64,000 nucleotides of DNA from Hyphomicrobiales bacterium (GTDB lineage: Bacteria > Pseudomonadota > Alphaproteobacteria > Rhizobiales > Rhizobiaceae): assembly GCA_900470285.1 (NCBI GenBank), contig UCAG01000004.1, forward strand, positions 62,001 through 126,000, written 5' to 3'. This document shows, piece by piece, positions 1 through 64,000 of this stretch; within the stretch, counting starts at the first letter, position 1, and each line of letters starts with the position of its first letter. Made by a program: the position numbers and the translations under genes. The notes beneath the pieces are model-generated. The model did no database searches, was not told where the DNA came from, and was given only the letters and a program-made list of their open reading frames with translations.

Positions 1-2
1 CG

Positions 3-53
3 GATTGGGCAGATGTTATGACACTGGCGCCTGGTGAAGAACCGTCGCTTTAA
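3..53 (+). CDS. Possible 3' end of an upstream gene (partial)
   Basis: The first bases read as an open frame ending in TAA at 51-53 with the tail DWADVMTLAPGEEPSL. This looks like an ordinary protein C-terminus, but only 16 codons are present, so no family can be named. A long perfect palindrome about 85 bases downstream would suit it as a terminator. Low confidence. Confidence 0.3.
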   Translation, partial: DWADVMTLAPGEEPSL

Positions 54-138
54 AATAATACTGGATAGTTTTACTCAAGTATAATTACTTCAGTGTTTAA
101 AATACCTGATTTTTTGTAATTTTTAGATTCGATTGTCA

Positions 139-176
139 AAAACAGCTTTATATTCCTAGGAATATAAAGCTGTTTT
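139..176. terminator. 38-bp perfect palindrome, probable terminator
   Basis: AAAACAGCTTTATATTCC is followed directly by its reverse complement around a central CCTAGG, giving a 38-bp perfect palindrome with A-rich and T-rich ends. It could act as a bidirectional terminator for the gene ending at about 53. The lack of any unpaired loop in the DNA palindrome is unusual; in RNA the central bases would form the loop. Confidence 0.5.
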
Positions 177-556
177 ATATGGAAATATATTTTAAAATCA
201 AAGAGTTGTATGTTCTCATTTTCGTGATCTTGAAACTGTTCTAAAATGTGTTAGCCCTATTATATTAGCTGAATATTGGTCGGGTTTGCGCAGATTTCAC
301 TCATTCTCGTCGATGGTATTTTTCGTATGATGAATGATGATTGAGTAAGGCAGAAATACACCAAATCTATATCCGGACGGATACATATGCAGGCATTGAT
401 TTAATCTGTCTGTGATATAATTCCGGATATTTTATACTACATAATGTTGAGTAGTTTCAGTCAAATTCAGATCTGAAGCCACCGTTTCTTTGTTGGAAGA
501 AACGGTTTGGATAAAGATCGTTCGTAATATTGTAAGTAACGCTGGGAGTAATTCAT
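177..556. other. Gene-free leader region of the Mo-hydroxylase operon
   Basis: This is AT-rich with no convincing gene. It must hold the promoter of the operon starting at 557, but no box is clear enough to name. A 10-bp stem (481-490 with 497-506, loop TGTTGG) lies about 50 bases before the start codon and would be in the 5' leader. A GGGAG ribosome site is at 544-548. Confidence 0.5.
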
Positions 557-3313
557 ATGACACCGACACGCAGGGACTTTCTCAAGTTTACAGCGTCCGG
601 AATTGCGGTCACTATTCTTCCGATCCGTGCAGCCCGCGCTGCATTGTTTGAAAAGCAGATTCTGGACTTACCGCTCCCGCAAGGTACAACCCAGCTCAAG
701 CGCCGTGTTGACGGCGTGGCAAAGGTGACAGGTTCCAAAGTTTTTGCCCGTGATATCCGCGCGAAGGATATGACAGGCTGGCCGAAAGAACAGGCACATG
801 CTTTCGTGGTCTGGTCGACCCGTGCCGATGCGCCGTTCCTAGATCTTGATCTGTCTTTGCTGGGTGACGATCTGCAGCCGGATTATCTGGTAACCGCAGA
901 GGATACAGTTAAAGCCGGTCTGGATTTTTATGATCCTTATACTTACGGCCAGAAAATGCTGTCGCCAAAAGGCGAAGTGCCGCTGTTTCTCGGCCATCCG
1001 CTGGCAATCCTGATCTATCGTGATTTTGCCCGCTTCTCCGTTGCCAAGCGTATTTATCAAACCAAGCGTGATGAGATCATCCGCTATGGTGATACAACTG
1101 CGCCTGTAGAGCAGGGTCCGTTAGCCAATTTCCGCTTTGTCCGTGTTGAGGGTGAGGGCGGCGCGAAGGCCGAGAAAGACCTGTTTAATCCGGTTGATGA
1201 CGGCTATGTTTTCGCAAGTTATGACAAGAATGATGTCAACTGGCCAAAGGCTGATGCATCCGGCGATGCAATGGCACGCGGCATGGCCTATGCCGAGGGT
1301 ATTCGTGCAGAGCTGAATACACCGCCGGAAGACTGGCATGTGATCGAGCGTGAATATTATTCGCCGTTCATTGATGCGGCTGCACTTGAGCCTGACAATT
1401 GCAATTGCTGGTATGATGCAAAATCCGGCAAACTTGAAATTGTTATGGCCAGCCAGAGCCCGCATGAGGTGATGACCGGCACTGCGGCGATGCTTAAGAA
1501 AAGCACTTTTGATGTACGTGAGCTGAAAGGCCATCCGGCCTATACAGTTGGTTATGGTACAAAGGAACACAGTCCATTTCCTTATTACGGTATTGTTGCT
1601 GCGCTCTTTGCTGAAGGACATCCTGTACGTCTGGCGCTGGATCGTGAAGAGCACTTCCAGACTGCCATCAAACGCCATCCGATCCGTATGAAATATCGTC
1701 TGGGTATCAACCGCAAGACGCTGAAAATGCAGGCCCTTGCTGCTGATCTGGAACTGGATGGCGGCGGTCGTCAGAACTATACCACGCCGGTGACACAGGT
1801 TGCCGCCGGTGCGGCACAGGGGATCTATTATTTCCCTAAGAACGATATTGCGGCGATTGCACATTCGTCCCGTGCGCCAATGTCCGGTTCTGTGCGTGGT
1901 TTTGGCTCATTGGAAGCACAGATCGGCACGGAAATGCTGGTGGAAGAACTGGCTGAAGAACTGGGCGTTGATGTGATGGAGCTGCGTCTGATCAATGCGT
2001 TGCAGGATGGTGAACGCAGCTCTGCCGGTGCATTTCCGCTGAGCCTGTGCCGTATGCGCGAAATGATCGAAGCTGATCGTGCGCATCCGGTCTGGGCAAA
2101 CCGCACGAAGCGTAAAGCCGAGTTCGAAGCAGAAAATCCTGCACTGAAATATGGTGTTGGCTATGCGATTGCCAAAAAAGGTTTTGGTAACTCGAACGAA
2201 GCTGTGGCAGCCTCGATTGTTCTGACACCGGAAGGCAAAATCCGTCTGCATCATATTGCCGTGGAAATCGGTACCGGTGCAGTCAGTACACAGGCACTGA
2301 TGTGCTCACGCTGGTTGGGTAAACCTGCCGATGAGATTGAAAGCGCTGCCCTTGACTGGTCGCCGCTGGAAATGTTCGCTACGCTCAATCCGTTTGTAAT
2401 GGACAAAGCGCATCAGGATGAGATGTCGCCGGATCCGCGCTGGACACCGGCAATGGCTTCGGCATCGAGTGCCACTAACAGTGCATTCTACTTCACCCAT
2501 GGTACCCATGAAGCAGGTCGTCTCATTTATGAGCGCGGTATTCTGCCTGCGGCAGCGGCATTGTGGAATATCACGCCGGAAGAGGCAGCCGCTGCCTCGT
2601 GGAAAGATGAGAAATTTACGCTTGCCGATGGTCGCTCCCTGACACTGGCAGAACTTGCCGCCAAAGCCTATGAGCTGAAAGGCATAACCGGTGCGATGGT
2701 GCACGCCTTTGACCGCTGGGGTTGGGGCGAAGCCGATTATGACATTCTCGGTGAAACAAGCCGCCGTCCGATTGATGGTCTGGCTATTCAGACGGGTTCC
2801 GATCAGTGGCAACGCATTGAGCGCCGCAATGTGCATTATATGGATCCTCAGGTGGATAATGCCAGCTGGTCACGTTTTGCACCGGCATCCGCATTGATTG
2901 AAGTCAGTGTTAACCGTGGTACCGGTGAGGTGAAAATCCTGTCGCATCATTCATCGCTGGATTGCGGCCGTGTGCTGGTACCGGAATTTGTATCCGGTCA
3001 GCTGCAGGGCGGTATCGGGATGTCGGTCGGTCATGCGCTTTATGAAGGCATGCCGCTCTATGAAGACGGTCCCGGCAGCGGCGACTGGAACTTCAACCGC
3101 TATCGCCTGCCACGCGGTAAAGACGTGGCAGTCTGGAACCAGACGGCAAATATTCTGCCGGTTACAGAACAGGAAGATCATCCGAAAGGCATTGCAGAAG
3201 TGGTGCAGATTCCAACCATTCCTGCGGTTGCCAATGCGGTTGCGCATGCCGTTGGCAAATATCTGCGCGAACTCCCGCTGACGGAAGAAAAGATTAAAGA
3301 GGCATTGTCATGA
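557..3313 (+). CDS. Molybdopterin-binding subunit of an exported xanthine dehydrogenase-family oxidoreductase
   Basis: Large catalytic subunit of a molybdenum hydroxylase, oxidising an aldehyde or N-heterocycle; the substrate cannot be read from sequence. A twin-arginine leader is at the N-terminus (RRDFLKF, residues 5-11), so the folded cofactor-loaded enzyme should be exported by Tat. Family motifs are visible: RGFGSLEAQ near residue 447 followed by the conserved EELAEELG helix, EIGTGAVS near 570, and KGIAEVV near 877 carrying the probable catalytic-base Glu. At 918 aa it is longer than typical IorB-like subunits of roughly 750-780 aa. The start is supported by GGGAG 8 bases upstream. It overlaps the next gene by ATGA. 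The Tat leader plus a separate FeS subunit and cytochrome c resemble the isoquinoline oxidoreductase/aldehyde dehydrogenase branch (inference). Confidence 0.85.
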   Translation: MTPTRRDFLKFTASGIAVTILPIRAARAALFEKQILDLPLPQGTTQLKRRVDGVAKVTGSKVFARDIRAKDMTGWPKEQAHAFVVWSTRADAPFLDLDLSLLGDDLQPDYLVTAEDTVKAGLDFYDPYTYGQKMLSPKGEVPLFLGHPLAILIYRDFARFSVAKRIYQTKRDEIIRYGDTTAPVEQGPLANFRFVRVEGEGGAKAEKDLFNPVDDGYVFASYDKNDVNWPKADASGDAMARGMAYAEGIRAELNTPPEDWHVIEREYYSPFIDAAALEPDNCNCWYDAKSGKLEIVMASQSPHEVMTGTAAMLKKSTFDVRELKGHPAYTVGYGTKEHSPFPYYGIVAALFAEGHPVRLALDREEHFQTAIKRHPIRMKYRLGINRKTLKMQALAADLELDGGGRQNYTTPVTQVAAGAAQGIYYFPKNDIAAIAHSSRAPMSGSVRGFGSLEAQIGTEMLVEELAEELGVDVMELRLINALQDGERSSAGAFPLSLCRMREMIEADRAHPVWANRTKRKAEFEAENPALKYGVGYAIAKKGFGNSNEAVAASIVLTPEGKIRLHHIAVEIGTGAVSTQALMCSRWLGKPADEIESAALDWSPLEMFATLNPFVMDKAHQDEMSPDPRWTPAMASASSATNSAFYFTHGTHEAGRLIYERGILPAAAALWNITPEEAAAASWKDEKFTLADGRSLTLAELAAKAYELKGITGAMVHAFDRWGWGEADYDILGETSRRPIDGLAIQTGSDQWQRIERRNVHYMDPQVDNASWSRFAPASALIEVSVNRGTGEVKILSHHSSLDCGRVLVPEFVSGQLQGGIGMSVGHALYEGMPLYEDGPGSGDWNFNRYRLPRGKDVAVWNQTANILPVTEQEDHPKGIAEVVQIPTIPAVANAVAHAVGKYLRELPLTEEKIKEALS

Positions 3314-3849
3314 GTATCCCGACACGCGAAATTAAGCTGAACATCAACGGTCAGCAGGTGGGGCCGATGACGGTTCCTGAAGAATTGTCGATGGTGGATT
3401 TCCTGCATGAATATGCAGACCTGACCGGCAGCCGTTTTGGCTGCGGGCAGGGACTTTGCCGCGCCTGCACCGTGATTGTGGACGAGCCGGATGGTACCAG
3501 CCGCGAAATGCGCACCTGCATTACCGGTGCCCATTATTTCAACGGCCGTTCTATTCGCACGGTTGAAGGTCACGCGACCAAGGGTGAAGACGGTCAGCTG
3601 AAGCTCTCTGCCATTCAGGAAGCTTTCCTCGATCATTTCTCCTTCCAGTGCTCCTATTGCGCACCGGGCTTTGTGAATGCTGCTACTGTTCTGGTGGAGC
3701 GTTTGCAGAAGGAACCTGTGGCGAAAGAAGACGTGAAGCAGGTCATCGAAGATTCCCTCAATGATCATATCTGCCGCTGCACCGGCTATGTCCGTTATTA
3801 CAGTGCGGTGCATGATGTTGTCATGAACACGCCGGGGCTTGTTAAATGA
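3310..3849 (+). CDS. 2Fe-2S subunit of the molybdenum hydroxylase
   Basis: Small iron-sulfur subunit (179 aa) passing electrons from the Mo centre to the cytochrome. The plant-type ferredoxin cluster ligands are Cys45, 50, 53 and 70. The second, helical-domain cluster uses Cys114, 117, 155 and 157 (CSYCAPG and CRCTGY). The usual CGAC of the first motif is CRAC here. It has no signal peptide, so it is probably carried out with the Tat-targeted large subunit. It overlaps both neighbours by 4 bases (ATGA), indicating translational coupling. Confidence 0.92.
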   Translation: MSIPTREIKLNINGQQVGPMTVPEELSMVDFLHEYADLTGSRFGCGQGLCRACTVIVDEPDGTSREMRTCITGAHYFNGRSIRTVEGHATKGEDGQLKLSAIQEAFLDHFSFQCSYCAPGFVNAATVLVERLQKEPVAKEDVKQVIEDSLNDHICRCTGYVRYYSAVHDVVMNTPGLVK

Positions 3850-5108
3850 AACCAGTAATCAAATGGATTCTCGGGCTTGGTGTTGTCGGCGGTGTGGTAG
3901 CGGCCTCTGTGCCGTTCTGGCCGGCAAAATCTGCCTATGATGATAAGGCTGCCGAGCAGCGTCTGGCCGTGTCCGGTGAAGATAAAGCCAAGCTGATCAA
4001 GCGCGGTAAATATCTCGCCGCTGTAGCAGACTGCGCGGCCTGTCACCAGTCGCCGGACGGTGCACCTTATGCCGGTGGTCATCCGATTGAAACGCCTTTC
4101 GGCGTGATCTACGGCACGAATATCACGCCGGATAAAGAAACCGGTATCGGCAATTATACATCGGCTGATTTTTATCATGCCGTGGCAGATGGTGTGCGTG
4201 CGGATGGCAAACGGGTTTATCCGGCGATGCCTTATGTGTCCTATCATACAATCCGTCCGGAAGATTCCGATGCGATTTATGCCTATCTGATGGACCAGCA
4301 GCCTGTAAAACGTGCCAATCCGGAATTGGGTTTGTCTTTTCCGTTCAATCAGCGCTGGGCACTGTCTTACTGGAATTTGGTCAATCCGAAGCTGCAAATG
4401 CCGGCCAATGCCACACCGGAACAGGCCAAAGGTGCTTATCTGACCGATGTTCTGGGTCATTGTCAGGAATGTCATACGCCGCGTAATGCGATTGGCGGTC
4501 TGAAACTGGCGTCAGCCTATGAAGGCAGTGTACTGGGCAAAATTACAGGCCCGAGTCTGAAGCCTGAAGCGCTTGCTGCACGTGGCTGGACGGCTGAGGA
4601 TATGCGTAAATTCCTCAAGACCGGTATGTCGCCACAGGGCACAATGACACTGGAAATGTATCCGGTATTGCTGCACTCATCCCAATATATGACAGATGAG
4701 GATATTGCGGCCATTCAGACCTATCTGACAGGTGACAAACTGCCGGAAGCTCCGCAACAAACGCCGGTGGCGATTGATGCAGCGGTACGTCAGAGCGGCC
4801 GGGATGCCTATATGGCTGTTTGCGCCGGTTGCCATGGTGTGGATGGTGAAGGTAAGCCGCACATTGCGCCGGCCATGATTACCAATACCAGTGCGATGCT
4901 GGCGGATCCTAGTAATCTGATCCATGTGATTGTGGATGGTATTGCTGAACAACGCCTTGGCAATGGTGAAGTGATGCAGGCGATGCCGGGCTTCAAGAAT
5001 ACACTGACACAGCAGCAAATAGCTGACCTCGTCAATTATATGCGTGCCGAATGGGGTGGTCAGCCTGCCAATATCACCGTGCAGGATATTGAAAAAGCAA
5101 GCCGCTAA
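3846..5108 (+). CDS. Membrane-anchored triheme cytochrome c subunit
   Basis: Electron-acceptor subunit (420 aa) of the Mo hydroxylase. It has an N-terminal hydrophobic anchor or uncleaved signal (about residues 6-24) and three c-type heme sites: CAACH at 63-67, CQECH at 206-210 and CAGCH at 326-330. This is the layout of cytochrome subunits of alcohol and aldehyde dehydrogenases, which deliver electrons to quinone or to a terminal oxidase from the periplasmic face. It overlaps the FeS subunit gene by ATGA, so the three subunits form one coupled unit. Confidence 0.92.
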   Translation: MKPVIKWILGLGVVGGVVAASVPFWPAKSAYDDKAAEQRLAVSGEDKAKLIKRGKYLAAVADCAACHQSPDGAPYAGGHPIETPFGVIYGTNITPDKETGIGNYTSADFYHAVADGVRADGKRVYPAMPYVSYHTIRPEDSDAIYAYLMDQQPVKRANPELGLSFPFNQRWALSYWNLVNPKLQMPANATPEQAKGAYLTDVLGHCQECHTPRNAIGGLKLASAYEGSVLGKITGPSLKPEALAARGWTAEDMRKFLKTGMSPQGTMTLEMYPVLLHSSQYMTDEDIAAIQTYLTGDKLPEAPQQTPVAIDAAVRQSGRDAYMAVCAGCHGVDGEGKPHIAPAMITNTSAMLADPSNLIHVIVDGIAEQRLGNGEVMQAMPGFKNTLTQQQIADLVNYMRAEWGGQPANITVQDIEKASR

Positions 5109-5184
5109 ACCAGCTTGCTTAAACCGGCGGATGTAAATCCGCCGGTCTGTTTTTGAGACATAATTTTTATAAGGCATCATTGCT

Positions 5185-6108
5185 ATGGACGATGGTATCG
5201 TACCCGATAAAGTCGATGTGCATCGCTTATTTCATACAGATCAGACGATTGATGTGCTGCGTTTTGCGCATGAGATTGTGCGGCAGGGCAAGCCTTGCGC
5301 GCTGGTTATGCTGACGGAAATTATCGGCGGATCTTCCCGCGCTGCCGGTGCGATGATGGCCGTAAGTGCTGCGGGCGGTTATTGCGGTATGGTCTCCGGT
5401 GGCTGTGTTGAAGGTGTTGTTGCGCGTGAGGCTGTGCAGGCTCTGGCAGAACGACAAGACCGGACATTGCGGCTCGGCAAAGGGTCTTCTTATTTTGATG
5501 TTGTACTGCCCTGCGGCGGCGGGATTGTGCTGGCTATTCATGTGCTGCGGGATGCGCAGGCACTGGATGCGGTGCTGGAACTTTACGTGCGCCGACAGAG
5601 CGCAGCATTGCTTTATCATCCTCAGCACCAGTCTTTGATCTGTTCCGCAATATCCTCCAATACCGGCTGGCATGAAGACCGGTTTGCCGTTGCTCTGCCG
5701 CCTGCATTGCGCCTTGTGCTGCTGGGGCAGGGGCTGGAAAGTGAAGTGCTTTACCAAGCTGCAACAGCGCTGAATATTGAAGCCGTTCGTGATGTTCTGC
5801 CTGCGGATATTGATGAGGCAACGGCCGTGGTGTTTCTCCAGCATGATCTTGATAAAGAACTGCCGCTGCTGAAGCAGACGTTGAACAGCCGTGCCTTTTA
5901 TATCGGCTGTCTCGGCAGCAGGCGCACCCATGCGGTACGGCGTGAGCAATTGCTGAAAGACGGCTTTTCGGAAGAGCAGATTGCGCGGTTGTCCGCGCCG
6001 GTTGGTCTGTTCGGCCCTGTGCGTGATGCACGTTCTTTAGCTGTGTCGGTTCTGGCTGAGATCATGGCGCGCAAGACAGAGCAAGCCAAGGATGCGCGTC
6101 ATGGTTGA
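5185..6108 (+). CDS. XdhC/CoxI-family maturation protein
   Basis: Accessory factor (307 aa) that in this family binds the molybdenum cofactor, assists its sulfuration and delivers it to the apo-hydroxylase. An N-terminal XdhC/CoxI segment includes GGCVEG (about residues 72-77). A C-terminal Rossmann-like part starts at LRLVLLGQGLES (about 175) and includes the typical YIGCLGSRR and PVGLFGPVRDARSLAVSVLAEI segments. It lies 76 bases after the cytochrome gene and overlaps the nucleotidyltransferase gene, tying it to this enzyme's maturation. Confidence 0.88.
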   Translation: MDDGIVPDKVDVHRLFHTDQTIDVLRFAHEIVRQGKPCALVMLTEIIGGSSRAAGAMMAVSAAGGYCGMVSGGCVEGVVAREAVQALAERQDRTLRLGKGSSYFDVVLPCGGGIVLAIHVLRDAQALDAVLELYVRRQSAALLYHPQHQSLICSAISSNTGWHEDRFAVALPPALRLVLLGQGLESEVLYQAATALNIEAVRDVLPADIDEATAVVFLQHDLDKELPLLKQTLNSRAFYIGCLGSRRTHAVRREQLLKDGFSEEQIARLSAPVGLFGPVRDARSLAVSVLAEIMARKTEQAKDARHG

Positions 6109-6694
6109 TGTGTCTTCGGTTGCTGTTCTGGTGCTGGGTGCAGGGGCAGGTTCGCGCTATACGGATGGCGACAAGCTGAATGCCATGCTCGGCGGCAAGC
6201 CTGTGGCGCATCATATATTGCAGGTACTGGACGGGTTTTCATGGGGCAAACGGATTGTGACGTGCCGCAGCTTTGCACCGTGGACGAACGCCTATACGGA
6301 TGCAGGCTTTACGCTGGCGCTGACAGAAGATGTTGAGACAGGCATGCTTGGCTCTCTGCATCGCGGTCTGACGGAAATTCAGAAACAGACACGGGTGCTG
6401 ATTTGTCTTGCGGATATGCCACTGGTGCCGCATTCCCATATCGAGCGTTTATTACATTTGGCTACGCGCAGCACAGTACCGGTGATTGCATCTTCATCCG
6501 GTGATTATAGCGGTCCGCCAGCTTTGTGCCTGACAGAGCATTTGAGAAGTTTGCCGCACGCAGGTGAGGGCGGAGCCCGCAGTCTTTTACCGCAGGCGGA
6601 TTTTGTGGAGCAGGCTGCTCCTGCCTTTGCTGATATTGATACTGTGAATGATTTTGAGACTATCCGGCAGCTTTTTAACGCTTTCTCTGCCTGA
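6092..6694 (+). CDS. MobA-like molybdenum cofactor nucleotidyltransferase (MocA type)
   Basis: A 200-aa NTP-transferase fold protein beginning VLVLGAGAGSRYTDGDK and carrying LADMPLV, the marks of MobA/MocA enzymes. Next to xdhC it most likely makes the cytosine dinucleotide form of the cofactor used by xanthine-dehydrogenase-family enzymes (family knowledge plus context). The first ATG is at 6092, inside the end of xdhC; an ATG at 6101 (MVDVSS) is equally possible, and either choice overlaps xdhC. Confidence 0.82.
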   Translation: MRVMVDVSSVAVLVLGAGAGSRYTDGDKLNAMLGGKPVAHHILQVLDGFSWGKRIVTCRSFAPWTNAYTDAGFTLALTEDVETGMLGSLHRGLTEIQKQTRVLICLADMPLVPHSHIERLLHLATRSTVPVIASSSGDYSGPPALCLTEHLRSLPHAGEGGARSLLPQADFVEQAAPAFADIDTVNDFETIRQLFNAFSA

Positions 6695-6941
6695 TTTTGG
6701 TGCGTGTAGCAGGCTTCAGCTTTTTTCTTTATTTTTCCTCTCTTAATTGTCCTGTTTTTGGGACAGAGCTTATTAAAATTCACTCTACCCGATAGTGATA
6801 ACCTGTCTTATTTTCCGGTCATAACAGGAGCACAGATTCCTCCAATCTGCTGTGTTTCTTATTGTAAAACCACAAGATAATTCTGTTGCAATGCAGAAAT
6901 ATATTGATGCTTTCAATCATGACCAAAATAGGAATTCTTCA

Positions 6942-7508
6942 ATGAAGAAAATTATATTGCCTTTGCTCGCTTCATTTCTTTCAATAACTGCATCTCAAGC
7001 GGCTGATTACAAGCTTGATCATGATCATACAAAGGCTGTGTTCTATATTGATCATTTTAACACTTCCACAAATAGCGGTGGTTTCTACGGTATTTCGGGC
7101 GATATCAGCTATTCACCGGAAACGCAGACCGGCTCGGTAAAAGTCTCTATTCCTGTTGATACTTTGAACACCGGTATCAAAGGTTTTGATGCGCATTTGA
7201 AAAGCGCTGATCTTCTTGATGCAGCAAAGCATCCGACAATCGATTTCACATCAACCAAATGGAATATCGCTGATAACAAACTTGTTTCCGTTGACGGCAA
7301 TCTGACAATCAAAGGTCAGACCCATCCGGTACAACTCAAGGCGACCAAGTTCAATTGCTATCAGAACCCGATGCTGAGTGCTGAAGTTTGTGGCGGTGAT
7401 TTCGAAGTTACGATCGATCGCACCCAATGGGGCGTGGATTTCCTTGTCAAAGAAGGCATGGAAAAAATGGTCACTCTGAAAATTCAGGCAGAAGCTGTCA
7501 AACAGTAA
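6942..7508 (+). CDS. YceI-family periplasmic protein
   Basis: Small lipocalin-like protein (188 aa) of the YceI family, whose members bind isoprenoid or quinone-like ligands in the periplasm. A clear Sec signal peptide starts MKKIILPLLASF with probable cleavage after ASQA. Family features include the FYGISGD segment, DTLNTGIKGFDAHLKS, the HPTIDFTS strand and the C-terminal RTQWGVDFL. A longer frame opens at 6852, but the start at 6942 is preferred because AGGA sits 8 bases upstream and the signal peptide begins there. The next gene follows after 38 bases and is also exported. Confidence 0.9.
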   Translation: MKKIILPLLASFLSITASQAADYKLDHDHTKAVFYIDHFNTSTNSGGFYGISGDISYSPETQTGSVKVSIPVDTLNTGIKGFDAHLKSADLLDAAKHPTIDFTSTKWNIADNKLVSVDGNLTIKGQTHPVQLKATKFNCYQNPMLSAEVCGGDFEVTIDRTQWGVDFLVKEGMEKMVTLKIQAEAVKQ

Positions 7509-7546
7509 GCTGACAGTTAATCGGCGCGTAGCCGGGAGTTTATATT

Positions 7547-8755
7547 ATGACTAAATTTATTAGCAAAAAATATGCAGTATCATTGAGTGCGGTTGCCCTT
7601 GCTCTGTCCCTCGGTGTCGCAAATGCGGCTGATTATAAAGCCAGCACTGCAGAAGGCCCTGTTGAGATCACCAATCTGAATGAGCTGGAAGGTCAGGTTA
7701 AGGCCAATATGGATAAAGGTGCCTTCGGCTATATCCGTGGCGGCGCTGAAAACGAGCAGAACCTGCGCTCCAACACATCGGTGTTTGACAAGAAATATAT
7801 TATGCCGCGCGTTATGCAGGGCATTGAATTGTCAGACATTGATCTGAAGACCAATTATCTTGGTATTGATCTGAAAACGCCGATCATTCAGGCGCCGATG
7901 GCGGCACAGGGGCTGGCACATCAGGATGGCGAGATTGCAACCGCCAAAGGCATGGCAAAAGCGGGCTCGATTTTCTCGCTGAGCACCTATGGTAATAAAA
8001 CCATTGAAGAGGTGGCCGCAGTTTCTGACGGTAATCCGTTCTTCTTCCAGCTCTATATGAGCAAGAATGAAGCGTTCAATGAGTTTACCCTGAAGCGTGC
8101 CAAGGACAGCGGTGCCAAGGCGATTATTCTGACGGTTGACTCACCGGTCGGTGGTTATCGTGAAGATGACATCAAGAATGATTTTCAGTTTCCGTTAGGC
8201 TTTGCCAATCTGGAACTGTTTGCCAAGCAGAATGATGACGGTTCGAAAACCGGTAAAGGCGCGGGCATCAGTGAAATTTATGCTCAGGCTAAACAGGCTT
8301 TCACACCGGCTGATATCAAATATGTAAAAGACATGACCGGTCTGCCGGTGATTGTGAAGGGTATTCAGTCACCGGAAGATGCTGATGTGGTGATTAAAGC
8401 CGGTGCGGACAGTATCTGGGTTTCCAACCACGGTGGCCGTCAGCTTGATAGTGGTCCTGCTTCATTTGATGTTCTGCCTTCGATTGCCAAGGTTGTGAAT
8501 AAGCGCGTTCCGATTGTCTTCGACAGTGGTGTACGTCGCGGTTCGCATGTGTTTAAGGCGCTGGCCAGCGGTGCCGATGTGGTCGCTGTCGGCCGTCCGA
8601 TCCTCTATGGTCTTAATCTTGGTGGTGCGGAAGGTGTGAACTCCGTGATCCAGCAGCTGAATAAAGAACTGACCATCAATATGATGCTTGGTGGCGCGAA
8701 GAACATCGAAGCTGTCAAGAAAACAAAGCTCTATAGCGATAAAGATTTCGAATAA
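7547..8755 (+). CDS. Exported FMN-dependent alpha-hydroxy-acid oxidase, lactate-oxidase-like
   Basis: A 402-aa FMN enzyme of the L-lactate oxidase/glycolate oxidase family. The body tracks gram-positive lactate oxidases closely, with conserved segments YIRGGAENE, APMAAQGLAH, IILTVDSPV, the catalytic SNHGGRQ (His295, Arg298) and VFDSGVRRG. Unusually it begins with a Sec-type signal peptide (MTKFISKKYAVSLSAVAL, cleavage probably after ANA) without a twin-arginine motif, which predicts a periplasmic FMN enzyme. The upstream yceI gene is likely co-transcribed. The substrate is L-lactate by resemblance only, and whether it acts as oxidase or dehydrogenase is not visible. Confidence 0.9.
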   Translation: MTKFISKKYAVSLSAVALALSLGVANAADYKASTAEGPVEITNLNELEGQVKANMDKGAFGYIRGGAENEQNLRSNTSVFDKKYIMPRVMQGIELSDIDLKTNYLGIDLKTPIIQAPMAAQGLAHQDGEIATAKGMAKAGSIFSLSTYGNKTIEEVAAVSDGNPFFFQLYMSKNEAFNEFTLKRAKDSGAKAIILTVDSPVGGYREDDIKNDFQFPLGFANLELFAKQNDDGSKTGKGAGISEIYAQAKQAFTPADIKYVKDMTGLPVIVKGIQSPEDADVVIKAGADSIWVSNHGGRQLDSGPASFDVLPSIAKVVNKRVPIVFDSGVRRGSHVFKALASGADVVAVGRPILYGLNLGGAEGVNSVIQQLNKELTINMMLGGAKNIEAVKKTKLYSDKDFE

Positions 8756-8780
8756 TTATTATCGATATGCAGCGCGTGGG

Positions 8781-8805
8781 GCGGCCGGTTTTCCGGCCGC
8801 TTTTT
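8781..8805 (+). terminator. Intrinsic terminator after the lactate-oxidase-like gene
   Basis: Perfect stem GCGGCCGG / CCGGCCGC with a TTTT loop and a following T-run, 25 bases after the stop codon. Confidence 0.9.
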
Positions 8806-8937
8806 ATGTTGGTAATGTCAAAAGCCTGTGCCCCGAAATGTAATACAGATTTTACCTGCCACTGCTTGGGTGAAGACGGTCAGCTGTGAAAACAGCGGTT
8901 ATGCAGTGTAATGCTCAGTCTAAAAAATAATTTGAAA

Positions 8938-10146
8938 TTACTGAATACTATCTTTTGCAGACAGAATTCTCTGGATTATTAAGTACAGACTGCCTCCCGC
9001 TATCGATATGGCGATGATTATCGCTAAGGTGATGTACGCACTTGTATTCTTCAGTGCGAAGGCCATTGCAAAGGGTGCTGCGGCAGATAGCACCAATCTC
9101 GCAGACATCAGTTTTCCCTGCATCGCACCATATCCGGCGCTTCCAAATAAATATAACGGGAGGGAGCCGCTTATAATGCTGAACAAACCATTGCCGAAAC
9201 CAAATAAGCAGGCGAATAATATTGCTGCAGGGATATAAGGTGCGCCGATCATCAATATCATAACGGATAAGGCAATGAACGAGGCTGCGATGACGGCTAA
9301 GTTCACGGGGGATAGGGTTTTTCCCGCCATCATATTGATCAGGCGGCTGGCGACTTGCGATGGCCCGAACACTGCGCCAATAAAGGCTGCTGATTTTGCC
9401 AAGCCCAATATGGCCAGTAGCGGGATCATATGGACAAGGATTGCAGAGGATATCAGTGCCTGTAGGGAAAATGCTGTTAGCAGTACCACGAAGCCTTTAC
9501 GTCTTGATGCCAAAGGCAGTGCGCCAGCTACAGAAGATATTTCTTTGCCGTCATTCTTGCGTTGGTCATGAGTTGTTTTGCTGGTGCGTGTCAGGGAATA
9601 ATGCAGCGGCAGGCATATCACCAGATGGAGACCGGCAAAGACCAGATAGATTTGCTGCCATGTCAGCCATTGCAGTAGTAATGATGTGAGTGGCCAGAAG
9701 ATGGTGGATGCAAAACCGGCTATCAATGTCAGATAGACAATGCTGCGCTGGGCAACCACTGGTTTGATCTGCACAAGCAGTGCAAAGGCGGCGCCGTATT
9801 GTACAAGATTGGCTGCAATCTCCACGATTGTAAGCGTTACAATGAAGGCCAGCGAATTGGGGGAGACTGCGCAAAGGATGAGAGAAAGCGCTGCAAAAGC
9901 AGAGCCGGCTGTCATAATTTGCGCGGCACCTAAGCGATCAATGAGTTTGCCCAGCCAAGGTGCCAGCACACCGCCTGCTAGCAGGGCTATGGACAATATC
10001 CCATAAACCCATTCCGTTGTTGCCTGATAGCCATCCGCAATGGACGGAGCCAGCACACTGAATGAATAGTAGAGTGTGCCGTAGCCGATGATTTGTGTGA
10101 GGCCAAGGCTCAGGATTGCATAAACAGGAAGGCGCTGATCGGTCAT
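8938..10146 (-). CDS. MFS transporter at the end of the ars operon (possibly ArsK-like)
   Basis: A 402-aa major facilitator with about 12 hydrophobic segments and the loop motif GKLIDRLGA after the second helix. It is the last gene of the arsR-acr3-arsC-arsH unit and overlaps arsH by ATGA, which strongly suggests arsenic, antimony or organoarsenical efflux. MFS proteins named ArsK and similar occur in alphaproteobacterial ars islands, but I cannot confirm orthology from sequence alone. Confidence 0.8.
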
Positions 10147-10847
10147 ATGGATTTCAACGAGATACGGGTTTCCAGTTTCTCTGCGGCTTCTTTTCGTTCA
10201 CTGTAACGGTCGGTCAGGTGGTCAGAAATGCCCCGTGTCAGGATGGTGAACTTGATGAGTTCTTCCATGACGTCGACAACTCTTTCATAAAATGAAGAGG
10301 GTTTCATGCGTCCGGCTTCATCAAACTCCTGCCATGCTTTGGCGACTGATGATTGGTTGGGGATTGTAATCATGCGCATCCATCGACCTAGCACACGCAT
10401 TTGGTTCAAAGCATTGAAAGACTGCGAGCCGCCAGAAACCTGCATCAGCGCCAGTGTGCGACCTTGCGTCGGGCGTACAGAGCCGCCCGCTAAAGGTATC
10501 CAGTCAATTTGTGATTTCATGACCGCACTCATAGCGCCGTGGCGTTCAGGACTGGTCCAGACTTGCCCTTCTGACCACACCATCGCTTCGCGTAACTCCT
10601 GAACCTTGCTGTGATCAGCAGTGCTGTCATCTGGCAATGGCAGGCCATCGGCATGATATATTCGTGTTTCTGCCCCCATAAATTCCAGCAGGCGCTGTGC
10701 TTCCAGTGTTAAAAAGCGGCTGTAAGAACGTTCTCTAAGCGACCCGTATAGAAGCAGGATACGAGGCTTATGTGTCAGTAAAGGTGCTTGGAGCTTATCG
10801 TAATCGGGCGCACGATACGCCTGCAGGTCAAGATTGGGCAGTGTCAC
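10143..10847 (-). CDS. arsH: ArsH, NADPH-dependent FMN reductase / organoarsenical oxidase
   Basis: Flavodoxin-fold protein of 234 aa. The FMN phosphate-binding loop is [16 protein letters not shown], and the sequence [20 protein letters not shown] is diagnostic of ArsH. In this family it oxidises trivalent organoarsenicals and shows NADPH:FMN reductase activity. It overlaps the MFS gene by 4 bases and starts 2 bases after arsC, so it is part of the polycistronic ars message. Confidence 0.93.
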
Positions 10848-10849
10848 GA

Positions 10850-11263
10850 TTATCTGTCCTTATGCTCATAGGTGATCTGCTCCCCGTCTTCTTTGGTAAA
10901 GTTGACAGCGGGATTTTCCAGAAGATCAAGAACACGTTCTGACGGGCGACAAAGGGCTGTGCCACGAGGTGTGGCCACAACCGGTCTGTTCATCAGAATC
11001 GGATGTTGCCCAATGAAATCCAGCAACTGATCGTCTGACCATTTCGTATTGGCTAAATCCAGTTCGGCAAAAGGCGTGCCTTTTTCCCGCAGCAAATCCC
11101 GCACGGAAATTTTCATGGCAGCAACAAGTTCTGATAATTGTTCTTTGGATAGCGGTGTTTGCAGATATTCAATGATGACAGGCTCTTCACCACTGGCGCG
11201 GATCATGGCGAGTGTGTTGCGTGAAGTTCCGCATTTAGGGTTGTGATAGATTGTAACGGACAT
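10850..11263 (-). CDS. arsC: Glutaredoxin-coupled arsenate reductase
   Basis: Reduces arsenate to arsenite for export by Acr3. It is a 137-aa ArsC of the plasmid R773/glutaredoxin-dependent type. [16 protein letters not shown] places the catalytic Cys at residue 11, and the Arg-containing [20 protein letters not shown] segment is intact. The start overlaps the acr3 stop region at 11263, indicating tight coupling. Confidence 0.94.
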
Positions 11264-12312
11264 CAGATATCGCCTGTTTTGGTTTGATTATTGCCTTGTT
11301 CGTACCAGCTTTTTGACCGGTTCACGATCCAGACAACGGAGAGCATAACGGGGACTTCCACCAAGACGCCGACAACTGTTGCAAGGGCGGCACCGGAACT
11401 GAAACCGAAAAGACTGATGGCTGCGGCTACAGCTAATTCGAAGAAGTTTGAAGCGCCGATCATTGCAGACGGGCCTGCAATACAATGCTGTTCGCCTGAC
11501 ATCCGGTTCAGGATATAGGCCAGACCGGAGTTGAAATAGACTTGGATCAGGATCGGTACAGCAAGCATGGCGATGATCAGTGGCTGGGCGATGATCTGTT
11601 CTCCCTGAAAACCAAAGAGCAAAACAAGTGTGGCAAGAAGTGCGACCAGCGATAATGGCTGTAATGCTTTCAGCAGTTTGTTTAACGACTGTCCATCATT
11701 CTCGGAGAGCAGGCTGCGCCGTATCAGTTGTGCGATGATGACGGGAAAAATGATGTATAAAACCACTGAGAAAATCAGTGTATTCCACGGCACTGTGATC
11801 GCAGATAATCCTAAAAGCAGGCCGACAATCGGGGCAAAAGCAATGACCATGATTGCATCATTCAGTGCCACCTGAGACAGGGTGAAATGGGGTTCGCCCT
11901 TAATCAGGTTTGACCAGACAAAGACCATTGCTGTGCATGGTGCTGCAGCCAGAATAATCAGGCCTGCTATGTAAGAGTCGATTTGCTCTTGCGGGAGATA
12001 TGGCCGGAACAGCCAGCCGATAAAAAGCCAGCCCAGCAAGGCCATAGAGAAGGGTTTAACCGCCCAGTTGACGAAGAGTGTCACGCTGATGCCGCGCCAA
12101 TGCTGGCCGACCTGACGCATCGCTGAGAAGTCGATTTTAAGCAGCATGGGAATGATCATCAGCCAGATCAGGATGGCAACAGGTATATTGACCTTAGCAA
12201 CCTCTGCTGCCCCGACCATATGAAAAGCAGCAGGGAACAGATGTCCCAGGGCAATTCCTATGATGATACATAGGGCAACCCAGAGTGTCAGATATCGTTC
12301 AAAGACAGACAT
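11263..12312 (-). CDS. acr3: Acr3-family arsenite efflux permease
   Basis: Arsenite antiporter of 349 aa with ten predicted membrane helices. It carries the Acr3-specific AAPCTAMVFVWSNLIKGEP, in which the conserved Cys of the fourth helix is present, and a GASNFFELAVAAAI helix. It sits between arsR (92 bases upstream) and arsC, and exports the arsenite made by ArsC. Confidence 0.94.
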   Translation of the reverse strand: MSVFERYLTLWVALCIIIGIALGHLFPAAFHMVGAAEVAKVNIPVAILIWLMIIPMLLKIDFSAMRQVGQHWRGISVTLFVNWAVKPFSMALLGWLFIGWLFRPYLPQEQIDSYIAGLIILAAAPCTAMVFVWSNLIKGEPHFTLSQVALNDAIMVIAFAPIVGLLLGLSAITVPWNTLIFSVVLYIIFPVIIAQLIRRSLLSENDGQSLNKLLKALQPLSLVALLATLVLLFGFQGEQIIAQPLIIAMLAVPILIQVYFNSGLAYILNRMSGEQHCIAGPSAMIGASNFFELAVAAAISLFGFSSGAALATVVGVLVEVPVMLSVVWIVNRSKSWYEQGNNQTKTGDI

Positions 12313-12404
12313 GACTTTTCCTTGACTGGTTTCATGTCATGGAGCGAAACCAGCCTTATTCAGATGTGATAATCAGAGAATTTCAGATTGTTATGCAGGA
12401 GGAT

Positions 12405-12767
12405 TCAGACTGGATGATCCGGCTGCTCCTTTGACGTACAGCAGGGCGTAAGGCTCCGGATAAGGGGAGTGCAAAGTTCTTCACTGCCGCCACAACAATC
12501 CTTGATCATGAAAAGCGTCAGTTCCCGAAATGTATCAAGATCAGCACGGTAGATGATTGACCGGCTCTGGCGTTCTCCTTTGATCAACCCCGCCCGTGAC
12601 AGGGTCGACAGATGGGCTGACATTGTATTCTGGGGCACATCCAATACACGTGCCAGTTCACCTGCCGGTAAACCGTTCGGTTCGTGTTTGACCAATAGCC
12701 GGAAAGTTTCCAGTCGTGTGGTCTGTGCTAAGGCTGCGAGTGCCGTGATTGCTGTTTCGTTTTCCAT
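12405..12767 (-). CDS. arsR: ArsR-family arsenite-responsive repressor
   Basis: Winged-helix repressor of 120 aa. The DNA-recognition helix region is DVPQNTMSAHLSTLSRAGLI. Candidate arsenite ligands are Cys91, Cys92 and Cys99 near the C-terminus (DCCGGSEELC), a layout close to the atypical C-terminal site of Acidithiobacillus-type ArsR rather than the helix-3 CVC site. A further Cys pair is at 109-110. It heads the operon. Confidence 0.92.
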   Translation of the reverse strand: MENETAITALAALAQTTRLETFRLLVKHEPNGLPAGELARVLDVPQNTMSAHLSTLSRAGLIKGERQSRSIIYRADLDTFRELTLFMIKDCCGGSEELCTPLIRSLTPCCTSKEQPDHPV

Positions 12768-12789
12768 ATATCCAGAATAATAGATATAT
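12766..12789 (-). promoter_or_regulatory. Candidate ArsR operator
   Basis: Dyad ATATATC-N10-GATATAT overlapping the arsR start codon in the AT-rich stretch before the ars operon. Size and position suit an ArsR dimer site blocking its own operon. This is inference from symmetry alone. Confidence 0.45.
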
Positions 12790-13145
12790 AAATGATGTCA
12801 ATTGTTTTAATCAGTTAATTTGGTGAGGAAATGATGTGAAGGCTTGGATTGCTGATGCTTGCTGCGGCTCATTCTGGCGGGATTAACCGCTCGCCCATTC
12901 AGATCGTTGCAGAACTTGCAAAACAATCCTCCGCTTAAAGCTTTACCACTGCTGTATAAAGCCATTGTCTTTATACAGCAGTGGTAAAAGCATTTTTGTA
13001 GCGCTTGTATAAGAGAAGCAAGTACCAACATTGAGTTTGACGAGGTGCCTGACAATTCGGCCAAATATTCTGGCAGCATCAAGGGTGCGTTTATGTGTCG
13101 GGCCCGATAATATGATCGTATAGCGGCAGAGTTGGTGTTCCCGTT
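12790..13145. other. Gap between arsR and cueR with a 20-bp inverted repeat
   Basis: No gene is convincing here. It contains a perfect 20-bp inverted repeat and, on the plus strand from about 13020, a short stretch that reads like protein (TNIEFDEVPDNSAKYSG and on) but without a usable start. This may be a decayed gene. It is the seam between the arsenic and copper blocks. Confidence 0.4.
12942..12988. repeat. Perfect 20-bp inverted repeat (hairpin)
   Basis: Arms at 12942-12961 and 12969-12988 are exact reverse complements with a 7-base loop. A T-run follows only on the plus-strand side (ATTTTTG), so it is not an ideal terminator for cueR, which runs the other way. It could be a terminator, a remnant repeat or an element end. 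Confidence 0.75.
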
Positions 13146-13595
13146 TCATTGCAATCGGCGATCCACAGCGCCACGCCTCGGCCGGATAGAGAGATCTTCA
13201 TCTTCCGGATCTGTCTCGAGGCGTTTCAGGATCGGGCAGTGAGGCCGGTGGTCGCCCTGACAAGCATTGACCAGCATTGTCAGTGTGTTGGACATATCTT
13301 GCAGAGCTTTGATTTTAACTGCCAGCTCGTCAATATGGCCTTGTGCCATTTGTTTGACTTCTGCACTCTTGCGAGAATCATCCCGCCACAGACTGAGAAG
13401 GTCGCTGATTTCGGCAACGGAAAATCCCAGATCGCGTGCCCGCCGGATGAAGCGGAGCATATGGATATCGGTGTTGGAATAATCACGATAGCCGGCGGAT
13501 GTGCGGTCAGCGACCGGCACAAGCCCGATTTGCTCATAATAGCGGATCATTTTAGCTGATACGCCGGAAGCTTTTGCTGCCTGACCAATATTCAT
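13146..13595 (-). CDS. cueR: CueR, copper(I)-responsive MerR-family activator
   Basis: Activator that twists promoters with a 19-bp spacer when Cu(I) (or Ag/Au) binds. The MerR helix-turn-helix is at the N-terminus (KMIRYYEQIGLVP, ending near residue 27). Metal ligands fall at Cys112 and Cys120 (ACQGDHRPHC), the same numbering as E. coli CueR. Ser77 is present where divalent-metal sensors have Cys, which supports a monovalent ion. The protein is 149 aa with a longer, Arg-rich tail than the usual ~135 aa. It lies 60 bases downstream of copA on the same strand, so it is probably induced with its own target. Confidence 0.93.
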   Translation of the reverse strand: MNIGQAAKASGVSAKMIRYYEQIGLVPVADRTSAGYRDYSNTDIHMLRFIRRARDLGFSVAEISDLLSLWRDDSRKSAEVKQMAQGHIDELAVKIKALQDMSNTLTMLVNACQGDHRPHCPILKRLETDPEDEDLSIRPRRGAVDRRLQ

Positions 13596-13615
13596 TTCGT
13601 TTTCCTTTAAACATT

Positions 13616-13648
13616 TTGCAGCCGGTCAGAGGGAGAGACCGGCTGCAA
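13616..13648. repeat. Hairpin in the copA-cueR junction
   Basis: Stem TTGCAGCCGGTC / GACCGGCTGCAA with a 9-base loop between copA and cueR. On the transcribed minus strand it is followed by A-rich rather than T-rich sequence, so it is more likely a processing or partial-attenuation hairpin than a true terminator. Confidence 0.6.
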
Positions 13649-13655
13649 GGTTTTG

Positions 13656-16157
13656 TTAGTTGGCGATTTTGAATGAACGCAAGCGCAGGGCGTTACCCAG
13701 CACAAACACACTGGATAGTGCCATCGCACCGGCGGCAAAAACCGGAGACAGCAGAATGCCATAGGCCGGATAAAGCAAACCGGCTGCAACCGGAACCAGA
13801 GCGGCATTATAGATAAATGCCCAGAACAGGTTTTGCCGGATATTGCCGATGGTTGCTTTTGACAGGGCAATTGCATTCGGCACGCCCTGTAAGCTACCGG
13901 ACATCAGAACAACGTCTGCTGCTTCAATGGCGATATCTGTTCCTGTGCCGATGGCCAGACCCACATCCGCCTCGGCCAGTGCCGGCGCATCATTAATGCC
14001 ATCGCCAACGAATGCAGTCTGACCATATTGAGCCTTCAGGCGGCGGATAGCTTCAACTTTGCCGTCCGGCAGTACTTCAGCCACCACTTCATCAATGCCC
14101 AAACGCGCTGCAATGGCTTTGGCGGTGCGGGCATTGTCACCGGTAATCATTGCCACTTTGAGGCCGAGATTATGCATGGCTTTAATGGCCGCAGGTGTGG
14201 TTTCCTTGATCGGATCGGCAACAGCAATGATGGCTGCCAGCTTGCCGTCGATTGCCGCATAAAGCGGGGATTTACCTTCATTACCAAGACGTTCAGCAAC
14301 TTTGGCAAAAGCAGATACATCATGGCCGAGTTCGGTCATATAACGGTCTGCACCAATCTCAATGCGTTTGCCATCCACTACCGCTTTGACACCGAAACCT
14401 GTTACCGATTCAAAATCGGATACGGGTGACAATGAAAGCCCTTCATCTGCTGCCGCATCAACAATGGCACGGGCAATCGGATGTTCTGACTTGGCTTCGA
14501 CTGCTGCAACAAGTGCCAGCACATTGGCACGATCAAAGCCATTTGCCAGTTCCAGATCTGTCAGAGCAGGTTTACCTTCAGTCAGCGTGCCTGTTTTATC
14601 GAGAGCGACAACCTTGGCATCTTTGAGCAATTGCAGCGCTTCACCTTTGCGGAAAAGGACACCGAGTTCCGCACCGCGACCGGTGCCGACCATGATTGAG
14701 GTTGGTGTTGCCAGACCCATGGCACACGGGCAGGCGATAATCAGCACGGCAACAGCATTCACCAATGCGAAAGTCAGAGCCGGTGACGGACCAAGGATGA
14801 GCCATGCGGCAAATGTCAGAGCGGCCACTGCAAAGACAGCTGGTACAAACCACATGGTCACTTTGTCGACCAGTGCCTGAATTGGCAGTTTTGAACCTTG
14901 TGCTTCTTCAACCATACGGATGATCTGGGACAGGACAGTGTTGCCGCCGACGGCGGTTGCACGATAGGCAAAGGCCCCTTTCTGATTGACCGTGCCGCCG
15001 ACGATCTCACTGCCAACGGATTTTGCCACAGGGATCGGCTCGCCGGTGATCATGGATTCGTCGACATAGCTGGTACCTTCGATGACTTCGCCATCGACCG
15101 GCAGACGCTCACCCGGGCGGACTTCAACAATATCACCGGACACAACATCATCAATCGGCAGGTCGACGACCTGACCATTTCTGCGCACCCGTGCGGTTTT
15201 TGCCTGAAGACCGGCCAGACGCTTGATCGCCTCGGAAGTACGTCCTTTAGCGCGGGCTTCCAACAACCGGCCGAGCAGGATCAGCGTGACAATAACGGCT
15301 GCCGCTTCATAATAGACATTGATGGTACCGGCAGGCAGAAGGCCAGGCGCAAAGGTCGCAACCAGCGAATAGCCGTAAGCTGCAAGCGTGCCGACAGCCA
15401 CCAGCGAGTTCATATCCGGTGCAAAACGCATAAGCGCCGGAAGTCCTTTTTCATAAAACCGGATACCCGGAATGAAGAGCACCAAAGTCGTCAGAGCAAA
15501 CTGGATATACCAGTTCCACTGCATGCCGATGGTTGATTCAATCAGCCCGTGCACACCCGGAATAATATGCGATCCCATTTCCATCAGGAAAACAGGAAGC
15601 GTCAGAACCGCAGCTATGGTGAAATCGCGGGTCAGCTCACGCCGTTCGGTTTCTTTTCTCTCTGCCCGTGCGTCATCCTCATTGCTGCTCTGGCTACCTG
15701 AGCCTGCAATCAGCTTGGCCTCATAACCGGCATCAGCAATTGCGGCGATCAGGTCTGCGGTACTCGCCGTTCCGTGAATAGTTGCGCGTTCTGTTGCCAG
15801 ATTGACCACAGCATTTGTAACGCCCGAAATAGCTTTCAATGCGCGTTCAACACGGCCGACACAGGATGCGCAGGTCATGCCTTCAACGGAGAGCTCTACA
15901 GGGCCGGTCGCCGCAGGCATTTGCGCAGGTACAGAGTAGCCGGCCTTTTCGATGGCTTCGATTAATCTCACGCGAGGGACAGTTGAGTCGGTTGTGATAT
16001 TTGCGCGCTCTGTTGCCAGATTGACCGATACAGTTTCAACACCCGGCACTGCTTTGAGTGCGCGTTCAATACTGCCGACGCAGGATGCGCAGGTCATTCC
16101 TTCAACAGGTAAGGACACAGTTTCAGATAAGTCTTTTGCTCGAACGGGGGCATTCAT
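13656..16157 (-). CDS. copA: Cu(+)-exporting P1B-type ATPase CopA
   Basis: Cytoplasmic-membrane copper pump of 833 aa. Two N-terminal heavy-metal-associated domains each carry MTCASC. All P1B landmarks are present: the CPC transport site in [11 protein letters not shown], phosphorylation motif DKTGT, SEHP motif and [10 protein letters not shown] hinge. The open frame continues to 16202, but the start at 16157 (MNAPVRAKD) is chosen because AAGGAGG sits just upstream and because the longer version runs back towards the promoter. Transcription starts at a CueR-type promoter 41 bases before the start. Confidence 0.96.
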
Positions 16158-16197
16158 AGCCGCCTCCTTTTCTTTCCGAAAATTTAAATTCGTTATG

Positions 16198-16228
16198 AGC
16201 ATGAGGCTTCCAACAATTGGAAGGTCAA
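16198..16228 (-). promoter_or_regulatory. CueR-type promoter of copA
   Basis: On the minus strand: TTGACC (-35), a 19-bp spacer holding the dyad CTTCCAATTGTTGGAAG, then CATGCT (-10). The long spacer with an embedded CTTCC/GGAAG dyad is the signature of MerR/CueR-activated promoters such as E. coli copA. Confidence 0.88.
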
Positions 16229-16254
16229 GAGCAAAAATTTATTTGTTTTCACTC

Positions 16255-16285
16255 TTGACCTTTCCATGGTTGGAAACCCCATCTT
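16255..16285 (+). promoter_or_regulatory. CueR-type promoter of copZ
   Basis: TTGACC, a 19-bp spacer containing TTTCC-ATGGT-TGGAAA, then CATCTT, 33 bases before the copZ start. It is divergent from the copA promoter with 26 bases between the two -35 boxes. Confidence 0.88.
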
Positions 16286-16318
16286 GATGTCATGAGAGCC
16301 AAATAAAGGAGAAGTCTC

Positions 16319-16513
16319 ATGGAACTGAAAATCGAAAATATGACCTGCGGCGGTTGCGCTAAATCCGTGACCAAAGCCATTCAATCGGTGGATGCCAATG
16401 CGAAGATTGAAACCGATCCGGCAACACGGCTGGTAAGAATTGAAACTGCTGTCAGTTCTGATGCACTGCAGAAAGTTCTCGAAGAGGCAGGTTATCCCGC
16501 AGCTGTAAACTAA
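16319..16513 (+). CDS. copZ: CopZ-like copper chaperone
   Basis: A 64-aa single heavy-metal-associated domain with the metal site MTCGGC (residues 9-14). It probably ferries cytosolic Cu(I) to CopA. An AAAGGAGA ribosome site precedes it. It is transcribed divergently from copA from its own CueR-type promoter and followed after 14 bases by a Met/His-rich mini-protein. Confidence 0.93.
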   Translation: MELKIENMTCGGCAKSVTKAIQSVDANAKIETDPATRLVRIETAVSSDALQKVLEEAGYPAAVN

Positions 16514-16527
16514 ACAGGGGAATGATT

Positions 16528-16710
16528 ATGAACAAGCTGAGCCTCATTCTTATTGCAGGCGCACTTGCTGTGAGTGTCGGGCTGGTATTTGTGCAAAACC
16601 GGCTGGAAATGAAAGGCGGAATGCAAGGGCATTCCATGCAGGGCATGACAATGCCGGATCATGCAATGCGGACAGAAGAGGCGTCTTCTGAGTCGACACC
16701 GGTGCCGTGA
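16528..16710 (+). CDS. Small Met/His-rich exported or membrane-anchored protein, likely copper-binding
   Basis: 60 aa: an N-terminal hydrophobic helix (about residues 4-22) followed by a tail with Met28, 32, 37, 40, 42, 47 and His35, 45, then an acidic/Pro end. Met/His clusters like this bind Cu(I)/Ag(I) in CusF, CopC and similar proteins, so a periplasmic copper-binding peptide is inferred. The start at 16528 is preferred to 16522 because AGGGG (16516-16520) is 7 bases from it but only 1 base from the earlier ATG. It follows copZ on the same message. I recognise no named family. Confidence 0.75.
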   Translation: MNKLSLILIAGALAVSVGLVFVQNRLEMKGGMQGHSMQGMTMPDHAMRTEEASSESTPVP

Positions 16711-16758
16711 CAATTAGCTGGCAATGTGTTGAGGATTCGCTATATCCGCATCATGAAG

Positions 16759-16790
16759 AACCCGCTGCGATCATTTCGCAGCGGGTTTTA
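16759..16790. terminator. Terminator between the copZ unit and the ferredoxin-reductase unit
   Basis: 12-bp perfect stem AACCCGCTGCGA / TCGCAGCGGGTT, 5-base loop, T-rich end. It lies between two convergent units and probably serves both. Confidence 0.88.
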
Positions 16791-16797
16791 CTGTATT

Positions 16798-17826
16798 TTA
16801 TTCGGCTACAGCCGCGATTGGTAATGTTTCCGGCGTGAAGAATATATCAGCATGCATATCTTCTTTTTGTAATCCGCGGGCAAAAGTAACAGCCATTGCT
16901 GCATCCACCATTAATGGTGGCCCCGCGACATAAGCTTTCCAGCCGCTGAAATCAGAAATGTCCTCTGCAACCGCGCGGGTCACAAAACCGCTTCGGTAAA
17001 GTTCAGAGCGTGCCTCTGATAAGACCGGTGTGAAAGACAGGTTCGGATGCTTTTCTGTCAGACCACGAAAATGCTCCGTGAGATAAAGATCACGTTCGGA
17101 GCGTGCGCCGAAATAGACATGAATCCTTTGTTTCATACCATGGACAAGAGCGGTTTCTACAATGGATTTGATCGGGGCAAGCCCCGAGCCACCGGCAATA
17201 CACAGGATCGGGCCACTATGATACTGCCGCAGAAAGGAAGCCCCTAAAGCGACCTCCATCTTTATGGGATCACCGGTTTTCAATGTCTGATGCACATAGC
17301 CGGATGTAGTGCCTGCGGGAACATGGCGGATGTGAAATTCTAAGTGTCTCTCACCGGAGCGGTTTGCCATGGAGTAACTGCGGGAAGGTACGCTGTTAAA
17401 GCTGAGTTCAGCATATTGACCTGCTTCAAAATTCAGTGGCAAACCATTTTCAGGTGTGACCTGCACCAGCTTGATATCATGGGTGAGATCTTCAATACGG
17501 GTAACAATGCCTTTTACCCGCTGCGCAGGTTGCAGTTCTTCATGCTCTGTGCCCAGCCACGCCACAGCTGCATCTGTCAGCGGTACAGAACGGCATGCAA
17601 GGATCAGGCCATCTGCTTTTTCCTCATCAGACAGGGCAAAACGGGAATGCTGAAGCATTTCCACTTCCCCTTCAATAAGGCGGGATTTGCAGGAGCCGCA
17701 ACGGCCGGATTTGCAACCGTGAGGATAGGAAATACCTGATGTCAAAGCCGCTTCCAGCAGAGTTTGCCCGTCAGCACAGGTAATACTGCTGCGGGCCTGA
17801 CGGATATCAATGCGTTTTGAGGTCAT
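16798..17826 (-). CDS. 2Fe-2S ferredoxin / FAD / NAD(P)H reductase
   Basis: A 342-aa three-domain electron-transfer protein. The N-terminal plant-type ferredoxin has ligands Cys38, 43, 46 and 78. The FAD domain carries RSYSMANRS (149-157), and the pyridine-nucleotide domain carries AGGSGLAPIK (211-220). The order resembles reductase components of ring hydroxylases and CDP-6-deoxyglucoseen reductase, but no oxygenase is nearby. It overlaps the glutaredoxin gene by ATGA and lies under a CueR-type promoter, so a role in copper-stress redox chemistry is inferred. The partner and substrate are unknown. Confidence 0.85.
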   Translation of the reverse strand: MTSKRIDIRQARSSITCADGQTLLEAALTSGISYPHGCKSGRCGSCKSRLIEGEVEMLQHSRFALSDEEKADGLILACRSVPLTDAAVAWLGTEHEELQPAQRVKGIVTRIEDLTHDIKLVQVTPENGLPLNFEAGQYAELSFNSVPSRSYSMANRSGERHLEFHIRHVPAGTTSGYVHQTLKTGDPIKMEVALGASFLRQYHSGPILCIAGGSGLAPIKSIVETALVHGMKQRIHVYFGARSERDLYLTEHFRGLTEKHPNLSFTPVLSEARSELYRSGFVTRAVAEDISDFSGWKAYVAGPPLMVDAAMAVTFARGLQKEDMHADIFFTPETLPIAAVAE

Positions 17827-18110
17827 GGTTGTGCCTCTGATGTTTTCAGCTGCGCATCTGACAAACCTAGTGCCTTCATCAAACCGGGTTTCTGGCTCAA
17901 AAATGTGCCGTAAAAAACCTGATCGCCGACAATGCTGATCGGTGCAATACGCACACCTGTACGTGTTTTGGCTTCTTCTGCGATCAGCGGATCGGTGAGA
18001 TCGCGTTCCTCATAGGCAATCTTTTGCTGGGCGAGCCAACGCTTGAGTGCATGGCAATCGGGGCAGGTCGGAGTTGTATAGATGAGGAGTTGCGGTGTAC
18101 CGGCATTCAT
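17823..18110 (-). CDS. Glutaredoxin-like protein (CPDC)
   Basis: A 95-aa thioredoxin-fold protein with redox motif CPDC at residues 16-19, close to NrdH/glutaredoxin, and a cis-proline at about 57 (RIAPISIVG). The open frame reaches 18191, but that start would sit inside the promoter -10 region. MNAGTP at 18110 is chosen, with AAAGG upstream and a proper strand-1 start. It is translationally coupled (ATGA) to the ferredoxin/FAD reductase, which may reduce it directly (inference). Confidence 0.85.
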   Translation of the reverse strand: MNAGTPQLLIYTTPTCPDCHALKRWLAQQKIAYEERDLTDPLIAEEAKTRTGVRIAPISIVGDQVFYGTFLSQKPGLMKALGLSDAQLKTSEAQP

Positions 18111-18189
18111 CTTTTTGCCTTTCTCTGAATGGGACAAGGTTCCTCTGAAAACAGCGACTGAATTGTGCTGACAGAACAACATTGCAGGC

Positions 18190-18220
18190 ACGATGCGGCT
18201 TCCAGCGCTTGTAAGGTCAA
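18190..18220 (-). promoter_or_regulatory. CueR-type promoter of the glutaredoxin-reductase unit
   Basis: On the minus strand: TTGACC, a 19-bp spacer with the weaker dyad CTTACAAGCGCTGGAAG, then CATCGT, 79 bases before the glutaredoxin start. It has the same architecture as the copA and copZ promoters. Confidence 0.78.
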
Positions 18221-18313
18221 GAGCTGTTTCCGGCCGAAAAACGAAACGTTACAAAGCGGGGAGGGATGCTTATTGGAGCAAGACAGAAATTTTTTGTTTT
18301 GCTTTTAAGGCTC

Positions 18314-18344
18314 TTGACCTTTCCATCGTTGGAAACACCACCTT
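18314..18344 (+). promoter_or_regulatory. CueR-type promoter of the RND pump
   Basis: TTGACC, a 19-bp spacer TTTCC-ATCGT-TGGAAA plus CAC, then CACCTT, 54 bases before the pump operon. It is nearly identical to the copZ promoter and divergent from the glutaredoxin promoter. Confidence 0.84.
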
Positions 18345-18398
18345 CATCAAAATTGAGCGCGGTATCTCCTGAAGATGCCTTTATGAAGGTAAACTGAA

Positions 18399-19652
18399 AT
18401 GAAAAAGAAAATCACGGCACTGTACTTGACCGGTGTCGTTATTATCGGCGGGGCATTATTTTATCCCGATAAAGCAGAGCTGTATGTCAGCCGTTTCCTC
18501 ACATTTCTCTCGTCGGCCGCTATTCCTTATGCTGCCGCGCAATCGGGAGAAATGCCCGCACCGCAGGTGCCTGTAGCAGAAGTCGTAACGCGTAAGGTTG
18601 CTCTGTCTACAGAATTTACCGGCCATCTGGAGGCAAGCAAGCTGGTGGAGCTGCGTCCGCGTGTTGGCGGTGCAATTGAGACAGTGAGTGTCCCGGAGGG
18701 AGAGCTGGTTCAATCGGGGCAAGCTCTGTTTGAGATTGATGCCAGACCGTTTCAGGTCGTTCTTGATGCTGCCAAGGCGGAGTTGCAGCAGGCGGAAGTT
18801 TTGCTGGAGCATGCTGAAACCAATTTCAAGCGCACGGCCAGTCTTGCGCCAAACGGCACAGTCTCCCGAAAGACTTTTGACGATGCTCAGGCGGCACGCA
18901 GTCAGCGTCAGGCTCAGCTTGCTATCGCTAAAGCGGCGGTTGCCGCTGCCGAGCTTGATTTGTCCTTTACCCGCGTGACTGCTCCTGTTGACGGGCGCGT
19001 TGACCGCGTTTTGGTGCATGAAGGCAATCTGGTAACAGGGGGAAATGCTGGCAATGCGACATTGCTTACGACTATCGTCAGCACCGATCCGCTCTATGTA
19101 TATTTCGACATTGATGAGGCGACTTATCTCAGCTTTGTCGCGCGTGCCTGGGCTCAAGAACATGGCAAAGCTAACGCCGCATTGCCGGTGCAGATCGCAC
19201 TGATGACGGATAAGGAGTTCACCTATAACGGGGTTCTGGATTTTATCAGTAATCGTATCGACAGAAGTACCGGCACCATTCGTGCCCGTGCTGTCGTTGA
19301 AAATCCTGAAGGCATATTGGCCCCCGGACTTTTTGCACGCATAAAACTGGCGACCTCAGAGCCGCTGCAAACAGTTCTGATTGATGATCAGGCCATCGGT
19401 ACAGATCAGGGGCGTCGTTATGTGCTGGTTTTAGGTGAGGGCAATAAAGCCGAATTTCGTCCGGTGGAAATCGGGACGATAGTCGATGGTTTGCGCGTTA
19501 TTTCTTCCGGTCTGCAAGTGGGTGAAAAGATCATTGTGAAGGGGCTTGTTGGCCCCGGCATGCAGGTCACGCCACAGATGATTTCAATGGTACCGGAGCG
19601 GGTTTCTGACAGCGCTCAGGCAGAGGCTTCTCAACAGGAGGCGCGTCGATGA
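18399..19652 (+). CDS. RND efflux periplasmic adaptor (membrane fusion protein)
   Basis: A 417-aa AcrA/MexE-like adaptor. It has an N-terminal membrane segment, lipoyl half-motifs flanking a helical hairpin (FEIDARPFQVVLDAAKAELQ onward, about residues 110-190), LSFTRVTAPVDGRVDRV, and a beta-barrel domain around GVLDFISNRIDRSTGTI. It links the inner-membrane pump to an outer-membrane channel, which is not encoded in this window. It overlaps the pump gene by ATGA. No Met/His metal-binding motif like that of CusB is evident. Confidence 0.92.
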   Translation: MKKKITALYLTGVVIIGGALFYPDKAELYVSRFLTFLSSAAIPYAAAQSGEMPAPQVPVAEVVTRKVALSTEFTGHLEASKLVELRPRVGGAIETVSVPEGELVQSGQALFEIDARPFQVVLDAAKAELQQAEVLLEHAETNFKRTASLAPNGTVSRKTFDDAQAARSQRQAQLAIAKAAVAAAELDLSFTRVTAPVDGRVDRVLVHEGNLVTGGNAGNATLLTTIVSTDPLYVYFDIDEATYLSFVARAWAQEHGKANAALPVQIALMTDKEFTYNGVLDFISNRIDRSTGTIRARAVVENPEGILAPGLFARIKLATSEPLQTVLIDDQAIGTDQGRRYVLVLGEGNKAEFRPVEIGTIVDGLRVISSGLQVGEKIIVKGLVGPGMQVTPQMISMVPERVSDSAQAEASQQEARR

Positions 19653-22600
19653 ATATCCCGCGCTTTTTTGTCGACCGCCCGATTTTTGCGGTTGTGCTTT
19701 CTGTCCTGATGCTGATTGCAGGCGGACTGACCCTGCTGAAACTGCCGCTGAGTGAATATCCTCAGGTCACACCACCGACTGTACAGGTCACAGCCAGCTA
19801 TCCGGGAGCCAATCCGGAAGTGATTGCTGAAACCGTCGCTGCGCCATTGGAACAGGCGATTAACGGCGTCGAGAATATGCTCTATATGGGTTCGCAGGCT
19901 GCAACCGACGGGCGTATGACGCTGACAATTGCGTTCCAGCAGGGCACTGATCCTGATATGGCGCAAATTCAGGTGCAAAACCGCGTTGCCCGTGTGCTGC
20001 CACGCCTGCCGCAGGAAGTGCAGCGTATCGGTGTTGTGACGCAAAAAACCTCGCCGGATATTCTGATGGTGGTGCATCTGGTGTCACCGGATGGGCGTTA
20101 TGACCCGCTCTACTTATCCAATTATGCGCTTTTGCAGGTGCGTGATCAGCTGGCGCGCGTGCCGGGGGTTGGTGATGTGCTGGTCTGGGGCGCCGGCGAA
20201 TATTCGATGCGGGTCTGGCTTGACCCGAATAAAGTTGCGGCACGCGGTCTGACCGCGTCCGATGTGATTGCATCAATTCAGGAACAGAATGTGCAGGTTG
20301 CTGCCGGTTCGGTTGGTCAGCAACCGGATGCTTCCTCAGCATTTCAGGTGACAGTCAACACGCTGGGCAGATTGTCTAATGAGGAGCAGTTCGGCGATAT
20401 TGTTGTTAAAACCGGTTCTGAGGGACAGGTAACCCGCCTGCGGGATGTTGCCCGTATCGAACTTGGTGCGGATGCTTATGCGCTGCGCAGTCTGTTGGAC
20501 GGTAAACCTGCGCTGGCAATTCAGATCATCCAAAGTCCGGGTGCTAACGCGCTGGATGTGTCCGCAGCTGTTCGCGATACGATGAGCGAACTGGAAAAGG
20601 ATTTTCCGGAGGGTATAGAATCCCGCATCGCCTATGATCCGACTGTTTTCGTTAAAGCCTCGCTGGAAGCTGTGGTCGTGACATTGCTTGAAGCCATCGT
20701 ACTGGTGGTTCTTGTGGTCGTGCTGTTTCTGCAGACATGGCGCGCTTCGATTATTCCGCTTGTTGCCGTGCCGGTGTCACTGGTCGGTACATTCGCCCTG
20801 ATGTATCTGTTCGGCTTCTCGCTAAATACATTGTCGCTGTTCGGGCTGGTGCTTTCTATCGGTATTGTGGTCGATGACGCGATCGTGGTGGTGGAAAATG
20901 CAGAGCGCCATATCGCCTTGGGAGAAACGCCCAAAGAAGCGGCGCGCAAAGCTATGGACGAAGTGACAGGGCCGATTATCGCCATTACCTCGGTGCTGTC
21001 GGCAGTGTTTATTCCTTCTGCCTTCCTCACCGGATTACAGGGGGAATTCTACCGGCAATTCGCCCTGACAATTGCCATTTCAACCATTCTGTCCGCAATC
21101 AATTCTTTGACATTGTCTCCGGCACTTGCAGGTGTTTTGCTGAAACCGCATCACGGCGAAGTAAAACGCGACAGGCTTACCATTATCATTGACCGGCTGT
21201 TTGGCTGGTTTTTCCGGCGCTTCAATCTGTTCTTTGATCGTGCTTCCAATGCCTATGTCTGGTCAGTACGCCGTGCCATTCGCCTGAGCGGTTTTGTCCT
21301 GCTGATTTATGCTGCTTTGGTCGGTACGACATGGCTTGGTTTTCAGACCGTACCGAACGGATTTGTACCGGCACAAGACAAATATTATCTGGTCGGCATT
21401 GCGCAACTGCCTACAGGCGCTTCGCTTGATCGCACGGAGGCTATGGTCAAAACTATGTCCGAAATCGCTCTGGCCGAACCGGGCGTAGAAAGTGTTGTTG
21501 CCTTTCCGGGGCTTTCGGTAAATGGCATGGTCAATATTCCGAATGCTGCCGTGATGTTTACGATGCTCAAACCTTTTGACGAACGGAAAGATCCGTCATT
21601 ATCTGCTTTTGCGATTGCAGGCCGTTTGATGGGTAAATTCAGTCAGATACCCGATGGTTTCGCGGGTATTTTCCCGCCGCCGCCTGTGCCGGGACTCGGT
21701 TCTACCGGTGGTTTTAAAATTCAGCTTGAAGATCGTGCCGGACTTGGTTTTGAGGCATTAGCAAAAACGCAGAGTGAGATCATGGCCAAGGCGATGCAAA
21801 CACCGGAACTGGCAGGTATGCTGGCCAGTTTCCAGGTGAATGCGCCGCAAGTGCAGGTGGATATCGACCGCGTCAAAGCTAAAACACAAGGCGTGCCGCT
21901 CAATACAATATTTGAAACATTGCAGGTCTATCTCGGCTCACTCTATGCCAATGATTTCAACCGTTTTGGCCGTACCTATCGTGTGATGGTGCAGGCCGAT
22001 GCTCCATTCCGTATGCAGCCGCAGGATATCGGACGCCTGAAGGTGCGTAATGCCGCCGGAGATATGATCCCGCTATCAGCTCTGCTGACAGTGAAGGATA
22101 GTTCGGGACCGGATCGCATCATGCATTATAACGGTTTCCCTTCGGCGGATATCAGCGGCAGTCCTGCACCCGGCTATTCTTTCGGGCAAGCAACCGCCGC
22201 GATAGAGCGCATAGCTCTGGAAACAATGCCGGCCGGTATGGCTTTTGAATGGACGGAACTTGCCTATCAGGAAAAACAGGCAGGCAATGCAGCCATGTAT
22301 GTTTTCCCGCTGTCTGTATTGCTCGCTTTTCTCATTCTTGCGGCACAATATAACAGCTGGTCGTTGCCTTTTTCGGTTCTGCTGATTGCGCCAATGGCAT
22401 TGTTGTCAGCAATTGCCGGTGTCTGGCTCACAGGCGGCGACAATAATATTTTCACACAGATCGGCTTCGTGGTTCTGGTGGGGCTTGCCGCTAAAAACGC
22501 TATTCTGATTGTGGAATTTGCCAGAGCCAAAGAGGATGAAGGTGTTGATCCGCTCAATGCGGTTCTGGAAGCTGCAAGACTGCGTCTGCGGCCGATCCTG

Positions 22601-22861
22601 ATGACTTCTCTGGCTTTCATTGCCGGTGTTGTTCCTCTGATGCTGGCGACAGGAGCGGGAGCAGAGATGCGTCATGTGATGGGGATTGCTGTTTTTGCCG
22701 GTATGCTCGGCGTTACATTATTCGGTCTTGTACTGACGCCGGTATTTTACGTGCTGGTGAGACGTATGGCGATTGCCCGTGAAAAACCGAAAGCCGGAGT
22801 AACCGATGCCTTCACAAATAAAACGGGCGTGCATGCTAATGAGAAAAACGGTATTTTCTGA
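19649..22861 (+). CDS. RND-family HAE1-type efflux permease
   Basis: A 1070-aa AcrB/MexF-like trimeric pump. The proton-relay residues of drug-type pumps are intact: Asp409-Asp410 in helix 4 (VVDDAIVVVEN) and Lys949 in helix 10 (AAKNAIL). The N-terminal FFVDRPIFA is typical of the class. It lacks the helix-4 pattern of CusA/CzcA-type metal pumps, so substrates are expected to be organic compounds rather than copper ions, although its promoter is metal-type. A comparable arrangement is GolS-controlled GesABC in Salmonella (established knowledge). The reading frame stays open for 79 codons after the stop. Confidence 0.94.
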   Translation: MNIPRFFVDRPIFAVVLSVLMLIAGGLTLLKLPLSEYPQVTPPTVQVTASYPGANPEVIAETVAAPLEQAINGVENMLYMGSQAATDGRMTLTIAFQQGTDPDMAQIQVQNRVARVLPRLPQEVQRIGVVTQKTSPDILMVVHLVSPDGRYDPLYLSNYALLQVRDQLARVPGVGDVLVWGAGEYSMRVWLDPNKVAARGLTASDVIASIQEQNVQVAAGSVGQQPDASSAFQVTVNTLGRLSNEEQFGDIVVKTGSEGQVTRLRDVARIELGADAYALRSLLDGKPALAIQIIQSPGANALDVSAAVRDTMSELEKDFPEGIESRIAYDPTVFVKASLEAVVVTLLEAIVLVVLVVVLFLQTWRASIIPLVAVPVSLVGTFALMYLFGFSLNTLSLFGLVLSIGIVVDDAIVVVENAERHIALGETPKEAARKAMDEVTGPIIAITSVLSAVFIPSAFLTGLQGEFYRQFALTIAISTILSAINSLTLSPALAGVLLKPHHGEVKRDRLTIIIDRLFGWFFRRFNLFFDRASNAYVWSVRRAIRLSGFVLLIYAALVGTTWLGFQTVPNGFVPAQDKYYLVGIAQLPTGASLDRTEAMVKTMSEIALAEPGVESVVAFPGLSVNGMVNIPNAAVMFTMLKPFDERKDPSLSAFAIAGRLMGKFSQIPDGFAGIFPPPPVPGLGSTGGFKIQLEDRAGLGFEALAKTQSEIMAKAMQTPELAGMLASFQVNAPQVQVDIDRVKAKTQGVPLNTIFETLQVYLGSLYANDFNRFGRTYRVMVQADAPFRMQPQDIGRLKVRNAAGDMIPLSALLTVKDSSGPDRIMHYNGFPSADISGSPAPGYSFGQATAAIERIALETMPAGMAFEWTELAYQEKQAGNAAMYVFPLSVLLAFLILAAQYNSWSLPFSVLLIAPMALLSAIAGVWLTGGDNNIFTQIGFVVLVGLAAKNAILIVEFARAKEDEGVDPLNAVLEAARLRLRPILMTSLAFIAGVVPLMLATGAGAEMRHVMGIAVFAGMLGVTLFGLVLTPVFYVLVRRMAIAREKPKAGVTDAFTNKTGVHANEKNGIF

Positions 22862-23405
22862 TTACAGGCAAATCTGCATTTCAGTGTAAATTTAAGCGGT
22901 GATAATAGAAGATGTGTTGAAAGCACTGCCTATGCGCCGACCAGCCCCCGTTCCGAGTGGCTGGTCGGGGGCGAGGCACGAGGGAGGGAAACTATAGTCT
23001 CTTCTACTTTAGCTACCTCACTTACATGGGACTTTGAGGCGCTTCCGGTTTACACCCTGACTATGAATGAAATCGAGAACATGGGTATGAAGTTCGTATG
23101 ATGTGCTGTGCCGGTAGCGTATCAAGTGTGATTAAACACATATCTCGGATGCACCGGATTTGTTACATGTCTTCAATCATTTGATCGAAATGGTTTATAT
23201 GGCTGTCTCTGACTTACAGAGTACAGTTCAGGCGAAGCACTTTAGCAAGTTTGTGAGTAGCATAGTATCAGCTATCAGAAGCCGGCGGTTTGTTTATGAT
23301 TTGCGGCACCATAAAAAGCATTTCAAAACCAGTTTTGCCGGGAAGGGGAGTATATATGCTATGACCTTGAAATATGTAGTAAGTCAATGTCTTGAAAATG
23401 ATAAC
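22862..23405. other. Gene-free region between the RND pump and tRNA-Ser
   Basis: No well-supported gene. It contains a 10-bp stem (22937-22946 with 22959-22968, CCGACCAGCC type) without a T-run, probably the end of the RND message. The pump's own frame stays open to the TGA at 23099-23101. A 115-codon frame from 23160 runs through the tRNA and is not credible. Confidence 0.5.
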
Positions 23406-23495
23406 TGGCGGAGAGAGCGGGATTCGAACCCGCGATACGGTTCCCCGTATACACACTTTCCAGGCGTGCGCCTTCAACCACTCGGCCACCTCTCC
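23406..23495 (-). tRNA. tRNA-Ser(GGA)
   Basis: Full cloverleaf on the minus strand: acceptor GGAGAGG..CTCTCC, class II long variable arm (TACGGGGAACCGTA), GGTTCGAATCC T-loop, anticodon GGA within CTGGAAA, and encoded CCA at 23406-23408. Confidence 0.97.
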
Positions 23496-24013
23496 ACTCA
23501 AGACTGATATTTAATAAGCAATATCAATCACAACGGCGTATCTTCAAACAGTGGTCAGCTGTTAAACGACCGTTGCGGCGCGGAATATAGCTATAAAAGC
23601 CGGATGTTCAACCATTATTTCGCGTTTCATTGAATTCATTTGATTTTACAGATGGAAAACAATGAAATCATGCGTGAAATCAGATGGAGAATTTATTTAA
23701 GATATTGAATTTATTGATTTTTATATTTTTGAGGTTCTGTGGAAAATATCACTGAATTTCCTGCTGTCAGAGCATGGTTTTATCCGTTTTGGGCTGACCT
23801 GTCTGAAGTTTGTGACGAAACAGGTCGAATCTTATGTCAAAAAGGGGAGATATTTTTTGCCAAATGAAGGAGAGGCCTACGGTCTTTTTAGTGAATTATC
23901 ATTTTATATTAGAAAAATTTAATAGCCTGTCTGTCAGGAATGCTCCTTGTGGTAGAATGATAGTCAGAGTTGTTTTTTGAGTTCTGGATTGCAGAAAACG
24001 GATATGGGTTATT
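23496..24013. other. AT-rich gene-poor region after tRNA-Ser
   Basis: No solid gene. A possible 42-codon frame starts at GTG 23739 with GAGG upstream and ends at 23867. A 7-bp dyad (GACCTGT / ACAGGTC at 23796 and 23820) lies inside it. The tRNA promoter must lie in the first part of this stretch. Confidence 0.4.
23739..23867 (+). CDS. Possible small ORF, 42 aa
   Basis: GTG-initiated frame (start residues MENITEFPAVRAWFYP, TGA stop) with GAGG 5 bases before it. It has two Cys residues and no recognised family. An overlapping frame is open too, so this may be chance or a remnant. Reported only because the ribosome-site spacing is right. Confidence 0.18.
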   Translation: MENITEFPAVRAWFYPFWADLSEVCDETGRILCQKGEIFFAK

Positions 24014-24322
24014 ATGCGTGTGCTTTTTAATTTTCTGGCGCTTTGGTCGTTAGGTGCCAGCTTGTTATTTGCTGTTTTTGATATTGCGCGATCAATTGCG
24101 CAGCTTCGTTTGGTTGTGACGCCTTTTTTGCAAAGCTTGCAGGATTATCTGCCTGAATATTTGGCTGCTTTTGCCGGTTTTATACGGCAGGTTTTCTGGG
24201 TCGGCTTTTGGGACCGGTGGATGGTTCCGGTGTTGAATATGCCCGGATGGTTCTTATTTTTAGTGCTGAGTATAGTGTGTTTTGCTGTCGGAACGATCGG
24301 GCGCAAATCTTATGCGCGTTAA
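24014..24322 (+). CDS. Small hypothetical membrane protein
   Basis: 102 aa with two clear hydrophobic segments (about residues 5-25 and 78-95) and an amphipathic middle. It has no recognised motif. It precedes msrA on the same strand by about 110 bases, but a functional link is not evident. Confidence 0.65.
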   Translation: MRVLFNFLALWSLGASLLFAVFDIARSIAQLRLVVTPFLQSLQDYLPEYLAAFAGFIRQVFWVGFWDRWMVPVLNMPGWFLFLVLSIVCFAVGTIGRKSYAR

Positions 24323-24430
24323 CGCGCAGAGAATTGTAAGCGCGTTCTGCCCGTATGTCGTTACGACTAAATAGATAATACAGCATTTCCGTTGTTGTGG
24401 TTTAAACCGGAAATGCATCAGACAGGGACG

Positions 24431-25078
24431 ATGATGATGTTCAGACAATATCCCGAACATAAGTTGCGTATGCCAACAAAGGGTGAAGCTCTTGCCGGCC
24501 GTGAGCAGGCGATAGCGACTTCCGAAGCCCACTTTGTTTCCGGACTTCCTCTGCACGGGCCATGGCCGCATAATATGAAGAAAATTCTGTTCGGTATGGG
24601 CTGTTTTTGGGGCGTGGAGCGTTTGTTCTGGCAGGTGCCCGGTGTTCATGTCACTGCCGCCGGTTATAGTGGCGGCTTAACACCAAACCCGACTTATGAA
24701 GAAACCTGTACGGGGCTCACCGGCCATAATGAAGTGGTGCAGGTGATCTATGATCCGGCAAAGGTAACGCTGGCGCAGCTTCTGCAGATTTTTTGGGAGG
24801 AGCACGACCCGACACAGGGCATGCGACAGGGTAATGATATCGGCACGACATATCGCTCCGGCATTTATGTCTATTCTGATGAAGATCAAAAGGCCGCTGA
24901 AGCGAGCAGGGATGCTTATCAGCAGGCGCTGACTGCCCGTGGTCTTGGCGCGATTACGACGGAAATTTTACCCGCGGCTGATTTTTATTATGCCGAAGGC
25001 TATCATCAGCAATATCTGGCAAAAAATCCTCAGGGTTATTGCGGCTTGCGCGGTACTGGCGTTTCCTGTGTCATTTAA
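24431..25078 (+). CDS. msrA: Peptide-methionine (S)-S-oxide reductase MsrA
   Basis: Repairs S-form methionine sulfoxide. The MsrA signature [13 protein letters not shown] carries the catalytic Cys, and the family segments [27 protein letters not shown] and AEGYHQQYL are intact. C-terminal Cys residues ([12 protein letters not shown]) can act in recycling. Three ATGs lie in a row at 24431, 24434 and 24437; AGGGA (24424-24428) favours the second or third. The frame open to 24392 is not needed. Confidence 0.93.
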
Positions 25079-25266
25079 GGGCGGAGCGGTGCGTTCAGGC
25101 AATGAAATATGTGTAAGCGCATAAATTTAAGATGAAAAAAAATCCGGACCGTGCCAGATTGCCGATTATTAAAATCTGAGCGGGCGGTAAAAAACAGAAT
25201 AATTTACCGAACACGGGATGAGTATTTTCTCGCGCAGAATTACTGCGCTATCGGAGGTGAGTGGTA

Positions 25267-26259
25267 ATGAAGCGTATCGTTATGGGCCTGTTGGCCGCGA
25301 CCCTGAGTGTTTCAGCAGCTTATTCGGCAGAACTGAAGCCGGCTGTTGTTTATGACTTTGGCGGAAAATTTGACAAGTCTTTCAATGAGGCCGCTTATAA
25401 TGGCGCTGCCAAATATAAAGCGGATCACGGTACTAATTATCGTGAGTTTGAAATTCAGAACGATGCCCAGCGTGAACAGGCTCTGCGTAAATTTGCGCAG
25501 GATGGCAACTCACCGGTTGTGATTGCTGGCTTTTCCGCTGTTTCCGCAATTGAGAAAGTTGCCAAGGAATTTCCGGACACAAAATTCGTAATTATTGATG
25601 CTGTTGTGGAAGCGCCGAATGTGCGTTCCGTCGTCTTTAAAGAAGAAGAAGGCGGCTATCTGGTTGGTATGCTGGCAGCAATGGCTTCTAAGACCGGCAC
25701 TGTAAGCTTTGTCGGTGGTATGGATGTGCCGCTGATCCGTCGTTTCTATTGCGGTTATGCAGGTGGAGCAAAAGCCGGTAAAGAAGGCACAAAAGTTCTG
25801 AATAACTGGACGGGTGATACACCGGCCGCCTGGAATGATCCGGCTAAAGGCAGCGAAATCACCAAGGCTCAGATCGATCAGGGTTCTGATGTGATTTATC
25901 ATGCTGCCGGTGGTACCGGTATCGGCGTGTTGCAGGCTGCTGCTGATGCAGGCAAGCTTGGTATCGGTGTTGACTCCAACCAGAACGGTCTGCATCCGGG
26001 TCATGTTCTGACCTCGATGGTTAAGGGCGTTGATACTGCCGTTTATAAGGCTTTTGAAGATGTTGCCGCTGATAAATTCACAGCCGGTATCGTTCAGATG
26101 GGTCTGAAAGATGATGGTGTGAGCTATGCGATGGATGAAAACAACGCCAAGCTGATTACACCTGAAATGAAGGCTGCAGTTGAAGCCGCAAAAGCCGACA
26201 TTATCTCCGGTAAAATCAAGGTGCATGACTACACCACAGACAATAAGTGCCCTTACTAA
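25267..26259 (+). CDS. BMP-family ABC transporter nucleoside-binding protein
   Basis: Periplasmic substrate-binding protein of the BMP/PnrA type (330 aa), which in characterised members captures purine or other nucleosides. The signal peptide MKRIVMGLLAATLSVSAAYS lacks a lipobox. Family segments include YDFGGKFDKSFNEAAYNG, the Gly-rich HAAGGTGIGVLQAA and IGVDSNQNGLHPG. The start at 25267 is chosen over GTG 25261 because GGAGGTG lies 7 bases upstream. Its transporter genes follow from 26817, with slyX inserted on the opposite strand between them. Confidence 0.93.
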   Translation: MKRIVMGLLAATLSVSAAYSAELKPAVVYDFGGKFDKSFNEAAYNGAAKYKADHGTNYREFEIQNDAQREQALRKFAQDGNSPVVIAGFSAVSAIEKVAKEFPDTKFVIIDAVVEAPNVRSVVFKEEEGGYLVGMLAAMASKTGTVSFVGGMDVPLIRRFYCGYAGGAKAGKEGTKVLNNWTGDTPAAWNDPAKGSEITKAQIDQGSDVIYHAAGGTGIGVLQAAADAGKLGIGVDSNQNGLHPGHVLTSMVKGVDTAVYKAFEDVAADKFTAGIVQMGLKDDGVSYAMDENNAKLITPEMKAAVEAAKADIISGKIKVHDYTTDNKCPY

Positions 26260-26278
26260 TTACAGGGTGTTAATACAG

Positions 26279-26307
26279 AAAAGGGCAGTGGTGACACTGC
26301 CCTTTTT
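26279..26307. terminator. Terminator after the BMP gene
   Basis: 12-bp stem AAAAGGGCAGTG / CACTGCCCTTTT with a GTGA loop and T-run; convergent with slyX. Confidence 0.92.
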
Positions 26308-26351
26308 ACATTTCACTCTTGGCCGGGATTGGTCAGGTTAGGTTTTGTGAC

Positions 26352-26564
26352 TTACCAGTGGGGTGGTTTGGTCACGGAGACTTCCGGCGCTGTTTGTTCT
26401 TCCAGCTCAAGAAAGCGATCGGTCAGTGCGTTGAGTTTTTTGTTCAGCGCGGTAATCAGTTTCCATTGCTCGGCAATCTCACCGGACAGGTCTTCAATTG
26501 TCTTTTCCTGTTCCGCATTGCGAATTTCCAGTTCTGTGAGCCGGTCAGACAGATTTTCAGACAT
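26352..26564 (-). CDS. slyX: SlyX-family protein
   Basis: A 70-aa coiled-coil protein with the SlyX pattern (SDRLTELEIRNAEQEKTIEDL, then LTDRFLELEEQ, and the terminal PPHW). Function is not established in the family. The frame opens at 26627, but MSENLSD at 26564 is chosen, with AGGAAA upstream and the usual SlyX length. It interrupts the BMP-ABC gene set on the opposite strand. Confidence 0.88.
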   Translation of the reverse strand: MSENLSDRLTELEIRNAEQEKTIEDLSGEIAEQWKLITALNKKLNALTDRFLELEEQTAPEVSVTKPPHW

Positions 26565-26816
26565 GAATGGTTTCCTGCAGATCAGAGGTGTTTCGTACGC
26601 ATATAATGCACGGAAGTGATATTTCACGCTATTATGAGGGGTGAAATGCGGCTTTGTGGTGGTTTACACACAGCTTTATGCAATAGCATATATTGTTAAC
26701 TGCGTAGCGGAATCAGTTAAAGCAGAACATGTCAGATGTTTTCATTTGATGTTCGCGATATGTTATTTGATAAAAATGCTCCGGCAATGCGATGTCGATG
26801 ATTAACGGATGGGATA

Positions 26817-28367
26817 ATGGCGCAGCCTGCACTTGAACTGACAGGAATTGATAAGCGTTTCGGCGCTGTGCACGCAAACCGTGCTATTGATCTGCGGATC
26901 GAAAAGGGAACCATCCACGGGATTATCGGCGAAAACGGTGCCGGAAAATCGACTTTGATGTCGATTATCTACGGCTTTTATCAGCCGGATAAAGGCACGA
27001 TCAAAGTCAATGACCGGCAGGTGCATATATCCAATCCGGATGCGGCAATCGCTGCGGGCATCGGCATGGTGCATCAGCATTTTATGTTGGTTGATAATTT
27101 TACAGTGCTTGAAAATGTGATGCTCGGTGCGGAAGGTGCGCCTTTGTTATCCGCCGGCATTGTAAAAGCACGCGAGCAGCTGAAAGCGCTCGAAAAAGAA
27201 TATGCGCTGGATGTTGATCCTGATGCGGTTGTCGAAGATCTGCCGGTTGGCTTGCAGCAGCGTGTGGAAATTCTGAAGGCTCTGTATCGCGGCGCGGAAA
27301 TTCTGATCCTTGATGAGCCGACCGGTGTGCTCACACCGTCCGAAGCTGACCATCTGTTCCGGATTTTACGGCAGCTGAAAGATCAAGGCAAAACTATTGT
27401 TCTGATTACTCATAAGCTGCGTGAGATCATGGCGGTGACGGATAATGTCTCGGTAATGCGGCAGGGCACAATGGTTGCCACGCGCAAAACTGCTGAAGCA
27501 AGCGTGGAAGAACTGGCTGAACTGATGGTTGGTCGTCGCGTTTTACTGCGCGTGAACAAGCAGGCCGCGACACCCGGAGAACCTGTTTTACAGGTGAAGA
27601 ACCTTGTTGTTCGTAATGCGCAGAAAACCACAGTCGTGGACACGGTGTCTTTTGATGTGCGTGCCGGTGAGATTGTTGGCATTGCCGGTGTTGCCGGTAA
27701 CGGCCAGTCAGAACTGATTGAAGTTATCGCCGGTATTCGTCGCGCCGAGAGCGGTGTGGTGATGCTGAACAGCCTGCCGGTGAATGTGACCGGCAATGCG
27801 CATCCGGCAGAATTGCGCCGTCGTGGTCTCGCCCATGTACCGGAAGACCGCCACCATATGGGGCTGGTACTGGCCTATGAGGAATATGAGAATTCCATTC
27901 TCGGTTATCATGATGATCCGCGTTATCTCAAAGGGCCGTTTCTGAATATTGAAGCGATTATGCAGGATGCTAAGGGCAAGATTGCGCAATATGATATCCG
28001 TCCTGCCGATCCGCGTTTGAAAACCGCGAATTTCTCCGGTGGTAACCAGCAGAAAATCGTGCTGGCGCGCGAGATGGAACGTAATCCGGATGTGCTGATC
28101 GTGGCGCAGCCGACGCGCGGCGTGGATGTTGGTGCGATCGAATTTATTCATAAACGTATTATTGAAATGCGCGATGCCGGTAAGGCCGTGCTGTTGATTT
28201 CTGTTGAGCTGGACGAAATCCGCTCGCTGTCCGACCGTATTCTGGTGATGTTTGCCGGACGTGTTGTCGGTGAGTGCGGACCGGAAGCCGGTGAGGGGGA
28301 AATCGGCCTGCTGATGGCGGGTATTCAGAATGAAGATAATAAGAAAACCGAAAAGGGCCTGCATTGA
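26817..28367 (+). CDS. Nucleoside ABC transporter ATPase (two fused ABC domains)
   Basis: A 516-aa ATPase with two nucleotide-binding domains in tandem, as in ribose/BMP-type importers. The first has Walker A GENGAGKST and LDEPTGVL. The second has the degenerate Walker A typical of these proteins (GVAGNGQSEL) and signature FSGGNQQK. It powers uptake of nucleosides captured by the BMP protein. It overlaps the next gene by ATGA and is the first gene of a long salvage operon. Confidence 0.93.
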   Translation: MAQPALELTGIDKRFGAVHANRAIDLRIEKGTIHGIIGENGAGKSTLMSIIYGFYQPDKGTIKVNDRQVHISNPDAAIAAGIGMVHQHFMLVDNFTVLENVMLGAEGAPLLSAGIVKAREQLKALEKEYALDVDPDAVVEDLPVGLQQRVEILKALYRGAEILILDEPTGVLTPSEADHLFRILRQLKDQGKTIVLITHKLREIMAVTDNVSVMRQGTMVATRKTAEASVEELAELMVGRRVLLRVNKQAATPGEPVLQVKNLVVRNAQKTTVVDTVSFDVRAGEIVGIAGVAGNGQSELIEVIAGIRRAESGVVMLNSLPVNVTGNAHPAELRRRGLAHVPEDRHHMGLVLAYEEYENSILGYHDDPRYLKGPFLNIEAIMQDAKGKIAQYDIRPADPRLKTANFSGGNQQKIVLAREMERNPDVLIVAQPTRGVDVGAIEFIHKRIIEMRDAGKAVLLISVELDEIRSLSDRILVMFAGRVVGECGPEAGEGEIGLLMAGIQNEDNKKTEKGLH

Positions 28368-28924
28368 TGATTAGCTCAACACCGGCATTGCTCATCATTG
28401 ATATGCAAAAGGCTATTGATGATCCGAAATGGGGCCGCCGCGGACAGCCGCAAACAGAAGCGAATTTACAGCGCCTGCTGGAAGCATGGCGCGAGCGTCG
28501 TCTGCCGGTGGTGCATGTGCGCCATGATTCAACCGATCCGCAGTCGCCTTATCGCTCTGGTACGGCAGGCAATGAATTCAAGGCAGAAGTCGAGCCCCAG
28601 ATTGGTGAACCGGTCGTGGACAAGCGCACCAACAGCGCTTTTATTGGCACAGATCTGATGGATGTGCTGGATGAGTTGCAAATCCGCACGCTGGTCGTCG
28701 GCGGTGTGCTGCTGGAAAATTCTGTTGATGCAACAGTGCGTATGGCTGCTAATCTCGGTTTCGAAGTGATTGTGCCGGAAGATGCTGTTGCGAGTACAGA
28801 TCGCACAGACCTGCAGGGCCGTCTCTGGAGTGCGGAAGATGTGCATGCGCTGACACTTGCCGTGTTGCAGGGCGAATATGCGCAGATAAAAACCACTGAA
28901 GCCGTGATCGGAATGTTGCCATGA
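28364..28924 (+). CDS. Isochorismatase-fold protein inside the nucleoside transporter operon
   Basis: A 186-aa cysteine-hydrolase-superfamily protein. The Asp of the triad is in LLIIDMQ and the Lys in VDKRTNSAF. The nucleophile position, normally TxxCVxxT, reads LLENSVDAT, so Cys is replaced by Ser. Cys-lacking members exist (true isochorismatases), hence amidase activity is doubtful. It overlaps the ATPase gene and the permease gene by ATGA on both sides, so it is made with the transporter. It may act on an imported nucleoside or base derivative; the reaction is unknown. Confidence 0.82.
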   Translation: MMISSTPALLIIDMQKAIDDPKWGRRGQPQTEANLQRLLEAWRERRLPVVHVRHDSTDPQSPYRSGTAGNEFKAEVEPQIGEPVVDKRTNSAFIGTDLMDVLDELQIRTLVVGGVLLENSVDATVRMAANLGFEVIVPEDAVASTDRTDLQGRLWSAEDVHALTLAVLQGEYAQIKTTEAVIGMLP

Positions 28925-30054
28925 GCCAGCCTTTTGCAAAACTGCCGCGCTGGGTGGATTACGGCCTGATCCCGACACTGAACCTGCTGGTTGCGTTTCT
29001 GGTCGCAGGACTTGTGGTGTTGCTGGTCGGAGAAAATCCGCTGGATGCGGCACTGCTGATGGTTAAAGGTGCTTTCGGCTCCGGTGAAGGCATTGGCTAT
29101 ACGCTGTTTTATGCCACGAACTTTATCTTTGCCGGTCTGGCTGTGGCTGTCGCGTTTCATTGCGGCTTGTTCAATATTGGCGGTGAGGGGCAGGCTTATA
29201 TCGGCGGTCTTGGCGTGGCGCTGTTCTGCCTCTGGCTGGATGCATCCATGCCGTGGTGGATTACCATGATTGCGGCGCTGCTTGGCGGTGCCGTTTTCGG
29301 TGCGCTGTGGGCGCTGATACCGGCATGGCTTTTGGCAAAACGCGGTTCGCATATCGTGATTACCACGATTATGTTTAACTTCATCGCCGCCAGCCTGATG
29401 GTTTATCTGATTATCAATTTCATCAAGCCGATTGGCGTGATGGCACCGGAAAGCCGCGGTTTTGCGGAAGGTGGCCAGTTGCCGAAACTCGACTGGCTGA
29501 TGAGCCTGTTGGGCATGGAGATTCGCTCGGCACCGCTGAATATCAGCTTTTTGCTGGCGCTGCTGGCTTGCTATCTGGTGTGGCTGCTGATTTGGCGGAC
29601 AAAAATCGGCTATGAAATCCGCACTATGGGGCACAGCCCGCGCGCGGCTGAATATGCCGGTATTAACCCGTCGAGAACGATTATTATCACGATGCTGATT
29701 TCCGGTGCGCTGGCCGGTATGATGGCGCTTAATCCGGTGATGGGCGCGCAATATCGCCTGCAGCTGGACTTTGTTGCCGGTGCCGGTTTTGTAGGGATTG
29801 CGGTCGCGCTGATGGGGCGCTCCCATCCGGTGGGGATCATTCCGGCGGCGATCCTGTTTGGTATGCTCTATCAGGGCGGTGCGGAAATCGCTTTTGATAT
29901 GCCGAATATTTCCCGCGATATGATTGTGATTATTCAGGGTCTGGTGATCCTGTTTGCCGGTGCGATGGAGCATATGTTCCGCCCTGCTTTCCAGCGCCTG
30001 TTTATGCGTCTGGCTTCACGTAATACAACAACCGCCCTGAAAGCAGGGGAGTAA
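28921..30054 (+). CDS. Nucleoside ABC transporter permease 1
   Basis: A 377-aa multi-pass permease of the BMP/ribose transporter family. The signature FNIGGEGQAYIGGLG is in the N-terminal half and the EAA-like loop TMGHSPRAAEYAGIN in the C-terminal half. It pairs with the next permease to form the heterodimeric channel. It overlaps the isochorismatase-fold gene by 4 bases. Confidence 0.92.
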   Translation: MSQPFAKLPRWVDYGLIPTLNLLVAFLVAGLVVLLVGENPLDAALLMVKGAFGSGEGIGYTLFYATNFIFAGLAVAVAFHCGLFNIGGEGQAYIGGLGVALFCLWLDASMPWWITMIAALLGGAVFGALWALIPAWLLAKRGSHIVITTIMFNFIAASLMVYLIINFIKPIGVMAPESRGFAEGGQLPKLDWLMSLLGMEIRSAPLNISFLLALLACYLVWLLIWRTKIGYEIRTMGHSPRAAEYAGINPSRTIIITMLISGALAGMMALNPVMGAQYRLQLDFVAGAGFVGIAVALMGRSHPVGIIPAAILFGMLYQGGAEIAFDMPNISRDMIVIIQGLVILFAGAMEHMFRPAFQRLFMRLASRNTTTALKAGE

Positions 30055-30059
30055 GCGTC

Positions 30060-31031
30060 ATGGATAGCTATGTAACTCTTATTCAACTGCTTGATTCAAC
30101 TTTGCGCCTGTCTGCGCCGTTGCTGTTTGCCTGTCTTGCGGGGCTTTATTCAGAGCGTGCAGGGATTGTCGATATCGGCCTTGAAGGTAAAATGCTAGCC
30201 GGTGCCTTCGCTGCCGGTACAGTTGCTGCCATCAGCGGTTCTGCCCTTGCCGGTCTTGGTGCGGCTTTGCTGGTTTCGATGCTGTTGTCGCTGGTGCACG
30301 GTTTTGCCTCGATCACCCATCGCGGCAATCAGATTGTTTCCGGTCTGGCGATCAACTTTATTGCGGCCGGTACAACAATCATTCTCGGTCAGGCATGGTT
30401 TGGTCAGGGTGGCCGTACACCATCTTTGCCAAATAGCGCACGTTTTACATCTATTGATTTTCCGGGTGCGGAAGCCGTTAAAGATGTGCCGGTTGTCGGC
30501 TATCTTTATGCAGAGCTGATTTCCGGCCACTCCATTCTGGTCTATCTGGCGTTTCTGATGGTGCCGCTGACATGGTGGGTTCTGTATCGCACCCGCTTTG
30601 GTCTGCGTCTGCGTGCGGTGGGTGAAAATCCTGCGGCGGTTGATACAGCCGGTATTTCAGTGACCTGGCTACGCTATCGCGCAGTCATTATCTGCGGCCT
30701 GCTCTGCGGTATGGCCGGTGCCTATCTGGCGACAGCACAGGGCGCAGGCTTCGTGAAGGATATGACTGCCGGTAAAGGTTATATTGCACTGGCTGCGCTG
30801 ATTTTTGCCAAATGGCGTCCGGTGCAGGCGATGTATGCTTGTTTGTTGTTCGGCTTTCTCGATGCGCTGGGCATTCGCCTGCAAGGCCAGTCACTGCCGC
30901 TGATCGGTGATGTACCGGTGCAGTTCATGCAGGCACTGCCATATATTCTGACTGTTATTCTGCTGGCAGGTTTTATCGGCAAGGCCATTCCGCCGAAAGC
31001 GGGTGGGATACCGTATGTGAAAGAGCGCTAA
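30060..31031 (+). CDS. Nucleoside ABC transporter permease 2
   Basis: A 323-aa second permease. VDIGLEGKMLAGAF corresponds to the EG motif of the partner, and AVGENPAAVDTAGISV is the coupling loop. Its ribosome site AGGGGAG overlaps the end of permease 1, so it is translationally linked. Confidence 0.92.
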   Translation: MDSYVTLIQLLDSTLRLSAPLLFACLAGLYSERAGIVDIGLEGKMLAGAFAAGTVAAISGSALAGLGAALLVSMLLSLVHGFASITHRGNQIVSGLAINFIAAGTTIILGQAWFGQGGRTPSLPNSARFTSIDFPGAEAVKDVPVVGYLYAELISGHSILVYLAFLMVPLTWWVLYRTRFGLRLRAVGENPAAVDTAGISVTWLRYRAVIICGLLCGMAGAYLATAQGAGFVKDMTAGKGYIALAALIFAKWRPVQAMYACLLFGFLDALGIRLQGQSLPLIGDVPVQFMQALPYILTVILLAGFIGKAIPPKAGGIPYVKER

Positions 31032-31174
31032 ATGCCTGTTTCAAAAGACATCAGACCGGTCTGCAAATAGCAATTTCCTGTGTTCCGGTGCTCACGTACC
31101 ATTAAGTACGCTGCGCTCCGGTACTCGGAAATCACCATTTTCGTCGCGGCCTGTTGCTTTTTAATTCAGGCATT
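31031..31174. repeat. 144-bp element with inverted ends between permease 2 and cdd
   Basis: Ends AATGCCTG (31031-31038) and CAGGCATT (31167-31174) are inverted repeats followed inward by A/T-rich runs. The middle has a second imperfect dyad (ATTTCC ... CCGG ... GTAC-CATTAA-GTAC ... CCGG ... GGAAAT). It may be a small mobile repeat or a structured intercistronic RNA that partly separates transporter from salvage genes. Cannot be resolved without copy counting. Confidence 0.5.
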
Positions 31175-31207
31175 GAAACCAAATGTGAAAATTGAGGAGG
31201 GGCTGAT

Positions 31208-31600
31208 ATGGCTCAGGATCTATTTGATGCAGCCTATGCTGCAATGCAGAAATGCCATGCCCCTTACTCGAAATTTCCGGTTGGTGCTGCATTGCGCACC
31301 AAAGACGGGCGGATTTATTCCGGCTGCAATATTGAGGTCATTTCCTTCCCTGAAGGCTGGTGTGCCGAGACCACTATGCTGTCGCATTATGTGATGGATG
31401 GCGGCGGTGAGATTGCTGAAATTCTGGTGATGGCTGAGAAACTGGAAAAATGTTCACCTTGCGGCGGATGTCGTCAGCGCCTGGCAGAATTTGCCGGTGC
31501 CGATGTGCCGCTGCATTTGTGCGACAGTTCTGGTGTTGTGCAGACCGTGACGATGCGCGAATTGCTGCCATTCAGCTTTCAGACTGATGTGATTGGGTAA
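31208..31600 (+). CDS. cdd: Cytidine deaminase
   Basis: Deaminates cytidine and deoxycytidine to uridine and deoxyuridine. A 130-aa homotetrameric-type enzyme. The zinc ligand Cys with catalytic Glu is WCAET, and the remaining zinc ligands are in SPCGGCRQ. The substrate-binding GCNIE replaces the usual GCNVEN. AGGAGG precedes it. It is followed by the phosphorylase gene after 4 bases. Confidence 0.93.
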   Translation: MAQDLFDAAYAAMQKCHAPYSKFPVGAALRTKDGRIYSGCNIEVISFPEGWCAETTMLSHYVMDGGGEIAEILVMAEKLEKCSPCGGCRQRLAEFAGADVPLHLCDSSGVVQTVTMRELLPFSFQTDVIG

Positions 31601-31604
31601 AGTC

Positions 31605-32414
31605 ATGACCGAAGCAGCTTTGATTTTACGCGCGCGTCTCAATGAAGCTTTTGCCGGTGAAACGCTGAAAGTTGCTATTGTGCTGGGTTCCGGCCTTGGC
31701 GGTCTGGTCAGTGAGCTCGATGATCCGGTGCATATCCGTTATTCCGATCTGCCACGCTTTCCGAAAAGCGGCGTCAGCGGCCATGCGGGTGAAGTGGTTG
31801 TCGGTCGCTTAATGGGTAAGTTGGTGATGGTGCTGGCGGGACGTGCGCATTATTACGAGCAGGGCGATGCGGCGGCGATGCGTCCTGTGCTGGAGACACT
31901 GAAAGCGCTTGGCATTGAAACGCTGATCCTGACCAATGCAGCTGGTTCTGTGGTGCAGGATATGGCACCCGGCAGTGTGATGCTGATCGACGATCACATT
32001 AATTATTCCGGCATGAACCCGCTGATCGGCGAACACACGGATGCGCGTTTTACCGGCATGACAGCGGCCTATGATGCAGAGCTGAAGCAGGCTTTCCGCG
32101 ATGCAGCACGCGCAGTTGATGAGAAGCTGTATGAAGGTGTCTATATGTGGTTCTCCGGCCCGTCTTTTGAGACACCGGCAGAAATCCGTATGGCGCGGGT
32201 GCTGGGTGCCGATGCTGTAGGCATGTCCACTGTGCCGGAAGTGATTTTGGCGCGTTTTCTGGGGCTGCGAGCTGCCGCCTGTTCGGTCATCACCAATTAT
32301 GGTGCAGGCATGAGCGGCGATGAACTTTCCCATCATGAGACCAAGACGATGGCGCCTTTGGGCGGGCAGAAGCTGCAAAAAATTATCAAAATACTGGTCG
32401 GTGAAATCGGCTAA
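31605..32414 (+). CDS. Purine nucleoside phosphorylase (trimeric family)
   Basis: Cleaves purine nucleosides with phosphate to base and pentose-1-phosphate. 269 aa. Phosphate-loop GSGLGG, AGRAHYYEQGD, LTNAAGSV, SGPSFETPAEIRM and the base-binding Asn in VITNYGAGM identify the trimeric PNP class. A TTG at 31593 opens the frame earlier, but ATG 31605 avoids overlapping the cdd stop and gives a normal length. Confidence 0.9.
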   Translation: MTEAALILRARLNEAFAGETLKVAIVLGSGLGGLVSELDDPVHIRYSDLPRFPKSGVSGHAGEVVVGRLMGKLVMVLAGRAHYYEQGDAAAMRPVLETLKALGIETLILTNAAGSVVQDMAPGSVMLIDDHINYSGMNPLIGEHTDARFTGMTAAYDAELKQAFRDAARAVDEKLYEGVYMWFSGPSFETPAEIRMARVLGADAVGMSTVPEVILARFLGLRAAACSVITNYGAGMSGDELSHHETKTMAPLGGQKLQKIIKILVGEIG

Positions 32415-32433
32415 TCACTGAAGAGGAGCCGTC

Positions 32434-33747
32434 ATGCTGCCACAGGAAATTATTCGGGCAAAGCGCGATCGCCAAGTTTTGAGTGCGGAGCAAATCAAGG
32501 CATTTGTGCGCGGTATTACCGATGGCAGTGTGAGCGAAGGGCAGATTGCCGCTTTTGGCATGGCAACATACTTCAATGGTATGACCCGTGATGAAGCTGT
32601 AGCATTGACTACGGCCATGCAATATTCCGGCGATGTGCTGGAATGGCGTGATCTTGACGGGCCTGTGGTGGATAAACATTCGACAGGCGGTGTGGGCGAT
32701 AATGTTTCGCTGATGTTGGCACCGATTGTTGCTGCCTGCGGTGCTTTTGTGCCAATGATTTCCGGTCGTGGCCTTGGTCATACCGGCGGTACGCTGGACA
32801 AAATGGATGCCATTCCCGGTTATCAAAGCTATCCTGATAAGGCTTTGTTCGACAAAGTTGTGCGCGATTGCGGTTGTGCCATTATCGGCCCGACCGGCGA
32901 TCTCGCTCCGGCGGATAAGCGCTTTTATGCGGTACGTGATGTGACGGCGACGGTGGAATCCATTCCGCTGATTACGGCTTCTATTCTCTCGAAAAAACTG
33001 GCTTCCGGTATTGGCGGGCTTGTGCTGGATGTGAAAACTGGTAGCGGTGCTTTCATGTCGACATTTGAAGCTTCGCAGGCTTTGGCGCAAAGTCTGGTGC
33101 AGGTGGCTAATGGCGCGGGTCTGCCGACCAGTGCGCTGATTACCGATATGAATGAGCCATTAGCCGATTGCGCCGGTAATGCTGTTGAAGTGCAAAATGC
33201 GGTTGATTTTCTGACCGGTGCCAAGCGTCAGGCACGTCTCGCGGAAGTTGTGCTGAATTTTGCCGCCCATATGCTGGTCACAGCAGGGCTGGCTAAAACT
33301 GTTGCTGATGGTCTGGCAAAAGCGCAAACGGCTCTGGATAATGGCAGTGCCGCAGAAAAATTCGGCCGTATGGTTTCTGGCCTTGGCGGACCTGCGGATT
33401 TCGTTGAAAGAGCAGCACATTATCTGCCGGTTGCGCCTATTCAGGTGCAGGTGCGTGCTGAGCGTGATGGCTTTATCAGCACCATTGATACACGCGCAGT
33501 CGGTATGAGCGTTGTAGCGCTTGGCGGCGGGCGTATGCGCCCGCAGGATCAGATTGACGCTTCTGTCGGTGTGACCAATATTCTGCCGCTGGGTAGTGCA
33601 GTCAAAGCCGGTGATGTGCTGGCGCTGGTTCATGCGCAGACGCAAGACAAAGCCGAGCAAGCTGTGCGGATGGTGCAGCAGGCCATGATGCTGAGTGATA
33701 GTAAGCCGGCACTCAATCCGGTGATTTATGAAACCGTAACTGCATAA
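32434..33747 (+). CDS. deoA: Thymidine phosphorylase
   Basis: Splits thymidine and deoxyuridine to base plus deoxyribose-1-phosphate. 437 aa, the family's usual length. DKHSTGGVGD and SGRGLGHTGGTLDK are the phosphate- and base-binding signatures. AAGAGGAG lies upstream. Last gene of the salvage operon, ended by a strong terminator. Confidence 0.95.
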   Translation: MLPQEIIRAKRDRQVLSAEQIKAFVRGITDGSVSEGQIAAFGMATYFNGMTRDEAVALTTAMQYSGDVLEWRDLDGPVVDKHSTGGVGDNVSLMLAPIVAACGAFVPMISGRGLGHTGGTLDKMDAIPGYQSYPDKALFDKVVRDCGCAIIGPTGDLAPADKRFYAVRDVTATVESIPLITASILSKKLASGIGGLVLDVKTGSGAFMSTFEASQALAQSLVQVANGAGLPTSALITDMNEPLADCAGNAVEVQNAVDFLTGAKRQARLAEVVLNFAAHMLVTAGLAKTVADGLAKAQTALDNGSAAEKFGRMVSGLGGPADFVERAAHYLPVAPIQVQVRAERDGFISTIDTRAVGMSVVALGGGRMRPQDQIDASVGVTNILPLGSAVKAGDVLALVHAQTQDKAEQAVRMVQQAMMLSDSKPALNPVIYETVTA

Positions 33748-33774
33748 AAAACGGCGCTCTGAGCGCCGTTTTTA
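33746..33774. terminator. Terminator after deoA
   Basis: Stem AAAAACGGCGCTC / GAGCGCCGTTTT with a minimal loop and T-run starting right at the deoA stop. Faces upp and probably works in both directions. Confidence 0.9.
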
Positions 33775-33786
33775 TTTTGTCTTTGA

Positions 33787-33873
33787 TGCCGACCATACGG
33801 CCGCTTCTTAGTTATTTGGTGCCGTACATACGGTCGCAATCTTATTATTTGGTGCCGTACATACGGTCACCGG
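33787..33873. repeat. 33-bp tandem repeat at the 3' end of upp (about 2.6 copies)
   Basis: Units start at 33787, 33820 and 33853 (TGCCG..ACATACGG..), with the last one inside upp. The 24 bases at 33812-33835 and 33845-33868 are identical and encode the C-terminal DRMYGTK plus stop. The upp end has thus been duplicated into its own 3' UTR. The first unit is the most diverged. Confidence 0.9.
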
Positions 33874-34471
33874 CATCACCAAGACCCGGAACAATATAGC
33901 CGTCTTCATTCAGCTTCTCATCAATGGCCGCTGTATAGATCGGCACATCCGGATGCACTTCCGCAAAATGTTTGATGCCTTCCGGTGCTGCCAGCAGGCA
34001 GAGAAAGCGGATATTGCTTGCGCCGCGCTCTTTCAACTTGGTGATCGCTTCAACGGCGGAATTGCCGGTCGCCAGCATCGGATCAACCACAATAATCAGA
34101 CGGTTGACGATATCTTCCGGCGCTTTGAAGTAATATTCCACCGGCTGCAAAGTCTTGTGGTCGCGGTAGAGGCCGATATGGGCAACGCGTGCTGCGGGCA
34201 CCAGATCGAGCATACCTTCCAGCAGGCCATTACCTGCGCGCAGGATGGATGCGAACACCAGTTTCTTACCGTCGAGGATCGGAGATTCCATCGGCTGCAT
34301 CGGTGTTTCGATCATGGTGGTTGTCAGATCGAGATCGCGGGTCACTTCATAGCAGAGCAGAAGGGAAATCTCTTTCAGCAAACGCCGGAAGCTGGCGGTT
34401 GAAGTTTCTTTCATGCGCATAATGGTGAGCTTGTGCTGAACAAGCGGATGACTAACTACCGTAACGCTCAT
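33845..34471 (-). CDS. upp: Uracil phosphoribosyltransferase
   Basis: Makes UMP from uracil and PRPP, completing the salvage route of the neighbouring operon. 208 aa. The PRPP-binding [16 protein letters not shown] and the C-terminal [15 protein letters not shown] are typical. It converges with the deoA operon. Its last codons are part of a 33-bp tandem repeat. Confidence 0.96.
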
Positions 34472-34882
34472 AATATCCCGCTGCTTTCAAAATTTATTTT
34501 TTGCATTATTAGCCGAAGCCGATGAATTTTCCAGACCGCAATAAGCGAAAATGCAGGTATGGAAAAGCAGCAGGGCTTAAATTTATCCCGTTTTATACAA
34601 TTCTCTCAAAGAGAATGCAGGCTTTATGGATGAATGTGCAGAGCTACACGAAACTGTGACGGGTTTTATACGACAAAAGAATCATTATTGCCGGCGCTTT
34701 GCGGCGCAAATTTTGTTAAGTCATATCAAACTTTGCCGTATTTGCTTGTAACATCGCGCCCAGCCTTTATATGCTACTAGGCAGATGTTTCATCAGGCAT
34801 AGCTTGAAATTTGCAGTTTCGGGTCTCTATGCAGTGCTTTGGTTCCGGCGGGTAAGTTGGGCGGGCAGGACAGGATAAATAA
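34472..34882. other. Divergent promoter region between upp and ubiE
   Basis: 411 bases without a gene. It must carry the promoters of upp (leftward) and ubiE (rightward); TATGCT near 34770 is a possible -10 for ubiE but is not certain. Related rhizobia often have mutM next to ubiE; there is no trace of it here. Confidence 0.45.
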
Positions 34883-35710
34883 ATGAACCAGCAACACGAA
34901 AATTCTACCGTGGATCAGGGTGCAGATGAGAGCCGTGTCGGTGCCCATGGTGGTATGGAGAATTCTTTCGGCTTTCAGAAAGTCGATGAAGAGTCCAAGC
35001 AGGGGTTGGTGAATGAGGTTTTTCACAGTGTGGCCAAGCGCTACGATGTGATGAATGATCTGATGTCCGCCGGTCTGCACCGCGCGTGGAAAGATGCAAT
35101 GGTTGCCTGGCTGGCGCCGCCGAAAATCCCGTCGCATATTCAGAACTGGCGCTCGCTCGATGTGGCCGGTGGTACAGGTGATATTGCTTTCCGTATTGTT
35201 GAGGCTTCGGATCGTCAGGCGCATACAACCGTGCTTGATATTAACGGTTCCATGCTGGCTGTCGGGCAGGAACGTGCGGCCAAAAAAGGCCTGCTGAATA
35301 ATGTGGATTTTGTCGAGGCGAATGCCGAGAAACTGCCTTTCGACGATAATTCCTTTGATGCCTATACGATTGCTTTTGGTATCCGCAATGTGCCGCATAT
35401 TGACTGGGCTTTGGAAGAGGCTTTCCGTGTGCTGAAACCGGGCGGTCGTTTCCTCTGCCTTGAGTTCTCCGAAGTGGAAATGCCGCTGCTGGATAAAATT
35501 TATGACCAGTGGTCGTTCCATGCGATTCCGGCTATCGGCAAGATGATCACCGGTGATGGGGATTCCTATAAATATCTGGTTGAATCGATCCGCAAATTCC
35601 CGAAACAGCAGGACTTTGCCAATATGATCACCGCAGCTGGTTTCTCGCGTGTGACATGGCGCAATTTCACCGGCGGTATTGCCAGCCTGCATTCTGGTTG
35701 GAAGATTTAA
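34883..35710 (+). CDS. ubiE: Ubiquinone/menaquinone C-methyltransferase UbiE
   Basis: SAM-dependent methylation in ubiquinone synthesis. 275 aa with a short extra N-terminal tail of about 30 residues. The SAM loop is [12 protein letters not shown], with [20 protein letters not shown] and the C-terminal [14 protein letters not shown] characteristic of UbiE. AGGA precedes the start. Confidence 0.96.
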
Positions 35711-35806
35711 CTGGCCGGCTGGAAAATCTGATTATTATTCCCCGCGCATTTTAATTTCGGAAATTGAACAGGATTTCCGGAATGCGCTCTGTAAAGTGAG
35801 TGAGTT

Positions 35807-37375
35807 ATGGGCCGCATTGCTGCAAGTTTCCGACTGATCCATGCCGGTTGGGTGATGACCCGTGAAGGTGTAATCAGCGCATTGCCGGCAGAAGGCCTGA
35901 GCGGTTTACCTGCTTTTGCTCATCGTGTTGCAGGGGCTCTGGCGCGTAAACGCTCGCGCGATACGGCGCGTTCGGAACGCATGTCGCGGGCGATGAACCG
36001 GCTGGGGCCGTCTTATGTCAAGCTCGGTCAGTTTCTGGCGACGCGACCTGATTTTGTCGGCAAGGAAGTTGCGGATGATCTGCAGCTTTTACAGGACCGG
36101 ATGGATTTCTTTCCGGAAGAGGCCGCAAGGCGCACGGTTGAAGGTTCTCTTGGCCGTACAATTGATGATCTCTATACGGAATTTGATGCACCGATTGCTG
36201 CGGCATCCATGGCGCAGGTTCATCCGGCATTCGTGGGTGGCACTCGTAAGGTTGCTGTTAAGGTCATCCGTCCGGGGGTGCGTCAGCGTTTCGCGCAGGA
36301 TCTTGAAGGTTTCTTCATGGTTGCGCGCTTGCAGGAACGTTTTGTGCCGGTAACGCGTCGCTTGCGTCCTGTGATGGTTGCAGAAACGCTTGCACAAACC
36401 ACGCGCATCGAGATGGATTTGCGGCTGGAAGCAGCGGCATTGTCTGAAATTGCCGAGAATATCAAGGAAGACGAAGGTTTCCGTGTGCCTGCCGTGGATT
36501 GGGAGCGCACCGGTCGCGATGTGCTGACCATGGAATGGATCGACGGCATTAAAATGTCGGATGTCGAGGGCTTACGTGCTGCCGGTTTTGATCTGCAGAA
36601 ACTGGCGCGCACATTGATCCAGTCTTTCTTGCGCCATACGCTGCGCGACGGTTTCTTCCATGCGGATATGCATCCGGGTAATCTGTTCGTTGATCCTAAG
36701 GGTACAATTGTTGCAGTGGATTTCGGTATTACCGGCCGTCTCAACAAGCAGCAGCGCCGTTTTCTGGCAGAAATTCTCTATGGTTTCATCACGCGCGATT
36801 ATCGCCGTGTGGCTGAGGTGCATTTTGAGGCGGGCTATGTGCCGCATCATCATGATGTGGCGAGCTTTGCGCAGGCAATCCGCGCAATCGGCGAGCCGAT
36901 CCATGGTCAGCCTGCTGAAACCATTTCAATGGCAAAACTGCTGACCTTGTTGTTTGAGGTGACTGAGCTTTTCGACATGGAAACCCGTGCCGAACTGATC
37001 ATGCTGCAAAAGACCATGGTTGTGGTTGAGGGTGTGTCGCGCACGCTCGATCCGAATTTCAATATGTGGAAGTCGGCTGAGCCGGTTGTTGGTGGCTGGA
37101 TCCGTAAAAATCTGGGACCTGTCGGCATTGCAGCTGACGTCAAAGAAAGCGGCATGGCGCTGTTGCATTTCATGCGCCAGACACCGGAGCTGACCAAGCG
37201 TCTGGAGCGGCTTTCCGGAGAGCTGGATAATATGGCTGCCAATGGTTTGCGTTTTGATGATGCGACGGCTGCGGCAATCGGCAAAGCAGAGGCACGGCAT
37301 ACGCGCTCAGGTCGGATTGCCCAAATTGTGATAGCGATCTGTGTGGTGATTCTGACGGTAAAATTGCTCTTTTGA
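35807..37375 (+). CDS. ubiB: UbiB, atypical kinase/ATPase for ubiquinone synthesis
   Basis: ABC1/ADCK-family protein of 522 aa needed for ubiquinone biosynthesis at the membrane. It shows the KxGQ motif (YVKLGQFLATRPD), the Ala-rich loop AAASMAQVH, catalytic-loop HADMHPGNL and VDFGITG. A C-terminal hydrophobic helix (IAQIVIAICVVILTVKLLF) anchors it. 96 bases after ubiE, likely one operon. Confidence 0.95.
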   Translation: MGRIAASFRLIHAGWVMTREGVISALPAEGLSGLPAFAHRVAGALARKRSRDTARSERMSRAMNRLGPSYVKLGQFLATRPDFVGKEVADDLQLLQDRMDFFPEEAARRTVEGSLGRTIDDLYTEFDAPIAAASMAQVHPAFVGGTRKVAVKVIRPGVRQRFAQDLEGFFMVARLQERFVPVTRRLRPVMVAETLAQTTRIEMDLRLEAAALSEIAENIKEDEGFRVPAVDWERTGRDVLTMEWIDGIKMSDVEGLRAAGFDLQKLARTLIQSFLRHTLRDGFFHADMHPGNLFVDPKGTIVAVDFGITGRLNKQQRRFLAEILYGFITRDYRRVAEVHFEAGYVPHHHDVASFAQAIRAIGEPIHGQPAETISMAKLLTLLFEVTELFDMETRAELIMLQKTMVVVEGVSRTLDPNFNMWKSAEPVVGGWIRKNLGPVGIAADVKESGMALLHFMRQTPELTKRLERLSGELDNMAANGLRFDDATAAAIGKAEARHTRSGRIAQIVIAICVVILTVKLLF

Positions 37376-37401
37376 TTGCATTGATTGCATAAATGATTGC
37401 A
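37373..37401 (+). repeat. Three TGATTGCA direct repeats before coaBC
   Basis: TGATTGCA occurs at 37373-37380 (including the ubiB stop), 37382-37389 and 37394-37401, spaced 9 and 12 bases apart. Clustered short repeats are what ribbon-helix-helix proteins commonly bind, and the gene downstream encodes one. An operator role is inference. Confidence 0.6.
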
Positions 37402-37411
37402 AATTTGAGCG

Positions 37412-37446
37412 AAAAAGCGGTATTCTGAAAAGAATATCGCTTTTTT
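37412..37446 (+). terminator. Hairpin plus U-tract abutting the coaBC ribosome site
   Basis: Stem of 15 pairs with one G-T (AAAAAGCG-G-TATTCT / AGAATA-T-CGCTTTTT), GAAA tetraloop and T-run to 37446, only two bases before TTGGAGG. It is either the ubiB terminator or a leader attenuator of coaBC. Confidence 0.85.
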
Positions 37447-37459
37447 GTTGGAGGCTTCT

Positions 37460-38845
37460 ATGGCGAGCATCACGATCCGCAACCTTGCTGAAGATGTAAA
37501 AGAAGCTCTGCGCCGTCAGGCGGCAGCCAATGGCCGTTCAATGGAAGAAGAGGTGCGGGTCTTGCTGTCGGGCGAAACGCAGATGCCTGCACCTTTATCA
37601 CCTGCTTCTGATCCCGTTGTGCAGAGCCTTAAAGACAAACGGATATTGCTGATTATCGGCGGCGGTATTGCTGCCTATAAGGTGCTCGATCTGATCCGCC
37701 GTTTGAAAGAACGTGGCGCACAGGTGCGGCCTGTAATGACACAAGCTGCGCAAGCTTTTATCACGCCGCTGTCTGTCGGAGCTTTGGCTGCCGACCATGT
37801 TTATACAGATTTATTCTCCCGTGAGGATGAACAGGATGTCGGTCATATCAGGCTGGCGCGTGATGCTGACCTGATTGTGGTGGCTCCTGCGACTGCTGAT
37901 CGTATGGCGCAGATGGTGGCAGGGCTGGCCGGTGATCTGGCGGCGGCTATTCTGCTGGCGCGTAAAGTGCCGGTATTGATTGCGCCTGCAATGAATCCGG
38001 CGATGTGGAGCAATCCGGCAACGCAACGCAATGTGAAGGTTCTGCATCAGGATGGTGTGCATTTTATCGGCCCTGAACGCGGTGAAATGGCTGAGAAGGG
38101 CGAGGCCGGTACAGGGCGTATGAGCGAGCCTTTGCAGATCGTGGCGAAGATCGAACAATTGCTGCTATCTCCTCAGCATCTGCCGTTGGCAGGTAAGAAA
38201 ATCATCATCACATCGGGCCCGACCCATGAGCCGATTGATCCGGTGCGCTATATTGCCAATCGCTCGTCCGGCAAGCAGGGACATGCGATTGCTGCGGCTC
38301 TGGCACGGCTTGGGGCGGATGTGCGGCTGGTAGCGGGGCCGGTGACCATTCCTGATCCGCAGGGTGTTGCAACCATTCATGTGGAGACAGCACGGCAAAT
38401 GCGTGATGCAGTCGAGGCGCAATTGCCTGCGGATGCGGCCGTGATGGTTGCTGCCGTTGCCGACTGGCGCACAGCCAGTGCGGCAGATCAGAAGATCAAG
38501 AAGCAGGCAGGTGAGGCGGCGCCGTCTTTGCAGATGGTGGAAAACCCTGACATTCTGGCAATGATCGGCCATCACGCGCAGCGCCCGCATCTGGTGGTTG
38601 GTTTTGCGGCTGAGACGCAGAATGTGGTCGAGAATGCCCGTAAAAAGCTCGATAAAAAAGGCGCTGACTGGATTGTTGCCAACAATGTGAGCTTTGCCGA
38701 GGATGGTTCCAGTGTGATGGGCGGCGACCATAATCAGGTGTTGGTAGTCAGCCGTGACGGTGTGGATGAATGGCCGCGGCTGGGCAAAGATGAAGTTGCG
38801 CAAAGGCTGGCGGAAAAAATTGCTGTGCGGTTGGCTGAGACATAA
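37460..38845 (+). CDS. coaBC: CoaBC with an N-terminal ribbon-helix-helix domain
   Basis: Bifunctional enzyme of coenzyme A synthesis: CoaB ligates cysteine to 4'-phosphopantothenate, CoaC decarboxylates the product. Residues 1-40 form a ribbon-helix-helix/FitA-like unit (SITIRNLAEDVKEALRRQ, GRSMEEEVR) followed by a Pro/Ser linker. CoaC starts at about 60 (GGGIAAYK, His129 in GHIRLA, NPAMW, GTGRM); the Cys usually found before GRM is absent (GEMAEKGEAG). CoaB starts at about 245 (SGPTHEPIDPVRYIANRSSGKQG). The start at 37460 has TTGGAGG upstream. 461 aa, against about 400 for standard CoaBC. Confidence 0.93.
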   Translation: MASITIRNLAEDVKEALRRQAAANGRSMEEEVRVLLSGETQMPAPLSPASDPVVQSLKDKRILLIIGGGIAAYKVLDLIRRLKERGAQVRPVMTQAAQAFITPLSVGALAADHVYTDLFSREDEQDVGHIRLARDADLIVVAPATADRMAQMVAGLAGDLAAAILLARKVPVLIAPAMNPAMWSNPATQRNVKVLHQDGVHFIGPERGEMAEKGEAGTGRMSEPLQIVAKIEQLLLSPQHLPLAGKKIIITSGPTHEPIDPVRYIANRSSGKQGHAIAAALARLGADVRLVAGPVTIPDPQGVATIHVETARQMRDAVEAQLPADAAVMVAAVADWRTASAADQKIKKQAGEAAPSLQMVENPDILAMIGHHAQRPHLVVGFAAETQNVVENARKKLDKKGADWIVANNVSFAEDGSSVMGGDHNQVLVVSRDGVDEWPRLGKDEVAQRLAEKIAVRLAET

Positions 38846-38951
38846 GCTGTAAATTTGCTGCTCTGTAATTGGGATTTTTCACATTAGCATCTGCTGCTTA
38901 ACTGTACCCGAGGAAAGGCTCGTTTGAGTCTTTTAATCGGGAGAAGCCGCA

Positions 38952-40559
38952 ATGAGAAAAATGCAATATTCCGTCTTGCTATGGGGATGCGCGGCATTGA
39001 GTTTTGTAACCGGATATGCGCAGGCACAGGATATAAGAGGCACGCCACAGGCTTTGTACGGTGCATTATTTGTCGCCGTGCAAGAGCAGAAACTGTTTCC
39101 GGATTCAAAGACTTTTGCGGATGCCATTGCCGTTGAACCGGCTGAGAAAATCATGCAGGCCTATGAGCGGGAGGTGAAGCTGAGTGGCTTTGATCTAAAG
39201 AGTTTTGTAAGCCATTATTTCCGTTTTGAGGCGGATCCCGCCAGTGGCTATAAGTCCGGCAAGGAGGATATTTGCACACATATCCGCAATCTCTGGCCGG
39301 TGCTGACAAGGCAGCCTGCTGATACACCTGCCGGTTCGTCACTGCTGCCCCTTAAATATCCTTATGTTGTACCGGGCGGGCGCTTCCGTGAGATTTACTA
39401 TTGGGATAGTTATTTTACCATGCTGGGGCTGCGTTACAGCGGTGAGAAAAAACTGATGCGCTCCATGGTGCAGAATTTTGCCGATTTGATCATGCGCTAT
39501 GGCCATGTTCCCAATGGTAATCGCAGCTATTATCTGAGCCGCTCGCAGCCGCCGTTTTTTGCGCTGATGGTTGATCTGCTTGCTGAAGAGGAAGGTAATC
39601 AGGTCTATCCAGAGTTCTTGCCTGCCTTGAAAAAAGAATATGATTTCTGGATGGAGGGGGCGGAGCAGCTGGCAGGCGGGCAGAATTACCGGCGTGTTGT
39701 ACGGATGAATGACGGCTCGCTGCTGAACCGGTATTATTCGGACTCCGCCATGCCGCGTGATGAATCATGGCGGGAAGATGTGGCGACAGCTGCCCGTTCG
39801 GGCCGTGATGCCGGTGATATTTACCGCGATTTGCGGGCGGCGGCGGAAAGCGGTTGGGATTTTTCGTCTCGCTGGTTGGAAAATCCGCGGGATTTGGCGA
39901 CAATCCGCACGCTCGATATTGTGCCTGTGGACCTCAACAGTCTGCTTTATCGCCTGGAGCAGGTGCTGATGCAGGCCTATGCGCTTGAGGGGGATAATCC
40001 GTCTGCGGAGGCTTTCAGGGCGCGCAGCGAGGCGCGCAAACAAGCGATTAATGATTATCTCTGGAATGATAATACGGGCAGTTTTGCAGATTATGTGATT
40101 TCAAAACACCAGCTTTCGCAAGCAATCACGGCGGCAGGAATTTTCCCGCTGTTTTTCTCACTGGCTGATGACATTCAGGCTGAGCGCGTTGCCGCTACGA
40201 CTGCAGCACATTTGCTACAAGAGGGCGGCTTGCTCACCACCACTGTAAGAACCGGCCAGCAATGGGATGCGCCGAATGTCTGGGCACCATTGCAATGGAT
40301 TGCGGTCAAAGGTCTTGAAAATTACAATCAGGATATGCTGGCCACACAGATTGCCCGTAACTGGACAGACACGGTTTTGTATAATTACCGGAATAATGGT
40401 GCTTTGAAGGAAAAATATACCGCCTATCAGAATTCTGCAGATGCGAGTGGCGGAGAATACCCTAATCAGGATGGTTTCGGCTGGACCAATGGTGTGTTTT
40501 TGGCTCTGGTCAATGTACTGCCGCAATTGCCTGCCGGTGGTGCGTGCAAGATACAATAG
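38952..40559 (+). CDS. treA: Periplasmic trehalase (GH37)
   Basis: Hydrolyses trehalose to glucose. 535 aa with a Sec signal peptide ending in AQAQ. Trehalase signature 1 is PGGRFREIYYWDSY, signature 2 is QWDAPNVWAP, and the catalytic Asp region ESGWDFSSRWL is intact. GGGAG precedes the start. The nearby glk could use the glucose, though it is 12 kb away. Confidence 0.95.
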   Translation: MRKMQYSVLLWGCAALSFVTGYAQAQDIRGTPQALYGALFVAVQEQKLFPDSKTFADAIAVEPAEKIMQAYEREVKLSGFDLKSFVSHYFRFEADPASGYKSGKEDICTHIRNLWPVLTRQPADTPAGSSLLPLKYPYVVPGGRFREIYYWDSYFTMLGLRYSGEKKLMRSMVQNFADLIMRYGHVPNGNRSYYLSRSQPPFFALMVDLLAEEEGNQVYPEFLPALKKEYDFWMEGAEQLAGGQNYRRVVRMNDGSLLNRYYSDSAMPRDESWREDVATAARSGRDAGDIYRDLRAAAESGWDFSSRWLENPRDLATIRTLDIVPVDLNSLLYRLEQVLMQAYALEGDNPSAEAFRARSEARKQAINDYLWNDNTGSFADYVISKHQLSQAITAAGIFPLFFSLADDIQAERVAATTAAHLLQEGGLLTTTVRTGQQWDAPNVWAPLQWIAVKGLENYNQDMLATQIARNWTDTVLYNYRNNGALKEKYTAYQNSADASGGEYPNQDGFGWTNGVFLALVNVLPQLPAGGACKIQ

Positions 40560-40565
40560 GGCGGA

Positions 40566-40610
40566 GCCTAAAAATAAGGCATGTAAAAATCGTACGCCTT
40601 ATTTTTAGGC
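40566..40610. terminator. Terminator after treA
   Basis: Perfect 15-bp arms GCCTAAAAATAAGGC / GCCTTATTTTTAGGC with a 15-base loop (which can pair GTA/TAC further), followed by T-rich sequence. Confidence 0.8.
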
Positions 40611-40764
40611 ATTATTGTTTTGGGGTATTATACTCAGCATTGAAAAGGTGATCGGGGTATTGAACGCTAAACTCAGATTAATGTTGATAATTCAAAATAA
40701 TTTTTCGTGTAAAAACATTCGCTTGATTTAGACAGGCCACTATCCGCAAATTGTCAGATCAATT

Positions 40765-40781
40765 TTGGCATGAAAATTGCT
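40765..40781 (+). promoter_or_regulatory. Sigma-54 promoter of amtB
   Basis: TTGGCATGAAAATTGCT matches the -24/-12 consensus (TTGGCAC-N5-TTGCW) with correct GG-GC spacing, 65 bases before amtB. Nitrogen-regulated (NtrC) transcription is expected; no NtrC site was identified with confidence. Confidence 0.88.
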
Positions 40782-40845
40782 TTGCTTCTGTTGAGCCATA
40801 GAAATCTGCCTTTTGCAGGTTTTCCGGCAGATACGGGAGATTTTG

Positions 40846-42156
40846 ATGCGGATTTTCAGAAAGCCCAGTTCTTTATTCCACTATAGCCTGTCCGTTCCGT
40901 TGGCGGTTGCATCGGTCTTGTCTGTGACCTCAGCCCATGCGCAGGATGCAGCAGCTGTGGCTGACACCGGTGACACCGCATGGATGCTGACATCCACACT
41001 GCTGGTTTTACTGATGACCATCCCAGGGGTGGCACTGTTTTATGGCGGTATGGTGCGCGGTAAAAATGTGCTGGCAACCACAATGCAGAGTTTTGCAATT
41101 GCCTGTGTGGCCTCTGTGTTGTGGATGGTAGCCGGTTATTCGCTGGCTTTCAGTGATGGCGGCAGTGCCAATGCTTTTATCGGTGGATTGTCGAAAGCAT
41201 TTTTTGCCGGAGTTACTCCGGTATCCCTGACCGGTACAATCCCTGAATATGTGTTTATCACCTTTCAGATGACATTTGCGATCATCACGCCTGCGCTGAT
41301 TGCCGGTGCATTTGCCGAGCGGATGAAATTCTCTGCCCTGCTGTTTTTCACTATTTTATGGTTGTTCATTGTCTATGTGCCGGTGGCGCATTGGGTCTGG
41401 GGTGGCGGCTTTCTCGGTGGCGACGGCGTGCTGGATTTTGCCGGTGGTACGGTGGTGCATATCAATTCCGGTATTGCCGGTCTGGTCGTAGCGCTGATGC
41501 TGGGTAAGCGTGACGGTTACGGACAGGTGAATATGGCGCCGCATAATCTGGTTTATTCGCTGATTGGTGCATCGCTGCTCTGGGTTGGCTGGTTCGGCTT
41601 CAATGCAGGTTCTGCCGGTGGTGCGAATGGTATTGCTGCTGTGGCCATGGTGAATACGCAGGTAGCTGCCGCAGCCGCAGCGCTGAGCTGGATGGTGGTG
41701 GAATGGCTGATCAACAAGCGTCCGAGTGTGCTGGGGATTATCTCCGGTGCTGTGGCAGGGCTGGTAGGTATTACACCCGCAGCAGGCTTCGTTAATCCGT
41801 CAGGTGCGCTGATGATCGGCGTGGCATCCGGTGCAGGTTGTTATTTTGCCGCCGTGAAACTCAAGCACTGGTTTGGCTATGACGACAGTCTGGATGCTTT
41901 TGGCGTGCATGGTGTCGGCGGTATTATCGGCGCGCTACTCACCGGCCTGTTTGCAGATGCGGCGATCAATCCGCTCTCGGAAGGTGCGACGGTTCTCAAG
42001 CAGCTTTATGGCGTGGTGGTGACCATGCTTTACACGGCGCTGATGACGGCTCTGATTGTTGTTGCCATCAGAATATTCATGGGGCTGCGCGTATCTAAAG
42101 CCACAGAAATTGAAGGGCTTGATATCAATCTGCACGGCGAGACTGTGCACTCATAA
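40846..42156 (+). CDS. amtB: Ammonium transporter AmtB
   Basis: Ammonium channel of 436 aa with a cleavable signal peptide ending in AHAQ and about 11 membrane helices. Family motifs: FYGGMVRGKN, VPVAHWVWGGGFL with the first pore His, and DAFGVHGVGGIIGALLTG with the second pore His. The frame opens at a TTG 33 bases earlier, but CGGGAGA lies 5 bases before 40846. A glnK gene is normally upstream; none is present here. Confidence 0.95.
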   Translation: MRIFRKPSSLFHYSLSVPLAVASVLSVTSAHAQDAAAVADTGDTAWMLTSTLLVLLMTIPGVALFYGGMVRGKNVLATTMQSFAIACVASVLWMVAGYSLAFSDGGSANAFIGGLSKAFFAGVTPVSLTGTIPEYVFITFQMTFAIITPALIAGAFAERMKFSALLFFTILWLFIVYVPVAHWVWGGGFLGGDGVLDFAGGTVVHINSGIAGLVVALMLGKRDGYGQVNMAPHNLVYSLIGASLLWVGWFGFNAGSAGGANGIAAVAMVNTQVAAAAAALSWMVVEWLINKRPSVLGIISGAVAGLVGITPAAGFVNPSGALMIGVASGAGCYFAAVKLKHWFGYDDSLDAFGVHGVGGIIGALLTGLFADAAINPLSEGATVLKQLYGVVVTMLYTALMTALIVVAIRIFMGLRVSKATEIEGLDINLHGETVHS

Positions 42157-42182
42157 AAACAAGTTCAGCCGCAGAGGGGCTG

Positions 42183-42242
42183 CCGCGTAACCGGTTCTGT
42201 CAGACCATCCGCAGAAGATGACAGCAGAAACCGGTTACGCGG
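42183..42242. terminator. Branched hairpin between amtB and prfC
   Basis: Outer arms CCGCGTAACCGGTT / AACCGGTTACGCGG enclose an inner stem CTGTCA / TGACAG. It sits between convergent genes and probably ends both messages. Confidence 0.75.
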
Positions 42243-42253
42243 AACTACTTTGA

Positions 42254-43843
42254 CTATTTTTTGATGTCGCGAACCTGATAATCTTTGATCGCGGCAAATT
42301 TGATGGCTTTCCAGCGTTCTGCTTCATAATTCAGCGAGAATGCATTCGGCGTCAGATAGACCGGATCATTATCCAGATCATGGGCAATATCTGCACGATG
42401 GGTAGCGATGAAGCGGTTCAGCTCTGCAGGATCATCGGAAGAAATCCAGCGGCACAGGCTGAAACGTGACATTTCAAAACCAACCGGCAGCGAGTATTCG
42501 ATTTTGAGACGCTCGGTCAGAACGTCGATCTGCAGCGCACCAACCACACCGACAATCGCCGGAGAGCCGTCATCCGGCAGGAACAACTGCACCACGCCTT
42601 CTTCAGCCATCTGCTGGAGAGCTTCGCGCAGCTTCTTAGCCTTCATCGCATCATCAAGACGGACGCGGCGCAGAATTTCCGGCGCGAAGTTTGGTACGCC
42701 ACGGAACAGCAGGTCTTCACCCTCGGTCAGCGTGTCGCCGATGCGCAGTGTTCCATGGTTCGGAATGCCAACCACATCGCCGGCAAAAGCCTCATCGGCG
42801 ATCTGGCGGGAACGGGCAAAGAAGAATTGCGGAGCGGAAAGGCTCATTGGCTTGCCGGTGCGCACCAGCTTGGCTTTCATGCCACGGGACAGTTTACCGG
42901 AGCAAACGCGCAGGAAGGCGATGCGGTCGCGGTGGTTCGGATCCATATTCGCCTGAATTTTGAATACGAAGCCGGTCATTTTTTCTTCATCGGCTTCAAC
43001 GCGGCGGGTATCGGCGTCCTGAGCACGCGGGCTCGGGCCGTAATCGCAGAAAGCTTCAATCAGATCGCGTACACCGAATTTCTTCAGCGCAGAGCCGAAG
43101 TAAACCGGTGTCAGGTGACCTTCACGGAAAGACTGCAGATCAAACTCACGGCAGACGCCGCGCGCCATTTCCACGCTTTCAATGAAGTTTTCACGTTCAT
43201 TTTCCGGCAGCAGACCGGCGGCCAGCGCATCATCAGCACCGCTGACGGGTGTCGGCTGCTCTTCGGTATCCTGACGGCGGATGGTGTTGTTGTGCAGATC
43301 ATAGGTACCGGCAAAGCTTTTACCGGAGCCGATCGGCCATGTGATCGGTGCGGTATCCAGCGCCAGCTTTTCTTCGATCTCGTCGAGAATTTCAAACGGG
43401 TCGCGGGCTTCACGATCCATCTTGTTGATGAAGGTGACAATCGGAATGTCACGCATACGGCAGACTTCAAACAGTTTCAACGTACGCGGTTCGATACCTT
43501 TGGCGGCGTCGATCACCATAACAGCACTGTCAACGGCTGTCAGCGTGCGATAGGTGTCATCCGCAAAGTCTTCGTGGCCCGGTGTATCCAGCAGGTTGAA
43601 GATACAGTCTTTATATTCAAAGGTCATTACCGAGGTGACAACGGAAATACCGCGGTCACGTTCGATATTCATCCAGTCGGAACGGGTCTGGATACGATCT
43701 TTTTTAGCCTTAACTTCACCGGCAAGCTGAATAGCACCACCGAAAAGCAGCAGCTTTTCAGTCAGTGTGGTTTTACCGGCGTCCGGATGCGCAATAATCG
43801 CGAATGTACGACGATGCGAGGCAGGAGTAGTTTGTTCAGGCAT
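42254..43843 (-). CDS. prfC: Peptide chain release factor 3
   Basis: GTPase that recycles RF1/RF2 from the ribosome. 529 aa from MPEQTTPASH. G1 AHPDAGKTTLTEK, G3 DTPGHEDFADDTYRTL and G4 NKMD are intact, followed by EF-G-like domain II. The frame runs back to 43921, but the standard RF3 N-terminus begins at 43843. Confidence 0.95.
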   Translation of the reverse strand: MPEQTTPASHRRTFAIIAHPDAGKTTLTEKLLLFGGAIQLAGEVKAKKDRIQTRSDWMNIERDRGISVVTSVMTFEYKDCIFNLLDTPGHEDFADDTYRTLTAVDSAVMVIDAAKGIEPRTLKLFEVCRMRDIPIVTFINKMDREARDPFEILDEIEEKLALDTAPITWPIGSGKSFAGTYDLHNNTIRRQDTEEQPTPVSGADDALAAGLLPENERENFIESVEMARGVCREFDLQSFREGHLTPVYFGSALKKFGVRDLIEAFCDYGPSPRAQDADTRRVEADEEKMTGFVFKIQANMDPNHRDRIAFLRVCSGKLSRGMKAKLVRTGKPMSLSAPQFFFARSRQIADEAFAGDVVGIPNHGTLRIGDTLTEGEDLLFRGVPNFAPEILRRVRLDDAMKAKKLREALQQMAEEGVVQLFLPDDGSPAIVGVVGALQIDVLTERLKIEYSLPVGFEMSRFSLCRWISSDDPAELNRFIATHRADIAHDLDNDPVYLTPNAFSLNYEAERWKAIKFAAIKDYQVRDIKK

Positions 43844-43921
43844 AAAGGGCTCGGATAATATAAAATTGGACAGGTGGTGCCTTCTAGCAGCATCGCGGCA
43901 GTTCGTCGACCTGAAATGCAA

Positions 43922-43959
43922 AAGGGCGTTTTCTGCCGTTTAAAGCAGAAAACGCCCTT
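43922..43959 (-). terminator. Terminator of the HdeD-like gene
   Basis: 15-bp perfect stem (AAGGGCGTTTTCTGC and complement) with an 8-base loop; on the minus strand it ends in CTTTTG. It separates the HdeD-like gene from prfC. Confidence 0.88.
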
Positions 43960-43976
43960 ATTGCTTATGGATGGCG

Positions 43977-44546
43977 TTAGCCACGCATGGTTTTAAGACC
44001 AAAGCCCAGTGCGATCATTGCCCAGCCCTGAAAGACCAGATCGATGGCAAGGAACATACCGAGGATCCACAGACTGTTAACCGGCCAGCCGATGGCAATA
44101 ACAATACCGGCCAGAGCGGTGATGAGACCGCCGGCGAACATCCAGCCCCAGCCTTTAACGCTGCGGCTCTGGAAGGCGACCCACATACGAAACACGCCCG
44201 AACCCAGCAGTGCTGCGGCGATGAAGAGTGTGATAATGCTGGAAGCAAGGAACGGGTTGAGGAAGGTCAGAACACCGGCCGCAGCATAGAGCAGGCCGCT
44301 GATCATCCAGAAGAAGAAACTCTTCCATGTCTGGACGCTGAATGCATGGATGATTTCAACAATACCCGCAATCAGAATAGTGATACCTACGTAATAGACT
44401 GATGCCACCGTCGCAAAAACGAGATTACCGAAAGCAATACCACCGAGCATCAGCATGACAATGCCCAGAACGATAAACCAGCCCCATTTATGAGTCAGAG
44501 AGCCGATGGCCTGTGCCGGAGTTTTAATACCTGATGATAAAGACAT
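43977..44546 (-). CDS. HdeD-family (DUF308) membrane protein
   Basis: 190 aa with six predicted membrane helices in the repeating HdeD/DUF308 arrangement (WFIVLGIVMLMLGGIAF, IIHAF, FFFWMISGLLYAAAGVLTFLNP). HdeD of E. coli supports acid resistance, but a role here is inference. Start chosen at 44546 with AGGA 8 bases upstream; the frame opens at 44576. Confidence 0.85.
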   Translation of the reverse strand: MSLSSGIKTPAQAIGSLTHKWGWFIVLGIVMLMLGGIAFGNLVFATVASVYYVGITILIAGIVEIIHAFSVQTWKSFFFWMISGLLYAAAGVLTFLNPFLASSIITLFIAAALLGSGVFRMWVAFQSRSVKGWGWMFAGGLITALAGIVIAIGWPVNSLWILGMFLAIDLVFQGWAMIALGFGLKTMRG

Positions 44547-44813
44547 GAGTGTCATCCTGTTGATGAAGTAACGCAACTCTTATTAAAAGATAATCATATT
44601 GAAAATATTGCAAAATTCAAATGATTATAATGTGACCCTGCTTAACTATATTAAAATCAGGGCCTTTGATGTAGCTGAAAAACGAGCGGGAGACTGCAGG
44701 TTTTGCTCTGTGTTTTTAAAGCGCATCTGAATTTTTATCCGGCAATTTGTGTATTATAAATCAGGTACGAAATTCTTTTGCCAAAGCTTGGTGATTGCTG
44801 ATAATTTGCCTGC

Positions 44814-46286
44814 ATGTTTGATGCGTTGATTTCATATTGGCCGGTTTACTGGCCGCATATTGTACTTGGTTTTTCGCTGATTATCGGTGCAATTGCTGCT
44901 GTTCATGCGACTATGACCAAAGAGGAAGTCCGCTCCGCTCTCGGGTGGGTCGGCGTTATTATGCTGTCGCCGATTATCGGTGCCGTGGTCTATGCCATTG
45001 CCGGTGTGAACCGTATCAGACGAACTTCGCTGAGTATGCAGCGTGCTGGCATGACTGATATCGAACTCTACCACTTGTCGCATTATGATGCCTCACCTGA
45101 TGAAGTGCGCGATGCCAGCGGTAGTAATTTTATTGCGATGAAACGGCTGGGTGATGTTGTCAGCCGCTGTAATCTGACATCAGGCAATAATATTGAAGTT
45201 TTGCAGAGTGGTGATATCGCCTATGCGGCCATGCTTGAGGCAATAGGCAGGGCAAAGCGCAGTATTCTGCTGGAAACCTATATTTTTGATAATGATGAAA
45301 TCGGCAAGCAATTTGCCGAGGCGCTTGGTAAGGCTGTTGTTCGTGGCGTTGAAGTTCGTGTGCTGGTGGACGCTGTCGGCGCCCGCTATTCCACGCCGAG
45401 TATAGTTGGTTTGCTGCGCTCCAAGACCGTGCAGGCAGAGGTATTTAACGGCAAGCTGATTATGGGGCTGCGTCTGCCTTACGCCAATCTGCGCACGCAC
45501 CGTAAAATCCTGATTATTGACGGGGGAATTGCTTTTACCGGCGGTATGAATATCCGCGCAGGCTTCACTACGGAGTTTGCCCGTGATCATGCGGCGCAGG
45601 ATACGCATTTTCGCCTGACAGGGCCGGTTGTGACAGATTTGTTCAACACTGCATCCGAGGACTGGCGTTTTACCACAGATGAGCATCTGAGCGGTGCGGC
45701 ATGGTCTGTGACACCGCCGGCCTTTTCGCCCGGTGAGGGGCTGCTGGTGCGTGCTGTGCCTTCAGGGCCGGATAAGAGTCTTGAAACCAATCATAAAATT
45801 ATGATGGGCGCTTTTTCCGTTGCCGAAAAACACATTCGTATCATGACGCCTTATCTGCTGCCGGATCGTGAGCTGGTCAGTGCGCTAGTAACGGCTGCGC
45901 GGCGCGGTGTTACGGTTGATATTGTTGTGCCTGCGCAGAATAATCTGGTGCTGGTGGATATGGCGATGACGGCGCAGTTCGATCAGCTGTTGAAAGACGG
46001 TTGCCGGATCTGGCGCGCCAAGGGTGCATTTAATCACTCGAAACTGATGAGCGTCGATGATGTCTGGGCTTATGTCGGCTCCAGCAATCTTGATCCGCGT
46101 TCTCTGCGTCTGAACTTTGAGATTGATCTTGAAATCTATGATGCCGGAACGGCGAAATCCATTTCCAGACGCATTGATCAGCATGTGGCGCTGGGTACAG
46201 GTGTCAAGCTGGCCGATCTGAAGGCGCGGCCGTTCTCCCGCCGTTTGCTGGAGCGGATTGTCTGGCTGGGGTCGCCATATCTTTAA
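44814..46286 (+). CDS. cls: Cardiolipin synthase
   Basis: Joins phosphatidylglycerol molecules into cardiolipin at the inner membrane. 490 aa: two N-terminal membrane helices and two phospholipase D motifs, HRKILIIDGG in the middle and HSKLMSVDD near the C-terminus, the latter followed by SSNLDPRSLRLNFE. Its last four bases overlap the end of the convergent EEP gene. Confidence 0.93.
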   Translation: MFDALISYWPVYWPHIVLGFSLIIGAIAAVHATMTKEEVRSALGWVGVIMLSPIIGAVVYAIAGVNRIRRTSLSMQRAGMTDIELYHLSHYDASPDEVRDASGSNFIAMKRLGDVVSRCNLTSGNNIEVLQSGDIAYAAMLEAIGRAKRSILLETYIFDNDEIGKQFAEALGKAVVRGVEVRVLVDAVGARYSTPSIVGLLRSKTVQAEVFNGKLIMGLRLPYANLRTHRKILIIDGGIAFTGGMNIRAGFTTEFARDHAAQDTHFRLTGPVVTDLFNTASEDWRFTTDEHLSGAAWSVTPPAFSPGEGLLVRAVPSGPDKSLETNHKIMMGAFSVAEKHIRIMTPYLLPDRELVSALVTAARRGVTVDIVVPAQNNLVLVDMAMTAQFDQLLKDGCRIWRAKGAFNHSKLMSVDDVWAYVGSSNLDPRSLRLNFEIDLEIYDAGTAKSISRRIDQHVALGTGVKLADLKARPFSRRLLERIVWLGSPYL

Positions 46287-47140
46287 GCAGAAAAACGCGC
46301 CTGTATAGGATTAGGTAAATCCAGTGCTCTGAGGTCGAGATGGGCTTTGATCGGCAGATGATCTGAAGCGATACGGGCAAGCGGCGTGTTATGCACTTCG
46401 ACCGAGGTAACAAGCTTCTGCGGACTGCTGAGGATACGATCCAGTGCCAGTACCGGAAATCTTGAAGGAAAGCTCGGAACGGCGCCTGCTGTCAGATTAA
46501 ACACCGGTTGCAAAGTTGCCAGCGAGGAGCCTTTGCCGACGCGCCATTCATTGAGATCGCCGATCAGAATGGTCGGACGCTCATTATCCTCACGGATCAT
46601 CGAGAGCAGGGTTTCTGCCTGACGGGAACGGGAATGTTTCAGCAGGCCGAAATGCGCAGCAATAATCCGCAGTGGGCCTTCTTCCAGATCAATATCTGCA
46701 ACCACAGCACCGCGCGGCTCCACACCCGGTAATTTCAGCTGGTGAATATCTCTGATAAGTCCCTGCCGGAATAAAAGCAGATTGCCATGCCAGCCATGAC
46801 CGTTGGGCGACATAGTCTGGATCGGCACCGGCACTAAGCCGCTGTCTCTCTCCAGATGTTGCAGATTGAGCAGGCCGTGGCGCTCACCAAAACGCTTGTC
46901 CGCTTCCTGAATGGCGATGATATCGGCGTTCAGTTCGGAGATAACCTGAGCCGTGCGTTCGGGGTCGAATTTTTTGTCAATGCCGATACATTTATGGACA
47001 TTGTAGGAGGCAACAATTGTATCTCCGCTCGGATTATTATCTGCCAATGGCCGGTAGCCGCGCCGGTTGCGTATTGCTCTCAGAACCGTCTGGGGTAATT
47101 TCCTGTCATGCAATTTCTTACGCAAGCGCAGTTTCCTCAT
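46283..47140 (-). CDS. Endonuclease/exonuclease/phosphatase-family protein
   Basis: 285-aa EEP-fold protein: VASYNVHKCIGID, the metal-binding Glu in AIQEAD, GDLNEW and the terminal SDHLPI are all visible. Members include phosphodiesterases and nucleases; proximity to cls is common and suggests a lipid link, but activity is not predictable. Basic N-terminus, no signal peptide. Confidence 0.88.
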   Translation of the reverse strand: MRKLRLRKKLHDRKLPQTVLRAIRNRRGYRPLADNNPSGDTIVASYNVHKCIGIDKKFDPERTAQVISELNADIIAIQEADKRFGERHGLLNLQHLERDSGLVPVPIQTMSPNGHGWHGNLLLFRQGLIRDIHQLKLPGVEPRGAVVADIDLEEGPLRIIAAHFGLLKHSRSRQAETLLSMIREDNERPTILIGDLNEWRVGKGSSLATLQPVFNLTAGAVPSFPSRFPVLALDRILSSPQKLVTSVEVHNTPLARIASDHLPIKAHLDLRALDLPNPIQARFSA

Positions 47141-47309
47141 TGCAGATCACTAGAGCATCTCCGGAGGGTGTTTGGTGCCGGAATAGCGCAGTCAGAGATT
47201 GTGTATATAGGGTGCTGAGCGACCCCGAGCAATATCATGCGTGATTTTTGCCAAACCCGCAGATGATACTTTCGTATATTTATAGCCCAAGAATGCGGTT
47301 TAAACTGGT

Positions 47310-48362
47310 CTAAAGCATCGATTTGTCAAAACGGACTGCACAATTACGGCCACGGGCTTTGGCTGTGTAAAGTGCTTTATCCGCGTGGCAGGACATTTGC
47401 TCACTGGTACGGCCGTCCTCGGGTACCAGCAATGTTCCGATACTGACAGCTGAATGAATCTCCTGTCCGTTGATTTTGAACGGGATGCGGAAGGCTTCAA
47501 CCAGATCGTCGGCAATCGTTTTTAATGTATTATCACTTTGCGTTTCCGGCAGAATAATACAAAACTCATCGCCGCCGATACGTACGGGAATATCATCAGA
47601 ACTCAAAACAGAACGGATTCTTTCTGCCGCCTGCTTTAACAATCTGTCCCCGGTCGGATGTCCGTGCGTGTCATTGATGGTTTTAAAATTGTCCATATCC
47701 AGCAACAAAACGCCGGCAGAGCGTTTTTCATCAAAATGCTGACGCAGAAACGGCGAAACATATTCCTTCAAAGCGCGACGGTTGTAGAGCTGTGTCAGCG
47801 GATCGGTCAGAGAGCTTTTCCATAGGTTGGTTTTGTCATTTTGCAAAACAACATTCTTGCGTTGCAGCCGCAGCAGGGCACTTGCGAGCAGAGCAAAGCG
47901 GCGCATCTCTTCGCAATCGTCATCGCTCAGTGTGCGTGGCTTTGTGTCAATGATACACAAAGCACCCAACGTCATCCCTGCATCAATCTCCAGCGGGAAG
48001 CCTGCATAGAAGCGGAAGGACGGATCGCCGGTAACATAGTTTTTGCTGCTGAAGGCAGGATCGCGCGTCATATCCTGCACAATAAACTGGCGGCCTGATC
48101 TGACAACATAGGTGCATGCGGATTGTTCACGCGGACAATCTTCTGCTTTGATGCCCGCTGTTGAAGCGATGCGCTGCCAGTCTTCATCAATAATCGTCAC
48201 TGCGCAGGATGCTGCGTGGAAAACATTTTTGACAAGCGTTGTGAGAATGTTCAGCTCATCTGTAATTGTGAACTGGGAAGGAAGCAGGCTGCGAACAGAT
48301 ACAAGACGTTCAGCTTCATTCACAGGGATTTCAAACGGCCGGGCAGCATTCTGACTGATCAA
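47310..48362 (-). CDS. GAF-GGDEF diguanylate cyclase
   Basis: 350 aa: N-terminal GAF sensor domain (about residues 30-165, with several Cys), then a GGDEF domain (about 185-350) with intact RIGGDEF active site and LLLDMDNFKTINDTHGHPTGD. Likely makes cyclic-di-GMP in response to a cytosolic ligand or redox cue. The inhibitory RxxD site that normally lies five residues before GGDEF is missing (SSDD). Monocistronic. Confidence 0.9.
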   Translation of the reverse strand: MISQNAARPFEIPVNEAERLVSVRSLLPSQFTITDELNILTTLVKNVFHAASCAVTIIDEDWQRIASTAGIKAEDCPREQSACTYVVRSGRQFIVQDMTRDPAFSSKNYVTGDPSFRFYAGFPLEIDAGMTLGALCIIDTKPRTLSDDDCEEMRRFALLASALLRLQRKNVVLQNDKTNLWKSSLTDPLTQLYNRRALKEYVSPFLRQHFDEKRSAGVLLLDMDNFKTINDTHGHPTGDRLLKQAAERIRSVLSSDDIPVRIGGDEFCIILPETQSDNTLKTIADDLVEAFRIPFKINGQEIHSAVSIGTLLVPEDGRTSEQMSCHADKALYTAKARGRNCAVRFDKSML

Positions 48363-48535
48363 GATATGTTCCAGATTTCTGTTTTATAAGAAAGGTGGCA
48401 TGCAAAGACGGGTAGTATAAACGACAGTGCTGCTGGTCGTGTTTGGTGTTTTTTGTTTCGCCAGCAGATGTTACAACAATATTAGTGTGCTCTTACAAAA
48501 AAGGAAACGGGATAATCTGATAAAAAATATCTGAT

Positions 48536-48745
48536 TTATTCGGGAACCATTAATCCGTCAAAAACATCGAGTAAAGCGTCGGAAATTGCTGAGCCGAGAT
48601 CGGCGGCAGTTCTGGCCAGTTCTTCTTCATTCATATCGCGTGCCGCCATCGCCAGTGCCGCACCTTGCTGCGTAACGATTTCCTGAGCGCGTTGAATAGC
48701 CCAGAGTGCAAACTCACTGCGATTATCAATTGCGACAGTTTCCAT
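48536..48745 (-). CDS. Hypothetical 69-aa protein
   Basis: Small acidic, Ala-rich, probably all-helical protein with no Cys and no membrane segment. Not recognised. It follows tRNA-Leu and its terminator and precedes the GGDEF gene on the same strand. AGGAAA lies before the start. Confidence 0.6.
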   Translation of the reverse strand: METVAIDNRSEFALWAIQRAQEIVTQQGAALAMAARDMNEEELARTAADLGSAISDALLDVFDGLMVPE

Positions 48746-48802
48746 AAGTGTTTCCTGCTGAGAAGAAGAGGGTGTGATACAGTGTGGATGAAATACAGAT
48801 AC

Positions 48803-48824
48803 AAAAAAACCCGCTTGCGCGGGT
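48803..48824 (-). terminator. Terminator after tRNA-Leu
   Basis: ACCCGC / GCGGGT stem with a TTGC loop; the minus-strand transcript ends in a seven-T run. Confidence 0.88.
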
Positions 48825-48858
48825 GTTTTTGTTAAAGACCTTGGTAGTAGTCTTTATA

Positions 48859-48945
48859 TGGTGCCCAGAAGAGGACTCGAACCTCCACGCCCTTGCGAGC
48901 GCCAGCACCTGAAGCTGGTGCGTCTACCAATTCCGCCATCTGGGC
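48859..48945 (-). tRNA. tRNA-Leu(CAG)
   Basis: Minus-strand cloverleaf: acceptor GCCCAGA..TCTGGGC, D-arm GGCGGAATTGGTAGACGC typical of leucine tRNAs, anticodon CAG within TTCAGGT, long variable arm, GGTTCGAGTCC T-arm and encoded CCA at 48859-48861. Confidence 0.97.
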
Positions 48946-49113
48946 GTTGAGTGACCGTTTAAAGGGCAGAGTGATTCATGTCAACGGCATTTCATTGAAA
49001 ATTGCAGAAAATTTGTATTTTTTTGAAGTTTTTTTGTTTTTTCGTCTCAGGATGGAAAATAAAATCATTTCAACATCTTAGACGTGTGTTGTTTCCCGTA
49101 TTATCTAAAGAAA

Positions 49114-49143
49114 AAAGCCGGACACATGAATGTATCCGGCTTT
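49114..49143 (-). terminator. Terminator of gpmA
   Basis: 13-pair stem around AAAGCCGGA / TCCGGCTTT with one mismatch and a TGAA loop; minus-strand T-run follows. Confidence 0.88.
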
Positions 49144-49169
49144 GAATCGCTCTGAACGAATGGCTCTGA

Positions 49170-49790
49170 TTATGCGCTCAGCACTTTCTTGGAAGCGATT
49201 GTGCTGTCTGCATTCAGTTCATAAATGATAGGCACACCGGTATTCAGTTCCTGCGCAATGATTTCATCGCTGGTCAGACCTTCCAGAGCCATAATCAGGG
49301 CGCGCAGGGAATTGCCGTGAGCGGCAACCAGCACTTTTTCACCACGCAATACATGCGGCTGGATTGTGTGCAGATAATAAGGCCAGACGCGTGCGCCGGT
49401 ATCGCGCAGGCTTTCACCGCCCGGAGGCGGCACATCATAGGAGCGGCGCCAGACGTGAACCTGTTCTTCACCCCATTTTGCGCGGGCATCATCCTTGTTG
49501 AGGCCGGAAAGATCACCATAGTCGCGCTCATTCAGCGCAACATTGCGGATGGTCTGCAAATCAGACTGACCAAGCTGGTCAAGAATATGCTGACAGGTGA
49601 TCTGTGCACGGGACAGATCAGATGTGTAAGCAATATCAAATTTCAGACCGGCATCTTTCAGGCGCTGGCCTGCGGCTTTGGCCTCTGCATGGCCCTGTTC
49701 GGTCAGGGACGGATCGCGCCAGCCGGTAAACAGGTTTTTCAGATTCCATTCGCTTTGGCCGTGGCGGACAAGAACAAGGGTGCGGGACAT
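49170..49790 (-). CDS. gpmA: 2,3-bisphosphoglycerate-dependent phosphoglycerate mutase
   Basis: Glycolytic enzyme, 206 aa. Phospho-His motif [12 protein letters not shown], the second catalytic His in [11 protein letters not shown], and [13 protein letters not shown] are intact. It lacks the roughly 25-residue loop of E. coli GpmA, as in other alphaproteobacteria. Follows dapB by 38 bases. Confidence 0.95.
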
Positions 49791-49828
49791 AAGTTTATCT
49801 CCGATTGAATAGACGAATAAAAACGGGG

Positions 49829-50671
49829 TCAGAGGCCGAGAACGTCACGCATTGAATAAAGACCCGGTTTTTTGCCGTGTCCCCATAATGCCGCTGCTAC
49901 CGCGCCTTGTGCGAAGACGGAGCGGTCCTGTGCCTGATGGGATAAAGTGATGCGTTCTGAAAGACCGGCAAAAATCACAGAATGATCCCCGACAACAGAA
50001 CCGCCGCGCAAAGAAGCGAAACCGATTGTGCCGTCCTCGCGTGCGCCGGTATGGCCGTCGCGCACCCTGACACTGTGATCTTTCAGTGTAATGCCACGGC
50101 CATCTGCTGCCGCTTCACCAAGGAGCAGGGCAGTGCCGGAAGGGGCATCAACTTTATGCTTATGATGCATTTCGAAGATTTCAATATCGAAGGCGGAAGG
50201 GCTGAGCGCGCGTGCTGCCTGTTCTACCAATGCAGACAGGAGATTAACGCCGAGGCTCATATTACCGGATTTGATGATTGTCGCATGACGGGCGGCGGCG
50301 CGGATCTTTTCCTCATCATCCTCCGAACAGCCTGTAGTGCCGATCACATGGACAATGCGTGCCTGCGCGGCAAGCGCTGCATAGGTCAGCGTCGAAGCGG
50401 GCGTGGTGAAATCCAGCACACCTTGCGCCTCGGCAAAAACCGGCAGCGGATCGGCAGAGATGAGGATGCCGTTTTTACCGCAGCCTGCTATTTCACCGGC
50501 ATCCTGTCCGATCAGTGGGGAGCCTTCACGCACAATCGCGCCTGAAAGAACAGTCTCCGGATTTTCCGCAATGGCACGAATGAGTGCTTTTCCCATACGC
50601 CCGCCTGCGCCGGTGACAACAAGGCGCATCGGGGACGAAGAAGTCTGCATGGCTGAAACAGTTGAGGTCAT
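49829..50671 (-). CDS. dapB: 4-hydroxy-tetrahydrodipicolinate reductase
   Basis: Lysine/diaminopimelate pathway enzyme, 280 aa. NAD(P) loop [13 protein letters not shown], substrate signature [15 protein letters not shown]. There are extra N-terminal residues before MRLVV (residue 15); 50629 is an alternative start. Three bases after the ABC exporter stop, so co-transcribed with it. Confidence 0.93.
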
Positions 50672-50674
50672 GAC

Positions 50675-52483
50675 TTATCCGATCAGGGTTTCATTCTCAG
50701 GTGCGGATTGCAGCTGGTAGAAGCGGGCGTAAATCCCGTTCTCAATGGAGATGAGATCGGCATGGCGGCCTTCTTCAACAATATTACCCGCTTCCATAAC
50801 GATGATTTTATCCGCACTGACCACAGTGGAAAGCCGATGGGCAATCACAATCGTGGTGCGGTCCTTCATGATGGTTTCCAGAGCCTGCTGCACCCGTTTT
50901 TCAGAATCATTATCGAGGGCGGATGTGGCTTCATCGAGCAGCAGGATCGGCGCATTGCGCACGATTGCACGGGCAATGGAAAGGCGCTGGCGCTGTCCGC
51001 CGGAAAGCGTCACACCGTTTTCGCCGACAGGACTGTCATAGCCCTGCGGCTGACGGATGATGAATTCATGGGCATTGGCGAGTTTCGCGGCCTCAATGAT
51101 TTCTTCTTCTGTCGCATCGGGACGGCCATAGCGGATATTATCGGCAATGGTGCCTTCAAACAGGTATGGCTGTTGCGAAACATAGGCGATGGAATGGCGC
51201 AGTGAATTGACAGTCACACCGGCAATATCCTGATCGTCAATGAGAATACGCCCGTCATTGACATCATAGAAACGCTGGATCAGCGCAATCAATGTGGATT
51301 TACCTGCACCGGACGCACCGACAATGGCCGTTGTCTCACCGGCTTTTGCGATAAAACTGACGCCTTTGAGAACCTGCTGATGCTCAGGTGTGCCCTGCGC
51401 ATGATAGGCAAACTGGACATCTTCAAAACGGACAGTTCCGTTCTGCACTTTTAGTTCAACAGCATCGGGACGATCACTCTGTGCCGGTTGCAGATCGAGA
51501 ATTTCATAGATCATGCGGGCATTGACGAGTGCACGTTCCAGACTGACCTGCAGACGCGCAAGGCGGCGTGCAGGGTCATAGGCCAGCATCATCGAAGTGA
51601 TAAAGGCGAACATTGTGCCGGGCGGCTGCTGTTCGGCGATAGCACGGTAACCGGCATAAGCAATGACGGAAGCGATAGCGATACCGGCGAGAATTTCGGA
51701 AATCGGAGTTACACGCTCAGAAACACTGGCGATTTTATTGGAACGTGTTTCAGCCAGTTCGATCAGGCCGTTGATTTTGCCACGCAACTGATCTTCCATC
51801 GTGAAGGCTTTCACAATGGCGATACCCTGCGTGGTTTCCTGCATTGCACCGAGCAGATGGGAATTCAGATGCACAACCTCGCGCGTGACCGTGCGGATAC
51901 GGCGTGAAACATAGGTCACGGTCAGAATCAGCGGCGGCGCGATCAGCAGTGAATAAAGCGATAAATATGGTTCCTGATAGACCATGATGCAGATCAGGCC
52001 GACCAGCATCACCGCATCACGCGCCAGCGATGTGATCGTCATATTCATCAGATCGCGCATACCGCTGATATTCTGATTGATCTGCGCTGCCAGATGACCG
52101 GAGCGATGATCATTATAGAAATTCAGTCCCAATTTCATCAGATGCGCGAAGACACGTTTCTGGTAGATCGCGGCCAGATTGTTACCAATCTTGGCCAGTT
52201 GTACCGCCTGAATATAACTGCCCAGCCCGCGCAGAATAAAAGCGAGCAGAATAGAACCGGCAATATAGACGATCAGATCAGCGCGCTGCTTGTAGAAAAT
52301 GTCATTAATGACATCGCGCATAATATAGCCGACAAAGACGGTGGCGCCGGAAATCATCAGGGAGCCGGCAATGGCCTTGGCATAAGATAATTTGTGATCG
52401 GAAAAATTTTCAGAAAGCACACGACGGATCATCTGTGTGGTTTCTGCGGGATCAATCTTTTTTTTCTTTTTAAATAAAGTCAC
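50675..52483 (-). CDS. MsbA-like ABC exporter (fused membrane and ATPase domains)
   Basis: 602-aa half-transporter: six membrane helices (about residues 40-320), then an ATPase domain with Walker A GASGAGKST, signature LSGGQRQR and Walker B ILLLDEATSALD. It resembles lipid A/multidrug exporters. The very basic start (FKKKKKIDP) is cytoplasmic. Operon with dapB and gpmA by spacing; a specific substrate cannot be assigned. Confidence 0.92.
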   Translation of the reverse strand: MTLFKKKKKIDPAETTQMIRRVLSENFSDHKLSYAKAIAGSLMISGATVFVGYIMRDVINDIFYKQRADLIVYIAGSILLAFILRGLGSYIQAVQLAKIGNNLAAIYQKRVFAHLMKLGLNFYNDHRSGHLAAQINQNISGMRDLMNMTITSLARDAVMLVGLICIMVYQEPYLSLYSLLIAPPLILTVTYVSRRIRTVTREVVHLNSHLLGAMQETTQGIAIVKAFTMEDQLRGKINGLIELAETRSNKIASVSERVTPISEILAGIAIASVIAYAGYRAIAEQQPPGTMFAFITSMMLAYDPARRLARLQVSLERALVNARMIYEILDLQPAQSDRPDAVELKVQNGTVRFEDVQFAYHAQGTPEHQQVLKGVSFIAKAGETTAIVGASGAGKSTLIALIQRFYDVNDGRILIDDQDIAGVTVNSLRHSIAYVSQQPYLFEGTIADNIRYGRPDATEEEIIEAAKLANAHEFIIRQPQGYDSPVGENGVTLSGGQRQRLSIARAIVRNAPILLLDEATSALDNDSEKRVQQALETIMKDRTTIVIAHRLSTVVSADKIIVMEAGNIVEEGRHADLISIENGIYARFYQLQSAPENETLIG

Positions 52484-52744
52484 GGTCAGGGAAAATCCTG
52501 CTGCTGGTTATCTGTAAGCATCGGCAGGGTTTGCTGCGCCTGTCGTCTTTCCTTTTCTATAAAGCTGTAAAAAGCATTTGACCATGCTCTTTGCGCGAAA
52601 GCATGGTCAATAAGGTTTATGACTTATTATTGTTCAGAGCATTTCACCGCCAAATTGGATCACTTTGACGGCTGAGATAATGCGACCACTAAAGAATCCA
52701 GAGCGAGCACCGTGATTCAATCTGAATGCAAACCGCTCTGGCAA
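52484..52744. repeat. Intergenic region with two strong dyads
   Basis: Between glk and the exporter. Dyad 1: TTGACCATGCT / AGCATGGTCAA (52578-52588, 52600-52610). Dyad 2: CCAGAGCG / CGCTCTGG (52698-52705, 52734-52741). The latter is close to the glk stop and may end its message. The whole has the look of an alphaproteobacterial interspersed repeat; no second copy was noticed in the window. Confidence 0.5.
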
Positions 52745-53758
52745 TCAGCGCCAGCGGCGGCCGTCTGTGTGAATGTCAAAACGGGCAGGGGTGCGTGCAT
52801 AGGCCGAAAGACCTGCAATGGCTGCCAGCGGATGAGTGATGACATAGACAGGGATGGATTTGAGGATCAGCTGATGCGGTGCTTTATCCTCAAAAGCTGC
52901 GCGGAAACTGCCCGTACGCAAGGCGGAAATAATGCGCTGCGGAATACCGCCTGACAGATAAACGCCGCCATGTGCCATGAAAATCAGGGCAAGATCACCG
53001 GCGAGACGACCGAGATAGATTGCGAAAAGCTCTAAAGTCTCAGCGGCCTGTGCATTGCTTTTGTCCAGTGCCGCATCGGTGATCTCTGCCGGTGTAACGA
53101 GGGTCGGCTTCACACCATCGGCCTGACAGATTGCCTTGTAAATATGCTGCAAACCACGTCCGCAAAGCAGCTGCTCTGCAGAAACACGGCCGTCAATCTT
53201 TTCAATAAACGGAAAAATCTGCAGATCGCGCTCAGAGCGCGGGCCAAAATCCACATGACCACCTTCACCAGGTACCGGAACCCATGTCTGACGCGAGCGG
53301 ATCAGACCTGCAACACCAAGTCCTGTTCCCGGCCCCAGAACCACACGTTTGCCGTTCGGATGGGCGGCTGCACCGCCGATATTTTCCAGATGGTGATCGT
53401 CCAGCGAGACAACGGCCAGTGCCTGTGCTTCAAAATCATTGAGGACAGTGATGTCCTGCAGGTTGAAGCGTTCCATCATCTGGCGCGGCTTAACTACCCA
53501 CTGGCAATTGGTGAGCGGAATTTCATCGCCCTCGACAGGACCGGCTATAGCAATCACTGCCGAGCGCGGCTGGATGGATGTGTGATCCAGAACGACAGTC
53601 TGGATTGCATCTTCCAACGTTGCAAAATCTTTGGTCAGCAGAACCGGAAATTCTTTCGGCTCCGCGTAGGAATCAACCAGAATAGCAAAGCGGGCATTGG
53701 TGCCGCCGATATCACCGATAAGGACAGGAAAAACAAAGTTCGGATCGATATTAGGCAT
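52745..53758 (-). CDS. glk: Glucokinase
   Basis: Phosphorylates glucose with ATP. 337 aa, bacterial GlcK type: N-terminal [23 protein letters not shown], and the substrate-binding [10 protein letters not shown] are present. Stands alone between a repeat-like gap and mepA. Confidence 0.95.
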
Positions 53759-53910
53759 TGTTAATACTGCTTCTCACTCTGAATGTTTGTTTTATTGTTG
53801 CAGAGAAAGAGCCAAGCGATGATTGCTGTCTGCTCCGGCTCTAAATCGTTTTAATTCTATATCGGATGCGCTGGTTGATGAAAAGCGCAATAGTGTGACA
53901 GATTGAGCGA

Positions 53911-54921
53911 TTACGGTTTCTGGGCGGGCAGCGGTACAGAGGCCGGTGCCTGTTCCGGTGCAAAGGCGCTGGCATTGCCGCCTTTCTTCAGACCAAAAGT
54001 CACGTCTTGCACAGAAGTCGGAGCCGGTGCATTCAACAGGGATGCGCAGGCTTGCGGCAGTTGAGACACCATCATGATCTTTGGCGGTTTTGGTTTTTCA
54101 CCGGGTTTCGCAGGTTTTGCCGGTTTCCACGGCTCGTCAGTAAACCACCAGTCGAGTGGTTTGCCGCAACCGTCATCTTTGCCGGTCGGTTCCTGCGGTT
54201 TGCAATCCGGTGATCCGGCCTGACAGCGCAGACGCACATGGAAATGATAATGGTGCCCCCAGTAAGGGCGTACTTTAGCCAGCCAGCTGCGATCACCGGT
54301 TACGGTTTCGCAGAGTTGTTTTTTAATGCCGGGATGCACAAAAAGCCGTTCTACTTCCGGATAGCCGGCGGCATGTTTGAGCAGTGCCGTGCGTGACGGC
54401 GTCCATTTGTTCTGGTCCACATAGAGCGAATTTGCTTTGAGCATGGAAACCGCGCTCACATCCTCACGTTCCTGATTGGTGAAGCGGCGGTTTGGCATCG
54501 GTGTCAGCCAGATATCAGCATCTAGCCCGACCTGATGAGAAGCATGACCGGTGAGCATAGGGCCGCCGCGTGGCTGGGAAATGTCCCCGACCAGCAAGCC
54601 GTTCCAGCCGGTTTTAGCACTATCGCGGGAGAGTTTCTCCAGGAGTGCAATCAGGTTCGGATGACCCCAGTTGCGGTTGCGGGACAGGCGCATAACCTGC
54701 CAGTTTGGCCCGTCAACCGGCAACGCAACTGCACCGCTGATGCAGCCTTTGGAATAGAAACCGTAGGATTCCGGTGCCGTGACTGAAGGCAGTTTGACCG
54801 AGCCAAAAGCCTGCTTGGCCGGTGCATCAGCCTGTGCGGAAAATAATGCACTGCCTGAAAGGACAACAGCCAGTCCAAATCTTAAAAACAATGCGGATAG
54901 TTTGCGGGGGCGAAAGGTCAT
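53911..54921 (-). CDS. mepA: Penicillin-insensitive murein endopeptidase
   Basis: Periplasmic LAS-type metallopeptidase that cuts peptidoglycan cross-links. 336 aa, signal peptide ending in SAQA, zinc/catalytic residues in GHASHQVGLDADIWL and GHHYHFHVRL. A Pro/Lys-rich C-terminal linker (KPAKPGEKPKPPK) precedes a less conserved tail. Confidence 0.94.
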   Translation of the reverse strand: MTFRPRKLSALFLRFGLAVVLSGSALFSAQADAPAKQAFGSVKLPSVTAPESYGFYSKGCISGAVALPVDGPNWQVMRLSRNRNWGHPNLIALLEKLSRDSAKTGWNGLLVGDISQPRGGPMLTGHASHQVGLDADIWLTPMPNRRFTNQEREDVSAVSMLKANSLYVDQNKWTPSRTALLKHAAGYPEVERLFVHPGIKKQLCETVTGDRSWLAKVRPYWGHHYHFHVRLRCQAGSPDCKPQEPTGKDDGCGKPLDWWFTDEPWKPAKPAKPGEKPKPPKIMMVSQLPQACASLLNAPAPTSVQDVTFGLKKGGNASAFAPEQAPASVPLPAQKP

Positions 54922-55013
54922 CAGAACAGGTTCCGGTCATTTATAAATTTGCGAACAGCATCAACTGAGTTGCCTTGGCTGACAAGCGTAAAAATATCAC
55001 AGTTGAAGCGGGT

Positions 55014-55925
55014 TCAGATCCCTTCACCGCTTTGCAGAAGTTTTTTCAGCCCTGTCCGATAATCCGGATAATGCAATTGATAGCCGGTTGCTTTCAATGC
55101 GGCATTGGAAGCCCGCTTGCACTCCTGATAAAACGAACGCGCCATCGGAGAAAGCTCAGCCGTTTCATAATCAATGACCGGCGGCGGAGTAACGCCCAGC
55201 AATTCTGCGGCATAGGAGATTATTTCATGTGCCGGTGCCGGTTCATCATCGGCGAGATTATAAATGCCGCCCTGATTGTTGAGTGCCAGATGTGCCAATG
55301 CACCGCCAATATCTTCCACATGAATACGGTTGAAAACATGGTCCTTTTTAATCAGGCGATGTGCACGGCCTTGTTTGATATTAGCCAGAGCATTGCGTGC
55401 CTGCCCCTGAAAAGACGGGCCGTAAATTCCGGAAATACGTAAAATGGTACAGGCAATATCTGTGCCTTCCACCTGCGCCAGCCATTCTTTCTCAGCGGTT
55501 ACACGGGCGGCAGAGCGGGCAGAAAGTGGTTTCAGCTCCGATGTTTCATCCACCCATGCCCCTTGATAATCACCGTACACACCGATGGTAGACAGATAGC
55601 TGATGAAGCGCGCATTCGGTGCGTGATAGGACAGGCCCTCCGGCATCAGCCGCAGGACCGGATCTGTTTCATCTGCGCTGCCGGTTAATGGAGCAACAGA
55701 AGAAATGATATGGGTTGCCTGTTGCAGTTCATCGCGCAATGCTGCGCTGAGGCCCTGTTCTGCATCAAAGAAAACAGGTGTGATACCGTTTTTGCGTAAA
55801 ATCTCTGCCTGCTCCGGACGGCGGACAGTGCCGGTAATTGAGCTGATTTTGGCTGCCGGATTTTGTTTGAGTGCTTCAATAAAATAATGAGCGGAATAGC
55901 CGGAGCCAAACAGAAAAATATGCAT
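55014..55925 (-). CDS. NAD-dependent epimerase/dehydratase-like SDR (YeeZ-type)
   Basis: 303-aa extended-SDR fold: nucleotide loop FGSGYSAHYF (GxGxxxxxF), YLSTIGVYGDYQGAWVDE and LRISGIYGP. Overlaps queG by one base, third gene of gst-queG-SDR. Substrate unknown. Confidence 0.88.
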   Translation of the reverse strand: MHIFLFGSGYSAHYFIEALKQNPAAKISSITGTVRRPEQAEILRKNGITPVFFDAEQGLSAALRDELQQATHIISSVAPLTGSADETDPVLRLMPEGLSYHAPNARFISYLSTIGVYGDYQGAWVDETSELKPLSARSAARVTAEKEWLAQVEGTDIACTILRISGIYGPSFQGQARNALANIKQGRAHRLIKKDHVFNRIHVEDIGGALAHLALNNQGGIYNLADDEPAPAHEIISYAAELLGVTPPPVIDYETAELSPMARSFYQECKRASNAALKATGYQLHYPDYRTGLKKLLQSGEGI

Positions 55926-57124
55926 TATTGGTTTCTCTCAATTTGCGCTGCGGCAGTCAGCCATTCTTCGATCACTTCCGCGTCTTGTTCAAGGGGAAGA
56001 TGCAGGTTTTTCTGATGCAGAAATTGCTGCACATCAGCCAATTGAGACAGTGCCCAGACAGCAGCCCCGCGTGTTACCGGTGCGGGATCATTCAGCAATT
56101 GTTCAATCATTGGGAGATAGGCCGGATTATCTGAGTTTCCGACTGCAATCAGCACATTACGGATAAAGCGGTCACGCCCGATCCGTTTGACCGGTGAGCC
56201 GCTGAAGAGGGTGCGGAAGGCGGGATCATCGAGTTGCAGCAGAGTATCAAGAGCCGGTTCTTTCAGCTCCTCCCGTGCCTGTAATTTGGCCTCTCTGGAG
56301 ACCTGCGCAAATTTGTTCCACGGGCAGGCCGACAGGCAGTCATCACAACCATAGATACGGTTGCCCATCATGGTGCGGAGTTCGTGCGGGATGGGGCCTT
56401 TATTCTCGATAGTGAGATAGGAAATGCAGCGTCGCGCATCAATCTGATAGGGGGCAGGAAATGCATCCGTCGGGCAGGCATCAAGACAGGCGCGACATCT
56501 GCCGCAACTGTCTTTGCCTGCGGTATCGGGTTCCAGATCCGCCGTGGTGAAAATAGAGCCGAGAAACAGCCATGATCCGTATTCGCGGCTCACCATATTG
56601 GTATGCTTGCCCTGCCAACCCATTCCGGCGGACACCGCCAGCGGCTTTTCCATCACCGGAGCCGTATCAACAAAAACTTTTACCTCATGACCGGTACGTG
56701 CCGCAAAGCGGCTGGCCATATGTTTGAGTTTACCTTTGATAATATCGTGATAATCGCGGTTCTGCGCATAGACCGAGATCGCCCCGCAATCTTTTTTGCT
56801 TTGCAGAGTGCGCGGGTCGTGGTCAGGGCCGTAATTCATCGCCAGCATGACGATGGAGCGCACTTCATGCCAAAGTTCAGACGGGTTCGAGCGCCGGTCA
56901 GCCGTTTCTTCCAGCCATTCCATGGAGCCATGGCGACCATGATCGAGAAAATAGCGCAACCGCTGCGGTGCCTGCGGAATGGCGTCCGGCACTGTAATGG
57001 CCACAACGTCAAAACCGGCCGCTGCGGCTTCTTCCATTAAGAATCGCTTCAGACGGACGGCAGGTGGCTCATCGCTTTTCGGCAGAGGTTTCTTTGGCGC
57101 GCGGTCAGAAGTCGAGGTCGCCAT
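55925..57124 (-). CDS. queG: Epoxyqueuosine reductase
   Basis: Last step of queuosine tRNA modification; cobalamin and two 4Fe-4S clusters. 399 aa. Cluster motifs CGRCRACLDACPTDAF and CDDCLSACPWNKFA, AMNYGPDHDP N-terminal domain, C-terminal HEAT-like helices. Start lies within the end of gst (20-base overlap). Confidence 0.95.
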   Translation of the reverse strand: MATSTSDRAPKKPLPKSDEPPAVRLKRFLMEEAAAAGFDVVAITVPDAIPQAPQRLRYFLDHGRHGSMEWLEETADRRSNPSELWHEVRSIVMLAMNYGPDHDPRTLQSKKDCGAISVYAQNRDYHDIIKGKLKHMASRFAARTGHEVKVFVDTAPVMEKPLAVSAGMGWQGKHTNMVSREYGSWLFLGSIFTTADLEPDTAGKDSCGRCRACLDACPTDAFPAPYQIDARRCISYLTIENKGPIPHELRTMMGNRIYGCDDCLSACPWNKFAQVSREAKLQAREELKEPALDTLLQLDDPAFRTLFSGSPVKRIGRDRFIRNVLIAVGNSDNPAYLPMIEQLLNDPAPVTRGAAVWALSQLADVQQFLHQKNLHLPLEQDAEVIEEWLTAAAQIERNQ

Positions 57125-57797
57125 AATGGGATGCCGGAAAAATGCCGCGTACTCGATCAGCGAGAAGCGGACGGAAAGAAGGACGGGATTTCATGCGCGC
57201 ATACCATTCGCGGGTAGCGCGGTGTTCTGCCCACTCAATCTCCCCCAGATAATCGAGAATGGAAATACCGGCAGCTGCTGCCATATCGGCATAACTTGGC
57301 GTATCACCGGCCAGCCAGTTGCGGGTTGCGGCCAGCCAGTCTGTATAACGCAGATGCTGGCGAATATTGGAACGGGCGGCACGGATTGCTGTGGAATCCG
57401 GTGCTGATGAGCCCATTTCCTGCGACATCTGCAACTTGAACACGCGTTCACGGGCAAGATGACGTGTAACTTCATTTTCAAATTTAATCAGAAACCAGTC
57501 GACGAGACGGCGCACTTCAGCGCGCTCCATCGGCGTTTCCGGCAGTAGACGGCGATTGCGCTTCAGCGCGCCACGGGTCTCATCCATATATTCCGCAATA
57601 ACTGTGGCACCGACAACCGGCCAGTCATTTTCGGCCAGCAAAACCGGCAGAGTTCCGGCCGGATTGAGTGCCAGAAATTCTTTTCTGCGTGACCACGGAC
57701 GTTCCTCAATCATTTCCGATTCCACGCCATATTCATTGAGAATCAGACGGACATAACGGGAGGTTGTAGACATCGGATGGTGAAACAGCGTGAGCAT
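57105..57797 (-). CDS. Glutathione S-transferase
   Basis: 230-aa GST: thioredoxin-like N-domain (FHHPMSTTSRYVRLIL, NPAGTLPVLL, TVIAEYMDE) and helical C-domain with YADMAAAAGISILDYLG. First gene of the gst-queG-SDR operon. Confidence 0.92.
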   Translation of the reverse strand: MLTLFHHPMSTTSRYVRLILNEYGVESEMIEERPWSRRKEFLALNPAGTLPVLLAENDWPVVGATVIAEYMDETRGALKRNRRLLPETPMERAEVRRLVDWFLIKFENEVTRHLARERVFKLQMSQEMGSSAPDSTAIRAARSNIRQHLRYTDWLAATRNWLAGDTPSYADMAAAAGISILDYLGEIEWAEHRATREWYARMKSRPSFRPLLADRVRGIFPASHYGDLDF

Positions 57798-58250
57798 ATG
57801 GTTCGATAGTACTTTCAGGTGTGGCTTTGAAGCGGCATGGTCTGAAACTTTGCCACCGGTAAGCCGGTAATCGGACTGAATAATCTGCCAGCTTGTAGCC
57901 GACCTGCAAAAGAGTCAGACCTTAAAGAAGGTTCCGGTCCGGCAGAGCGTTAAGCCTGAGCGGCAGACGAGGAGTTGGATTTAAAACAGCAGACGCAATA
58001 AAAATGCGGTTGTAGAGCATTTTGCGTAATTATACATGCTTCCTATAAATAATTGGTTAGGACGGGTGAGTTACATAAAGATGCATTGCATTGTGAGTAA
58101 AAACATTTCAACAGGCTGAATTTATGGCGGTGAGATTGTTTTTCAGCATATTTCCGGTTCACAGACATAATGTCCGTTTAATTCCGACATTTAAAATCTA
58201 TCCGGACCGGCGGCAATATTTATATAACGCAGACAAAGGTATTCAGCATT
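57798..58250. other. Divergent promoter region between gst and uppP
   Basis: 453 bases without a gene. A small dyad AATGTC / GACATT lies near 58170-58190. It must carry both promoters; none is clear enough to mark. Confidence 0.45.
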
Positions 58251-59057
58251 ATGGACGCATGGGCAATATTTGAAGCTGCGATTCTCGGTCTTCTGGAAGG
58301 TTTGACAGAGTTTCTGCCGGTGTCGTCTACAGGCCATCTTTTGCTGGCAGGACACTTTCTTGGCTTTGAATCAACCGGCCGTACTTTTGAGGTGCTGATT
58401 CAGCTTGGTGCTATTCTCGCAATCCTGAGTGTTTATTTCGGCCGTTTGTGGAAGCTGCTGACTGATCTGCCGCGGGATGCGGGTGCAAGGCGTTTTGCAA
58501 CCGGAATCATACTGGCCTTTTTACCGGCTGCCGTGATCGGTGCGCTGGCACATAGTTATATCAAACAGGTTTTGTTTGAAACGCCGGTGCTGGTCTGCTC
58601 GATGCTGATTCTCGGCGGGTTTGTTCTTCTGTGGGTAGATCGGCTGCCGCTGCGACCGCGTTATAATGATGTGACGCAATATCCGCTGAAAATGTGCTTT
58701 ATGATCGGCCTTGTGCAGTGCTTGGCAATGATACCGGGTGTGTCCCGTTCCGGTTCGACCATTGTCGGGGCACTGCTGATGGGCTCGGATAAGCGTTCCG
58801 CTGCAGAATTTTCGTTCTTTCTGGCCATGCCGACAATGGCCGGTGCTTTTGCCTATGATCTCTATAAAAATCATGCGCTGCTCTCAACGAATGATCTGAC
58901 ACAGATTGGTATCGGCTTTGTTGCGGCTTTCATCTCCGGTGTGATTGTTGTGCGTTATTTGCTGGATTATGTATCCCGCCACGGTTTTGCATTGTTTGCC
59001 TGGTGGCGTCTGATCGTCGGTTCCGCCGGTCTGGCCGCATTAATGGTCTGGGGCTAA
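58251..59057 (+). CDS. uppP: Undecaprenyl-diphosphate phosphatase
   Basis: Recycles the lipid carrier of peptidoglycan synthesis at the inner membrane. 268 aa, about 8 helices, with signature [16 protein letters not shown] near residue 16 and [10 protein letters not shown] near 163. AAAGG precedes the start. Confidence 0.95.
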
Positions 59058-59077
59058 GCTTCAAATATCTGAAACAG

Positions 59078-59101
59078 AAAAGGCCCCGTGAGGGGCCTTT
59101 A
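59078..59101. terminator. Bidirectional terminator uppP / NDUFA9-like
   Basis: AAAGGCCCC / GGGGCCTTT stem with a GTGA loop between convergent genes. Confidence 0.93.
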
Positions 59102-59123
59102 TTGTATTCAGTTTATGACCGTT

Positions 59124-60113
59124 TTAGCGGGCAAGGCTTGCCTTGTCATACTGACCCAGTACACGGTAGCGCCAGAGGTAAGACGGCAGGATTGCATCAA
59201 TTGCCTGTGGTTTGATGCCCAGACCTTCCAGTGTCAGGTCAGCATCCGCAGCTTCCTGCGAAACCACATTATTGCTCTTCAGCAGTTTAACATGGTCGCT
59301 GGTCAGCGGCGGGTTCGGTAGCAGGCCGAGAATTTTGCCCTGTAGGCTGGCCACCCACCAAGGCAGATTGATGAAGGCGCGCTTGCGGCCGATCACTTCC
59401 AGCGAAATTTCCATGCAGCGACGCAGGGTCAGCACTTCCGCACCACCCAGCTCATAGGCCTTACCTGCCTGCAATTTACCCTCAACCGCACGGGCAATCA
59501 CTTCAGCCACATCGCCGACATAAACCGGCTGGAACTGGGTCTTGCCGCCGCCGATCAGAGGCATGAACGGGGAGAAACGGGACATGCTGGCGAATTTGTT
59601 GAAGAACTGGTCTTCAGGGCCGAAAATCACGCTCGGGCGCAGAATGACCGCATCCGGCTTTACGCTCAGTACCTGACGTTCTGCTTCTGCTTTGGTGCGG
59701 GCATATTCGGATGCGCTTTTCAGATCTGCTCCGAGTGCCGACATATGCAGTAGCGGCAGACCGGCAGCGGCAGCAACTTCAGCCACATGTTTCGCACCGA
59801 TGGCATGAACAGTGTTGAAACGCTGTTTGCCGCCTTCGGCAAGAATACCAACCAGATTAACGACATAATCCGCGCCTTTGACTGCACGTTCAACCGACCA
59901 GCGATGACGGATATTGGCCTGTACCAGCTGGATCTGACCGATATTGCCAAGCGGCTGCATGTAATAGGCAATTTCCGGCTTGCGCACAGCAACACGCACA
60001 CGGTAACCGCGCCGTGCCAGTGCATCAACCACATGACGCCCTACAAAACCTGAACCACCGAAAACTGTAACCAGTTTGGGTGTTGTGCGGTGATTAAGCG
60101 TTTGCGTGTCCAT
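59124..60113 (-). CDS. Complex I NDUFA9-family SDR protein
   Basis: 329-aa atypical SDR related to mitochondrial NDUFA9: VFGGSGFVGRHVVDALARRGY, NLVGIL, SVIFGPEDQFFNKFA. In alphaproteobacteria, members may assist complex I or act in quinone or lipid chemistry; function not proven. Confidence 0.92.
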   Translation of the reverse strand: MDTQTLNHRTTPKLVTVFGGSGFVGRHVVDALARRGYRVRVAVRKPEIAYYMQPLGNIGQIQLVQANIRHRWSVERAVKGADYVVNLVGILAEGGKQRFNTVHAIGAKHVAEVAAAAGLPLLHMSALGADLKSASEYARTKAEAERQVLSVKPDAVILRPSVIFGPEDQFFNKFASMSRFSPFMPLIGGGKTQFQPVYVGDVAEVIARAVEGKLQAGKAYELGGAEVLTLRRCMEISLEVIGRKRAFINLPWWVASLQGKILGLLPNPPLTSDHVKLLKSNNVVSQEAADADLTLEGLGIKPQAIDAILPSYLWRYRVLGQYDKASLAR

Positions 60114-60376
60114 GACCTGTCTCCTGCGCCGGTCTTATTGCGGCATGATAGCTGCATAGCGGATATTGCCATCTCTATGCAGTAAACTTTCCAGTGCTGC
60201 CCCGCGATGTCTTGCGCGTTCTGCCAGCTTTGGGGTCACGCTTTACTGGTTTTTTGCCGTTTCGCAAAGGGGACATAATGCACCATACCCTGAAAGATTA
60301 CACTTTAAGCTTTGTTTTGCCCCGATTTGCATGAATCCCCTTTGCCTTTGCGCAAATCTGCTGCTAAATCGCGCGC

Positions 60377-62185
60377 ATGAGCACACCACTTGACCATATC
60401 CGGAATTTTTCCATCGTCGCCCATATTGATCATGGGAAGTCGACACTTGCCGACCGTTTGATTCAAGCAACCGGCGGCCTTGATAATCGTGAAATGAAAG
60501 AGCAGGTGCTCGACTCGATGGATATCGAGCGCGAGCGCGGCATCACGATCAAGGCGCAGACCGTTCGTCTGAATTATCGTGCGAAAAATGGTGAGGACTA
60601 TGTTCTCAACCTGATCGACACCCCGGGGCACGTTGACTTTGCCTATGAGGTTTCCCGCTCATTGGCGGCCTGTGAAGGTTCGCTGCTGGTGGTAGACGCG
60701 TCTCAGGGCGTGGAAGCGCAGACGCTGGCCAATGTTTACCAAGCAATCGACAATAATCATGATCTGGTTGTTGTGCTGAACAAGATTGATCTGCCTGCGG
60801 CTGATCCTGAGCGTGTGAAAGAACAGGTTGAAGATGTGATCGGTATCGACGCATCGGATGCCGTGGAAATTTCTGCGAAAAGCGGTCTGGGTATTCCGGA
60901 TGTGCTGGAAGCGATTGTTGAGCGCCTGCCGCCGCCAAAAGAAGGCGACCGTGATGCACCGCTCAAAGCCATGCTGGTGGATAGCTGGTATGACACCTAT
61001 CTCGGTGTAATCGTTCTTGTACGTATCATCGACGGTGTTTTGAAAAAAGGCCAGACCATCCGCATGATGGGCACAGGCGCCAAATATCCGGTGGAGCGCG
61101 TCGGCGTATTCACACCGAAAATGGTGGCTGTTGAAGATCTGGGGCCGGGTGAGCTTGGCTTTATCACTGCCTCGATCAAGGAAGTAGCGGATACCCGCGT
61201 CGGTGATACGATCACCGAGGATAAACGTCCGACAACAACCATGCTGCCGGGCTTCAAGCCTGCACAGCCGGTGGTTTTCTGCGGTCTGTTCCCTGTGGAT
61301 GCGGCTGATTTTGAAGATTTGCGTGCTGCCATGGGCAAGCTGCGTCTTAATGATGCGAGCTTCTCCTTTGAAATGGAAACATCGGCCGCTCTGGGCTTTG
61401 GTTTCCGTTGCGGTTTCCTCGGGCTGTTGCATCTTGAAATCATTCAGGAACGTCTTTCCCGCGAATTTGATCTTGATCTGATCGCTACCGCACCTTCCGT
61501 TGTCTATCGCATGAATATGCTCGATGGTTCGGTGAAGGAACTGCACAATCCGGCAGATATGCCGGATGTGGTGAAAATCACTTCTATTGAAGAGCCGTGG
61601 ATTAAAGCGACGATTCTGACGCCGGATGATTATCTCGGTTCGATCCTGAAACTCTGTCAGGAGCGTCGTGGTATTCAGGTCGATCTGTCTTATGTCGGCC
61701 CGCGTGCGATGGTGACCTATGAACTGCCGCTCAACGAAGTGGTGTTCGATTTCTACGATCGCCTGAAGTCGATTTCCAAAGGTTATGCATCTTTCGATTA
61801 TAATCTGTCGGAATATAAAGAAGGTGATCTGGTGAAGATGTCGATCCTCGTCAATGACGAACCGGTTGATGCGCTCTCCATGCTGGTACACCGTTCTGCT
61901 GCTGAAAAACGTGGCCGCGTGCTGTGTGAAAAGCTGAAAGACCTGATACCGCAGCATATGTTCAAAATTCCGATTCAGGCGGCAATCGGCGGACGTATTG
62001 TTGCGCGTGAGACGATCTCGGCTCTGCGTAAGGATGTGACGGCGAAATGCTACGGTGGTGACGTTTCGCGTAAGCGCAAACTTCTGGAAAAGCAGAAGGA
62101 AGGTAAGAAGCGCATGCGTCAGTTCGGTAAGGTGGAAATTCCGCAGGAAGCCTTCATTCAGGCGCTTAAAATGGGTGATGAATAA
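60377..62185 (+). CDS. lepA: Translation factor LepA (EF4)
   Basis: Ribosome-associated GTPase, 602 aa. G1 [14 protein letters not shown]3 [12 protein letters not shown]4 NKIDLP and the LepA-specific C-terminal [20 protein letters not shown] type region ([17 protein letters not shown]) are intact. Monocistronic. Confidence 0.97.
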
Positions 62186-62205
62186 TCACTTCAGAGACTT
62201 CGAGC

Positions 62206-62231
62206 AGACCCGCCTTCCGGCGGGTTTGTTT
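62206..62231 (+). terminator. Terminator after lepA
   Basis: ACCCGCC / GGCGGGT stem, TTCC loop, then TTGTTTT. Confidence 0.9.
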
Positions 62232-62255
62232 TAATTAAATATAGGATATTTCGAT

Positions 62256-62507
62256 ATGACTGCTAAGCCACGTATTACCATTGAATATTGTATCCAGTGT
62301 AACTGGATGCTCCGTGCTGCATGGGCGGCACAGGAATTGTTGCAGGCATTCGGTGATGAAGTGGGGGAGATCGCGCTTATTCCGGGCGGCGACGGCAATT
62401 ACATCATTCGTCTGAATGAGCAGGTGGTATGGGATCGTAAAGCTGAAAACGGCTTTCCGGAAACCGATGCGCTGGTTGCCCGTATTCGTGAGACAATGAA
62501 GGGCTGA
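62256..62507 (+). CDS. SelT/SelW/SelH (Rdx-type) selenoprotein homologue with CxxC
   Basis: 83-aa thioredoxin-fold protein. The redox site is Cys12-x-x-Cys15 (EYCIQCNW), where eukaryotic SelW has selenocysteine; here both are Cys. Family members are thought to be thiol oxidoreductases. It stands alone between two terminators. Confidence 0.9.
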   Translation: MTAKPRITIEYCIQCNWMLRAAWAAQELLQAFGDEVGEIALIPGGDGNYIIRLNEQVVWDRKAENGFPETDALVARIRETMKG

Positions 62508-62565
62508 TCAGGCTCTGGTCTTTATATGATATATAAAGACGTAACTAGCTGATTTTTATTGTAAA

Positions 62566-62600
62566 ATAAAAGCCGGATGCAATGTGCGTCCGGCTTTTTT
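62566..62600 (+). terminator. Terminator after the SelW-like gene
   Basis: AAAAGCCGGA / TCCGGCTTTT stem with an 11-base loop and a run of six T. Confidence 0.9.
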
Positions 62601-62855
62601 ATTTATCGGGCAAAGTGTTGCGGGCATCATTTAAGACAGAGATTCCGCTGCGGCTTTCCGGTTTCTGTGCGGATATATATGAGCTGCATAGACGCGGATT
62701 GCTGGTTTCGTCTTTATTTATTGCGGCGCAGATAGCTGAAATGGTTAATTTTACTGCCTAAAATAAGGCTCTGTTGTGCCTTGAGCGGGATTTTTGCCTC
62801 ATTCTGTAAAGGCTTATAATCCCGTTCTCAGAGATAGATTCCGTCAAATTGTTTC

Positions 62856-64000
62856 CTATAAAAAGCGCGGTGCCGGAGCACTGCCATTCTGTGGCAAGGA
62901 TTGTTGCTGCGGCGCTTTTTTCTGTTCGTGATTATCCGGATTATCGCCCAGTTCCAATGCCTCAATCTTTGCGCTGCGACGGGTGACTTTGGAGGATGAG
63001 ATCAGAATATCGTCAATGTCGCGGCTGGCCTGTGAGAAATGGGTTTGTAATTTTCGCACACGCTCATCAAGGCGCGATACATCATCCATCAGTCGCACAA
63101 CCTCCCCCTGAATGAGATGGGCCTGTTCCCGCATCCGCGCATCTTTGAGTACCGACTGGATCACCTGAATGGAGAGCATTAGCAGGGAAGGGGAGACAAT
63201 AACCACCCGTGAGCGATGTGCCCGCTGGATAATGACTTCAAAATTTTCGTGAATTTCCGCAAAGATCGATTCTGACGGCACAAACAGAAAGGCCGTATCC
63301 TGTGTTTCTCCGCTGATGAAATATTTAGCGGCGATGTCACGAATGTGTACTTCCATATCACGGCGAAAAAGCTGCTCATAATGACGCTTGGCTTCCGGTG
63401 TTTCCGAGGCTTTGAGCGCATTCCAGCTTTCCAGCGGGAATTTGGCATCGACCACCAGTGAGGCTGTGCCATTAGGCATCCGCACAAGACAATCAGGCCG
63501 CAGGCCATTGGAGAGTGTAGCCTGAAACTCATAGGCATCCATTGGCAGACCGTCGGCAATAATTGCTTCCATCCGCGACTGGCCGAAAGCGCCCCGCGTT
63601 TGCTTATTGGCTAGGATGGCCTGCAATTGCACAACCTGACCGGCGAGAGACTGGATATTGTTCTGGGCAGTATCAATCACCGCCAGCCGCTCCTGCAACT
63701 TGCTCAGATTTTCATGAGTTGAACGGGTTTGTTCATTGATGCTGCGGCCAAGATGACTGGTCATGCCGTCCAGCCGGTCGCGGATAGATTTATTGAGCTC
63801 TGCCTGTCTGGCGCCGAAAAGTTCTGCCATCGTCTGCATCCGGCCCTGCATTTCTGCCTGGCTTTTCAGGATGGACTGCATTTGCATTTCTGCCTCGCGT
63901 GCCCGCTCTTCTGACTGGAATTGTGCATGCAGCATGGCTCTGCTGCTGCGGCCGAAGAGCCAGAACAGCAGGAGAAGGATGAGCAGTACAAAACCGCCTG
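62856..64000 (-). CDS. rmuC: DNA recombination protein RmuC (5' end beyond the window)
   Basis: PD-(D/E)XK-like protein limiting DNA inversions at repeats. Coiled-coil N-terminal half, then nuclease-like domain with VVDAKFPLESWNAL and FVPSESIFAEI. An ATG is at 63935, but the same frame continues to the window edge encoding a hydrophobic anchor (FVLLILLLLFWLFG) typical of RmuC, so the true start lies outside. Partial. Confidence 0.93.
   Translation of the reverse strand, partial: GGFVLLILLLLFWLFGRSSRAMLHAQFQSEERAREAEMQMQSILKSQAEMQGRMQTMAELFGARQAELNKSIRDRLDGMTSHLGRSINEQTRSTHENLSKLQERLAVIDTAQNNIQSLAGQVVQLQAILANKQTRGAFGQSRMEAIIADGLPMDAYEFQATLSNGLRPDCLVRMPNGTASLVVDAKFPLESWNALKASETPEAKRHYEQLFRRDMEVHIRDIAAKYFISGETQDTAFLFVPSESIFAEIHENFEVIIQRAHRSRVVIVSPSLLMLSIQVIQSVLKDARMREQAHLIQGEVVRLMDDVSRLDERVRKLQTHFSQASRDIDDILISSSKVTRRSAKIEALELGDNPDNHEQKKAPQQQSLPQNGSAPAPRFL

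Follow-up and report, generated by a model that had tools for sequence, protein, structure and literature searches.

The genes at positions 13146 to 22861 of the 64,000-nucleotide stretch of DNA analysed here (the window) are likely, as judged from their sequences, to form an alphaproteobacterial island related to the gol/ges (gold/copper) resistance island of Salmonella, with a CueR-family activator acting on four promoters. In this mobile metal-resistance island, a copper-sensing switch very probably induces a copper pump, a copper carrier, a pair of electron-transfer proteins, and a drug-type efflux pump jointly. The island is accessory, because only 5 of the 7 genomes of the host's genus contain all four promoter boxes. 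Its genes and their layout, as well as the boxes and their conservation, were observed directly in this analysis.

Each target promoter has a 19-bp spacer with a dyad between the -35 and -10 elements, as expected of CueR-type sites. The predicted promoters are those of copA-cueR (16198 to 16228, minus strand; TTGACC-19 bp-CATGCT), copZ (16255 to 16285, plus strand; TTGACC-19 bp-CATCTT), the redox pair (18190 to 18220, minus strand; TTGACC-19 bp-CATCGT, including TTACAAGCGCTGGAAGCCGCA), and the RND operon (18314 to 18344, plus strand; TTGACC-19 bp-CACCTT). Inspection and a pattern scan placed all four, each with its 19-bp spacer, at the positions and on the strands given by the original prediction. 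Its further statement that each of the four operons starts at one box was borne out by the gaps that separate the 27-nt pattern from the start codons downstream (45 bp for copA, 37 bp for copZ, 87 bp for the glutaredoxin gene, and 58 bp for the adaptor gene). The motif had also been described as occurring nowhere else in the window, which held for the form with the dyad but not for the looser form. When the window was scanned with the 27-nt dyad pattern TTGACCTTNCNANNNNTGGAANNNNCA, allowing up to 3 mismatches, 4 matches were found versus 0.20 expected, and none of 100 shuffles reached 4. The loose form, TTGACC-N17-21-CANNNT, gave 8 matches versus 2.44 expected; the further ones, at 11910, 19000, 52578, and 52581, all lacked the dyad. 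In the genome as a whole (3.81 Mb), no sequence besides the four island boxes matched with fewer than 2 mismatches; two matches had 2 mismatches (C10:39023 and C12:87017) and eight had 3, and the reversed pattern, used as a control, gave 6 matches in all. The copA and copZ promoters are separated by an AT-rich gap of 26 bp between their -35 elements (16229 to 16254), and its length is nearly fixed in relatives (26 bp in 13, and 23-28 bp in all, of the 19 distinct gaps).

The boxes recurred in loci of other Proteobacteria, mainly Alphaproteobacteria. Of the 85 boxes in 28 dereplicated loci, 83 lay just upstream of copA, copZ, the glutaredoxin or reductase gene, or the adaptor gene, and the reversed control had no matches; this count left out near copies (reductase more than 97% identical), the short loci L081 and L082, the unlinked L059, L064, and L065, and L067-L070, whose reductase matches were too short. 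Together with the window and genome counts, these figures rule out a chance origin of the boxes. For the footprints, one Pseudochrobactrum locus was retained and L001, L025, L031-L034, L054, L062, L063, and L066 were removed. Box identity between loci was 79-88%, compared with 34-44% in the 40-bp flanks. The boxes are orthologous promoters, so that their likeness is partly due to descent, but the divergence of the flanks argues against descent as its only source. By sequence comparison, then, all four predicted promoters, including those of the RND operon and the redox pair, carry a strong phylogenetic footprint. It is highly improbable that the boxes of the latter two are relics of descent and not working CueR sites: the left half of the redox box is indeed weaker (TTAC, not TTCC), but boxes of the redox and pump classes are 80-88% identical versus 34-41% for their 40-bp flanks, and a box also precedes the reductase gene at loci that gave no glutaredoxin match (L054, L055, and L066). 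The spacer centres were class-specific, with a within-class distance of 5.69, compared with 7.04 for shuffled labels (none of 2000 shuffles as low); this may reflect descent and is not proof of tuning. Eight plasmid loci fetched later, out of 36 plasmid records, all contained relatives of the copper or pump genes, along with a box when the pattern was relaxed slightly; L137 and L138 in this sample are mutually 99.6% identical, and L143 is of the same species as L054 and L066.

The first operon begins with copA (13656 to 16157, minus strand), which encodes an 833-aa P1B-1 ATPase of the Cu(I)/Ag(I) type (TIGR01511, 594.7 bits; cut-off, 397). CopA has two CASC HMA domains and CPC, DKTGT, YN, and MALSS motifs, and is 75.3% identical to GolT. 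YN and MxxSS motifs are features of P1B-1 copper ATPases, and in CopA the CPC, YN, and MxxSS motifs were found at 476, 783, and 812, respectively. The start of copA must lie at 16157, giving 833 aa, because the longer ORF from 16202 would begin within the promoter; 833 aa is also the length annotated in the P. algeriensis record. On the other side of the paired promoters, copZ (16319 to 16513, plus strand) encodes a 64-aa HMA metallochaperone (PF00403, 58.6 bits; cut-off, 24.8).

The sensor gene cueR (13146 to 13595, minus strand) encodes a 149-aa MerR activator of the CueR/GolS family (TIGR02044, 170.3 bits; cut-off, 147.4). Sequence inspection confirmed Ser77, Cys112, and Cys120, as originally noted, with the loop C-QGDHRPH-C. 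The protein also has A14-K15-M16; residues 14-16 match those correlated with CueR-type sites in the accessible part of PMC5045206, on the assumption that its numbering omits the first Met. It is 58.4% identical to Salmonella GolS, and by the narrower model PRK10227 (100 bits; cut-off, 244) it is not an E. coli-type CueR orthologue. Residues 113-118 of GolS are described as the selectivity-setting metal loop in the available text of PMC6337107; these are QGDHRP in the island protein versus AGDALP in GolS, with only G114, D115, and P118 in common. The loop is thus unlike that of both CueR and GolS, and the metals sensed are not readable from it. CueR binding and promoter activation are inferred, as are the metals to which the sensor responds and, most of all, what the redox pair does. 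The activator would occupy the four promoters and keep them shut without metal, and Cu(I), Ag(I), or Au(I) held between Cys112 and Cys120 would distort the DNA and open them. The outputs would be CopA with more CueR itself; the carrier CopZ with a small Met/His-rich protein; the glutaredoxin-like protein with the reductase; and a GesAB-type RND pump that borrows its outer-membrane channel from another locus. CopA and CopZ would remove cytosolic Cu(I), and the pump cargo would probably be metal complexes or damage products.

The original prediction had assigned these operons to one response under a single CueR. The footprint supports four CueR-type promoters with a CueR in the island, but the word single did not survive: a second protein in the genome, CueR2 (C10), scored 163.1 bits against TIGR02044, above the same cut-off of 147.4, which rules out a self-contained single-CueR system. 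CueR2, which shares 55.6% identity with the island CueR, also has A14-K15-M16, S77, and C112/C120, so that cross-regulation is possible. Moreover, a second copper ATPase at C12 (TIGR01511, 617 bits versus 397) has a 2-mismatch box upstream, and by this measure the regulon probably extends outside the island to that gene. A two-sensor network, in which CueR2 would serve some of the island promoters and the island CueR would serve the C12 ATPase, is a real possibility that falls short of probable. CueR2's score, key residues, and identity and the box ahead of the C12 ATPase speak for it, but the island usually moves with its own cueR (32 of all 41 loci have a cueR of at least 45% identity), and all four 0-mismatch boxes of the genome sit in the island.

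The RND operon encodes a 417-aa GesA/MdsA-like periplasmic adaptor (18399 to 19652, plus strand; TIGR01730, 268 bits; cut-off, 94.9), which is 52.2% identical to MdsA, and a 1070-aa permease (19649 to 22861, plus strand). The permease is of the HAE1 multidrug type (NF000282, 1485.7 bits; cut-off, 1250) and, at 79.1% identity to MdsB over 1045 columns, of the GesB type; a heavy-metal RND protein like CusA/CzcA was rejected (TIGR00914, 361.7 bits; cut-off, 701.45). No gesC-type outer-membrane channel was found in the island; the PF02321 matches of the genome are on C3, C5, C14, and C19, and the island is on C8. The pump might answer drugs rather than metal, with CueR control amounting to co-induction, a reading that we regard as plausible without leaning towards it. 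It would fit the HAE1 assignment and the case of MexPQ-OpmE, for which the accessible part of a review argues against copper export (PMC7922089). Against it stand the 79.1% identity of the permease to GesB of the Salmonella gold operon and the linkage to copper genes, as 24 of the 41 loci have a permease of at least 70% identity.

The operon paired with the pump encodes a 94-aa glutaredoxin-like protein with a CPDC motif (17823 to 18107, minus strand; PF00462, 47.4 bits), whose gene overlaps the start of that for a 342-aa 2Fe-2S/FAD/NAD(P)H reductase of BenC-like architecture (16798 to 17826, minus strand). Apart from a sub-cut-off thioredoxin-like match, the only domains in the pair were Grx, Fer2, FAD_binding_6, and NAD_binding_1. 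CPDC was kept in 23 of 23 distinct tblastn matches of at least 45% identity. The reductase has the domain order (2Fe-2S, FAD, NAD(P)H) of BenC/phenol-hydroxylase-type reductases (PDB 5ogx and 1krh), 5ogx being its best sequence match among solved structures. Assignment as a BenC-type oxygenase reductase was rejected: the BenC equivalog scored 197 bits versus a cut-off of 430, and, unlike for the BenC type, there is no oxygenase among the island proteins. In the reductase tree, one clade (100/100, with a bootstrap not fully settled) held 27 copper-linked rows out of 28, and 29 unlinked rows fell outside. This copper linkage was observed as likeness to the window's own proteins together with boxes, not by a general copper-gene search. 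By its sequence, the reductase is therefore a member of a copper-linked 2Fe-2S/FAD clade, often accompanied by a CPDC glutaredoxin. Alcaligenes L059 also lies inside the clade, on a long branch and with its placement unsure, and has no relatives of island genes within 9 kb. A general tie of the reductase family to copper was rejected, as the wider family is mostly found elsewhere. In a survey of the class, 46 of 385 genomes matched the reductase at E 1e-60; among the 30 loci examined, copper genes or boxes were present only at L080 (the window's own), L081, and L082, and the other 27 (L083-L109, covered for at most 1.5 kb on each side) had neither a relative of the island copper genes nor a box within that distance. 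Among the 36 plasmid records, 15 were below 40% identity, and 7 of these 15 were named ndoR, naphthalene dioxygenase reductase.

Our tentative assignment for the redox pair, held with less than even confidence, is a combined thiol-and-metal role, in which NAD(P)H would most likely be spent to keep metal and protein thiols reduced, as CopZ, CopA, and CueR need. BenC-type reductases pass electrons singly, and only one electron is needed to take Cu(II) to Cu(I). The pair might thus act mainly as a metal reductase, with electrons passing from NAD(P)H through FAD and the 2Fe-2S cluster to Cu(II) or Au(III), the glutaredoxin delivering or protecting the metal, and the product being the monovalent ion handled by the sensor, carrier, and ATPase. 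Besides the chemistry, the cofactor motifs were kept in 27 of 27 copper-linked rows, and some loci keep the reductase without a glutaredoxin match, either under its own box (L054, L055, and L066) or between copA and cueR (L061-L063, L139-L141, and L144). Even so, we consider this unlikely: cytosolic copper is thought to be held as Cu(I) by glutathione anyway, and a CPDC glutaredoxin partner suggests thiols as much as metal. Less likely still is the broader proposal that alphaproteobacteria recruited the pair from oxygenase-type electron-transfer chains as a dedicated, CueR-switched metal reductase module, which would complement copper efflux inside the cell by using NAD(P)H to set Cu or Au valence for sensing and export, and that the GDHRPH loop marks a separate metal-selectivity class alongside CueR and GolS. 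It is also rather unlikely that the pair repairs damage under high copper, by reducing protein disulfides or supplying electrons for iron-sulfur cluster repair. This proposal draws on analogy with copZ-prxgrx-gorB of Bordetella pertussis, a CueR-dependent operon that joins copper binding with thiol redox in the accessible part of PMC7794356 and whose PrxGrx and GorB deal with peroxide and glutathione, and on the CPDC Grx domain, but the profile search found no peroxiredoxin domain and no glutathione reductase among the island proteins. The island pair is thus not of the copZ-prxgrx-gorB type, which combines a peroxiredoxin-glutaredoxin fusion with a glutathione reductase and, as far as that text goes, has no pump in the operon.

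The view that this is not a textbook CueR regulon was half right, since RND pumps with CueR-type control have precedents in Salmonella (GolS-GolT-GesABC) and P. aeruginosa (CueR-mexPQ-opmE), and thiol redox genes under CueR have one in Bordetella; no description of this particular pair was found in the literature searched, whose coverage was partial, and the pair appears to be the undescribed part of the island. Nor was any found there for the copper-linked reductase clade, the C-x-GDHRPHC sensor loop, or the near-fixed copA/copZ promoter spacing. Salmonella gesABC-golTSB is termed the gold operon in the available part of PMC9626534. In the Salmonella record, golS-golT is divergent from mdsABC, with boxes (3 mismatches) ahead of golT and mdsA and another (2 mismatches) beside golS, ahead of a small HMA gene. 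In the island, too, the sensor-ATPase and RND operons diverge and each is preceded by a box, and the identities are 79.1% for the permease, 75.3% for the ATPase, 58.4% for the sensor, and 52.2% for the adaptor. Unlike in Salmonella, the copZ operon is paired with copA and the redox operon with the pump, both lying between the sensor-ATPase and RND operons; gesC is absent, and the sensor loop reads QGDHRPH, where GolS has AGDALPD. In P. aeruginosa, one CueR serves an ATPase, chaperones, and an RND pump (copA1, copZ1, copZ2, mexPQ-opmE, and PA3515-PA3519), as in the island, according to the accessible parts of PMC7922089 and PMC12833586. Those targets are scattered by locus tag (PA3515-PA3523, PA3574.1, and PA3920) with the regulator PA4778 apart, unlike here, and those parts mention no 2Fe-2S reductase/glutaredoxin pair. 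The actP-hmrR (CueR/HmrR) operons in the available text of PMC1526738 share the ATPase-then-regulator order, the 19-bp spacer, and a near-identical signal, and come without reductase or pump, whereas several relatives here have the reductase between ATPase and regulator.

Accounts of bacterial copper defence usually name efflux, sequestration, and oxidation; should the reductase prove to set the valence of the metal or to repair thiols, an electron-supply arm would be added. The Salmonella gold operon gains a wider frame: judging by record titles, ATPase-sensor-RND islands built the same way are present in many genera of Alphaproteobacteria, often together with a 2Fe-2S reductase pair, the copper link of which is visible only through comparison. 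A drug-type pump tied to metal exposure on mobile DNA bears on co-selection. The near-fixed geometry of the copA/copZ promoters lends itself to direct testing, as do the three types of sensor loop (CueR, GolS, and GDHRPH).

A Met/His-rich ORF of 60 aa with an N-terminal hydrophobic stretch, absent from the original prediction, follows copZ (16528 to 16710, plus strand). It had no Pfam or NCBIfam match; it is annotated in P. algeriensis and resembles the N-terminus of a DUF305-like protein encoded after copZ in Sinorhizobium sp. RAC02 (56% over its matched part).

The copper/gold-type resistance island at 13146-22861 had been read as a CueR regulon that unites metal export, a redox pair and an RND pump. 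The core of this reading was right, but the single regulator and the novelty attached to it were overstated; of most interest for laboratory study are the redox arm, the loop of the sensor, and the geometry of the copA and copZ promoters. Domain and family models identified cueR, copA, and copZ in the island, together with a redox pair (a 2Fe-2S/FAD/NAD(P)H reductase and a glutaredoxin-like protein with a CPDC motif) and two pump proteins, an RND adaptor and an HAE1 permease; a 60-aa ORF rich in Met and His completes the set. A pattern search bore out the positions and strands of the four claimed promoter sites (16198-16228 and 18190-18220 on the minus strand; 16255-16285 and 18314-18344 on the plus strand), each a CueR-type box of TTGACC, a 19-bp dyad spacer, and a CANNNT -10 element. 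That the window holds no other such site was also confirmed once the dyad was included in the pattern (0.20 expected). When the dyad pattern was scanned across the 3.81-Mb genome, the island's four boxes were the sole matches at 0 or 1 mismatch, and two further sites on other contigs, C12:87017 and C10:39023, appeared at 2 mismatches. The first (about 5020-5050 of locus L029) lies directly 5′ of the gene for another copper-type ATPase, 788 aa long and encoded outside the window, that passes TIGR01511 (617 bits versus a cut-off of 397). The second (about 11020-11320 of locus L028) precedes a 50-aa ORF; in a search of an 801-base stretch, 36 aligned residues of this ORF were 78% identical to residues 794-829 in the C-terminal part of CopA (E 2e-12). 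Because of this match, the ORF looks like the remnant of an ATPase gene lost behind its promoter.

A profile search of genome contigs with a three-sequence reductase alignment yielded 41 loci. Relatives of copA (at least 55% identity), cueR (at least 45%), the glutaredoxin (at least 45%), the adaptor (at least 50%), and the permease (at least 70%) were found in 33, 32, 31, 23, and 24 of these loci, respectively, and in 33 of the 41 the 800 bp upstream of the reductase contained a box with up to 2 mismatches. Among the eight loci lacking a reductase box, in five (L056, L058, L061-L063) the reductase follows copA and a box stands 5′ of copA; at the remaining three (L059, L064, L065), nothing related to the copper genes of the island is present. 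Removal of near copies left 28 loci (including the window, L001, L025, L026, and L027), in which 83 of 85 boxes stood just upstream of island genes; a reversed control pattern gave no match across the same loci. Between loci, the boxes were 79-88% identical and their 40-bp flanks 34-44%. A check set was fetched later, comprising eight loci from 36 plasmid records, with 46-69% reductase identity; 15 records below 40% identity were left out, seven of them named ndoR, a naphthalene dioxygenase reductase. Each of the eight carried genes related to the copper genes or to the pump, and each had a box when the pattern was relaxed slightly (up to 1 mismatch); one pair of these loci shares 99.6% identity, and another locus comes from a species seen before.

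For the reductase tree (57 sequences; 69 before near copies were removed), copper-linked labels were set from gene neighbourhoods; L054, L055, and L066, which have no copA or cueR within 9 kb, were counted as linked via the pump and boxes. The 27 copper-linked rows fell into one clade with a single unlinked sequence on a long branch (Alcaligenes L059), with support of 100/100 in a bootstrap that was not fully settled, and all 29 other unlinked rows lay outside it. The four cysteines of the 2Fe-2S site, R-x-Y-S, and GG-x-G-L-x-P were conserved in every copper-linked row (27/27), and CPDC in all 23 distinct glutaredoxin hits. The layouts varied: the redox pair stands under its own box in the window; L056 and L058 have the order copA-grx-reductase-cueR; L061-L063, L139-L141, and L144 have copA-reductase-cueR with no glutaredoxin hit; and in L054, L055, L066, and L143 the reductase lies beside the pump, again with no glutaredoxin hit. 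Because a CueR-type box is the feature common to these layouts, the sequence comparison supports a role of the redox pair in metal handling; its exact reaction we can only infer.

As to novelty, the available text of earlier reports describes a Salmonella gold operon, gesABC-golTSB (PMC9626534), mexPQ-opmE under CueR control in P. aeruginosa (PMC7922089, PMC12833586), and CueR-dependent copZ-prxgrx-gorB in B. pertussis (PMC7794356). In Permina et al. (2006), CueR and HmrR are taken to be orthologous, their signals nearly identical and the spacers 19 bp long, and the terms ferredoxin, glutaredoxin, and RND are absent from the main text of that paper (PMC1526738). No description of a reductase/glutaredoxin pair in a CueR regulon was found in the literature covered, which is weak evidence that none exists, with subscription papers mostly outside that coverage. 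A further P-type ATPase, 34-35% identical to CopA, lies 5′ of the redox pair in L036, L037, L039-L043, L045-L047, L049, L052, L053, and L068-L071 (for example, L043:5297-7480); several of these islands also encode a distantly related MerR-type protein (35-37%) in which position 112 is not a Cys.

The copA and copZ -35 elements were separated by 23-28 bp in all 19 distinct sequences and by exactly 26 bp in 13, five of which come from Pseudochrobactrum-like loci. Average identity among the 26-bp gaps was 57% (lowest, 19%). By arithmetic, a 26-bp gap places the two dyad centres 53 bp apart, or about five helical turns. The redox/RND gap was far more variable (93-746 bp in 14 loci with both boxes within 800 bp); in a fifteenth locus, Achromobacter L057, it was 27 bp, between two weak boxes (3 and 2 mismatches).

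The sensor loop C-x-GDHRPH-C-PI was present in 17/17 distinct regulators at least 73% identical to the window's CueR, and absent from E. coli CueR, GolS, CueR2 (a second CueR protein encoded on C10), and seven more distant copper-linked regulators. Given that, in the available text, GolS loop residues 113-118 matter for selectivity (PMC6337107) and a CueR loop placed in GolS widened its response to copper (PMC7911910), we would expect the island CueR to have a different Cu/Ag/Au balance. Nine proteins in the genome matched PF13411. When six of these besides the island CueR were scanned against NCBIfam, CueR2 alone passed the CueR cut-off and one protein passed SoxR; the MerR-type protein at L016 had no NCBIfam hit. 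Two other PF13411 proteins (L021, L024) lack a C-x7-C pair. Because residues 14-16 of CueR2 are identical to those of the island CueR, control of the island by a single CueR, as originally predicted, is unsupported, and cross-talk should be considered. About 7 kb separate the gene for CueR2 from the C10:39023 box. Elsewhere in the genome, three OEP outer-membrane proteins scored above cut-off, all on contigs other than the island's.

The genome most resembles Pseudochrobactrum, and the same block occurs on P. algeriensis plasmid pPB17_1 at 93.4% identity. Within the genus, the full set of four boxes occurs in five of seven genomes, a single box of one genome carrying 1 mismatch, and no box was found in complete genome G390 or in 61%-complete G386; outside it, one or two boxes (up to 1 mismatch) occurred in nine of 34 relatives, and four in none. 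The block 13143-22783 has exactly the same ends in P. algeriensis (L001) and P. saccharolyticum (L031), and P. kiredjianiae (L034) shares more flank with the window (12841-22997). The island is flanked by arsenic-type genes on one side and tRNA-Ser on the other; in P. algeriensis, the block sits between pyk and solute-binding/ABC transporter genes. The adjoining arsenic-type genes (8938-12767) encode an SBF-family transporter and an ArsR-family regulator by family models; a flavoprotein resembling ArsH and an MFS transporter were assigned by eye. The tRNA-Ser (GGA) gene (23406-23495), about 0.5 kb beyond the right end, is a possible landing site for the island. Reductases were more than 97% identical in eight loci (L037-L042, L047, L049) labelled Paracoccus, Pseudogemmobacter, Gemmobacter, and Maricaulis and Erythrobacter MAGs; such identity under different genus labels suggests that the islands moved horizontally in recent times or, for the MAGs, that contigs were mis-binned. 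L043, L045, L046, and L071 form a second such set (more than 97%) with differing genus names. A record titled Bacillus subtilis SK6B4 (L032) holds a Pseudochrobactrum-like island (88-100% protein identity), and this assembly is probably mislabelled or contaminated.

The 60-aa ORF (16528-16710) is similar to the start of a 130-aa protein after copZ in Sinorhizobium sp. RAC02, which by eye is DUF305-like and is followed by a multicopper-oxidase-like ORF. Genes annotated as DUF305 and multicopper oxidase occupy the corresponding place after copZ in Mesorhizobium sp. INR15. Unlike these related islands, the window has neither gene after copZ, and its 60-aa ORF resembles a truncated N-terminal portion of a DUF305-type protein. 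One PF07732 multicopper oxidase is encoded in the genome, away from the island, at C10:125543.
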